Source of the DNA: Bacteroidota bacterium
GTDB lineage: Bacteria; Bacteroidota; Ignavibacteria; UBA10030; SZUA-254
Assembly (NCBI GenBank): GCA_030019075.1
Contig: JASEHD010000012.1
Location: 1-38,842, forward strand
Reading direction: 5' to 3'
Length of the DNA stretch: 38,842 nucleotides
Shown here: one piece after another, positions 1-38,842 of the stretch
Layout of the letters: each line of letters opens with the position of its first letter
Numbering within the stretch: the stretch's first letter is position 1
Position numbers and translations under genes: made by a program
Notes under the pieces: model-generated
Databases searched by the model: none
What the model saw: the letters and a program-made list of their open reading frames with translations, nothing else
What the model was told of the DNA's origin: nothing

Positions 1-582
1 AAACATTATTCCTGCAATACCAAAAGATCTTTTCCCTGTTATAACTGATTCAAACAGCGTTTCAACCGATGCAATCGCAACAAGTGAAAGGTAGAATAAT
101 AAGAGTCTTCGAATTTCCTTAACTGAAGATATGGTTGAACTATAGATAGAAATGACTATAAAAAGAGCAATAAGATTATAAAACAATAGCACACTCGGGT
201 ACCAATGATCGAGATTGATCATTGAAGGTAAAACGGTAAGTAAAAATATTAATAATGGAAATGTTAAGGAATGTTTTAGATTTGTAAAAGGAGTATCGCA
301 ATGACTGATGAAATAAGATACTATGAATAATAGAGAAAACCAACCTGCAGCACTAAATCCATAATGAAAGTTAACAAATAGCATGAAGATTAATAAATAT
401 TTCATTTCTGAAAAGCGAACCATGAATATTACCGTTAGTGGCAAAGAGAAGAGTAACACTACTAATAGTTGCGACGGAGCAGTGAAAGATATCGTTATAA
501 TAGCTGCCAGCGAAATTAGTATGCTGACAAAAATAACCCTAATGTTTGCTAATATTGAATTATACAATCCAATGATCGCCAT
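1..582 (-). CDS. Polytopic membrane protein, probable O-antigen polymerase/ligase, C-terminus beyond window
   Basis: An open frame starts at ATG 582-580 and runs for 194 codons to base 1 without a stop, so the C-terminus lies outside the window. The translation (beginning MAIIGLYNSILANIRVIF) is almost entirely hydrophobic, with about six membrane-spanning stretches separated by short polar turns. It starts 15 bases after the stop of the Wzz-type gene, in the same frame, and is the last visible gene of the polysaccharide operon. Position next to wza and wzz genes plus this topology suggest a Wzy-type polymerase or O-antigen ligase that joins polysaccharide units at the inner membrane. I see no diagnostic motif in the part available, so a flippase or other polytopic protein is possible. 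Confidence 0.6.
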   Translation of the reverse strand, partial: MAIIGLYNSILANIRVIFVSILISLAAIITISFTAPSQLLVVLLFSLPLTVIFMVRFSEMKYLLIFMLFVNFHYGFSAAGWFSLLFIVSYFISHCDTPFTNLKHSLTFPLLIFLLTVLPSMINLDHWYPSVLLFYNLIALFIVISIYSSTISSVKEIRRLLLFYLSLVAIASVETLFESVITGKRSFGIAGIMF

Positions 583-597
583 TTGATTCGTTGAAGA

Positions 598-1791
598 TTA
601 TCGCTTTGAAGAATTATAAAGAAGTTTTACTAATTGGATTAATCTTGGATTAGTAATCAACCCGATTTTCTCCTTAAGGTAGTAGTAAAGAATAAAAGTA
701 CATAAAACAAACAGTGATATACCTATCGAAAAAAATATTCGAGGTGGGTAGCTTCTTTTTACTGGGGTTATTGCTTTATCAATTATTTGCAAAATAGGAT
801 AATCTTTCTTTTCATCTATTTTAGCTTGTTCGTATAAAGGAATCAGAAATTTCAATAAAGAGCTGTTGATTTCTACAGTTCGATATAGACGTAAGTAATC
901 CACAGAAATGTTTGGTAACGATTTCAGTGGGAGAACGAGACTTCCTGGTTGTCCTTTCCGATTCAATTCATCTAATTTACGTTGATATTCCTGAAGCTCC
1001 ATGCGGGTTGTGCTAATCAGTGATGATCCTTGATCATATGTCTTTTCAAGTATTCCTAATTGGATTTGCTTGAAAATTACATTCGCTTCTAATGTTGAAT
1101 AGAGAATCAATAATTCTTTCACTTGCGAATTTATTTCAAGCATACCGGTTTTTTCCTGAAACAACTTCAAGGAATCTTCCGATCGTTCAAGTTCCTGCTT
1201 CAGATCTGCCAATCTTTGTCCTAAGAATAGCTTGTTCTCGCGTGATTTAGATATTCTAAGATCAATCACTCGTGTGTTAAGCAACTCGACAATTGCATTT
1301 GCAACCGTAGCTGCACGCTCGGCATCAGTATCGATAAAGGTAATTTGTATCGCCCCATCTTTAGTTTCTGATGTTCTGATCTTCTTTGTTATTTTGGCAA
1401 CCGCTTTTTCCCGATCGTGCATGTTTGTCGAATCATAACCATAGATACTGTATAGATTATATCGGGAAAGGATCAATTCAAGTGATGAACGACTATGAAT
1501 AATTGTATTATACTTCTCTATTTCTGAACTTGACTGGGAATATCCGATATTCATCGGAAGTATACCGTAAGATTTCGAGAGACTACCAAGTAGACCCTGA
1601 GTTTCATCAGACCCACTTACAATTATTGAAGTCGCTTCATACTGGTTCGCTACTAGCAGAAAAATACCCAAATACGAAATGATGAGTGAGGTAGTCAGTA
1701 CCAACATCAAGGTTTTTTTCTTTGTTGCTACAAGAAGAAAAAGATCAAGTATGTCAAAATGTTCGTGGGATTTTATTTTATCATTCGTCAT
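598..1791 (-). CDS. Wzz-type polysaccharide chain-length / co-polymerase protein
   Basis: This 397-residue protein has the layout of the Wzz family: a short cytoplasmic N-terminus, a membrane helix at about residues 28-49, a long periplasmic region rich in predicted coiled coil (about 180-300), and a second membrane helix at about 352-371. The second helix follows a proline-containing stretch (PVKRSYPPR), as is common in this family. The family sets the chain length of O-antigen or exopolysaccharide and contacts the outer-membrane exporter. There is no C-terminal tyrosine-kinase domain with Walker motifs; after the second helix only about 25 residues remain. It lies 93 bases downstream of the Wza-type exporter gene and just before the putative polymerase, supporting a role in surface-polysaccharide assembly. 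Confidence 0.85.
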   Translation of the reverse strand: MTNDKIKSHEHFDILDLFLLVATKKKTLMLVLTTSLIISYLGIFLLVANQYEATSIIVSGSDETQGLLGSLSKSYGILPMNIGYSQSSSEIEKYNTIIHSRSSLELILSRYNLYSIYGYDSTNMHDREKAVAKITKKIRTSETKDGAIQITFIDTDAERAATVANAIVELLNTRVIDLRISKSRENKLFLGQRLADLKQELERSEDSLKLFQEKTGMLEINSQVKELLILYSTLEANVIFKQIQLGILEKTYDQGSSLISTTRMELQEYQRKLDELNRKGQPGSLVLPLKSLPNISVDYLRLYRTVEINSSLLKFLIPLYEQAKIDEKKDYPILQIIDKAITPVKRSYPPRIFFSIGISLFVLCTFILYYYLKEKIGLITNPRLIQLVKLLYNSSKR

Positions 1792-1884
1792 AGTTACTCT
1801 AATTGAATTCTTTCCAACTATCGAATTATTACGTTAACTGCATAGTCATTAATATATTACTTATTGACACCTTTGCTACAACGA

Positions 1885-3579
1885 CTATTTAACAATTTGT
1901 AAGGTGATAATTACTACTCCAACAAGAATACTTACTACGTTTGCTGCTTGGCTTGCGACCGTCAAATAATATTGAAACGTTCGCTCAGGTTTCTTGGGGA
2001 CCCAAATGTAATCACCTTCTTCTATTGTTGTGTCATCAGGAGAAAGCCATTGTTTTGTTCTCGCTTTAATAATTTTTATATCACTTGTTTGTGCATCTTC
2101 TGTAAATCCATCCACTTTTTTAATATAGTAATCAAGATCCATCCCCTGTACAAATGATAGATGGCCAGGTATGAGTACTTGACCAAAGATATAAACAGTT
2201 TTTTGTAACGAGGGGATAATAATAGCGTCACCATCCTGAACAATTACATCCTGTGAAGAATCATTTTTTGCAAATAATTTTTCAAAATCCACACTTACAA
2301 TTTCCCTTCTAAGCCGGACTTCGTTTTCAAGATTGAAGTACGAAACATCCTCGCGTAACAGACTTCCCCGTGAAATATCGTACATATCTGTTAAATGCTC
2401 TGAAGGTTTCATTGATTTGCGAATGATTACGGCGGCTTTTAGAGCCGCAAATTCGGTAAAACCTCCAGCTTGGCGTATAACTTGAGTCAAACGTGTTCCA
2501 TTCTTAGTAATTGGATAAAATCCAGGGAAAAAAACTTCTCCCTGAACATCGACCCGATAATCCTCCCGTATTTCCTTTTTTGACCGAACGATAATCCTAT
2601 CGCCTGGTTCAAGGGGAATGTTTGGTTGGTTCCTATTTTTAATTTCATTAAGGCTAATAATACTTGATGAGATTTCTGTCCCCTCTGGATTTAAACGTGT
2701 AAATTGAATACTATCTTCAACCGCACGTTGGGTAAGACCCATCCCAATCTCGATTGCATCCAATAAACTATCACCTTCAATAAATTCATACCTTCCTGGT
2801 ACATTAACTTCACCATACACAGCAAAAATATTCTTTGTCAAACTCTTCCGAGGTACTATCACAACATCACCTTCTCGTAAATATGGATTCCATTTATCAT
2901 CTTTTGTAACCAAATATTTCGCGATATCGACTCTATCCAGCGTACCATCTCCGTGTTTTAAAACAATATTACGGGTAGACATATCAACCATTTTCGAATT
3001 AACCTCCCCTTGCATTTGAAGTCTTGTCGGTTTATTTGCTTCTTCAATGGCTTTTGTTACCCGATCACTTGCATTCAATGTATAGATACCTTCATTTAAA
3101 ACATTTCCAACAATCGTAACTATGATGGGACGTGGTCTTAACAACGTAGTTGTTATTTCAGCGGAAATGTATTTCTTCCGTGCTTCCTGCAATATTTTCA
3201 CCTTAACTTCTGCAAGCGTCAAGTCAGCTACTTTCACTTCTCCGACAGTCGGAACAATCAACGTACCTTCAGGTGTAACAACCAGCGGAAAACTAAGTGG
3301 AGGGCTGAGCCAGATGTTTACCGCAATTATGTCAGAGGGCCCGACAAAATATTTTTCTGGGTCAATCGTAGCTTCAAGAGCAATCCCGGTTAGCATGTCG
3401 AGACTAGTAAATGTTTTATCTTGTGTTCTTTTATCTGTTTCAAAAGGAAATAAATCTCTCGAAGGAGTAGTTTGTTTTCGATCTTGAGATTGTACACTGT
3501 TACTGATAAATAAAAAGATTAACAGGATAATAGTTTGCAAATAAATTGGAGAACTTCTATAATGGGATTTTTTTTTCAT
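1885..3579 (-). CDS. Wza-type polysaccharide export protein with several SLBB domains
   Basis: I place the start at ATG 3579-3577, 7 bases after the rfbB stop. This gives 564 residues beginning MKKKSHYRSS with a clear signal peptide ending near SVQSQ. A longer open frame reaches 3630 but overlaps rfbB and puts extra residues before the signal peptide. Residues about 76-150 look like the polysaccharide-export domain (KYFVGPSDIIAVNIW). Four SLBB-like segments follow, each opening with a G-x-V-x-x-P/E-G pattern (VGNVLNEGIY, YGEVNVPGRY, QGEVFFPGFY, FGQVLIPGHL). The C-terminus has one hydrophobic helix (about 537-564). The family forms the outer-membrane channel for capsule or exopolysaccharide. 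No lipobox cysteine is evident at the signal-peptide end. Family assignment is firm; the exact polymer is unknown. Confidence 0.88.
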   Translation of the reverse strand: MKKKSHYRSSPIYLQTIILLIFLFISNSVQSQDRKQTTPSRDLFPFETDKRTQDKTFTSLDMLTGIALEATIDPEKYFVGPSDIIAVNIWLSPPLSFPLVVTPEGTLIVPTVGEVKVADLTLAEVKVKILQEARKKYISAEITTTLLRPRPIIVTIVGNVLNEGIYTLNASDRVTKAIEEANKPTRLQMQGEVNSKMVDMSTRNIVLKHGDGTLDRVDIAKYLVTKDDKWNPYLREGDVVIVPRKSLTKNIFAVYGEVNVPGRYEFIEGDSLLDAIEIGMGLTQRAVEDSIQFTRLNPEGTEISSSIISLNEIKNRNQPNIPLEPGDRIIVRSKKEIREDYRVDVQGEVFFPGFYPITKNGTRLTQVIRQAGGFTEFAALKAAVIIRKSMKPSEHLTDMYDISRGSLLREDVSYFNLENEVRLRREIVSVDFEKLFAKNDSSQDVIVQDGDAIIIPSLQKTVYIFGQVLIPGHLSFVQGMDLDYYIKKVDGFTEDAQTSDIKIIKARTKQWLSPDDTTIEEGDYIWVPKKPERTFQYYLTVASQAANVVSILVGVVIITLQIVK

Positions 3580-3586
3580 GATTATG

Positions 3587-4597
3587 TTAGCGATCTCCAT
3601 ACATCTTCTGATAATAATGTTGATATTCACCGCTCATGATTCGCCGCCACCAGGTTTCATGCTTCAAATACCATTGGATTGTTGTCTTTAATCCTTCTTC
3701 AAATGTTACACTCGGACTCCATCCAAGTTCTTTTTCTATCTTCGAAGCATCTATTGCGTAGCGGCGGTCGTGACCAAGACGGTCTTTTACAAATTTAATT
3801 AGACTTTCCGGTTTCTCCAAGTTCTTAAGCAACAAACGTACGATATCTATGTTTTTCCATTCGTTATCACCGCCAATATTGTAAACTTCACCAACTTTCC
3901 CTTTCTGCATAACGACATCGATAGCAGAACAATGGTCTTTTACAAAAAGCCAATCCCGCACATTTAATCCATCACCATAAACCGGGAGTGGTTTGTTATC
4001 TACTGCGTTTGCGATCATTAATGGAATTAATTTCTCCGGGAATTGATACGGTCCATAATTATTTGAACAACGCGTAATCACAACCGGTAATCCGAAGGTA
4101 TGATGATAAGCTAATGCAAGCAGATCTGCCGAAGCTTTCGACGCTGAGTATGGACTATTTGGATGAAGATGTGTTGACTCGGTAAACTTACCGGTGACCC
4201 CTAACGAACCATAGACTTCGTCGGTCGAAATTTGAATAAATCTCTCAACTTTATATTCCTTCGCAACATCCAGCAAAACATTTGTTCCCCCAACGTTGGT
4301 TTCAATAAATATTGCAGGTCCCATGATACTACGATCAACATGCGATTCGGCAGCAAAATTGATTATAACATTAACTTTATAATCACGCACACACGCTTCA
4401 ACATCTCCTCGCTCGCAGATATCACCTTTTACAAAATGATAACGCGGATTGTTTGCAATGTCTTCTAGGCTTTCTAAGTTACCCGCATAAGTAAGTTTAT
4501 CCAGATTAACAATAGTATAATCCGGATGTACTTCGAGCATGTATTTTATAAAATTACTTCCGATAAATCCGCAGCCGCCTGTTACTAAGATTGTCAT
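3587..4597 (-). CDS. rfbB: dTDP-glucose 4,6-dehydratase
   Basis: This extended SDR enzyme makes dTDP-4-keto-6-deoxyglucose from dTDP-glucose, the committed step towards dTDP-rhamnose and related deoxysugars. The start at ATG 4597 (MTILVTGGCGFIG) places the NAD-binding glycine motif at residues 6-13 and gives 336 residues, the usual length. The open frame extends upstream to 4795, but that part overlaps the preceding gene and would add 66 residues before the Rossmann fold. The catalytic STDEVYG (124-130, with T125, D126, E127) and YSASK (Y150, K154) motifs are intact. It follows the rfbC-like gene by 10 bases and precedes the exporter gene, so it is part of the polysaccharide operon. The rmlA and rmlD partners are not in the window. 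Confidence 0.95.
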   Translation of the reverse strand: MTILVTGGCGFIGSNFIKYMLEVHPDYTIVNLDKLTYAGNLESLEDIANNPRYHFVKGDICERGDVEACVRDYKVNVIINFAAESHVDRSIMGPAIFIETNVGGTNVLLDVAKEYKVERFIQISTDEVYGSLGVTGKFTESTHLHPNSPYSASKASADLLALAYHHTFGLPVVITRCSNNYGPYQFPEKLIPLMIANAVDNKPLPVYGDGLNVRDWLFVKDHCSAIDVVMQKGKVGEVYNIGGDNEWKNIDIVRLLLKNLEKPESLIKFVKDRLGHDRRYAIDASKIEKELGWSPSVTFEEGLKTTIQWYLKHETWWRRIMSGEYQHYYQKMYGDR

Positions 4598-4607
4598 TTG
4601 TGAATAT

Positions 4608-5081
4608 TTAATCGAGTATATAGATGGTGTTTGCATTATTCTCATGTCGTATTTCATCAACCGGCTCTTTACGCCCCTTACCGGCAAAAAGTCGGTTGGG
4701 ATAATTCGTAACCATTCCAACCGTATCACCGATATTTTTATAAGCATGAACAACACCCGGCGGCACAAGAACGGATGCTGGCTCCGATTCACCAACGATT
4801 ATAACTTGTTTGTTCATATATGTTGGTGAATCTTTTCTGTTGTCCCAAAGAAAAACTTTGAAGTTAGACGGTCCAAGAAATCCAAACAAATCCGCTTGCT
4901 CAGCATGTTCATGGGGTCCCCGTGCAACACCGGGATTTGTCATTGAGATATAACTCATCACCGGCAGAAATTCTGCATCCAACTCATCTTCACGGTACAG
5001 TTCTACCAGCCACCCCCGATGATCGGAATACCGTTTCAGCGGCCTGATTACGACACCTTGGATTTCACTATTATTAAACAT
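4608..5081 (-). CDS. dTDP-4-dehydrorhamnose 3,5-epimerase family protein (RmlC-like cupin)
   Basis: The 157-residue protein has RmlC-family signatures: DHRGWLVELYR near residues 20-30, a histidine pair in GPHEHA (H57, H59), VPPGVVHAY (H112) and NYPNRLF (127-132). The family epimerises dTDP-4-keto-6-deoxysugars at C3/C5 in a cupin fold. It is shorter than the classical enzyme of about 180-190 residues and the usual RGLH block reads RGPHEH, so a related cupin epimerase or isomerase acting on another dTDP-sugar is possible. It is the first gene of the polysaccharide operon, with a good candidate promoter 38-66 bases upstream of its ATG. Confidence 0.82.
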   Translation of the reverse strand: MFNNSEIQGVVIRPLKRYSDHRGWLVELYREDELDAEFLPVMSYISMTNPGVARGPHEHAEQADLFGFLGPSNFKVFLWDNRKDSPTYMNKQVIIVGESEPASVLVPPGVVHAYKNIGDTVGMVTNYPNRLFAGKGRKEPVDEIRHENNANTIYILD

Positions 5082-5118
5082 CGCTCTTTAATCAATTGTA
5101 TGAAAATATCACGGAATT

Positions 5119-5147
5119 AAGTTACGAAATTGACCCTCTAAAGTCAA
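5119..5147 (-). promoter_or_regulatory. Candidate promoter of the rfbC-rfbB-wza-wzz operon
   Basis: On the minus strand, TTGACT (5147-5142) is separated by exactly 17 bases from TAACTT (5124-5119). The predicted transcription start would lie about 30 bases before the epimerase ATG at 5081. The same TTGAC(A/T)-N17-TAACTT arrangement occurs at the right edge of the window, which supports it as a real local promoter type. Confidence 0.55.
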
Positions 5148-5177
5148 TAAAATGAATATTTTTATAGGGATAGCTTC

Positions 5178-5225
5178 TTCCAGCATTCTATGCTGGAATT
5201 GAAAACAAACAAGTTTTAAACTTGT
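5178..5225. repeat. Two adjacent perfect hairpins, possible small repeat element
   Basis: The 225-base gap between batE and the epimerase gene holds two perfect inverted repeats 10 bases apart. The first is TTCCAGCAT (5178-5186) and ATGCTGGAA (5190-5198) around a 3-base loop. The second is ACAAGTTT (5209-5216) and AAACTTGT (5218-5225) around one base. Neither is followed by a T-run in the batE direction, so this is not a standard terminator. It could be a MITE-like element or a protein-binding site. Confidence 0.5.
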
Positions 5226-5306
5226 ATCAAATTGGTAGGCAGATATTCCTTATTTGAGATAACAAACTTTTATGAATTTATAAAATATTTCAGAAATAAC
5301 CAAAGA

Positions 5307-6059
5307 TCAGATAACCTGAACTGTATCAAACATCAGCCAGCCAACTTTTCCGTCAGCTAAACGGATTTTTCTCCAATCACCGACAGCATCGAGGAACTCA
5401 ACCTTCACTCCTTCGTGAAGTACGAATAAATCTGTGCTTTGTTCATCGGGTGCGCTTTTCACGGACACTGTTTGCGAAAACACAATAGCCACTTGCTCTT
5501 TCTGCTCACTCTGATAACGCTGAAACATACTGATAGATGTCAGCACAATGATAAAGATAGTAATTATTATACCAACAAATGCTAATCGTTGCAATAGAAT
5601 ACTCCGGAGAACGAAGATAAACGCCCCACAGATTGCTGCTACCCAAATGGAGAAAATAGCTACCCACGACCATCCACTTGAGGAAAAAAGATTGACAAAT
5701 GATTTCCACCAGTTGACAATAAAGAGACGTGGGATCGGTTCGATTTTATCTATTACTCTTAAATTAGCCAGCCGAAGATTATAGTTGATATCATCATCGT
5801 TTGGCGAAAGACGTTTTGCACGCTCATAATTCAGAATCGAAGCTGGAATATTGTTTTGTTTGAAATATGCATTACCGAGATTATAATATAATGCTGGACT
5901 CTCGTATCCATTTTTAATGACTTGCTCGAACATCTGGACAGCTTTTTGATATTCGCCATTGCGATAGAGTTGATTTGCATGCTCGAATTGAATAGCTGCT
6001 TCCTGAGCAAATGCAAGTTCACAAATAAATAAGGTTATAATGATTAAAAATCTTCTCAT
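5307..6059 (-). CDS. batE: BatE: TPR and SH3-like aerotolerance protein
   Basis: The 250-residue protein begins with a signal peptide (MRRFLIIITLFICELAFA) followed by two to three TPR units at about residues 20-100. Two membrane helices lie at about 125-180, and a bacterial SH3-like domain ends the protein (SVKSAPDEQ to GWLMFDTVQVI). This is the domain order of Bacteroides BatE. Its ATG shares the sequence ATGA with the stop of batD, so the two are translationally coupled. It is the last gene of the Bat cluster. The cluster is linked to oxygen tolerance and envelope integrity in Bacteroides fragilis and Leptospira, but the molecular role of BatE is not settled. Confidence 0.88.
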   Translation of the reverse strand: MRRFLIIITLFICELAFAQEAAIQFEHANQLYRNGEYQKAVQMFEQVIKNGYESPALYYNLGNAYFKQNNIPASILNYERAKRLSPNDDDINYNLRLANLRVIDKIEPIPRLFIVNWWKSFVNLFSSSGWSWVAIFSIWVAAICGAFIFVLRSILLQRLAFVGIIITIFIIVLTSISMFQRYQSEQKEQVAIVFSQTVSVKSAPDEQSTDLFVLHEGVKVEFLDAVGDWRKIRLADGKVGWLMFDTVQVI

Positions 6060-7918
6060 CGCAATCGTTCCTCAATCGTAGAGATTAGCTCAACCATATC
6101 CTTGTAAACCTGATCCATTTGCACAGCATCCGTTGCAGGAGCAAAGCGTGCGAACTCGCACATCTCGATTGTTGATGTGAGTTTATTCGATACTTCTGTT
6201 GGAATGTTGCGGCTTTCGATAGTTGTGCGTACAAAGTCGACCGATAAATCGGAAGGTGGAATTCCTAACTTATCGGCAACATATCCCCAGAGGGCACGAG
6301 AAATCTCTGTATAAAACTCTTCTCGACGAGTCGAGTCGTCGACCTTCTTTTTCGCATCTAAGAATTTTTTCGCTTCAGCCAATCGATGGCGAGCAAGCTT
6401 GCGTGCCTTTCGATTTCTGACAAGTATAAGATTCCCTTGTAGTTTTTCGCGCCGTTTTGCATAGAACATAAATCCGACAAATGCTAAAATTGGAGTGATA
6501 GATAAAACAAAGAATAGCGTCGAGGCAGTGAATCTATCTCCCTTGCGACGCAATGATATCGTCTCGCTCTTGATGAAGCGAATATCTTCACCGAGCAGTT
6601 TCACGTCTTCTTTACTTATACCAACTGCATACGTCGGTGTAATTTCAGATCCCTTCTCAACATTCAATATGAATTCCGGACTGCTGTGAGAAACAAAACT
6701 TTTCTTATCAACATCAAAGTACGCAAATTGTACTGATGGAATTTTATGATCACCGGGATGCCGTGGAATTAACAGATACTCAAAAGTTCTGCTTCCGGCA
6801 ATTTGATCGCTTTGTTTCGTTATGTTATCTGAAATCTTTGGTTCGTACTTTTCAATGTCTGTTGTTACATTCACATTAGGTGCTTCAAGGAGTTTCAAAT
6901 TTCCTCTGCCAGAAATTTTAACTTTAAGAGTTACAGGTTCATTTGTTTTTGTCTGGAGTTTATCGAGCCAGACTTCCATCGAAAATTTTCCGACCGCACC
7001 ACCAAAATTAGTCGGCATATCAGAGATCGGAAGTTGGAGAACTGAAATATTCAGGGATTGACTGCGAACCTTGTGATTCACATTGGATACACCACCAAAA
7101 AATGGATCGTTGAAGAATTGATCGAACACGTCGTTTGAGCGGCGGCGCGACTGCACCTGTACAACACATTCAACTTCCATCGGATCAAGCGAAAGCGTAC
7201 CGCTTCGTTGAGGGAAAAGTGCAACTTTTTTTAGCACACCAACACGATATTGTTTCCCATTTACAACTTCGGTGGAGAGCTGAACCTGTTTAGGAACATC
7301 GAGGTCTTCGCTCCAAAACCCCGTTAACGCTGGTAATTTTACCAAATTGTAATTAACAACATTCACCCGAGTATAAATTTTATAAGTTGCAGTGATCTGC
7401 TCACCCTGATATACACGAGCTTTATCTACAACAACCTTGAGAAAAAGGTTATCACCGATTTGTTGACCAATGTCAGTTTCTTGTTGCGATTGTTTCTTTC
7501 CGCCTGGGGTGGATTGTTGCTGTGGAGCGCCCTTAGCGACTTCGATAGTGATTGGTTGGGTTTGCAATTGTTTGCCACCGTGATTTATAAATGCGGATGG
7601 AATTACAAATTTCCCTTCCGCTCGGGGCTGAAGAATATAACTATACGTAACTGATGCCGACATGGCTCCGTTAATGAATTGCATATTTGTGGATTGATTC
7701 GGACCGGATAGTGTGAGGAAATCATTGAACGACGGTGGACGGAAATTGCTGCCGCTTGTTGAACCGCTCAATGTATATGTAATCTCAAATCGTTCACCCA
7801 TCGCAAGCTTATTCCGGTCTACAAACGCTGTAAAGGTTGCATCCTGAGCAAAGACAAAAGGCAAAAGGAAAAAGGCAAAAATCAAATTAAACACTATATG
7901 TGAGAATATTTTACACAT
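6056..7918 (-). CDS. batD: BatD: BatD-family membrane protein
   Basis: The 620-residue protein has a signal peptide (MCKIFSHIVF to VFAQ) and a long extracytoplasmic region of repeated beta-sandwich segments (LAMGERFEITYTLSG, VYQGEQITATYKIYT, TNEPVTLKVKISG). One membrane helix follows near residues 463-485, then a basic cytoplasmic tail. This matches the BatD oxygen-tolerance family. The tail carries VDDSTRRE, encoded by a palindromic sequence that recurs in the moxR leader (see repeat at 6322-6347). The stop overlaps the batE start. It is separated from batC by about 100 bases filled with heptamer repeats, unlike the tight spacing elsewhere in the cluster. Confidence 0.9.
   Translation of the reverse strand: MCKIFSHIVFNLIFAFFLLPFVFAQDATFTAFVDRNKLAMGERFEITYTLSGSTSGSNFRPPSFNDFLTLSGPNQSTNMQFINGAMSASVTYSYILQPRAEGKFVIPSAFINHGGKQLQTQPITIEVAKGAPQQQSTPGGKKQSQQETDIGQQIGDNLFLKVVVDKARVYQGEQITATYKIYTRVNVVNYNLVKLPALTGFWSEDLDVPKQVQLSTEVVNGKQYRVGVLKKVALFPQRSGTLSLDPMEVECVVQVQSRRRSNDVFDQFFNDPFFGGVSNVNHKVRSQSLNISVLQLPISDMPTNFGGAVGKFSMEVWLDKLQTKTNEPVTLKVKISGRGNLKLLEAPNVNVTTDIEKYEPKISDNITKQSDQIAGSRTFEYLLIPRHPGDHKIPSVQFAYFDVDKKSFVSHSSPEFILNVEKGSEITPTYAVGISKEDVKLLGEDIRFIKSETISLRRKGDRFTASTLFFVLSITPILAFVGFMFYAKRREKLQGNLILVRNRKARKLARHRLAEAKKFLDAKKKVDDSTRREEFYTEISRALWGYVADKLGIPPSDLSVDFVRTTIESRNIPTEVSNKLTSTIEMCEFARFAPATDAVQMDQVYKDMVELISTIEERLR
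6322..6347. repeat. Palindromic repeat copy 1, inside batD
   Basis: These 26 bases match 14115-14140 at 25 of 26 positions (the sixteenth base is C here and A there). They contain the inverted repeat CTCGAC-GA-GTCGAG. Here they are read in frame as part of batD, giving VDDSTRRE in the cytoplasmic tail between two helical segments. This looks like an inserted repeat that the reading frame tolerates. Confidence 0.65.
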
Positions 7919-7932
7919 GTTCTGTAGTCTGT

Positions 7933-7981
7933 GTCATTGGTCATTAGTCATTTGTTCTTGGTTCTTTGTACTTCGTTCTTT
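7933..7981. repeat. Heptamer array 1 (7 units), batC-batD gap
   Basis: Seven consecutive 7-base units read without interruption: GTCATTG, GTCATTA, GTCATTT, GTTCTTG, GTTCTTT, GTACTTC, GTTCTTT. All begin with G and have T at fixed positions, with a variable last base. The array occupies about half of the gap between the batC stop and the batD start. Confidence 0.8.
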
Positions 7982-7992
7982 GATGCCAGTCT

Positions 7993-8013
7993 GAAATCTA
8001 AAATGTGAAATCT
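7993..8013. repeat. Heptamer array 2 (3 units), batC-batD gap
   Basis: The units GAAATCT, AAAATGT and GAAATCT follow array 1 after 11 bases and end 4 bases before the batC stop codon. The unit type is that of the NAAATCC array at 11673-11707. Confidence 0.55.
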
Positions 8014-8017
8014 AAAC

Positions 8018-8722
8018 TCACCAGTCTTTTTCAACTCGTATTCTTGCCGGTGCTTTTTTCTTCAATTTCTTCTGCACATCTTTCTCTTCATTTTTTAATG
8101 CTTCGAGGATTCGCTCAGCGTCTTCTTTTGAGATTTGCTGTTTCTTCTGCTCTGCTTTTTGCTGCTGTTGTTTTTCTTCCTGTTTTTGTTGCTCTTGTTT
8201 CTGCTGATCTTGTTGCTGCTGTTGATCCTCCTTCTTCTGATCTTGCTTCTGGTCTTTCTTTTGATCTTGCTTTTGTTGTTGTTGCTGCCGCTGTTGTTGA
8301 AGCATCCACTTTGCGTATTCAAGATTATATTTAGTATCAACATCTTTAGAATTCAGCTTCAGTGCATCTTTATATGCTGCAATTCCTTCTGGAAATTTCT
8401 GTTCCTTGACCAGTGCATTTCCAAGATTATGAAGTGCTTGTGCTTTCGTCTCTGCATCTTTATGATTCTGAGCCGCTATACGATATTGTTCAGCCGCTTC
8501 AGCATATCTTTCCTGCTTGTACAGTGCATCACCCAAGTTGAATGCTCCTTGCTTTAGCTCTTTGTTTTTCTCAAGCGCTTTGCGGTAGCTTACTTCCGCA
8601 TCCGAGTATTTATCTTTTTTGTATTGCTGATTTCCTTCACGGAGGAGTGATCGTTCCGATTGAGCATCGGCATAATTCAGCCAGACAAAAACTAATAATA
8701 ATGTAAGAAATATTTTCATCAT
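8018..8722 (-). CDS. batC: BatC: TPR protein with Gln/Lys-rich region
   Basis: I start the gene at ATG 8722, whose ATGA overlaps the batB stop, giving 234 residues. An open frame reaches 8755 but would put 11 extra residues before the signal peptide (MMKIFLTLLLVFVWLNYADA). Residues about 20-140 form three TPR units. A low-complexity Q/K/D/E stretch follows at about 145-200, then the helix ISKEDAERILEALKNEEK and the terminal EKDW typical of Bacteroidota BatC proteins. The TPR region probably mediates contacts within the Bat complex. The Q/K-rich region produces long spurious open frames on the opposite strand. Confidence 0.88.
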   Translation of the reverse strand: MMKIFLTLLLVFVWLNYADAQSERSLLREGNQQYKKDKYSDAEVSYRKALEKNKELKQGAFNLGDALYKQERYAEAAEQYRIAAQNHKDAETKAQALHNLGNALVKEQKFPEGIAAYKDALKLNSKDVDTKYNLEYAKWMLQQQRQQQQQKQDQKKDQKQDQKKEDQQQQQDQQKQEQQKQEEKQQQQKAEQKKQQISKEDAERILEALKNEEKDVQKKLKKKAPARIRVEKDW

Positions 8723-9753
8723 CGTTCTTTGAAGAATCTCCATTGTGCTAACCAACGATTTTTCCGTTCTGAGACAAAAAACTCAAGTATCAATAACAAA
8801 ATAGCTACAGCAAGAAAATATTGAAATCGGTCTTCATATTCAGTAAATACTTTGGCGCCGAATTCCTTCTTTTCCATAGCTTGAATCTCTTTAAACACCG
8901 CATCCAATTCATCCCGCTGATTCGTTGCCCGGATATATATTCCGCCGCCTGCCTCAGCAATTTGACGCATTCCTTGTTCATCCAGTTTAGTTACAACTGT
9001 ATTACCGCTTTCATCTTTTTTGTATCCCGTTTGAGTATTTCCCTGATAGGTCGGAATCGGAACACCATCGGGTGAACCCATTCCGATCGTATGAACAATT
9101 ACACCTTCGCTATTTGCATCCTTCGCCGCAGCTATTGCATCGTCTTCGTGATTCTCGCCGTCGGAGATGATAATTATAACTTTATGTTTTTTCTCGCCTG
9201 CGGCAAACGATTTCATCGCGAGTTTAATTGCCGAGCCAATTGCGGTTCCGGGAATCGGAACAACATCTACATCAACCGTACTCAGAATGAGACGCGCCGC
9301 CGAGTAATCAGTTGTTAGTGGAAGCTGTAAATAACTATCTCCAGCAAACACAATTAAACCGAGTCGATCATTTTGGAATTTATCCAACATACGAGATATC
9401 CCTTGTTTAGCACTCTCAAGCCGGTTAGGTTTGATATCTTCCGCCTTCATGCTGTTGGAAACATCAAGAGCAATTATGATATCAACGCCTTCACGTTTTA
9501 CTTCTTCCATCTTCGTTCCGATTTGCGGATTAGCTACTCCAAGAATCAATATTGTTAAAGCGCTGAATGCAATAAAGAATTTTGTCGTTCGTTTGTATTT
9601 ACTGACCGATGGCATAAGCAGTTCAAGCAGCAGGGGGCTGCCAAAACGTGATAAGCCACGCCGGCGCATTTGTATTGCCCACCAGAAAAGAACAAGCAGT
9701 ACCGGCAAAAATGCGAGCGCATATAAATAATCACTATGTGCGAAACGAATCAA
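8719..9753 (-). CDS. batB: BatB: von Willebrand factor A membrane protein
   Basis: This 344-residue protein has two N-terminal membrane helices (about 8-26 and 58-75), a VWA domain with an intact MIDAS motif DVSNS (D97, S99, S101) and a later DGENHED metal-site segment, and a C-terminal helix (YFLAVAILLLILEFF). The start codon is TTG (9753-9751); no ATG or GTG lies in frame between it and the upstream stop. The TTGA sequence overlaps the batA stop. BatA and BatB are paralogous VWA proteins thought to act with MoxR ATPases on envelope substrates. The assignment as batB rests on its position after batA and before batC. Confidence 0.9.
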   Translation of the reverse strand: MIRFAHSDYLYALAFLPVLLVLFWWAIQMRRRGLSRFGSPLLLELLMPSVSKYKRTTKFFIAFSALTILILGVANPQIGTKMEEVKREGVDIIIALDVSNSMKAEDIKPNRLESAKQGISRMLDKFQNDRLGLIVFAGDSYLQLPLTTDYSAARLILSTVDVDVVPIPGTAIGSAIKLAMKSFAAGEKKHKVIIIISDGENHEDDAIAAAKDANSEGVIVHTIGMGSPDGVPIPTYQGNTQTGYKKDESGNTVVTKLDEQGMRQIAEAGGGIYIRATNQRDELDAVFKEIQAMEKKEFGAKVFTEYEDRFQYFLAVAILLLILEFFVSERKNRWLAQWRFFKER

Positions 9754-10733
9754 GGTATCTTTCTAAAAATTGTTAGCGAAAAAATTAATTCCAATAATAA
9801 AAACAATCCTGCAAACATTGCCGCAGTATAAAACTCTTCTTTGTGCCGACGGAATTGAGTTACTTCAATCTTGGTTTTTTCAAGCCGATCGATTTCATCA
9901 TAGATTGCCTTCAATTTTTTGTTGTCAGTCGCACGATAATATTTACCTCCCGTTTGATCCGCAATCTGTTGAAGTAATTTTTCATCAATTTCTACCGGAA
10001 CATTTTGATATTGAGTGCCGAATGGTGTTTGCACGGGATAAGGTGCCATACCGATTGTGCCAACACCAACAGTATAAACACGAATTCCAAATTGCTGTGC
10101 AATACCCGCGGCGGTCATCGGATCAATGAAACCGCGATTGTTGATCCCATCTGTGAGAAGAACGATAACTCGGCTTTTTGCTTTACTATCCTTCAATCTG
10201 CTTACTGCCGTTGCCAGCCCCATCCCAATAGCTGTTCCATCTTCAATCATGCCACTTTTAATTTCAGACAAAAGATTTTTCACAATTGCATGATCAAGAG
10301 TAAGCGGACACTGTGTGAAACTTTCACCGGAAAAAATAACCAATCCAATTCTATCAGTTTGCCGACCGTCTATAAAATCAAGTGCGACTTTCTTTGCTGC
10401 TTCGATTCGGTTCGGTCGGAAATCTTCCGCCAGCATACTTCCTGAAATATCATTCACAAGCACAATGTCGATTCCTTCAGTTGTTACATTTTCACCTTTG
10501 GATGTCGATTGTGGCCTCGCAAGCGCAATCGTTAGCAATACTAATGCTGAAACTCTAAATACAAAAAGAAGGTGCCGAAATCTTTGCCGCCAGCTTCGTG
10601 GAAGTGAATGATACACCTGCACCGTCGAAACTTGCAGCTCGACTAACTGTTGTTTCTGTTTCTTCCAGTACCAGAAAATCATCAGAGGCACAAATATGAG
10701 AAGTAAAAAATATTCCGGATTGGCAAACGTCAT
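9750..10733 (-). CDS. batA: BatA: von Willebrand factor A membrane protein
   Basis: The 327 residues show the Bat VWA plan: two N-terminal membrane helices (about 8-22 and 55-71), a VWA domain with MIDAS motif DISGS (D95, S97, S99), a TDG segment (LLTDGINNRG) and a C-terminal membrane helix. The start ATG overlaps the preceding gene's stop as ATGA. The MIDAS residues are complete, so divalent-metal and ligand binding is expected. It is the first of the consecutive batA-batB-batC-batD-batE set downstream of moxR and the DUF58 gene. Confidence 0.92.
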   Translation of the reverse strand: MTFANPEYFLLLIFVPLMIFWYWKKQKQQLVELQVSTVQVYHSLPRSWRQRFRHLLFVFRVSALVLLTIALARPQSTSKGENVTTEGIDIVLVNDISGSMLAEDFRPNRIEAAKKVALDFIDGRQTDRIGLVIFSGESFTQCPLTLDHAIVKNLLSEIKSGMIEDGTAIGMGLATAVSRLKDSKAKSRVIVLLTDGINNRGFIDPMTAAGIAQQFGIRVYTVGVGTIGMAPYPVQTPFGTQYQNVPVEIDEKLLQQIADQTGGKYYRATDNKKLKAIYDEIDRLEKTKIEVTQFRRHKEEFYTAAMFAGLFLLLELIFSLTIFRKIP

Positions 10734-11719
10734 GCATTCACCTCTTCAACCGATTGTTCAACTTCCTGTTCTGGTTCTTTTTTCCATGTCAATTCGACAA
10801 ACTTATAAGCAAGTGCAAGACTTGTTTCATTCTCTTCCGCTATTGGCTGGAATTTTGCAAACTTCACAAGATCAGCACGAATTAAAATTTCTTTCAAACT
10901 CTCTTTCATCTCTTTTACTACGATACCATCAACCAATGCAGATAAGATTTCATCCGAGGTTGATTCCATTGCCAGAATCTTGAATTTTCGCTCTATGTAG
11001 GTTCGAATGATATCGGTTAACTGCGAATGATAATCCTTTATCTTTCCACGCTGCCAGAGTTTTTCCGATTCAAGTGATCGTAACGCTTCGAGTGCAACTT
11101 CATGAGCCGGACGAGGCGGTTCTTCGGGAATCAGCGGTTCACCGCGCTTACGTTTTCGAATTATATATCGGGTAAACCATACAATGCCTGCAACTCCAAT
11201 AACGACAAGCAGATACGGCAGTACGTCGGTAAATGTGATCGGAACAGAAAGCGGCGGCTTGATATCTTTAATATCCTGAGTTGTATCAACTGCCATCCCT
11301 CCGACTATCATCACTATTGGAGAAGTTTTCACGAGATATTTCGTTGTATCGTCAGCATGATTGTAATAGACCGGAATTGGTGGAATAATGTGCATTCCGG
11401 AATCGAAAGAAGTGAGCGTGAATATATGCAGTTCCATCGTCGCCTGGTTAATCTTCTTTACAAGCGGTGATTCTCGCTTTATTACTTCAAATCCTTCCAG
11501 CGTATCGGGGAATATCGGGATGGTAACATTAGCATTTGTTGTATATTCAACTTCAAAATACAGATTGAACCAATCACCAATCATGATATGGTTAGAATCA
11601 ACCTTCGCAGTCGCCCGCACTTCTTGTGCCGACATCGGTACAGTAAACAAGAAAAGGGAAACAATGATGAGACAAATCCGAAATCCTAAATCCCAAATCC
11701 GAAATCTCACACTCACCAT
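10730..11719 (-). CDS. BatD-like / DUF4381-like membrane protein with repeat-encoded signal peptide
   Basis: I recognise a layout but not a named family with certainty. The 329 residues start with a signal peptide (about 1-31), then a beta-sandwich domain (about 32-135) resembling one BatD segment, a membrane helix (166-186), a basic stop-transfer, and a helical cytoplasmic domain with HEVALEALRSLE and YHSQLTDIIRTYIERKF. Such proteins commonly sit between DUF58 and VWA genes in MoxR clusters. Residues 5-16 (RFRIWDLGFRIC) are encoded by a heptamer array (11673-11707), so part of the signal peptide's leading region is repeat DNA. The start ATG at 11719 overlaps the DUF58 gene by 7 bases. The only later ATG in the signal peptide would delete its hydrophobic core. 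Confidence 0.75.
   Translation of the reverse strand: MVSVRFRIWDLGFRICLIIVSLFLFTVPMSAQEVRATAKVDSNHIMIGDWFNLYFEVEYTTNANVTIPIFPDTLEGFEVIKRESPLVKKINQATMELHIFTLTSFDSGMHIIPPIPVYYNHADDTTKYLVKTSPIVMIVGGMAVDTTQDIKDIKPPLSVPITFTDVLPYLLVVIGVAGIVWFTRYIIRKRKRGEPLIPEEPPRPAHEVALEALRSLESEKLWQRGKIKDYHSQLTDIIRTYIERKFKILAMESTSDEILSALVDGIVVKEMKESLKEILIRADLVKFAKFQPIAEENETSLALAYKFVELTWKKEPEQEVEQSVEEVNA
11673..11707. repeat. Heptamer array 3 (5 units), translated in the BatD-like gene
   Basis: Five exact 7-base units CAAATCC, GAAATCC, TAAATCC, CAAATCC, GAAATCT run without interruption. On the coding strand this is a GGATTTN array. It lies wholly inside the signal-peptide coding region of the gene starting at 11719. 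Confidence 0.85.
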
Positions 11720-12588
11720 CTTTTCTCCCTTGCCCTAAAGAAATTCATAAGCGGATTGATATACGATTGATCTATACGGATATCAATTCCATCTACACCA
11801 CATCGTCGAAGTAATTTCGTTCTTTGTTCATGTTGATCTTTCCACCAGCGATTATAGCGATCCATCACTCTACGATCAGATGTATCAGCCCAGACTGCTT
11901 CGCCTGTTTCAGCATCGATTACCCGAAGCAATCCAACTGATGATAATTCCGTTTCCCTTGGATCGAACAACCGAATGCCAATAAGATCATGTTTCCTTGC
12001 GGCAATCTTCAATGCGTCATCATACCCTTCATCGAGAAAATCGGAGATAAGGAATGCAATACTTCGTTTCTTAATCGCACTCGTTAAATATCTTAGACCT
12101 TCTGTAAGATTTGTTTTCCTATGTATAGGTTGGAAGTCAAGAAGTTCTCTGACGATGCGCAGAATGTGAGTTCGTCCTTTTTTGGGTGGAATAAATTTCT
12201 CGATAATATCACTAAAGAATATAACGCCAACTTTGTCGTTGTTCTGAAGTGCAGAGAAAGCAAGCACGGCGCACAGCTCGGCGGCAATATCTTTTTTCAT
12301 CTGAGTAACAGTTCCAAATTCACCCGAGCCGCTAACATCGACAAGCAGCATGACGGTAAGCTCGCGCTCTTCTTCATACACTTTCACATAAGGATGATTG
12401 AAGCGAGCTGAGACATTCCAATCTATCGTTCGTATATCATCACCGAACTGGTACTCACGCACCTCACTGAATGCCATACCACGTCCCTTGAACACACTGT
12501 GGTATTCACCCGAAAAGATTTGGTTCACCAAACCTTTGGTGCGGATTTCGATCTTTCGGACTTTTTTTATGAGTTCAGTTGTATCCAT
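11713..12588 (-). CDS. DUF58 domain protein of the MoxR cluster
   Basis: The 291-residue soluble protein carries the DUF58 core GRGMAFSEVREYQFGDDIR...IDW (about 36-57) followed by a VWA-like DVSGS metal motif (D84, S86, S88). DUF58 proteins are encoded next to MoxR ATPases and VWA proteins almost everywhere and are thought to be adaptors or substrates in that system; the biochemical role is unknown. There is no signal peptide or membrane helix, so it is cytoplasmic. Its ATG at 12588-12586 lies 4 bases from a heptamer array (12593-12655), so its leader is made of repeat DNA. Confidence 0.9.
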   Translation of the reverse strand: MDTTELIKKVRKIEIRTKGLVNQIFSGEYHSVFKGRGMAFSEVREYQFGDDIRTIDWNVSARFNHPYVKVYEEERELTVMLLVDVSGSGEFGTVTQMKKDIAAELCAVLAFSALQNNDKVGVIFFSDIIEKFIPPKKGRTHILRIVRELLDFQPIHRKTNLTEGLRYLTSAIKKRSIAFLISDFLDEGYDDALKIAARKHDLIGIRLFDPRETELSSVGLLRVIDAETGEAVWADTSDRRVMDRYNRWWKDQHEQRTKLLRRCGVDGIDIRIDQSYINPLMNFFRAREKRW

Positions 12589-12592
12589 GGAT

Positions 12593-12655
12593 GTACTTAG
12601 TACTTTGTTCTTTGTACTTTGATAAATGTCATTTGTCAGTGGTCATTTGTCATTT
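12593..12655. repeat. Heptamer array 4 (9 units), left side of the four-helix gene
   Basis: Nine uninterrupted 7-base units: GTACTTA, GTACTTT, GTTCTTT, GTACTTT, GATAAAT, GTCATTT, GTCAGTG, GTCATTT, GTCATTT. The last three and a half units overlap the 3' end of the four-helix gene and supply its final residues (QMTNDH) and its TGA stop. Confidence 0.85.
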
Positions 12656-13028
12656 GTTTCGATCTGTTGAGTTCAATTTTAATTGAACGGATGTATGCGT
12701 TAAGTTTGGGAGCTAAAGGTTGAATAATTTCTTTTAATGCACTTACTTGACCTGAATTCAACAGTTTTCTCTTCTTAGCTCTTCGAAGAAAATGTTTCAC
12801 TTTCATTAATGATCCACGGGCATAATAACAAAACTGGATATTCTCTTTAAAGGCATAACGCCCATAACCTTCTGCAATATTTGCACCGACTGAATCAGCA
12901 GCTTTGACTAATTGTTTTCCAACTGTATCCTTCGCGAACCATTCCCAATCGATGCAAATATCCCACACCAAATCCGCCAACATTTCTGCCAACTGATACA
13001 CCTCTAATTTCTCTAATCCTACTGTCAT
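12636..13028 (-). CDS. Four-helix-bundle protein of the 23S rRNA intervening-sequence (S23) family
   Basis: The 130-residue protein shows the family signatures: LEVYQLAEMLADLVWDI near the N-terminus, QLVKAADSVGANIAEGYGRY (about 59-78) and YYARGSLMKVKHFL. Four amphipathic helices account for nearly the whole length. These proteins were first found in intervening sequences of spirochaete 23S rRNA genes, but many are chromosomal singletons; their function is unknown, and the DGR accessory protein Avd is a structural relative. Here it interrupts moxR and the DUF58 gene, which are normally adjacent. It is bracketed by heptamer arrays of opposite orientation. Its C-terminal tail is repeat-encoded. 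A purine-rich AAAGGGA lies before the ATG. Confidence 0.88.
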   Translation of the reverse strand: MTVGLEKLEVYQLAEMLADLVWDICIDWEWFAKDTVGKQLVKAADSVGANIAEGYGRYAFKENIQFCYYARGSLMKVKHFLRRAKKRKLLNSGQVSALKEIIQPLAPKLNAYIRSIKIELNRSKQMTNDH

Positions 13029-13051
13029 ACGTTTTTATCCCTTTGTTTTAC

Positions 13052-13086
13052 CAAATGACTAATGACCAATGACTATTGACAAATCA
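13052..13086. repeat. Heptamer array 5 (5 units), right side of the four-helix gene, inverted
   Basis: Five 7-base units CAAATGA, CTAATGA, CCAATGA, CTATTGA, CAAATCA run directly into the moxR stop codon (13084-13086). They are mostly the reverse complement of the GTCATTN units at 12628-12655, so the four-helix gene sits between arrays in inverted orientation. Confidence 0.8.
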
Positions 13087-14070
13087 AGGCACTTCCACCG
13101 TGTTTAGAATATCATCCACAATATTTTCCGAGGTTACGTTCTCAGCTTCTGCTTCGTAGGTAACCGCTATTCTATGGCGAAGGACATCATGGCATACTGC
13201 ACGAACATCTTCGGGAATCACATACCCGCGCCGCTTGATAAACGCAAATGCCTTTGCACCAAGCGCCAGATATATACTCGCACGTGGTGATGCACCGTAA
13301 TTGATCAGGTTTGTAAGTTTATCAAGTTTATAATCCTTCGGCTTGCGTGTCGCAAATACGATATCGAGTATATATTTCTCGATCTTCTCATCCATGTAAA
13401 CTTCTTGCACAACCGAACGTGCTTTGAGAATATCGGCTGGATTCACAACCGATTTCGCTTGTGGTTGAAAATCAGTTAGATTTTGTCGCATGATTAACCG
13501 CTCTTCATCGCGGTTGGGATAATCAATTTTTATTTTCAGCATAAAGCGATCTACTTGAGCTTCTGGCAGTGGATAAGTTCCTTCTTGCTCAATTGGGTTC
13601 TGAGTTGCAAGTACGAGGAACGGCTCATCAAGCTTGTGCGTATTTTCACCGATGGTTATTTGCCTCTCTTGCATTGCCTCAAGAAGTGCGCTCTGCACTT
13701 TTGCGGGTGCCCGGTTTATTTCATCTGCAAGAATAAAATTAGCAAATATTGGTCCCTTACGAACCGTGAACTCTCCATTTTTCTGGTTGAATATCATCGT
13801 TCCGATCACGTCTGCCGGAAGAAGATCGGGAGTAAACTGGATTCGCTGGAACTTTGCCTGGATTGATGCCGCAAGTGTTTTGATGGACAAAGTTTTCGCA
13901 AGTCCCGGCACACCTTCCAACAAAACGTGTCCATTTGATAAAAGTCCGATAAGCAATCGTTCGACCATGTACTTTTGCCCGATGATAACTTTGCTTACTT
14001 CCATTTGAAGCATATCTACAAATGCGCTCTCGCATTGGATTTTTTCGTTGAGTAATTTAATGTCTGTCAT
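13084..14070 (-). CDS. MoxR-family AAA+ ATPase
   Basis: The 328-residue ATPase has Walker A GVPGLAKT (53-60, with the alanine variant usual in MoxR), Walker B FILADEINR (112-120, D116 and E117), sensor-1 ATQNP (155-159) and the MoxR block EQEGTYPLPEAQVDRF (161-176). MoxR ATPases are proposed chaperones for assembly or activation of partner complexes, working with DUF58 and VWA proteins like those downstream. It is the first gene of the Bat cluster. A weak candidate promoter lies 146-175 bases upstream and a palindromic repeat lies in the presumed leader. Its stop codon is part of heptamer array 5. Confidence 0.93.
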   Translation of the reverse strand: MTDIKLLNEKIQCESAFVDMLQMEVSKVIIGQKYMVERLLIGLLSNGHVLLEGVPGLAKTLSIKTLAASIQAKFQRIQFTPDLLPADVIGTMIFNQKNGEFTVRKGPIFANFILADEINRAPAKVQSALLEAMQERQITIGENTHKLDEPFLVLATQNPIEQEGTYPLPEAQVDRFMLKIKIDYPNRDEERLIMRQNLTDFQPQAKSVVNPADILKARSVVQEVYMDEKIEKYILDIVFATRKPKDYKLDKLTNLINYGASPRASIYLALGAKAFAFIKRRGYVIPEDVRAVCHDVLRHRIAVTYEAEAENVTSENIVDDILNTVEVP

Positions 14071-14103
14071 AATAAATTGAATAATTGTTTGATTGTTTCA
14101 TTG

Positions 14104-14143
14104 TCCGAAGAACTCTCGACGAGTCGAGTAGTCGACCTTCGGA
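14104..14143. repeat. Palindromic repeat copy 2, in the moxR leader
   Basis: An outer inverted repeat TCCGAAG (14104-14110) and CTTCGGA (14137-14143) encloses CTCGAC-GA-GTCGAG and GTCGA-GTAG-TCGAC. The core 14115-14140 matches 6322-6347 in batD at 25 of 26 bases. If transcribed in the moxR leader it would fold into a stable stem. A possible decayed third copy lies at about 14401-14429, ending ACTCGACCTTT. Confidence 0.65.
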
Positions 14144-14215
14144 GTAGATTGTATAAAGAAGTCTAATGTAATTAGATACAAAACTCCATTATACGGTTGA
14201 CGATATATAATACTT

Positions 14216-14245
14216 ATGTTAGCGTTTATGCCAAAATAGTATCAA
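14216..14245 (-). promoter_or_regulatory. Weak candidate promoter of the moxR-bat cluster
   Basis: On the minus strand TTGATA (14245-14240) and TAACAT (14221-14216) are 18 bases apart. The hexamers resemble the local TTGAC(A/T)/TAACTT type. This would give a leader of about 140 bases that includes the palindromic repeat. The match is imperfect. Confidence 0.33.
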
Positions 14246-14462
14246 GTTTGCAGGGTATTTACCTTGATGGGGAACATAATTAACTGATTGAATTTAGTAA
14301 ATTCTGGTGAAAATTGCAATTTTTGTTCACGATAACATTGAATTTCCGACTCTCTCACCGTACAACCCTACTGACACGCATCATCATCTACTTCCACGTA
14401 TCGAAGAGACCAGCAGAAACTCGACCTTTACTACCAAGCTGGTAAATTCATAACAGTCTGGA

Positions 14463-14608
14463 TTATAATTTTCTCTTAGCATCCTGACGAACTTTGTATA
14501 GTTTTTCAGTAAAGCCACCTTCTTTCAGAAATGCTTGTTCAAGTTGGCGTAGTTGTTGATCAAGTAAATAGTTTGTTTGGTGTATAATGCATCCATTGTG
14601 TTTGCCGC
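14463..14608 (-). pseudogene. Decayed 3' end of a four-helix-bundle (suffix-type) gene
   Basis: Directly after the argS stop (14612-14610) the minus strand encodes CIIHQTNYLLDQQLRQLEQA followed by FLKEGGFTEKLYKVRQDAKR and KL, then TAA at 14465-14463. This resembles the C-terminal extension of four-helix-bundle suffix proteins, a group related to the S23 family. The few codons before it match that family only in another frame (AANT, 14607-14596), which implies a frameshift. No start codon or N-terminal three quarters of such a gene is present. The remnant is in the same frame as argS, so stop read-through would append 48 residues to ArgS. Confidence 0.65.
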
Positions 14609-14609
14609 T

Positions 14610-16241
14610 TTACATCTTCTCAGGTGCGTTGATGCCGAGAATTGCAAAGCCGTTGGCAAGAACAGTCTTCGTTGCAAGGCAAAGTGCTATGCGTGCAGCA
14701 GTGAGATTCAAATCCTCTCCCACAACTCGATGCTCGTGGTAAAACTTGTGGTAACTTCCTGCAATATCGTGGAGATATTCAGCAAGTCGGTGCGGCTCGT
14801 AGGTTACGGCACACGATTCAACCATATCCGGAAATTGAGACAAGAGCTTCATTAAAGAAATCTCTTCGGTCTGATTTAACAAAGATAGATCATACGACTT
14901 ATTCACATCCACTCCCTTGCTTTCAGCAAGCCGGATAATACTCGCAATACGTGCGTGGGCATATTGCAAATAGTATACAGGATTTTCTTCCGATTGTTCC
15001 TTCGCAAGCTTCAAATCAAAATTCAAATGACTTCCAATTCCCCGCATCAGGAAAAAATATCTCACTACATCGGAACCAGCTTCGTCAATCAGCTCATCAA
15101 GAGTAATAAAGTTCGCTTTGCGGGTCGACATCTTCACGACTTCACCTTCCTGTATTATCGTAACAAACTGGTGAATAGGCACTTTAACCTTTGAAGAATC
15201 GTATCCAAGAGCTTGCAAACCGGCAAGTACATCGGGATAGGTCGCAACATGGTCGGCGCCAAGTACATCTATTATGAAATCAAAGCCACGTTTAAATTTA
15301 TCAATATGATACGCAATATCGGGCAAGCGATAAGTTGGCTCACCAGTGGCTTTCACAATTACTTTATCTTTTTCACCACCGAATGCAGTTGCTTTAAACC
15401 AGACTGCCCCATCCTGATCATACGCTAAATCTTTTTTCCGTAATTCTTCAATTACTTCTTTTACCTGTCCGGTTTCGTAAAGTGTGTTCTCATTAAAGAA
15501 AACATCATGCTTCACACCGATTCTTTCCAATGTGTTTTTGATATCATCAAAGATTTCCTGTTCAGCTTGCCGTTTGAAAATTCCTTCCGCTGGTTCATTC
15601 TGCAAACCATTACCGTGTTGATCTTTGAGATACTGAGCAATATCTTTGATATACTCACCTTGATAGTAATCTTCGGGAAATTCAATTTTCTCTCCCAACA
15701 ATTCTAAATAACGCAATCGGACAGAGTCACCCAAAATGCGCATCTGTCTGCCGGCATTGTTGAAGTAATATTCCCGCGTAACATCATAACCAGTCCATTC
15801 GAGCAATCGTGCAATCGTATCGCCGTAAACTGCACCACGACCGTGACCAACAGTTAAAGGACCGGTTGGATTTGCGCTCACAAATTCGACTTGTGTTTTC
15901 AAGCGCTTGCCAATGTCTGCCTTGCCAAACTGTTTCCCTCCCCGAATAATTACCTCAAGCTGAGCTTGATAATATTTATCCGTGAAATGAAAGTTGATGA
16001 AGCCGGGTCCGGCAATCTCAGCTTTATCTATGAGAGTTCCATCTAATTTCAAACCTTCTAGAATCTTCTGTGCAAGCTGGCGTGGATTTGTACGTATTTG
16101 TTTCGCCGCTACCATAGCAACGTTCGTGGTAAGATCACCGTGAGCAGCTATGCGGGGTTTTTCAAACGAGGGTACGATGTTTTCCGGCACACCTAAAGAT
16201 TTTAGAGTGCCGAGCAATTGGGCTTTAAGGTATTGCTTCAC
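14610..16241 (-). CDS. argS: Arginyl-tRNA synthetase
   Basis: This 543-residue class I synthetase charges tRNA-Arg with arginine. The N-terminal Add1 domain precedes the catalytic site ANPTGPLTVGHGRGA (HIGH-type VGH at 131-133) and the KMSKS-type loop KMSTR (370-374). The DALR anticodon-binding domain follows, and the usual APEKM ends the protein. The start codon is GTG 16241, overlapping the rsfS stop as GTGA. It is the last intact gene of the lytR_C-rsfS-argS unit. The four-helix remnant follows its TAA immediately. Confidence 0.96.
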   Translation of the reverse strand: MKQYLKAQLLGTLKSLGVPENIVPSFEKPRIAAHGDLTTNVAMVAAKQIRTNPRQLAQKILEGLKLDGTLIDKAEIAGPGFINFHFTDKYYQAQLEVIIRGGKQFGKADIGKRLKTQVEFVSANPTGPLTVGHGRGAVYGDTIARLLEWTGYDVTREYYFNNAGRQMRILGDSVRLRYLELLGEKIEFPEDYYQGEYIKDIAQYLKDQHGNGLQNEPAEGIFKRQAEQEIFDDIKNTLERIGVKHDVFFNENTLYETGQVKEVIEELRKKDLAYDQDGAVWFKATAFGGEKDKVIVKATGEPTYRLPDIAYHIDKFKRGFDFIIDVLGADHVATYPDVLAGLQALGYDSSKVKVPIHQFVTIIQEGEVVKMSTRKANFITLDELIDEAGSDVVRYFFLMRGIGSHLNFDLKLAKEQSEENPVYYLQYAHARIASIIRLAESKGVDVNKSYDLSLLNQTEEISLMKLLSQFPDMVESCAVTYEPHRLAEYLHDIAGSYHKFYHEHRVVGEDLNLTAARIALCLATKTVLANGFAILGINAPEKM

Positions 16242-16627
16242 TTTTTCTTTGCCGTTTTCTTGGCTGGTAGTTTCTTTACTGGTTTGTCTTCAACAGTTTC
16301 TATCTTCGCATCTCCCCAAAGTTTTTCAAGTCCATAATATCTCCTCGCTTCTTTATGAAAGACGTGAGCGACCACATCCACAAAATCGAGCAGCACCCAC
16401 TGTCGGTTTGAGATCCCTTCTTCGTGCCATGGGGATGAGCCAAGCTTTTCAGTTCCATCGGCAATGGCATCGGCTACTGCTTTTACTTGAGTATCTGAAT
16501 CGGCGGAACAAACAACGAAGAAATCGGTCATGTCGGTGAGCTTCCTGAGGTCCATGATCATAACGCTGGAAGCTTTTTTGGTGAGGGCTAATGCGGCAAT
16601 CTTTTTAGCAAGTGTTTTTGGTGTCAA
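16238..16627 (-). CDS. rsfS: Ribosomal silencing factor RsfS
   Basis: The 129-residue protein has the RsfS/DUF143 core: VMIMDLRKLTDMTDFFVVCSA (about 22-42), HEEG (WHEEGISNRQWVLLDF) and AHVFHKEARRYYGLEKLWGDA. RsfS binds ribosomal protein L14 on the large subunit and blocks subunit joining in starvation. The lysine-rich tail (PAKKTAKKK) is an extension beyond the core. The start codon is TTG, supported by a GGAG 5 bases upstream and by the lack of any in-frame ATG before the DUF143 core. Confidence 0.94.
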   Translation of the reverse strand: MTPKTLAKKIAALALTKKASSVMIMDLRKLTDMTDFFVVCSADSDTQVKAVADAIADGTEKLGSSPWHEEGISNRQWVLLDFVDVVAHVFHKEARRYYGLEKLWGDAKIETVEDKPVKKLPAKKTAKKK

Positions 16628-16632
16628 ATGTT

Positions 16633-16640
16633 CTCCTTTT
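16633..16640 (-). promoter_or_regulatory. Shine-Dalgarno sequence deciding the rsfS TTG start
   Basis: The minus strand reads AAAAGGAG, then 5 bases, then TTG at 16627-16625. An in-frame stop lies just upstream, so this TTG is the start. It also shows that at least some genes in this genome use strong Shine-Dalgarno sites. Confidence 0.7.
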
Positions 16641-16645
16641 TTAAT

Positions 16646-17143
16646 TTAACGAGATGAAATGATTTGAAAATAATCTTTTCCAATAATAACAGAAACATCA
16701 ACAAAATAATCGGGATTGATTTGCTGAACGATATTCTTTTCACTAACTCCGAGTGCGGCAGCTACTTGCCGGGCGGCGGCGAGGTCTCCAATTCTATCAA
16801 CCACTAATGTGTGAGGAATTTGAAACGACTTATAGTTTTTGCTTTCAACCACATCAAATCCTTTTGCGCGAAGGTGATTGGTGAATTTTGCCCCTATCCC
16901 CTTTGCTCCACAGCCATTGAGAACGTCGAGCTGAAGAACTGGAAGCGATGATACTTGAGTATTCTCAACAACTTCAGATTTTGTATTTTTTAAGACATAA
17001 GCGTATGTAAAATATCCCGCAATGATAAGACAAAGTACAATAAAGACGTTCAGCACTATTTTAATGTCATTGCGTTTATTAACTATCACCCTAACAGGCG
17101 GCTGTGATTCGTTTTGTTGTTCCAATTCGTCTGTATCAATCAT
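16646..17143 (-). CDS. Membrane-anchored LytR C-terminal domain protein
   Basis: The 165-residue protein has one membrane helix (about 29-51) and a periplasmic LytR_C-type domain (about 68-160) with VLNGCGAKGIGAKFTNHL, GFDVVESKNY and a late VIIGKDY. The domain occurs at the end of some LytR-CpsA-Psr proteins and as a stand-alone in this bacterial group; its function is not established, though cell-wall association is likely. It sits 18 bases upstream of rsfS and follows a terminator, so it heads the lytR_C-rsfS-argS unit. I could not identify a convincing promoter in the 97 bases upstream. Confidence 0.8.
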   Translation of the reverse strand: MIDTDELEQQNESQPPVRVIVNKRNDIKIVLNVFIVLCLIIAGYFTYAYVLKNTKSEVVENTQVSSLPVLQLDVLNGCGAKGIGAKFTNHLRAKGFDVVESKNYKSFQIPHTLVVDRIGDLAAARQVAAALGVSEKNIVQQINPDYFVDVSVIIGKDYFQIISSR

Positions 17144-17160
17144 TTAGATAATAACATTAT

Positions 17161-17193
17161 GAAAAATAAAAACCGAGTCAGCCATAACTCGGT
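17161..17193 (-). terminator. Intrinsic terminator of the small exported-protein gene
   Basis: On the minus strand ACCGAGT (17193-17187) and ACTCGGT (17178-17172) form a 7-bp stem with an 8-base loop, followed by TTTTATTTTTC (17171-17161). It lies 48 bases after the stop of the gene at 17241-17723 and before the lytR_C gene. Confidence 0.8.
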
Positions 17194-17240
17194 ATATTGA
17201 AAAAAATGATACAAGATTTGATTCAATGCTCAAAGCCGTT

Positions 17241-17723
17241 TTAATCGTCGTTCCTAAAAGGTGAATATGGATTGTACCACGGATTATATGTTCCATAAAA
17301 CGATCTGGGTAATTGATTGTATTCAAATTTGATCAGGAAATTTTCCCACGGTTTGTAATTTAGCTGGGCGCGGCTCAGGTACAGACCGCTGAATGAATTT
17401 TGATAATTCGATTGTCCGAATGGCGATCCCTGTAGTGTAACATCAAATCTAACATTTAGCGGATCACTGATTTTATAAAATATGCTGTTTGTATAAGAAG
17501 CCAGCGAAAGCCCGTTACCGCCGAACGACATATAGCTCATAGAGAAATTATGCCTCATCATAAAATTGTTCGGATTGAGAAGTCCGAAGAAACTATTCAT
17601 ACTTGCCCCTGGCTGCACCATTGATTGTGCAACACTTGGTTTCTCTGCCTGTGACTTAAATTGAGCTAAAGATACAGCAGATAACAAAAGTAACATTATC
17701 AATACTAAGCATATATTCTTCAT
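17241..17723 (-). CDS. Small exported protein, probable outer-membrane or surface protein, unknown function
   Basis: I do not recognise the family. The start at ATG 17723 gives 160 residues with a signal peptide (MKNICLVLIMLLLLSAVSLA). The open frame extends to 17777, but that part covers the promoter. The mature part is rich in aromatic residues, N, S and G (MMRHNFSMSYMSFGG, LYLSRAQLNYKPW, FLIKFEYNQLPRSFYGTYN). It has alternating polar and hydrophobic stretches that fit four to six beta strands, as in a small outer-membrane barrel or edge-sheet protein. The tail NPWYNPYSPFRNDD is proline- and tyrosine-rich. It is a one-gene transcription unit with consensus promoter and intrinsic terminator, implying strong expression. 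Confidence 0.75.
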   Translation of the reverse strand: MKNICLVLIMLLLLSAVSLAQFKSQAEKPSVAQSMVQPGASMNSFFGLLNPNNFMMRHNFSMSYMSFGGNGLSLASYTNSIFYKISDPLNVRFDVTLQGSPFGQSNYQNSFSGLYLSRAQLNYKPWENFLIKFEYNQLPRSFYGTYNPWYNPYSPFRNDD

Positions 17724-17748
17724 ACGATACCTTTCAAACACTATAATA

Positions 17749-17777
17749 ATTATAAAGAAAAAGCAGATGATTGTCAA
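17749..17777 (-). promoter_or_regulatory. Consensus sigma-70-type promoter
   Basis: On the minus strand TTGACA (17777-17772) and TATAAT (17754-17749) are separated by exactly 17 bases, a full match to the sigma-70 consensus. The predicted start of transcription is about 20 bases before the ATG at 17723. It begins 5 bases after the stop of the glmU-like gene. Confidence 0.85.
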
Positions 17778-17781
17778 ACAT

Positions 17782-18552
17782 TCAAGGGGTTGATTTTGCC
17801 GACATGATGCTCTGGGCTTCCTCTAACTGTTTCAAATCATTTATCCCCATAACTTCAACTGAATCAATGGCTTTCACAGCAGATACCCGCCAGTGGTTTT
17901 TCCAGAATAGCTCAAATACATCCGTTAGATAATATTCGCCCTGCACATTGTTTGGATCCAGCTTGGGGAGGCATTCAAACAACATCTCTTTAGAGAACAC
18001 ATATATACCTGAATTTATTTCTTTGATTGTTAATTCTTTTTTCGAAGCATCCTTGTGTTCGACGATTTTTTTCACGCTCCCATCATTGTTATGCACAATG
18101 CGTCCATAGCCCGATGGATCGTCAAGATCGGCAGTGAGAATTGTCGCAACCGCCTCTGTTGCCCGGTGGTACCCGATGAGAGCTTTAACAGTTTTCTCGG
18201 TAAGCAGCGGAACATCACCCGATAGCACCAAAACATCACCGGTGAAATCTTTCAATGGTTCAGTCGTTTGAAGGATTGCATGACCTGTACCGAGCTGTTC
18301 ATTCTGCTCGACGAACTCAACCTTATAGTTCAACTTCGAAAAATGTTCCACCACTAATTCTTTCTGCCATCCAATAATTAGCAATGTACGGTTTGCCTGA
18401 AGCTTGCTCGCTAAATCAACAACATATTCAGCCATCGGCTTGCTGCAAATTTCGTACATCACTTTAGCTTTCTCCGGATTTTGCATCCGGGTTCCCTTTC
18501 CGGCAGCCATAATGGTAACAGCTAATTGTGTTTCTTTTGTAAAATCGGGCAT
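17782..18552 (-). CDS. GlmU-type UDP-GlcNAc pyrophosphorylase domain protein (stand-alone)
   Basis: The 256-residue protein is a nucleotidyltransferase with the signature AAGKGTRM (16-23) and GlmU-like blocks EQLGTGHAILQT, LSGDVPLLT, GYGRIVHN, EINSGIYVF and GEYYLTDVF. In bifunctional GlmU this domain joins GlcNAc-1-phosphate to UTP to make UDP-GlcNAc for peptidoglycan and surface polysaccharide. The left-handed beta-helix acetyltransferase half (about 200 residues) is absent; the protein stops after the pyrophosphorylase domain. The frame closes cleanly, so this is not an obvious truncation. It follows panC by 9 bases. Confidence 0.85.
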   Translation of the reverse strand: MPDFTKETQLAVTIMAAGKGTRMQNPEKAKVMYEICSKPMAEYVVDLASKLQANRTLLIIGWQKELVVEHFSKLNYKVEFVEQNEQLGTGHAILQTTEPLKDFTGDVLVLSGDVPLLTEKTVKALIGYHRATEAVATILTADLDDPSGYGRIVHNNDGSVKKIVEHKDASKKELTIKEINSGIYVFSKEMLFECLPKLDPNNVQGEYYLTDVFELFWKNHWRVSAVKAIDSVEVMGINDLKQLEEAQSIMSAKSTP

Positions 18553-18561
18553 AAGGATATT

Positions 18562-19413
18562 TTATTTTGTGATAATGATATTATCAATAAGTCGTGTTGT
18601 GCCAAAGCGAACGGCAAGCGAGATGAGCATACGTTTTCCATCTTGAAGAACCGGTAACTCTTCCAATGTCTCAGCATCTGCAATCGAAATGTAATCTATC
18701 TTTGCTGATGGTTTTGTTGAAATAAGTTTTTTCATCTCACTGATAATTAAGGAACAATTCCATTCACCATCTTCGATGAGCTTTTTGGCTAATTGGAGCG
18801 ACTGATAGAGAGCGACACTTTCTTTCCGCTCTGCCTCTGAAAGATACGTGTTTCTTGAACTCATTGCAAGTCCATCAGATTCACGGACAATTGGAGCGAT
18901 TAGAATTTCAATATCAAAGTTTAAATTCTTCACCATTTGCTGAATGACAATCGCCTGTTGTGCATCTTTTTGACCGAAAACAGCGATGTTCGGCTTGGTT
19001 ATATTGAATAGCTTGGCAACAACTGTTGTAACACCGCGAAAATGTGTTGGACGGGATTTACCTTCAAGTACATTTGTTATTTTCTCAATCTCAATATATG
19101 TTAGGAAGTCACTCGGATACATTTCCTCTCGTGTTGGTATAAACAAAATATCCGTGCCTATCGATCCAGCAAGTTCTTTATCACTTTCTATGTCTCGTGG
19201 ATATGTGTTAAAATCTTCGTTTGGTCCGAATTGTGTGGGATTAACAAATATCGTCGTTACGAGAACATCCGAATTTATCTTTGCGATTTTCATTAAAGAG
19301 AGATGCCCCTCGTGAAGGTATCCCATCGTTGGAACAACGGCAATCTTTTTCGATTGCAAACGGAGTTCATCTGAAATCCGCTGCATCTCTTTTATCGAAG
19401 AGATGATCTTCAT
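18562..19413 (-). CDS. panC: Pantothenate synthetase
   Basis: This 283-residue enzyme condenses pantoate and beta-alanine with ATP to pantothenate, the precursor of coenzyme A. The nucleotide-binding HIGH motif is intact in PTMGYLHEGH (28-37), followed by FVNPTQFGPNEDF, FGQKDAQQ and the KMSKS-like SSRNTYLS. Its ATG overlaps the stop of the beta-barrel gene as ATGA, so a vitamin gene is translationally coupled to an envelope operon. No panB, panD or panE is in the window. Confidence 0.96.
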   Translation of the reverse strand: MKIISSIKEMQRISDELRLQSKKIAVVPTMGYLHEGHLSLMKIAKINSDVLVTTIFVNPTQFGPNEDFNTYPRDIESDKELAGSIGTDILFIPTREEMYPSDFLTYIEIEKITNVLEGKSRPTHFRGVTTVVAKLFNITKPNIAVFGQKDAQQAIVIQQMVKNLNFDIEILIAPIVRESDGLAMSSRNTYLSEAERKESVALYQSLQLAKKLIEDGEWNCSLIISEMKKLISTKPSAKIDYISIADAETLEELPVLQDGKRMLISLAVRFGTTRLIDNIIITK

Positions 19414-21068
19414 CGAAAGTTTACTTTTGCGTTAAGATTGAAGACGATGCCGGGAGCTTCATAACCGCTCCACCATTCATATTTCTGGTTTAAAAGATTT
19501 GACACCTCGAACGATAACAAGGTTCTTGGAATAACATCTGACGATCCGCCCAGACCAACAAGAAATCTACTATCCAGATCGATATTCTGTTTACTCCAGA
19601 ATTCCGCACTTGACCAAACGGTGAGAGGGAAATTGAAATCGTATTCAGCTCTACCGCCGACTTGGACCAGAGGAATCATCGGTAGTTGTGTGCTTTTGCC
19701 CTCTTCATACGTCGGTTGTATAATTCCATTGAAAGTTAATCGACATTGTTCAGTAGGATTGATAGTGCCATTAGCTTTCACGAAAAACTGCACGGCATCA
19801 ACATGTGTAAACCAAATCTTTCCGCTATCGGCTAGAACAACACGTTTATCGGTACTCTTCAAAAATGCACTGCTTAATTCAATTGAAACAATTCCACTGT
19901 TATACCAGAAGGTACTGCCAAGATTGAATGGAATTCTTTCGGGTCTCAAAACGACTTCACGTTGCAAATATGGAATTTGTTTGGATAATTCACCATACGA
20001 TTCGAGGCGCATCTGTGGATTAAACCAAAAACTCAGCTCGCGATCGCGATCTAATTCCCATTTTACGGTTGCAAACGGTATGAGTAATGAACGGCTTCCA
20101 CCATCGCTTGCCGAGCCGTTCTGCAAAAGACCACCAACATACAACGACCATTCATTCATCAGCATCCATTTTGCACTTGTGGATAAGCCGATGAGTGATG
20201 GAGTCTCGGCGGGATGATCGTAATCTAACGTTGAACCTGAATACAGTAACTCGGTTGCAACTCGAACGTTACTAATCCGAGTTTTATATCCAAGTGAAAG
20301 TATTGGTGACACAGCAACAACAGAGGAATCTTTTCCCGGATCGCTATCAGTGATAGACCAGATATCTGCTTTTAATCCGAAATCAAATGCACCTTTTTCA
20401 CGATCAAGCGATTGAAGTCTACCATCAAGCAAAAAATTTGTGCGGCTACGATCCATTGTCGAAACACTAAACATTCCATACGATTCGCTTATGAATCTCA
20501 TCCCACCAAATACGCGGAATGATTTTAAAATATCGTTATCGGTTTTTACGAGTGAATGCGAAGTCATCTGTAAATTGAACGCGCTGCCTTCTGTATTATT
20601 TTTGTGACCCTGTGTTGTGTGAATACCTGCATTGCCGTATATTCCCCATTTCCGCCCTTTGTAATCAACAAATGTACGCAGATTAAATGTAGAGAAATTG
20701 CCTAATCCTCCTTCCGCTGAAACATGCCACGGCACTAAAGGTTCATCATATCTTGGCAGAGACCCAATTGGCAGCGACATTGCCGGACGCTGCATTAAGA
20801 TCGATGTATCGGGCGATGGCGCTTCATAAATGTGGACATCGTATATCTCACCTTTTCTTGCAAAGGGGAGTGAGATTGCTTTCTTACCGACAATTGTAAT
20901 CTCAGGAATTTCCAGCTTCGGCATCGCGGTGGTATCCTTCTTAACAATTTGCTCTTGAGATAAAGTTGATGATGATACCATTAATAAGGATACTGAGATG
21001 TACTTCACAATACTCAAATTAATTTCTCGCAAAGACGCAAAGAGGAAATATTTAATAATCTTAATCAT
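19410..21068 (-). CDS. Outer-membrane beta-barrel protein, TonB-receptor-like but without a plug
   Basis: The 552-residue protein has an N-terminal export signal, a short stretch EITIVGKK (56-63) resembling a TonB box, and then about 430 residues of amphipathic beta strands ending in a receptor-like C-terminus (EVSNLLNQKYEWWSGYEAPG to aromatic-R end). The roughly 130-residue plug domain of TonB-dependent receptors is missing. The annotated ATG overlaps the TPR-gene stop as ATGA. Residues 8-16 (LFASLREIN) derive from a CGCAAAGA repeat, so GTG at 21008 is a rival start that gives a shorter, cleaner signal peptide (VKYISVSLLMVSSSTLS). It lies at the end of the exb-tonB-ompA-TPR operon. Substrate unknown. 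Confidence 0.72.
   Translation of the reverse strand: MIKIIKYFLFASLREINLSIVKYISVSLLMVSSSTLSQEQIVKKDTTAMPKLEIPEITIVGKKAISLPFARKGEIYDVHIYEAPSPDTSILMQRPAMSLPIGSLPRYDEPLVPWHVSAEGGLGNFSTFNLRTFVDYKGRKWGIYGNAGIHTTQGHKNNTEGSAFNLQMTSHSLVKTDNDILKSFRVFGGMRFISESYGMFSVSTMDRSRTNFLLDGRLQSLDREKGAFDFGLKADIWSITDSDPGKDSSVVAVSPILSLGYKTRISNVRVATELLYSGSTLDYDHPAETPSLIGLSTSAKWMLMNEWSLYVGGLLQNGSASDGGSRSLLIPFATVKWELDRDRELSFWFNPQMRLESYGELSKQIPYLQREVVLRPERIPFNLGSTFWYNSGIVSIELSSAFLKSTDKRVVLADSGKIWFTHVDAVQFFVKANGTINPTEQCRLTFNGIIQPTYEEGKSTQLPMIPLVQVGGRAEYDFNFPLTVWSSAEFWSKQNIDLDSRFLVGLGGSSDVIPRTLLSFEVSNLLNQKYEWWSGYEAPGIVFNLNAKVNFR
21028..21043. repeat. CGCAAAGA octamer repeat (2 units) in the barrel gene 5' end
   Basis: Two exact CGCAAAGA units (21028-21035, 21036-21043) lie in the first codons of the beta-barrel gene, within TCTCGCAAAGACGCAAAGAG. 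The periodicity is 8, unlike the 7-base arrays in the Bat cluster. Translated on the minus strand it gives LFASLRE. Confidence 0.6.
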
Positions 21069-24000
21069 CGTCCTAACCTCCTCAAGCGATCCTGTGCATC
21101 TTTTTTAATTGCAGGATCAACGGCCGATCTGACAACTTGCTCATATTCCGAGCGAGCTTGTTTAATATTTCTAAGTCGCTCGTAACATTCACCCGCGCCT
21201 AAATGCGCACGCTCAACAAGCAGGGTATATTCCGTGTACTGCTCAAAAACATCTTTGAATGCTTGCAGTGCATCATTCGGCTTTTTCATTGAAAGATAAT
21301 TTTCACCGATCATCAACAATGCTTCGGCTGCGAGATCATCGTTCCGACGATTTACCAAACTATTCAATGTGTCGAGTGATATTTTATATTCTTTCTTCGA
21401 TGTATGCAGGCGTGCGATTTGAAGTCGGCTGCGATCTGCAAAAACATCATCGGGATGATTTTTCACAACAATCTGAAATTGGCTTAGCGCTTCCTTCGGA
21501 TTTTTAGAATTCAATAATGCTACTCCAAGGTTATATTCAGCTTCAGACAACATAGGTGAATTGGGAAATTTATTCTTGAAATCGTGCAATATATTGGCGG
21601 CGTTTTTGAACTGCTTTGTCTTAATCTGCGCAAGCCCCAGGGCGAGAGTAACATTTGGTGAAATATCAGCATCCGGGAAATCTGAGACTACACGCTCATA
21701 ATATTTGATCGCTTGCTGCGGATTGTTTTCCATTTCGTAAGCACGAGCCATCTGGTAATATGCTTTGGCTTGTACTGTTCGGCTTGGTTTTAGTGCCAAC
21801 AATTTTTGGTACTCGAGCGCAGCCGCTCCGAAATCACCCTGTCCGAAAAAGATATCTCCCTTCTTCAATAATAATTCTTCTTGAGAAATTCCGGCGGTAG
21901 ATGAACTCAACAAAGCATCAATCTGTTCGACTGCGGCTCCGGGTTTACCTTCTGCCTCATATGTGTACTGCAATCCTTGTAAAGCATCGGTAACCAGCGG
22001 ACTTGTTGGAAATTCTTTCGGTACACGTTGATAATAAGTGCGAGCGCTGTCGTATTGCCGAAGATTGTAGAATGCATCTCCCATATTGAACAATACACGC
22101 GGCATCAATTGGCTTTCGGGATATTGACTAATCAGGTTTGAGAATTCAGTGATTGCATGGTTGAATTGATTCTTCGAGAAATATGTCCATCCAATATTGA
22201 ACTGAACTACTTCATTGTAAAGTGACGAGGGAAATCGCATGAGGAAATTCCGGAGATGCTCGATACCCCGCTCCGACTCGCCTCGCTGAATATACGACAT
22301 TGCGATTTGAAATGCAGCATATTCAGCATACTGCCCGTCTTTTTTTAAATTAGCAAGCGAGGCATACAGTGCGCTCGATTTCTCATACTCGCCCATAAAA
22401 AAATAGCAATCTGCTTGGCGAAGAGTTGCATCAAATACACGCTCATTGTTTGGATATTGGGTGATGAAGCGATCGAATGCGTTTGCCGCTTGAGAAAATT
22501 TCTTCTGCTCGAATAGCGTCCATGCAAGTCCGTATTGAGCGTCTGCTCTTTTGGGATTATTCGGAAATAGACGCAGTGCTTCGGCATACGAGCGCTCTGC
22601 CTCAGCGTATTTACCATCCTGATATAATGCCTCTCCACGCCATACGTATGCTTCGGGGGTGCGTTCATCTCTTGTAAACCGTTTTAAAAATTCATTGAAT
22701 AACTCCGCGCTGCTTTTGAATCTTCCTAAATGATAAAGACAAACACCTTCTTGAAACATTGATGGAGCAAGAAGATCAGGTGTACCACTTAATTGACGAA
22801 CACGTGTAAAGGCATACTGCGCATTAGAAAAATCACCCAGCGCTACATTTGTTTCACCGAGCATACGATAAGAGCGTGGACGTTGTTTGCTCTCGGGAAA
22901 CAATCTTGCGGCAAGTTGGAATGCACGACGGGCTTCACGGTAACGCTTGGCGCGGTAATGTAACATGCCTGTTTGAAAATACGAATTCTCCGCCAAATCA
23001 TCGTAAGGTGAGCGCTCGGTAAGTGTATCGAACCTTGCAACAGCTTCCATCTGTCTATCCTGCAACAGTGCAAGTACTGCACTTTGGTATAACGACAGAA
23101 AAGCAAGAGAATCACTGCCAACACCGAGAGAATCAAACTCACGTCTCGCCGCCGTGTAGTTGCCTTGCTTCAGGTATGACCATGCGATGCCATATTGTGC
23201 ATTCCGCGCATAGCGACTTTCAGGAAAATTTCTTACAAAGTTTTTAAATTCCGATTGAGAATTTTCATATTTACCGGATTGCAGACTGGCTTCCGCACGA
23301 ATTAGTGCATACTCCTGACGTTGAGGGTATTCTGGCTTTACATCTTCGAGAAACTTTACGGAGCGAAGTGGATATCCAACTCTCAACGAGAGTGAGGCAA
23401 GACGAATCTTAACCGTATTCGTCAGATTGCTGTTCGGGAATTCATTCTGAAATTTTTCAAGAAGCTTAATAGATTTCTGATATTCACCTCGCCGCTCTAA
23501 AGAAAGCGCCCAGCCGATCAGAGCCATGTCATGATAATTTTTTGCCGATGAATCTTCATAAACCGACTGGACATCCGTCTCGGCTGATTCTGAATCACCT
23601 TTGTCCAGCTTGCACATTGCACGCCAGAAGTATGCAGCTCCCCGTAAGCGGTGTTCATCCGCTTCAGCGAGAAATTTATTCAATGCTTGCATTCCAACAT
23701 CCACACGTTCAGTTTGGAAGCCGCTTACTCCATGAATAAACAAAGCATCATAAAATCTGCGATCGTTTGGATATTCCTGAAGAAAATCGTTCGACCATTG
23801 ATAAGCATTTTCATACTCCTGATCTTCAAATGCAGATTCCAGCAAAATAAAAAGTATATCCCTTTTCTCTTCGATGGTTGGTATAGTAGGATAGATTTGT
23901 TCCAATTCCTGACGTGCGGTATGATAACCATCTGTCTTTTGCCAACCGTGAGCTTTGGGAATATTTTCCGATTGTATCGATTGATTGACAGACGGAACCT

Positions 24001-24160
24001 GTCCGATGAGAGGAGATATGAAAGAAAAAATTATTCCGACAATAAATATCAATCGCAATCCATGCAAGCCGGTCGCTACGGACATAGGATCAAACCATTT
24101 TTTTATGCCCGCAGCAATCTTTGCACTATTGTAAGAAAAGAACATCTTTTCGAGTATCAT
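21065..24160 (-). CDS. Giant tetratricopeptide-repeat envelope protein
   Basis: Starting at ATG 24160, 11 bases after the ompA stop, the product is 1031 residues. The frame opens at GTG 24202 inside ompA, and ATG codons at 24145 and 24085 are alternatives. The last of these would give a classic signal peptide (MSVATGLHGLRLIFIVGIIF to PLIGQ). The rest is a near-continuous solenoid of TPR-like units with spacing of 34-37 residues and recurrent A-x-x-x-F/Y-P motifs (for example FPESRYARNAQYGIAWSYLK). It is probably periplasmic. Its place after exbB-exbD-tonB-ompA is where the TPR protein YbgF/CpoB sits in tol-pal operons, but it is about four times longer. Confidence 0.8.
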   Translation of the reverse strand: MILEKMFFSYNSAKIAAGIKKWFDPMSVATGLHGLRLIFIVGIIFSFISPLIGQVPSVNQSIQSENIPKAHGWQKTDGYHTARQELEQIYPTIPTIEEKRDILFILLESAFEDQEYENAYQWSNDFLQEYPNDRRFYDALFIHGVSGFQTERVDVGMQALNKFLAEADEHRLRGAAYFWRAMCKLDKGDSESAETDVQSVYEDSSAKNYHDMALIGWALSLERRGEYQKSIKLLEKFQNEFPNSNLTNTVKIRLASLSLRVGYPLRSVKFLEDVKPEYPQRQEYALIRAEASLQSGKYENSQSEFKNFVRNFPESRYARNAQYGIAWSYLKQGNYTAARREFDSLGVGSDSLAFLSLYQSAVLALLQDRQMEAVARFDTLTERSPYDDLAENSYFQTGMLHYRAKRYREARRAFQLAARLFPESKQRPRSYRMLGETNVALGDFSNAQYAFTRVRQLSGTPDLLAPSMFQEGVCLYHLGRFKSSAELFNEFLKRFTRDERTPEAYVWRGEALYQDGKYAEAERSYAEALRLFPNNPKRADAQYGLAWTLFEQKKFSQAANAFDRFITQYPNNERVFDATLRQADCYFFMGEYEKSSALYASLANLKKDGQYAEYAAFQIAMSYIQRGESERGIEHLRNFLMRFPSSLYNEVVQFNIGWTYFSKNQFNHAITEFSNLISQYPESQLMPRVLFNMGDAFYNLRQYDSARTYYQRVPKEFPTSPLVTDALQGLQYTYEAEGKPGAAVEQIDALLSSSTAGISQEELLLKKGDIFFGQGDFGAAALEYQKLLALKPSRTVQAKAYYQMARAYEMENNPQQAIKYYERVVSDFPDADISPNVTLALGLAQIKTKQFKNAANILHDFKNKFPNSPMLSEAEYNLGVALLNSKNPKEALSQFQIVVKNHPDDVFADRSRLQIARLHTSKKEYKISLDTLNSLVNRRNDDLAAEALLMIGENYLSMKKPNDALQAFKDVFEQYTEYTLLVERAHLGAGECYERLRNIKQARSEYEQVVRSAVDPAIKKDAQDRLRRLGR

Positions 24161-24171
24161 CTCTTTAATAA

Positions 24172-26052
24172 TTATTCTGGTACGATATCGATAATAACAC
24201 ACCTATTATAAAAACGCTCTTCCGGTAAATTATTATCGAACGGCGCCCGGCGAACATCTTCACCAAATCCATAAGTATCGAACTTCACATTTTTCTTACC
24301 TGCTTTTAAAAGTGCGCGTTCAACAACATTCATCGCTTCTTGTGAACGATTCTGCGAAAGCTTCAAATTATGGCTTTCTTCGCCTACGATATCGGTATGA
24401 CCATGAATGATAACACTCGCTCCATCAGGAATTAACCGGGTTACAGATTGAGTGAGGAAGCGTTCATAAGTAGCAACCGTTTTCGATTGATCAAATTCGA
24501 AAAGAATACTAAAGCGATAACCCGGCGCTTCTTCCGGCTCGTCGGACTGGACGAGTTTCATCGATTCTTCTTTCTTCACGACCTTGCCATCGCTTGTTTG
24601 TCCTTCCAATTCAACTTTATATTTACCTTGCATCTTTCCGCCTAAAATTATTTTGCCGGAGATTCTTTCTTGCTGTGTAGTAAATGGACCGAACCGTGTT
24701 ACCTTTCCATTTTCATCCGTAAGAATAATCGACCACGATGCAAAATAATCTTGAGCATTTCTTACGCTAAACAACACATCGCTGTCGAGCGGATCTTCTT
24801 GCAATGATATAATTTGTACCGGCTCAAGAAGCTCCGGTGAGGATGAAGAAATTTCAACACGACGATCTTCTGGCACAACCAAATCAAGCTCACGCGTTGC
24901 ACCGGGCAAAACTGAAGGAACAGATGGCTTGGCAGAACCCTTCGTATTAATCCTATTTGGATCAATTCCAAAAACACCCTCAAGATAAGCTCCTATTGCA
25001 ACAGCCAACGCCTCACCACTTGCCCTACCTTGCTCAGACGATCCAGTGAGCGTAACGGTAGTTCCTGGATACTTCCTCATTCTATCACCAAGGATATTGA
25101 GTATGTTATGATACACAGTCATCTGGCGGCGTGATCTGCCTGTTAAATCTTTCGGCTCCGGTTGTAAGAGATGCTCTTCTTTGAATGTTTCGGTTTGTTC
25201 ACTTGTTAATCTTATATATCGGTTTGGGATCACTGCCGAATTTTGGTCGAAGAAAATATAATTACGTATCGGGAATGTTTCCTGAACTTTTCGTTCTTTC
25301 GGTATGATTCTCGGGGCACGTACAGAGAACTGAACTTCACGCTCAACTTTTTCCTTTATCTCTTTTGTATTTCCAAACTTTATTGCTGCTCCAAATCGCA
25401 GTGTTGTTAATCCCCAGTCTATCTCCGAACGTGGACCCTGTCCAAAGTGAACTGCTAAGAATGGTGACAAAACTGTTTGCCATTCACTTTCCGGATTTGA
25501 TAATGAGAATTCATATCCGGCGCCAATCTGTCCACCAATTACAGTACCGCGGGTATTATCAAAATCACCTTTTGTTTCAACACCAAGCGATTGTTCCAAA
25601 GTAAAAGATTTCGCCACATTGAATCCGATACGAGGACCTACAAAAAAGTAAATCGGTTCCGCAAAAGGTGCGATACGTACAGATGGCTCAAGACTCAAGT
25701 AATTCATCGATGTTGAAAGTGAGAGCGTCGTATCACCTGAATTCACATCGCTAAACGATCCTCCTCTACCATCAAAACCAAAAGTCAGCATACCACCCCA
25801 AACAGAATGCGGACGATACTCGAGCAGGGGTGAAATGAAAAGACCTAATCCCGATCCCTTTGTGAACGGAGTTGAAACTGAATTACCTGTGTTCAAGGAT
25901 TTAAAATCACTGCTGTAAAAATTTATATTTCCACCAAGCACTCCGCCGAACCACCACTCTGGCTGGATTCGTTTTATTTCTTGAGCATGTAGAGATGAAA
26001 AGAAAAGTGAAAAAATAAAAACAGAATAAAAAGTTCTTTTTGTGAAATTCAT
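24172..26052 (-). CDS. OmpA-family protein with barrel and two OmpA-like segments
   Basis: The 626-residue protein has a signal peptide (MNFTKRTFYSVFIF to HAQ) and a beta-barrel region to about residue 230. A canonical C-terminal OmpA peptidoglycan-binding domain (about 510-626) has FEFDQSKT, GHTDIVG (D553), LSQNRSQEAMNVV (R569) and a late NRCV. Between barrel and C-terminus, residues about 265-400 repeat the pattern weakly (IFFDQNSAVI, TVTLTGSSEQG, EDRRVEIS), with GSS where GHTD is expected. This segment looks like a second, degenerate OmpA domain unlikely to bind peptidoglycan in the same way. The protein should link outer membrane and cell wall next to the TonB/Exb motor encoded upstream. 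Confidence 0.85.
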   Translation of the reverse strand: MNFTKRTFYSVFIFSLFFSSLHAQEIKRIQPEWWFGGVLGGNINFYSSDFKSLNTGNSVSTPFTKGSGLGLFISPLLEYRPHSVWGGMLTFGFDGRGGSFSDVNSGDTTLSLSTSMNYLSLEPSVRIAPFAEPIYFFVGPRIGFNVAKSFTLEQSLGVETKGDFDNTRGTVIGGQIGAGYEFSLSNPESEWQTVLSPFLAVHFGQGPRSEIDWGLTTLRFGAAIKFGNTKEIKEKVEREVQFSVRAPRIIPKERKVQETFPIRNYIFFDQNSAVIPNRYIRLTSEQTETFKEEHLLQPEPKDLTGRSRRQMTVYHNILNILGDRMRKYPGTTVTLTGSSEQGRASGEALAVAIGAYLEGVFGIDPNRINTKGSAKPSVPSVLPGATRELDLVVPEDRRVEISSSSPELLEPVQIISLQEDPLDSDVLFSVRNAQDYFASWSIILTDENGKVTRFGPFTTQQERISGKIILGGKMQGKYKVELEGQTSDGKVVKKEESMKLVQSDEPEEAPGYRFSILFEFDQSKTVATYERFLTQSVTRLIPDGASVIIHGHTDIVGEESHNLKLSQNRSQEAMNVVERALLKAGKKNVKFDTYGFGEDVRRAPFDNNLPEERFYNRCVIIDIVPE

Positions 26053-26060
26053 AAATTTTG

Positions 26061-26777
26061 TTACTCCTTTTTTAATATGAAATTAAATGTAATTTTTCCT
26101 ATTTGTGGTTTTTGTTCAAATTGAGGGGGCAACGGATCGAACCGCCACGTTTGGAGAGCTGAAACTGCTTCGCGTTCTAACAACTCATCACTTTTCAAAA
26201 GTGGGATTATTCCTGTTACCGAGCCATCAGGTAATACTGAAAACTGCAGCTTTACAGGCATCTCTTTGTCCGTTCCGTCAGGATACTGAGGAATCTTTCC
26301 GCTCAACAAACGTCGTGAGCCGGCACCCGCCCATTCAATAGAATATCCGGTTGACTTCCCTGCACCGCCGGCAAGACCTTCTTTAGCACGGCGACGACGG
26401 GTTGGGCTTGTGCCTTCTGAAGCAACTTTTTCTTTGCTTGTCCCGACAGTACTTTTTGTTTTTTCTTTTTTCGCTGGTGCGATCACATCGCTTGACGGAT
26501 TTTTAATTTCCGGAACATCAAGTTTTGATTCTTCCGTTGTACTACCGGTTTGCGCCGCTTCCTTCCCGCGATTTGGATCGACTTCCGATTGTGTAATGCT
26601 TTGATTAGGCGCACCGCTGCTTCCGCCCCAATCAAGTTCAATCAATGGCTGGGGTTTCGGCTGCCAAACAAGCGTAAGCGATATGATTATTGCGATGATG
26701 ATGTGAAGAATCAGACTCCCGATTGCGGCAATCGTCCGATTTTTCTTATCTTCAGTATAGACAGATGCGTTGATCAC
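26061..26777 (-). CDS. TonB/TolA-like energy-transducer protein
   Basis: The 238-residue protein has one N-terminal membrane helix (about 18-39, SLILHIIIAIIISLTLVW), a proline/lysine/serine-rich spacer (about 45-140) and a C-terminal TonB-type domain. That domain has IPQYPDGTDKEMPVKLQFSV, PDGSVTGIIPL and EREAVSALQTWRFDPLP. It would carry proton-motive energy from ExbB/ExbD to outer-membrane partners. The start codon is GTG 26777, overlapping the exbD stop as GTGA. It is followed by the OmpA gene with a short gap. TonB versus TolA cannot be decided by sequence alone; the neighbours favour a Tol-Pal-like role. Confidence 0.85.
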   Translation of the reverse strand: MINASVYTEDKKNRTIAAIGSLILHIIIAIIISLTLVWQPKPQPLIELDWGGSSGAPNQSITQSEVDPNRGKEAAQTGSTTEESKLDVPEIKNPSSDVIAPAKKEKTKSTVGTSKEKVASEGTSPTRRRRAKEGLAGGAGKSTGYSIEWAGAGSRRLLSGKIPQYPDGTDKEMPVKLQFSVLPDGSVTGIIPLLKSDELLEREAVSALQTWRFDPLPPQFEQKPQIGKITFNFILKKE

Positions 26778-27190
26778 TTAACCTCTTTAACAGCTTCTGT
26801 TGCAATAAACAGCTTCGTAGCCCCGATACCTTTTGCAATATCAAGAATTTCAACAACATCCTGAAGTGTTAAATCCTTATCAGCTCTTACGACAATTTGT
26901 TGATCAGCATCTTTTTGTATGAGTGTGGAAAGTTTTGCAGCGAGCTGATCTTTCGGCACTGCTTCATTATTCACAAAAAGTTGTTTATCTTTTTGGATAG
27001 AAATAGAAACGGTTTTCCGCATCGGTGGTTGACCGACCGCTGTTTTGGGGAGCGTAACGTTCATCCCTCTTGTATTAGCAAATGAAAATGTTAGAAGAAA
27101 AAATATTAAAAGCTGCATTACAACATCCGTAAGCGATGAGAAGTTGAATGTATCGAGATACCGTGAGCGATGAGCGGGCCTAAAATTCAT
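26774..27190 (-). CDS. exbD: ExbD/TolR-family biopolymer transport protein
   Basis: The 138-residue protein has a short cytoplasmic N-terminus, one membrane helix (about 19-39) carrying the conserved aspartate of the proton path (TDVVMQLLIFFLL, D22), and a periplasmic domain ending LDIAKGIGATKLFIATE. It forms the stator with ExbB, whose stop lies 2 bases upstream. Whether it serves TonB receptors or a Tol-type system is undecided, because ExbD and TolR are hard to separate by sequence. Confidence 0.92.
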   Translation of the reverse strand: MNFRPAHRSRYLDTFNFSSLTDVVMQLLIFFLLTFSFANTRGMNVTLPKTAVGQPPMRKTVSISIQKDKQLFVNNEAVPKDQLAAKLSTLIQKDADQQIVVRADKDLTLQDVVEILDIAKGIGATKLFIATEAVKEVK

Positions 27191-27192
27191 TA

Positions 27193-27867
27193 CTAATTAT
27201 CCTCGCGTCGTAATTTTATTGTCTTCTCATTATTAAGGTTTTGGCTGCCTCCGTAGATGATTTCTTCTATTGCATCAAGTGTATCACGACCTATGCGCTC
27301 ACAAGAAGATGCAACTGACTGAACTTTATTCACAAGGTAGTTATAAGCCATCGCAACGGGAATACCAACGGATAAACCAAAGACGGTTGTTATTAATGCT
27401 TCCCATATACCATCAGCAAGATCAGCGGGAGACGGTTGGCCTGCGGCAGACGCGACTGATTGAAATGCGCCAACCAAACCTGTAACCGTACCGAGGAAGC
27501 CGAGCATTGGTGCAATACCTGCGATTGTTGCAAGTATGCCGAGATGTCGCTCGAGATGTGTCATTTCTTCCCGACCTTGATCTTCCATCGCCTGACGCAC
27601 ACGCATCGAGCCGTGATGGATTTTTTCCAAACCGGCACCGACAATACGGCCTATTGGAGTTGTTTCCTGAATACACATTTCTTGCGCCAATTGAAGGTTT
27701 TTTCCTTCCAACATCTTTCTAAGTCGAATCTGAAATGCACTTGCAGGTGGAGTGGCTTTCTTTAAAGTAAGCCATCTTTCTAAAATAATATAAATACCGG
27801 CGAAGGAACATAATAAAATGGGGTACATGATGATACCCCCGCGCGAAAACCAGGTAAATATTTCCAT
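27193..27867 (-). CDS. exbB: ExbB/TolQ/MotA-family proton channel protein
   Basis: The 224-residue protein has three membrane segments (about 10-28, 108-135, 150-175) and the family block LATIAGIAPMLGFLGTVTGLV...F, then ALITTVFGLSVGIPVAMAYN. It forms the pentameric channel around ExbD. It is the first gene of the exb-tonB-ompA-TPR-barrel-panC series. The 83-base gap from accD is AT-rich, but I find no convincing promoter hexamer pair in it. Confidence 0.93.
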   Translation of the reverse strand: MEIFTWFSRGGIIMYPILLCSFAGIYIILERWLTLKKATPPASAFQIRLRKMLEGKNLQLAQEMCIQETTPIGRIVGAGLEKIHHGSMRVRQAMEDQGREEMTHLERHLGILATIAGIAPMLGFLGTVTGLVGAFQSVASAAGQPSPADLADGIWEALITTVFGLSVGIPVAMAYNYLVNKVQSVASSCERIGRDTLDAIEEIIYGGSQNLNNEKTIKLRREDN

Positions 27868-27950
27868 GAGTCAATGCAAAAGTAAAAATTCAAAATGAAA
27901 AAATTTTATCATATATTCAACCTTTCATACGATATAGTATTGTGTTTGTT

Positions 27951-28793
27951 CTATTCCCACATTAGCTTAAGCAATTTTGAGATCGTTTCTTTCATCTCTT
28001 TCCTATGTATAACAATATCCACAAATCCATGTTCAAGTTGAAATTCCGCACGCTGAAAACCGGGTGGTAAATCTTTCCCGATTGTTTGTTTAATAACTCG
28101 TGGACCTGCAAAACCGATGAGCGCACCCGGTTCAGCAATATTTATATCACCGAGCATCGCATAACTTGCAGTTACACCGCCTGTTGTCGGATCAGTTAAA
28201 ACTGAGATGAACGGAATACCGGCATCTGAAAGCTGAGCAAGCTTTGCGCTGGTTTTAGCTAACTGCATCAACGAGAGAGCAGCTTCCATCATGCGCGCCC
28301 CACCGCTGGATGAAACAATAATGAAAGGTGCTCTTTCTTTTCTTGCCTTATCGATTGCCCGTGCAACTTTCTCACCAACAACCGAGCCCATACTGCCACC
28401 GATGAAGCTGAAATCCATAACGCCGATGACAATTTCCATTCCGTTGATCTTCCCAGCGCCCGTTCTGACAGCATCGTTTAATCCCGTTTTCCGTATCGAA
28501 TCTTTAATCCGCTCCTTGTACCCTTTCGTATCTTTAAATCCAAGAGGATCTGCTGAGCGCATCTTCCGATCCATCTCTTTAAATGTTCCATCATCCAGCA
28601 AAATCTGCAAATATTCTTTGCTGCCGATACGGAAATGATAATTGCATTTTAAGCATGTATAAAATTGCTGCTCAAGCTGTTTCTTATGAATTATTTCACC
28701 GCAGCCATCACACTTCGTCCACATCCCATCGGGGAGGTCTTTCCGCTGGACGTCGGTGGTGATACTCGCCTTTGATCGTCTAAACCATGCCAT
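27951..28793 (-). CDS. accD: Acetyl-CoA carboxylase carboxyltransferase beta subunit
   Basis: The 280-residue protein carries the N-terminal zinc ribbon (C28, C31, C47, C50) in [16 protein letters not shown] and YTCLKC, then the crotonase-like carboxyltransferase domain. That domain has [47 protein letters not shown] and [12 protein letters not shown]. With AccA it transfers carboxyl from carboxybiotin to acetyl-CoA in fatty-acid synthesis. Its ATG overlaps the tsaB stop by one base (TAATG). AccA, AccB and AccC are not in the window. Confidence 0.96.
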
Positions 28794-29521
28794 TATTGTT
28801 TAACCTCTTGATGTTGGGTTTTGACTAAAGTATAAAAATCTTTCACATAGAACGGCTCTAATGTTTCGACATCATCACGTACACCTTTTAAAAACGACAG
28901 TGCACCCAGCGATGCGATTGCTGCGGCACTGCAATGCCGATATTCAGCCGGTGGAATAATATACCTAGATGAATCTTCCAATTCAACTTTTTCAAGATAA
29001 CTCATAAATTTTTCGGCACCATCTCCAACTACAAGCACACGTTGATGCTCACGAGAGGAATCAATACAGGCACCCAAACTAATAGCACTCGCAGCGCTAA
29101 TTTCATCTAGATTGCCATTGTCAACACGATATCCAGCCGCATAAATTTCATCTCTTCTGGCATCAATCATTGGTATAACAATATCACCCGACTGACAAAG
29201 TTTTTGTTGAATAGCGTTGTGTGCCAATCCATGCAGGGTTGGAACACCAATAATCGGCTTCCCACTGGTAAAAGAAAGACCTTTTGCCACACTCAAGCCA
29301 ATTCTCAACCCGGTAAAGGATCCCGGACCAATTGAAACAGCGATACCATCGATGGTGTTAGTATCAAGTTGTGCGGTCCGTAAACAGTCATCAATCAGAT
29401 CAACTAATTTTTCTGAGTGCATCTGTGGCAACAGCAGTTTACGTTCTGCTAACACGTTATCATCTTCGATAACGGCAGCGGCGCAAACCATGGTTGCTGT
29501 TTCTATTCCGAGAATTTTCAA
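28793..29521 (-). CDS. tsaB: TsaB, tRNA t6A modification subunit
   Basis: The 242-residue protein has the ASKHA-fold TsaB features: [14 protein letters not shown] at the N-terminus, [15 protein letters not shown], and the block [18 protein letters not shown] (about 69-86), ending in the typical EPFYVKDF. TsaB works with TsaD and TsaE in making N6-threonylcarbamoyladenosine at tRNA position 37. The start codon is TTG (29521-29519), overlapping the tsaE stop as TTGA, and it fits the usual M-K-I-L-G-I-E opening. Clustering with tsaE supports the assignment. Confidence 0.94.
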
Positions 29522-29958
29522 CTCTTAGTATCTCCAATTTTTTCAATCCTGATCTCACGCTCGTTCTCATTTGCTCCGAGTTTCAGGAAAACATTGAAGC
29601 GGTCAGGCGGCAGAAGTTTTTCCACCCTGTCAGCCCATTCGATTACGCAAACACCATCATTGTAGATGTACTCATCGAAACCAATTTCTTTCAATTCAGT
29701 TATTGAGTTCATTCTATAGAAATCGAAATGAAAAATTTTACAGCATTTACCGTGATATTCGTTCACGATCGTGAAGGTCGGGCTTGATACATGCTCAGCT
29801 ACACCTAAACCTTTACAAAGACCTTTGATTAAGCGTGTCTTACCAGTTCCCAAATCACCGAAGAGCGCCACAACACTGCCGGGTGTCAGTGTTTCCCCGA
29901 ATTGAAAACCAACTGATATTGTCTCATCTTCTGATTGTGTAATGAATGATTGGTTCAT
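29518..29958 (-). CDS. tsaE: TsaE, tRNA t6A modification ATPase
   Basis: This 146-residue P-loop protein has Walker A GDLGTGKT (34-41), SSPTFTIVNEY (58-68), HFDFYRM (77-83) and the family motif CVIEWADRVEKLLP (104-117). TsaE hydrolyses ATP to drive turnover of the TsaBD complex. The start overlaps porX as ATGA and the stop overlaps tsaB, so the three are probably translated as a coupled series. Confidence 0.95.
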   Translation of the reverse strand: MNQSFITQSEDETISVGFQFGETLTPGSVVALFGDLGTGKTRLIKGLCKGLGVAEHVSSPTFTIVNEYHGKCCKIFHFDFYRMNSITELKEIGFDEYIYNDGVCVIEWADRVEKLLPPDRFNVFLKLGANENEREIRIEKIGDTKS

Positions 29959-31517
29959 TGTTTCGGTTTTAGTTTTATAACGGGTAAAATCATTTCTTCC
30001 ATTGATATGCCGCCATGTTGGAAGCTATCTTTATATTTGTTTAAATACTGATGATAATCTGTTGGATAAACGAAAAAATAATCTTCTTTGGCTATGATAT
30101 AGTTAATCGTTACACTTCGCTTTGGCAACCGATATTCTAACGGATTTTTGATAAAGATCGCATGTCGTTCATCTACTTTTAGATTACGGCCAAATTTATA
30201 TCGTAAATTGGTTGATGCTTCTCTGTCTCCAATAACTTTAACGCCTCGTAAACACCTGATACTTCCATGATCGGTTGTGAGAATGAGAGTAACATTTTTT
30301 TGCCGTGAAAGAGTTCGCAGCATCGAGAGAAGCGAAGAGTGCATAAACCACGCTGACGTCAAAGACCTGTAAGCCGATTCATCAGGGGCGATTTCTTTGA
30401 GAAGCTGTGAATCCGATCTGCCGTGTGCCAGCATATCAACAAAATTGACCACAATGGCTGTCAAACGGTTTTTTGTATAGGAATTGATATTCTGCTCAAT
30501 ATTCCGACCGAACTCGGCATCCAATATTTTCACATATTTCGATTCGGGTTTCAATTGAATTTTCCGCCGCTCAAGCAAGTTATCTAAAAATTGGTGCTCG
30601 AACCTATTTCGGCTGTTATCGTCATCTTCCCATTGTTCCCAAAGTTCCGGAAACCTGACCTCAAGCTCTGCGGGCCATGCACCACTGAAAATAGCGTTGC
30701 GTGAATATGGAGTCGCGGTTGGAAGAATTGAGAAATAATTCTCGCGGGTAATTTCAAAATATTCCCTTAGCACGGATTCCATTATCATCCATTGATCATA
30801 ACGCAGACAATCGATCACGAAGAAAAAAACCGATTTATTTGTATCGCGTAATTCAGGAATAAGATACCTTTCAATAACATCATTTGATAGGGTCGGACGT
30901 GTTTGTTGTTCTAACCAGTGTCGATAGTTTCTTTCAACAAATTTTGAAAATTCAACATTACACTCGCGGACTTGATCGGAGAGGGTCTGCTTAAGTCCAA
31001 GGTCTGGATGTTGATCCAATTCGATTGCCCATTCAACCAAGCTTGTATTAATACCTGCCCAATCGCTGAATGTAAGATTCGTTTGAAGTGCATGTGAGAT
31101 GACATTGAACTCTTTTACATAATCGCGTGACACTGCAGCTCCAGTTATTTTTTTCCCCTCTAAAAATTTCTTACAAGCTAACAATACCTGACTGGGATTG
31201 ACCGGTTTTGTCAGATAATCGCTAATCTTGACCCCAATCGCATCTTCCATCAATCCCTCATCCTCATTTTTTGTTATCATTACTACAGGAAGATCTGGTC
31301 GGATATCTTTAATTTTAGAAAGAGTTAATAATCCCCCCATTCCAGCCATCATCTCATCTAAAAAGATGAGATCATAAATTTTAGCATTTACCAATGCAAT
31401 CGCATCTTCTCCATTCGTTGCAGTATCTACAGAATACCCTTTTTCCGAAAGTAAAAGAATGTGTGAGCGTAATAATTCAATCTCATCATCAACCCAAAGT
31501 ATACGACCTTTTTTCAT
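29955..31517 (-). CDS. porX: PorX-type response regulator with PglZ (alkaline-phosphatase-like) domain
   Basis: The 520-residue protein has a receiver domain (1-118) with acidic pocket D10/D11, phosphoacceptor D54, T82 and K104. A helical linker follows, then a PglZ domain from about residue 225: FFFVIDCLRYDQW (D236), PTATPYSRNAIFSG, and later TTDHGSIRCL. This is the architecture of PorX, which in Porphyromonas and Flavobacterium works with the kinase PorY to control type IX secretion genes and has metal-dependent phosphodiesterase-type activity. No helix-turn-helix output domain is present. It lies 64 bases downstream of sprA, a core secretion gene. No porY is in the window. Confidence 0.92.
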   Translation of the reverse strand: MKKGRILWVDDEIELLRSHILLLSEKGYSVDTATNGEDAIALVNAKIYDLIFLDEMMAGMGGLLTLSKIKDIRPDLPVVMITKNEDEGLMEDAIGVKISDYLTKPVNPSQVLLACKKFLEGKKITGAAVSRDYVKEFNVISHALQTNLTFSDWAGINTSLVEWAIELDQHPDLGLKQTLSDQVRECNVEFSKFVERNYRHWLEQQTRPTLSNDVIERYLIPELRDTNKSVFFFVIDCLRYDQWMIMESVLREYFEITRENYFSILPTATPYSRNAIFSGAWPAELEVRFPELWEQWEDDDNSRNRFEHQFLDNLLERRKIQLKPESKYVKILDAEFGRNIEQNINSYTKNRLTAIVVNFVDMLAHGRSDSQLLKEIAPDESAYRSLTSAWFMHSSLLSMLRTLSRQKNVTLILTTDHGSIRCLRGVKVIGDREASTNLRYKFGRNLKVDERHAIFIKNPLEYRLPKRSVTINYIIAKEDYFFVYPTDYHQYLNKYKDSFQHGGISMEEMILPVIKLKPKQ

Positions 31518-31538
31518 AAATCTTTTTACCTATTTAAT

Positions 31539-31567
31539 ATAATAACCATTTCATGAAAGATAAACAA
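31539..31567 (-). promoter_or_regulatory. Candidate promoter of porX-tsaE-tsaB-accD
   Basis: On the minus strand TTGTTT (31567-31562) and TATTAT (31544-31539) are 17 bases apart in the sprA-porX gap. The predicted start would be about 15 bases before the porX ATG. The -35 hexamer is imperfect. Confidence 0.4.
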
Positions 31568-31581
31568 CGATTCCTAACTTG

Positions 31582-34500
31582 TTAGATGGAGATATGTATA
31601 TCAAGTCCTCCTTCGTTGGTAGTTGTGCCGAAGATAAGTGAACCGGTTGCATCAGGCTCAGTTTTTGAATACCGATAGAAGATCGCAGCAGTAACACGTG
31701 TACTAAGCACATAGCGGATTCGCGGCTCGAGAGTGGTTCGCGTATTCCCCTCCAAAGGTATTCCCTCTTGATCTATCGAGAGATACTGGGGTTCATAACG
31801 CCGTCGGGTATTTGTTGTTCTTGAATAGCTAAAACTAAAATCGACATCATTCGAGAGTGACCACCCGAATAACGGAAACGAAAATCCGCGCCTTGAATAG
31901 GATAAACTTAGCGCCATCTCTTGTGTCATCGTTGATACAATATTTGGCTGAGAAGCGGCAAGATTCAAATCATATGAAGTCGTTGTGCCATAACGGAAAT
32001 TGCCTGAAAAATTTCCTTTCAAAAGTTGTTTGAATGTCATATTCAAACCCACCAACGGAGTGAACCCATAACTAATTCTTTCGCCATCTGTGCGTTCGCC
32101 TTTACCTGGGTAGCTCCGGAAATCGCGGCGGAAGGATGATGTATAGTTATGTTCTAATGATAAACGATCGAAAGCGTAATTTAAAAAGGATATTTTATCG
32201 ATCCCATCCCAACGAATAGTCCAGTTGGCTCGTGGTGCATATTGTCCGAACAATTTTGAAAGAAATGGAAGTGCTTCAAGACCTTTTTCAAATGATTCTG
32301 CGAGGGCAACGTTCGTCGGCTGTCCTTCATAAATGAGCTTGTCGTATCGTTTCCCAACCTCTTCGAGATTACTCTTGAATGATTTAAATAAGAACACCGG
32401 CGGGAAGGTAACAAAGGAGCGTTCAATACTTCCACTGGTTGTCGGCTCTCCTGGCTTCGGTACGCCGAGACTATCGGTAACAACGGTTGTGTTCCTCGAA
32501 TAATGCCATCCAACTTTCCAATTAAAATCAATTGTTGCCCCTTTCCAGAGAGGTCGGTTTGTCCGTAAGGCTATGTTATTACTCTGCGAATATTGATCGG
32601 TGAAAGAAGCTTTTGGAGCTCTGAGTCCGGGTGTTACTTTCCAGCCGAGAAATGGAAATTTCGATTTTGGTGAAAAACGCAGCGTGCCACTGGGATCTGC
32701 AATTAATCCTAATTGATACAAACGTGACGGACCATATTCAAGACGCGAGCCCTCGAAAGGTAAACGTCCCCAGAAATTTTGAAAACCTGTACTCCCGACA
32801 ACCGCACCATTCCCCGAACGATTACCCTGTGTGTACGAAATGTTGATTGTCTCATAATCCAATAACGGAATTTTAATAAGATACTTTGTAACTGTTTTTA
32901 ACTGTGAGAAAATATTTGAAATATTCGATGGAGAAGCTTTTTCTTCCTGCTTTTTGGTAGAATCTTGAGTTTGACTTTCAGTTTCTTTTGGGCTTCGGGC
33001 TCGTTGATCTGGCTTTGTTGGAGCTGCGGCAGTGATAGGTTTTGATTCGAACCATGGGTCGGTCAATGATTTTAATCGGAAACCTAAAGAAAGCGTAATG
33101 TTATTGTCAAAACCAGCACTCTTTCCTATGTCCCCTTTCTGGAAATTGTTCTGCCACGCATAACCGACTGAATACCCTGCGCTTAAATCAAAGTATTTTG
33201 GAATATCAAGAATATTTGGAATTTTCGGTTTTGTGTTGATTGCTACCCGTTGCCCATATCTGTTATCTTGGCCACGGAAAAACAAACTCTTCATAATTTC
33301 CATGAATCCTCGCCCGATTGAATCGTTGTCGAGGGGAAGAAGGTTTCTATCTATGGATAAGCTATAGTCACCGGAGATATTCGATAACCCACCTTCGGTG
33401 AATTTCCAACCAAAACCAGCCGATTTGCTTCCACCAAAATTCCGGGTTTCACGAAACGCGCTTTTTGCGCGAGGAATTTCGTATGATCGTGATCGCTGAC
33501 CTCCTATCCCTGTCGAAATATTTGTAATAGGAATATAATAGAATTTCCAGTTTTTGTATTCATCAAAAAAGATTATACCGTCGAAGAGTCTTTTAAACGG
33601 CTGAAAATAATAATCACCGGGTAACGATACACCGTAATTGACACGCAGACTCCATTGCCAAGATTTACGGGCTATAAATGCTGGATCACGATCGCTTGTT
33701 GTTCCATAATTGACAGAAAGAGAAAGCTTGGTAAAAGTATCACGAATGTACCATGCCGGAGTAGGAGGAACAATTTTAAAATTCGAAAGAGAATATGTAT
33801 CTCTAACATTTAACGTTTGAGATTCATTAACAATTGTTTTCGATGCATCTGGGGTCGCTGCTCTATTTGCAACTTCCTGAACAACAATGTCAGTATTAGG
33901 AAGATACCGAGGTTTAATAAGATTCTCCGAGTGTGAATAGGCAATCGGAATAGACGTACCTTGCCAGTCCTGTGGAAATAGTTTGTCAAGTAAAACGTTT
34001 GCGTTTACTCCCCAGTTAATGTTCGTCGTTTGATTGCCAAAGCGTTGATCCAAACCATGGAAGTTTTGATCCGTCTGGGCATAATTAAACGATACCGCTC
34101 CAAGATCGGCAAGTTTCATCTGTGAACCAAAGCGAAAAGCAATGCCCGGCGAATTATCTACTTCTACTAACCTAAGTTCATTAACCCACACTTCGCCCCG
34201 GAGTATTGATGTTCCTTTATTCTTGATGCCTATTGAAATCTCGCGTATCTGCCTTAACGATGGATTTCCTTTGACACCGTAAGTCGCCCCATCGGGTCCT
34301 TCATCAACCTGTTGGGTGTATACCGTTTTAAGAAGAGAATCTGGGCGGACTGCTTTCACCGATGTTAGCTCCCCAAAATTAATCTTAACTTCATTATTTG
34401 CCAAATCCCAACCCGGATGAATTAGATGACGATATTCGTAGAAGTTCATCGTATCGGAACCGAAACGAAGAAAAATTTCAGCATCGCCCGGATTGAATGT

Positions 34501-37500
34501 TGGATCACCATGTACAAACATTTTCATAGATTTATAATTAAAAATATCGAGCGGGCGAACTGTGAAATATTTTACAACTTCCCTCGAGATATCCGGGGGC
34601 AGCTCTTTTACGAGAAGAGCTAACGATTGTTCGTTAGCTTCGATAATCTGATTTGGATCGGTGCGATCTTTTTCCCTCACAATCCCTAACTGATTCCACT
34701 CACGGGCATATTCAGGATTATCCTCAATATTTACGATAGACACTTTCAATAAGGAATCATTCCGCATCCGTTCTTGCCACTGGTTGCCGATAAGGTTGAT
34801 CTCGGCGATGCGAATAGATATAGGATGTGCAAATCCGGAGACCCAGATACGAATGTGTTGAACATTTTGAAGTATTTCTTGAGATGACGAACCACCGATG
34901 ATGCGTGCTGTCTCAAGTAATGGAATACGAAATTGATACCATCCATTATTACCACCACCTACATGATAGATATTTTTATAAGGACCTGTACCAGTTGAAT
35001 CATAATAAACTGTATCGAGTGGTAACTCATATTCAACGTATTGCTCCGCGAGATCAACGCTGCCATTACCATTTAAATCCTCAGTATTCGGCAGTAAGCC
35101 GGAAGGGTCTCGTTTATTATCCTCGGACCCGTTAAATTTCCGCAGATCAATTCCATCACCGTAAGGCAACCAATTATCTCCACTCGGGTCGGAAGGATCT
35201 ACATCAGGATCGCCGCTGTTCGATGTCAGAAATGATGCATAAGCAATACTTTCTTCAGAATTATTTTTCATATCCAATCCAACATCCTCACCTTCATTTA
35301 AAATTCCGTTCGGAATCCCTAATGGGTTTGTTGAAGTTCTAAGGATATCTTCGGAATTCAACTCACGATTCGAAACCACGTCCTCGCTGACACGCCCGAG
35401 GTTAATATAAATCCTGCCACGCCGTAAATCTTCTAAATTATTCTCATTGCTCGTAGCTTGCATCCAGATTTCAAGATAGGAAATATTTTGTTCGAGGATA
35501 CTTCCGGCAGTTGAACCGATATAACGAGTAAGTCCATTCCAATTTTTCCGGCGCTCCTCTGCATTATCAAATTTTCCGGTGTTGGGACCTATATTTTGCC
35601 TATGTAAAGATGAATCTAAGTTTGGGGAGAAATTATACAATCCACGATGGTTTGGGTCGTAATCTAAATTTAAAACAGTTACCTGATTTTGTCCTGCGCG
35701 CGTCCTGCGGTTGGGCCATATGTCTTCGGTAACAACATCGGTTGGTAATCTATTGTACCAAATCAGACGTCCCTTTGCGTATGTCTTCTCCATTTCACGA
35801 ATACCCAATCCTAACCGAGTATAGGATGGCGGGCTTGACAAAGACCATGCAGTGTACATAATTGGGAATGGAATGGAGCGCCGAGTTCCTTCAAAATCAT
35901 CGAGGTATGCAATGCTTGCACCACGATCACCTGAAACGGAACTCTTTTTTGTGTTTGCATCGGGGAGCATGTACGCTGCCTCTCCGCTAAATTGTAATGT
36001 CGACATTTCTTTTGTTCTGAAAATCGGAAGTGCATCAATCGCATCTGTAATAAATGGGACGTTGGTTGAAGTGGAAGCATCGATACCGAGCATCGTATTA
36101 TTCGTTGGCTCTTCACCAATGCGAACTTTGTCGCTAAGGGTTTCTTGATTTAGATTCATTATGGTGAAACCTAAATTTGTATTCTTAAATGTTTTCAACT
36201 CGCCGCGAGCACCGATAAGTGTTTTTGATGCAATCTGGAAAAGATCGTTTTGCTCATATTTTACCTGAACATTCGCACCGGGTAACAACGCTTCAGGTTT
36301 TCGGATAACTACTTCTCCAACTATATAATCAACAGTATAATCAACATTTGGAGTTAGCGGATTGCCATTTAATAAAACCTGAACACTACCTTCCACAAGA
36401 TTAAAACCGAGATTGTATCGACTCGATTGAACACCAGCCGCTTCTACTTTAATCGTGTATCGGTTTTTAATTGAGTTGTTTTGTGCCGCCTGTGCGGTAG
36501 TGTCATATATATCACTAAATAATAATGAGTCGGATATCGGTTTTCCAATCTTTCTAAAATAACGAACGATGGTTGAATCAAACGGTCGTAATGACGGAAA
36601 TATTATAACTCCTTTATCTACATCAACTGTAAAACCGGGCATAAAATCAAAAGAATTATCAGGATTGGAAGCATTATATTGGTCAAAACGGTCAAGCCCC
36701 AATACTGTTAAAAGATTTTCCCCATAAATCTCGTCAACATCATTTCCTTCAGTACGCCGCCAAATTTTCAGGTTAAATCCTTCCTTCTTGAGATTCGTTG
36801 CCCGAACAGAATAAAAATTCTTCAGGAGCAAATCCCACGCTGGTCTATGGCTTGGATAGAGAATCTCTGGTTTTACCAACTTGAGATACATAATCGTATC
36901 GTTCCCGATTACGTGTCCACCATAAATCTGGTTAATATTATTTTTACCTACGGTTGTATAAGAGACTGCTATTACCTGATTTTCGTTGTAACTTGTCTGC
37001 AATGTTATGTAACCCGCATATTGATCGACCTTATAATCTTTATTTGGGTCAAGCTGAATAAATAATCCCTTATAATATCTTCCATTACCGGTACTGAGTT
37101 GATTTATCTGTCCATCAGAATACCTCTCATCTGTCTGGTGCGATGGAAGGTCTATATATGATATTGCCTCTCTCGCAATCTGTCTATACTGTGGTGTAGA
37201 AGGAACACTAAGAAAGACATCAAGCTGAATAATCTGATTTTCTTGAATTTCCGGAGTTAGGGTTAGAACCTGAGATTGTCGTAATTCTTCGAAATATTTT
37301 ATATATACTGTATCAAGGAAGAAATTGTTCTTGCTATATTCGTGAGGTTGGATATTAATTTCCTGTGTTGTTGCACCGCCGGATACTGTGAGCTCTTTCG
37401 TTTGTCCTTTCTTTTGTGACAGAAGGGTTGTCAACGTGAGTGGGCCTGCTTGAAGTTTTGATTTGATCCCAAATAGAGCTTGTCCGCCACCTACAAGTGA

Positions 37501-38523
37501 AGGTGTTTGAAGCGAAACGTTTCCAGCTTCAATACTCTGAATGATTTCATCATCGAAACCAGTATATCTAATTCTTAATTGATTTTCATACTCGAAGGTT
37601 CGCTGCGTGTTCCAGTCTGCAAGAATGTTTAATTTTTTCCCGATGGTTCCACCTACATTTATCTGAACATTTTGGTTGAAGTCGGGCGTGTTACTGGAGC
37701 GATCCAACGGAGAGATAGTCGATCGATCGGATGTCGTATTCCTAAAAGCAGCACGAATATCGACTGCCCCAGAGATCCGAAGATTGATTTCATTTCCACC
37801 AAAAATATTCGTCAACGGATTTGCCGGAACAGGGATAGAGATATTCGTTAACGAGCCAAGAAATCCGGAGAGATCATCCTTGTCCTGTTTCAGCGTGTAT
37901 TGTTCAGTCATGGATCGCCAGTTATTAAGTTTCTCTGCATCGGATCTATGATGAATATATTCATCGAGCGTCATAGTAGTTGGAATCTTTATATCCAATC
38001 CGTTAACCATTTCGCGAACAGTAACAAACTGACCGGCTGAATCAAGTTCTATCTGACGCTTATAAGCAGGCGACTTGACATCAAGATATAAGCTATATTT
38101 CTTTCGAGGAAACATTTCAACCATTGGGGCATCATACCTCGAATGTATAAACTGGTTTATCCGCGCGGTAGAATCAAGATACACTTCCCATCCCTGAATG
38201 GTATCTTTTTCAGTATGAAAATCTTCTTCTTCATCAAGCATATCATCCTCGAAATCTGACGTATCCTGATATGCACGTAATGAATCTTTTTGTTGAGACT
38301 GAATTTGACTCGACGTATCTATTAAATCGGGAAATGGAAAACTGCGTTGAACACTAGTATCCTGTCGCAGGGTTGTATCTTGGAAGATCCCAGGGGGAGG
38401 TGGCACCTGTGGCATTACGAACATGGGAATGCCACATAGCATTAGAATAGAAATTGCTTTTCGCAGGCAACAGATGAATCTCGAATGTGTTCCCTTACGA
38501 AAGTGTTGGTAAAAGCGAGTCAA
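31582..38523 (-). CDS. sprA: SprA (Sov), type IX secretion outer-membrane translocon
   Basis: The 2313-residue protein matches SprA in length and content. An N-terminal signal segment (RKAISILMLCGIPMFVMPQ) is followed by a disordered acidic stretch, then repeated beta-strand blocks with family phrases such as LTNISIPVPANPLTNIFGG, NINVGGTIGKKLNILADW-type strings and SIAYLDDFEGTRRSIPF. It ends in aromatic barrel strands. SprA forms the giant single-chain barrel through which type IX cargo crosses the outer membrane. The start is TTG 38523-38521: it is the only acceptable start codon between the upstream in-frame stop (38541-38539) and the signal peptide. The next ATG would remove the basic part of the signal. 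The frame is uninterrupted. Confidence 0.95.
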   Translation of the reverse strand: MTRFYQHFRKGTHSRFICCLRKAISILMLCGIPMFVMPQVPPPPGIFQDTTLRQDTSVQRSFPFPDLIDTSSQIQSQQKDSLRAYQDTSDFEDDMLDEEEDFHTEKDTIQGWEVYLDSTARINQFIHSRYDAPMVEMFPRKKYSLYLDVKSPAYKRQIELDSAGQFVTVREMVNGLDIKIPTTMTLDEYIHHRSDAEKLNNWRSMTEQYTLKQDKDDLSGFLGSLTNISIPVPANPLTNIFGGNEINLRISGAVDIRAAFRNTTSDRSTISPLDRSSNTPDFNQNVQINVGGTIGKKLNILADWNTQRTFEYENQLRIRYTGFDDEIIQSIEAGNVSLQTPSLVGGGQALFGIKSKLQAGPLTLTTLLSQKKGQTKELTVSGGATTQEINIQPHEYSKNNFFLDTVYIKYFEELRQSQVLTLTPEIQENQIIQLDVFLSVPSTPQYRQIAREAISYIDLPSHQTDERYSDGQINQLSTGNGRYYKGLFIQLDPNKDYKVDQYAGYITLQTSYNENQVIAVSYTTVGKNNINQIYGGHVIGNDTIMYLKLVKPEILYPSHRPAWDLLLKNFYSVRATNLKKEGFNLKIWRRTEGNDVDEIYGENLLTVLGLDRFDQYNASNPDNSFDFMPGFTVDVDKGVIIFPSLRPFDSTIVRYFRKIGKPISDSLLFSDIYDTTAQAAQNNSIKNRYTIKVEAAGVQSSRYNLGFNLVEGSVQVLLNGNPLTPNVDYTVDYIVGEVVIRKPEALLPGANVQVKYEQNDLFQIASKTLIGARGELKTFKNTNLGFTIMNLNQETLSDKVRIGEEPTNNTMLGIDASTSTNVPFITDAIDALPIFRTKEMSTLQFSGEAAYMLPDANTKKSSVSGDRGASIAYLDDFEGTRRSIPFPIMYTAWSLSSPPSYTRLGLGIREMEKTYAKGRLIWYNRLPTDVVTEDIWPNRRTRAGQNQVTVLNLDYDPNHRGLYNFSPNLDSSLHRQNIGPNTGKFDNAEERRKNWNGLTRYIGSTAGSILEQNISYLEIWMQATSNENNLEDLRRGRIYINLGRVSEDVVSNRELNSEDILRTSTNPLGIPNGILNEGEDVGLDMKNNSEESIAYASFLTSNSGDPDVDPSDPSGDNWLPYGDGIDLRKFNGSEDNKRDPSGLLPNTEDLNGNGSVDLAEQYVEYELPLDTVYYDSTGTGPYKNIYHVGGGNNGWYQFRIPLLETARIIGGSSSQEILQNVQHIRIWVSGFAHPISIRIAEINLIGNQWQERMRNDSLLKVSIVNIEDNPEYAREWNQLGIVREKDRTDPNQIIEANEQSLALLVKELPPDISREVVKYFTVRPLDIFNYKSMKMFVHGDPTFNPGDAEIFLRFGSDTMNFYEYRHLIHPGWDLANNEVKINFGELTSVKAVRPDSLLKTVYTQQVDEGPDGATYGVKGNPSLRQIREISIGIKNKGTSILRGEVWVNELRLVEVDNSPGIAFRFGSQMKLADLGAVSFNYAQTDQNFHGLDQRFGNQTTNINWGVNANVLLDKLFPQDWQGTSIPIAYSHSENLIKPRYLPNTDIVVQEVANRAATPDASKTIVNESQTLNVRDTYSLSNFKIVPPTPAWYIRDTFTKLSLSVNYGTTSDRDPAFIARKSWQWSLRVNYGVSLPGDYYFQPFKRLFDGIIFFDEYKNWKFYYIPITNISTGIGGQRSRSYEIPRAKSAFRETRNFGGSKSAGFGWKFTEGGLSNISGDYSLSIDRNLLPLDNDSIGRGFMEIMKSLFFRGQDNRYGQRVAINTKPKIPNILDIPKYFDLSAGYSVGYAWQNNFQKGDIGKSAGFDNNITLSLGFRLKSLTDPWFESKPITAAAPTKPDQRARSPKETESQTQDSTKKQEEKASPSNISNIFSQLKTVTKYLIKIPLLDYETINISYTQGNRSGNGAVVGSTGFQNFWGRLPFEGSRLEYGPSRLYQLGLIADPSGTLRFSPKSKFPFLGWKVTPGLRAPKASFTDQYSQSNNIALRTNRPLWKGATIDFNWKVGWHYSRNTTVVTDSLGVPKPGEPTTSGSIERSFVTFPPVFLFKSFKSNLEEVGKRYDKLIYEGQPTNVALAESFEKGLEALPFLSKLFGQYAPRANWTIRWDGIDKISFLNYAFDRLSLEHNYTSSFRRDFRSYPGKGERTDGERISYGFTPLVGLNMTFKQLLKGNFSGNFRYGTTTSYDLNLAASQPNIVSTMTQEMALSLSYSRRGFSFPLFGWSLSNDVDFSFSYSRTTNTRRRYEPQYLSIDQEGIPLEGNTRTTLEPRIRYVLSTRVTAAIFYRYSKTEPDATGSLIFGTTTNEGGLDIHISI

Positions 38524-38550
38524 GTTATGATGTTCTTGTTATTCTTATTT

Positions 38551-38579
38551 ATTATTTTAAATTAATCAATTATTACCAA
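38551..38579 (-). promoter_or_regulatory. Weak candidate promoter of sprA
   Basis: On the minus strand TTGGTA (38579-38574) and AATAAT (38556-38551) are 17 bases apart, about 28 bases before the TTG start of sprA. Both hexamers deviate from consensus in this AT-rich stretch, so this may be chance. Confidence 0.28.
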
Positions 38580-38804
38580 GAACCTATACTACTGACTCCT
38601 TTCGAAATAAATATAAAATACGTAAACTTGTACCTATTGAGCTAAACGGATACTATAAAATTTAGAAAAAATGATGTTGAATAGCAAGGAAATTTTGAAA
38701 TTTAATAAAAAAAGAAACTGTATTTGGAAGAATGTTTTAAATAGGGCTAAATAACGACAAAATTTTCAGGTAAAACGTGAAATATAGTTTCCTCAAAATT
38801 TTAC

Positions 38805-38833
38805 TTGACAATATTGAAAAGTTTGACTAACTT
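38805..38833 (+). promoter_or_regulatory. Candidate plus-strand promoter reading out of the window
   Basis: TTGACA (38805-38810) and TAACTT (38828-38833) are separated by exactly 17 bases on the plus strand. It matches the arrangement before the polysaccharide operon (5119-5147). It implies a divergently transcribed gene just beyond the right edge, the only plus-strand transcription suggested in the window. Confidence 0.55.
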
Positions 38834-38842
38834 ATCCTTAAC

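Follow-up and report, generated by a model that had tools for sequence, protein, structure and literature searches.

The six-gene block described here is one example of a widespread and so far unnamed cluster that places the gene for a TPR protein beside the gene for a plug-less barrel of the TonB-dependent-transporter (TBDT) type, often near motor genes. It lies in the window, a stretch of 38,842 nt from contig JASEHD010000012.1 (assembly GCA_030019075.1), whose positions are used as coordinates throughout. It is highly probable that the cluster forms a coherent force-transducing machine. The best reading, held with about even confidence, is an ancient and widespread envelope machine, driven by protons and similar to Tol-Pal: TonB would pull on the barrel, the TPR protein would serve as a scaffold and the whole would have a role in division. 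The cluster may do the job of Tol-Pal, which most of the phylum seems to lack.

All six genes are on the minus strand, in the order exbB-exbD-tonB-ompA-TPR-barrel. The first two encode an ExbB/TolQ-type motor subunit of 224 aa (27193..27867; MotA_ExbB, E 7.6e-33) and an ExbD/TolR-type motor subunit of 138 aa (26774..27190; ExbD, E 4.1e-26). They are followed by a TonB/TolA-like force transducer of 238 aa (26061..26777; TonB_C, E 2.8e-8), an OmpA-family protein of 626 aa (24172..26052; OMP_b-brl_2, 2.3e-9, and OmpA, 5e-8) and a giant TPR protein of 1045 aa as called (21065..24202; TPR_6, E 6.5e-76, in 11 stretches), all assigned with Pfam. The last gene encodes the plug-less barrel of 552 aa (19410..21068), which has no Pfam match and was assigned with AlphaFold2 and Foldseek. 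Gaps of 2 bp and 8 bp separate exbB from exbD and tonB from ompA, while the remaining neighbours overlap, exbD with tonB and the barrel gene with panC included. Promoters and terminators show no excess over shuffled sequence.

The sequence-only reading had described this order as a Tol-Pal-like layout linking the motor to the outer membrane, with no TolB propeller, a barrel-containing OmpA protein in the position of Pal, and a TPR protein about four times the size of YbgF. The genes and their order are as it described. Because the E. coli order is tolQ-tolR-tolA-tolB-pal-cpoB, the comparison with Tol-Pal holds once TolB is removed. Pfam finds no TolB propeller among the six proteins, and its domains together with the gene order bear out the set running from motor to outer membrane. 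The E. coli cpoB CDS of 792 bp encodes 263 aa, which agrees with the fourfold difference in size. The barrel had also been placed "in place of TolB", but it is an extra gene after the TPR gene, outside TolB's position, and nothing ties it to TolB's job. That reading did not mention the barrel's TBDT origin, the leader that resembles a TonB box, or the SPOR partner found in other lineages.

The window's ExbB and ExbD pass the Pfam cut-offs. They reach 105 of the 221 bits needed for the tolQ equivalog and 58 of the 127 needed for tolR. In an ExbB tree, obtained by a quick search and containing long branches, 48 cluster ExbB proteins form one branch (SH-aLRT 98), together with two further rows that prove to be cluster-type. 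This branch is separate from 20 unlinked Ton-type ExbB proteins and from canonical TolQ. The window's ExbB falls inside it, apart from the Ton-type ExbB on contig C46 of the same genome. That second operon was considered as a Tol-type candidate and rejected; it is exbB-exbD-exbD-tonB, of the Ton type.

The window's TonB scores 36.1 bits against TIGR01352 (cut-off 27.1), with its C-terminal domain at 26073-26258. Its most hydrophobic segment, predicted to be transmembrane (IGSLILHIII), contains a histidine. A TonB_C match over cut-off and a transmembrane histidine are features that fit a TolA-like transducer. PMC12204202, in line with general background, describes this histidine as contacting the motor; the same paper states that TolA and TonB are indistinguishable by sequence and structure prediction alone. 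Where the locus also contains ExbB, 32 of 35 TonBs have the transmembrane histidine, compared to 8 of 20 where it does not. Edge cases are G293, whose histidine is at the segment edge, and G013, whose TonB start is cut short. A strict S-x3-H motif, present in 30 of 55 TonBs, was replaced by this test. Seven families have neither ExbBD at the locus nor the transmembrane histidine; an obvious motor is therefore not a necessary part of the machine. Twelve loci have ExbBD without a TonB match. No TonB-like gene was found after exbD at any of them; four had an ORF of at least 180 aa, none of them TonB-like by eye.

Residues 33-228 of the OmpA-family protein form an 8-strand barrel of the OmpA/Ail type in the AlphaFold2 model, and a C-terminal peptidoglycan-type OmpA domain lies at 24202-24501. 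By our own reading of the secondary structure, the middle may consist of an OmpA-like alpha/beta domain (about 265-375) and a beta-sandwich (about 410-502). The model has a mean pLDDT of 71.6 and a pTM of 0.43, with parts of the C-terminal portion below 50. Foldseek returned OmpA and Ail matches, and Pal at rank 45. H552-T-D554 and L565-S-x2-R569 are invariant in 11 sequences. At E values up to 1, OMP_b-brl_2 and OmpA are the only Pfam matches, with no PD40 and no CarboxypepD.

The TPR protein scores 337 bits against TIGR02795 (tol_pal_ybgF; cut-off 90 bits), a value inflated by its repeated TPRs; TPR proteins of the cluster score as tol_pal_ybgF. Its called GTG start overlaps ompA, and the true start is therefore probably downstream. 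The N-terminus is signal-peptide-like by eye. A loose lipobox-like pattern occurs in 5 of 68 relatives' TPR proteins.

The AlphaFold2 model of the terminal barrel (pLDDT 76.9, pTM 0.69) has about 22 strands from residue 114 to residue 550 (19419-20729). All 50 listed Foldseek matches and all 50 listed VIA matches are TBDTs, and the comparison with 2guf gives Z 23.5 and rmsd 3.3 with 416 aligned. By predicted fold and C-terminal sequence the protein is a TBDT barrel. It has about the 22 strands of a TBDT in the model and no Plug match in the same chain. The Plug profile, applied to 82 barrels of 141, matched none of 24 cluster barrels, the window's included, and 2 of 58 further ones. These two are taken as the plug-bearing f30 proteins (an f30 protein gives the best E), and the f30 matches (G123, G197) were dropped from the cluster as plug-bearing TBDTs. 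The earlier term "plug-less" is thus apt.

Residues 50-74 of the barrel protein (PKLEIPEITIVGKKAISLPFARKGE; 20847..20921, minus strand) stand out by conservation as a proposed TonB box with a following motif. Over 24 rows, mean pairwise identity is 0.28 at residues 48-64, whereas the linker (77-110) reaches 0.12 and the barrel 0.18. The motif falls within residues 32-110, which the model predicts to be disordered. Its letters change in distant families, and in some loci (L095, L098, L102) it is hard to recognise. We propose that this conserved segment is TonB-box-like and a putative site of TonB binding. Neither Pfam nor NCBIfam gives the window barrel or the scanned relatives a family name specific to them; apart from the two Plug matches, they match no models beyond weak or general ones for barrels and TBDTs. 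The cluster genes are therefore probably scattered under generic annotations.

The neighbourhood of the barrel was surveyed in 86 loci, which were selected by their barrel match and span the phylum; neighbours were counted within 9 kb on the same strand. The TPR gene adjoins the barrel in 73 of them, which amounts to 73 of 78 testable loci, since six of the 13 without TPR are cut at the barrel (L046-L049, L052, L053) and two (f30) are plug-bearing TBDTs. SPOR genes are found near 54 barrels, ExbB near 47, ExbD near 47 and TonB near 55 (no ExbB at 39 loci, no TonB at 31), and TPR, ExbB, ExbD and TonB occur all together at 25. By our estimate, the chance of finding ExbB within 9 kb is about 1%. 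Counted by family, the TPR-barrel pair is present in 45 of the 51 family codes read; ExbB is close by in 31 codes and SPOR in 36.

This spread contradicts the earlier description of the machine as lineage-specific. The gene set is conserved, but the exact order is permuted between families: exbB-exbD-tonB-ompA-TPR-barrel in f1 and TPR-barrel-exbB-exbD-tonB-ompA in f2. The lineage-specific elements are the block's gene order and the barrelled OmpA at the locus, which is present in 6/6 f1 and 4/4 f2 loci. An OmpA match at an f8 locus was rejected as a barrelled OmpA; it is a PD40 protein. All five SPOR proteins checked match PF05036. No SPOR was found on the window's contig or at ten f1 and f2 loci.

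Some loci carry only part of the set. SPOR and motor occur with no TPR at five loci (f37, f38, f53, f58, f62), and 13 TPR-barrel pairs have no SPOR, ExbB or TonB within 9 kb. Bare pairs are mostly outside the window's class (f31, f33, f36, f40, f41, f42, f52, f54), and the f52 contig ends at the barrel. Because of these 13 pairs, our confidence in a coherent machine was lowered by a small step, and it is still high.

A separate tol-pal operon elsewhere in the genome, for which the sequence-only reading had advised a search, was not found. The pairing that this reading had named as its own refutation, a full tol-pal operon elsewhere plus a poorly conserved block, does not apply, since the gene set is conserved as well. 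The assembly is 98.3% complete in 226 contigs, so the absence of TolB from this genome is not absolute. There is no TIGR02800 (TolB) match over cut-off, the best having E 6.4e-24, and no Pal over cut-off. The sole TolB_N match (contig C207) is a Ser/Thr kinase. Two OmpA proteins were rejected as Pal: one of 503 aa (C153), in which inspection by eye showed neither lipobox nor propeller, is below the Pal cut-off, and one of 205 aa (C215) is below both the Pal and the OmpA cut-offs.

In a sample of 198 genomes, 43 of f32 (read as Chlorobiaceae from the FMO protein) and 155 others, the two systems have a complementary distribution. Canonical Pal is over cut-off in 43/43 f32 genomes and 0/155 others, and TolB in 41/43 and 0/155; the two remaining f32 genomes are just under the TolB cut-off (340.5 and 332.9 vs 343.15 bits). 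Among the matches listed, a full-type barrel is found in 141 of the 155 non-f32 genomes and in none of the 43 f32 genomes. The f32 barrel matches listed all cover only part of the profile, none beginning before position 281, and two f32 genomes have none. At the sensitivity of the search, and among the matches listed, 14 of the 155, some of them assigned by elimination, have neither system (four each in f27 and f45, two in f30, and one each in f5, f10, f37 and f49). Since it rests on one family code, the whole contrast counts as one evolutionary contrast.

The proposed mechanism is as follows. ExbB and ExbD would make up a motor in the inner membrane that is driven by protons and sets the TonB-like transducer in motion. 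The C-terminal domain of TonB would span the periplasm and capture the TonB-box-like segment on the barrel's disordered leader. With no plug to extract, force would pass via the barrel into the outer membrane and draw it inward. The TPR protein of about 1,000 aa could act as a long periplasmic scaffold beside the barrel. A SPOR-domain partner may target the machine to denuded septal wall in most other lineages, and in the window's lineage the barrelled OmpA may be a tether between wall and outer membrane. The likely job would be to constrict and stabilise the outer membrane when the cell divides.

More tentatively, most Bacteroidota may have swapped Tol-Pal for a proton-driven TonB that pulls directly on a plug-less barrel, an old nutrient gate having become a handle for drawing the outer membrane inward at division, and some lineages may later have lost the motor and kept a passive version. 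If so, a transporter barrel was turned into a force handle, possibly with a motor-less derivative.

The TBDT fold and C-terminal sequence of the barrel, which often has TonB and ExbBD beside it, also fit a TonB-gated transporter whose plug acts in trans: the barrel would be closed by its leader, by the TPR protein or by some other partner, and TonB would open it for uptake or export of a large substrate. This is unlikely. SPOR near 54 of 86 loci points to the wall, the cluster motor clade differs from the Ton-type clade, and most genomes have one full-type barrel match among those listed (two in G099), a number more in keeping with housekeeping than with nutrient uptake.

Tol-Pal has been tied to lipid homeostasis. 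Since the cluster resembles Tol-Pal in its type of motor and is found in genomes that lack TolB and Pal, the motor might move lipids instead of constricting the envelope, in a machine for outer-membrane lipid or lipoprotein homeostasis. We consider this unlikely, as Pfam finds no lipid-binding domain in the six proteins and the SPOR neighbours suggest septal wall.

Less likely still is a CpoB-like coordinator of peptidoglycan synthesis, in which septal wall synthases would be under the control of the TPR protein, the motor would reset that protein and the barrel would be a mere outer-membrane anchor. The tol_pal_ybgF scores, the SPOR genes, the OmpA wall-binding domain in the window and the pairs with no motor nearby, at 13 of 86 loci, agree with this idea, but a transporter barrel whose leader carries a conserved motif is more than a simple anchor requires. 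Such a coordinator may be the same machine viewed from another side. A chance neighbourhood, with a spare Ton operon beside unrelated envelope genes, might account for the variable gene order and the 39 loci without ExbB, but it is hardly credible, being already contradicted by the synteny counts: the same genes come together again and again in different orders, 31 of 51 family codes have ExbB near the barrel, and the cluster's ExbBs form one clade.

No paper describing the cluster was found among open-licence PMC papers, and the passages of PMC12611786 consulted contain nothing on it. Known systems can be compared with the force-transducing machine proposed here. Tol-Pal, as in E. coli (L230, L232) and in the Chlorobiaceae type (L190-L192), shares the motor pair and a TonB/TolA-like transducer with the cluster, and the block has an OmpA-type wall-binding protein in Pal's place, followed by a TPR protein. 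The cluster barrel is found in genomes that have neither TolB nor Pal. Unlike Tol-Pal, the block has no TolB (a Rossmann domain and six-blade propeller) and no Pal lipoprotein, its TPR protein is four times larger and there is an extra plug-less barrel. The cluster also has a SPOR neighbour in 36 of 51 families read, and its ExbB clade is distinct from TolQ.

The Ton system and its transporters (BtuB, FhuA) have homologous ExbB, ExbD and TonB proteins, the same barrel fold and a box-like segment at the N-terminus. The cluster differs in its plug-less barrels, its TPR and SPOR neighbours and a motor of its own clade, which in the window's genome exists beside a separate Ton-type operon.

PorE, a CpoB-TolB-carboxypeptidase-Pal fusion, is proposed as a Bacteroidetes wall tether in PMC12204202. 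Like the cluster, it is a candidate replacement for Tol-Pal within this phylum, and in one f8 genome (L117) a PD40-CarboxypepD-OmpA protein is encoded upstream of TPR-barrel-TonB genes. PorE is one protein, whereas the cluster is a multi-gene system with a motor, and the window's OmpA lacks PD40 and CarboxypepD. CpoB/YbgF is likewise a TPR protein matched by TIGR02795 over cut-off, but it has 263 aa compared to the 1045 aa of the block's protein, with its 11 TPR_6 stretches and its place beside a barrel. The cluster is a second candidate stand-in for Tol-Pal, with concrete genes that can be deleted in cultivated species.

The six genes exbB-exbD-tonB-ompA-TPR-barrel lie where the sequence-only reading had placed them (19410-27867), all on the minus strand, with gaps of 2 and 8 bp and overlaps between the remaining neighbours. 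Pfam and NCBIfam profiles confirm ExbB, ExbD, TonB_C, a barrel-plus-OmpA protein and the TPR protein; the 552-aa barrel has no family match in either collection. The window is the entire contig C33 of a 3.18-Mb genome (98.3% complete, 226 contigs), whose only other MotA_ExbB match belongs to a Ton-type exbB-exbD-exbD-tonB operon. By membership the block is not a Tol-Pal system, since the TolB and Pal profiles both stay below cut-off across this genome.

The sole TolB_N match in the genome is a protein kinase, not TolB. The Ser/Thr kinase at 8615-11536 of locus L007 (contig C207) carries a TolB_N-like stretch together with TPRs, as judged by eye, and is a trap for TolB searches made with Pfam only. 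A 2313-aa protein encoded several genes upstream (31582-38523, minus strand) matches SprA_N (E 5.2e-59), named motility related/secretion protein in Pfam; SprA is the type IX secretion translocon. Also near the block, a minus-strand gene at 29955-31517 encodes a response-regulator receiver and a PglZ domain, and is kept with the block in all six loci read in family f1.

In the AlphaFold2 model of the barrel (13 sequences; mean pLDDT 76.9, pTM 0.69), the signal segment is helical, residues 32-110 are disordered and about 22 strands span residues 114-550. All 50 Foldseek matches listed are TonB-dependent transporters (TBDTs), and VIA-align places the model on BtuB (2guf) with Z 23.5 and rmsd 3.3 over 416 aligned residues. 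At the sequence level, a 24-row barrel profile matches PDB entries of TBDTs over their C-terminal barrel (E 5.7e-12). The Plug profile matches none of these 24 rows, and the window's barrel, being plug-less, is not a complete TBDT. Among 58 further barrels, which include both plug-bearing proteins of family f30, the Plug profile matches two; L221, from the f30 pair, has the best E value.

The signal peptide is followed by a leader, PKLEIPEITIVGKKAISLPFARKGE in the window and LPEFVITG-like in many other families; in some distant families the segment differs or is hard to discern. Over the 24 rows, residues 48-64 have a mean pairwise identity of 0.28, against 0.12 for the linker and 0.18 for the barrel; over 16 rows the values are 0.51, 0.25 and 0.26. 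The conserved segment resembles a TonB box in its letters, and this resemblance, together with its position, makes it a putative TonB box.

Searching with the single barrel sequence gives matches in 64 of 120 relatives, and a 16-row profile at E 0.001 gives them in 363 of 392 phylum genomes, a tally that takes in ordinary TBDTs; the phylum searched is probably Bacteroidota in its broad sense. Neighbours were scored with profiles built in this analysis at 86 loci, one per genome and covering 51 family codes, which were picked from genomes other than the window's for their barrel match, for a wide range of families and for enough room on the contig. The TPR gene lies within 1.5 kb of the barrel on the same strand at 73 of the 86. 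Six of the other 13 regions end at the barrel with the TPR side unseen (L046-L049, L052, L053), and two, in f30, hold plug-bearing TBDTs adjoining chelatase-like genes; with both groups set aside, adjacency holds at 73 of 78 testable loci. The last five (f37, f38, f53, f58, f62) have SPOR, ExbB, ExbD and TonB and lack the TPR gene.

On the same strand within 9 kb of the barrel, SPOR is found at 54 of the 86 loci, ExbB and ExbD at 47 each, TonB at 55 and an OmpA-type protein at 12, including one f42 hit counted by profile alone. TPR, ExbB, ExbD and TonB occur together at 25. Thirteen loci are TPR-barrel pairs with none of SPOR, ExbB and TonB within 9 kb, among them L096, L098, L102, L194, L197, L200, L205, L211 and L212 (f31, f33, f36, f40-f42, f54); the motor of these pairs, if any, is encoded elsewhere. 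At L111:1476-3136 the barrel gene appears as two overlapping ORFs, through a frameshift or a sequencing error.

Gene order is (exbB-exbD)-tonB-ompA-TPR-barrel-panC-glmU-like in f1, TPR-barrel-exbB-exbD-tonB-ompA in f2 and TPR-barrel-SPOR-exbB-exbD-tonB in f4-f6. That the gene set is kept through this cyclic reordering argues for a functional unit. All five SPOR-type proteins sent to Pfam match PF05036; the bacterial DNA-binding (HU) model is over cut-off in one of the five and below it in a second. In some lineages (L089:10847-12841, L034:2444-3640) the cluster's SPOR protein has an HU-like DNA-binding domain at its N-terminus, an unusual companion for the wall-binding SPOR end.

The barrelled OmpA is present at all six f1 and all four f2 loci. 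In its AlphaFold2 model (pLDDT 71.6, pTM 0.43) an 8-strand barrel precedes alpha/beta and beta-sandwich regions and a low-confidence C-terminal OmpA domain; Foldseek retrieves OmpA and Ail, with Pal at rank 45. Invariant across 11 OmpA sequences are H-T-D and L-S-x2-R, presumably part of the wall-binding motif. The OmpA-type match in f8 is not a barrelled OmpA: in genome G118 a PD40-CarboxypepD-OmpA protein, PorE-like in make-up, lies upstream of TPR-barrel-TonB (L117:3822-5339). The same genome also encodes a barrelled OmpA like that of the window, about 10 kb past the barrel (L044:11794-13788).

In an unrooted quick-search tree of 75 ExbB/TolQ sequences, with the E. coli rows on long branches, all 48 ExbB encoded near a barrel, the window's included, share one branch (SH-aLRT 98), and 20 unlinked Ton-type ExbB form a separate one (SH-aLRT 98). 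Three TolQ from f32, and TolQ and ExbB of E. coli, fall outside both. Two rows labelled 'other' fall within the cluster branch: L119 is identical in sequence to L199, a row of the cluster set, and L123, from an f1 genome, is a copy of cluster type that has ExbD and TonB as neighbours.

The motor varies between lineages. Eight f1 genomes at least 90% complete (G001, G004, G005, G006, G007, G008, G010, G013), all close relatives of the window's genome, have a single ExbB each, always on the Ton branch. At the five of these read at the locus (L019-L023), exbBD is missing and ompA-TPR-barrel remain; tonB is kept at four, with the transmembrane histidine present, and L023 has no TonB match. Since the sole ExbB of these relatives is Ton-type and the loci read lack exbBD, one motor may serve two systems. 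In f11, f18, f19, f20, f24, f25 and f26, locus ExbB occurs in none of 13 genomes read (e.g. L085, L086, L087, L088, L091, L093, L202) and the histidine in none of 12 scored TonBs; from sequence, these clusters are a possible motor-less, passive version. Over 55 loci, the histidine is present in 32 TonBs and missing from 3 where the locus has ExbB, against 8 and 12 where it does not (Fisher p 7e-5, uncorrected for kinship).

Among 198 phylum genomes at least 90% complete, TolB (TIGR02800) exceeds its cut-off in 41 and Pal (TIGR02802) does so in 43, every one in f32; two further f32 genomes fall just short for TolB (340.5 and 332.9 against 343.15). Family f32 is read as Chlorobiaceae because, of 62 genomes searched, the FMO protein (PF02327) occurs in 43/43 from f32 and one other (G123, f30). 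The f32 loci L190 and L192 have the order tolQ-tolR-tolA-like-tolB-pal-TPR, with tolA-like and propeller domains matched in the first; in the second, pal is present twice and a single foreign gene separates tolA from tolB. Outside f32, 142 of 155 genomes have a match to the 24-row barrel profile (E 4.5e-26 or better), or 141 (E 8.8e-32 or better) once the plug-bearing match of G123 is removed; these 141 are profile matches, with the plug checked in a subset. The best f32 match has E 1.1e-18, and those listed are partial. Neither system is seen in 14 of the 155. Because f32 is one family, the complementarity of TolB/Pal and barrel is a single contrast.

No paper on this cluster was found among the open-licence PMC papers searched; the main text of PMC12204202 contains no word starting with SPOR or Ignavibacteri. 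The cluster is probably a coherent force-transducing machine. A Tol-Pal-like role in division is suggested by the lack of TolB and Pal in genomes that carry the cluster, by its SPOR neighbour and by its TPR protein; we give the full Tol-Pal-like reading an even chance. In its anatomy the cluster fits a machine of the Ton/Tol type in which a plug-less transporter barrel would serve as the handle on the outer membrane.
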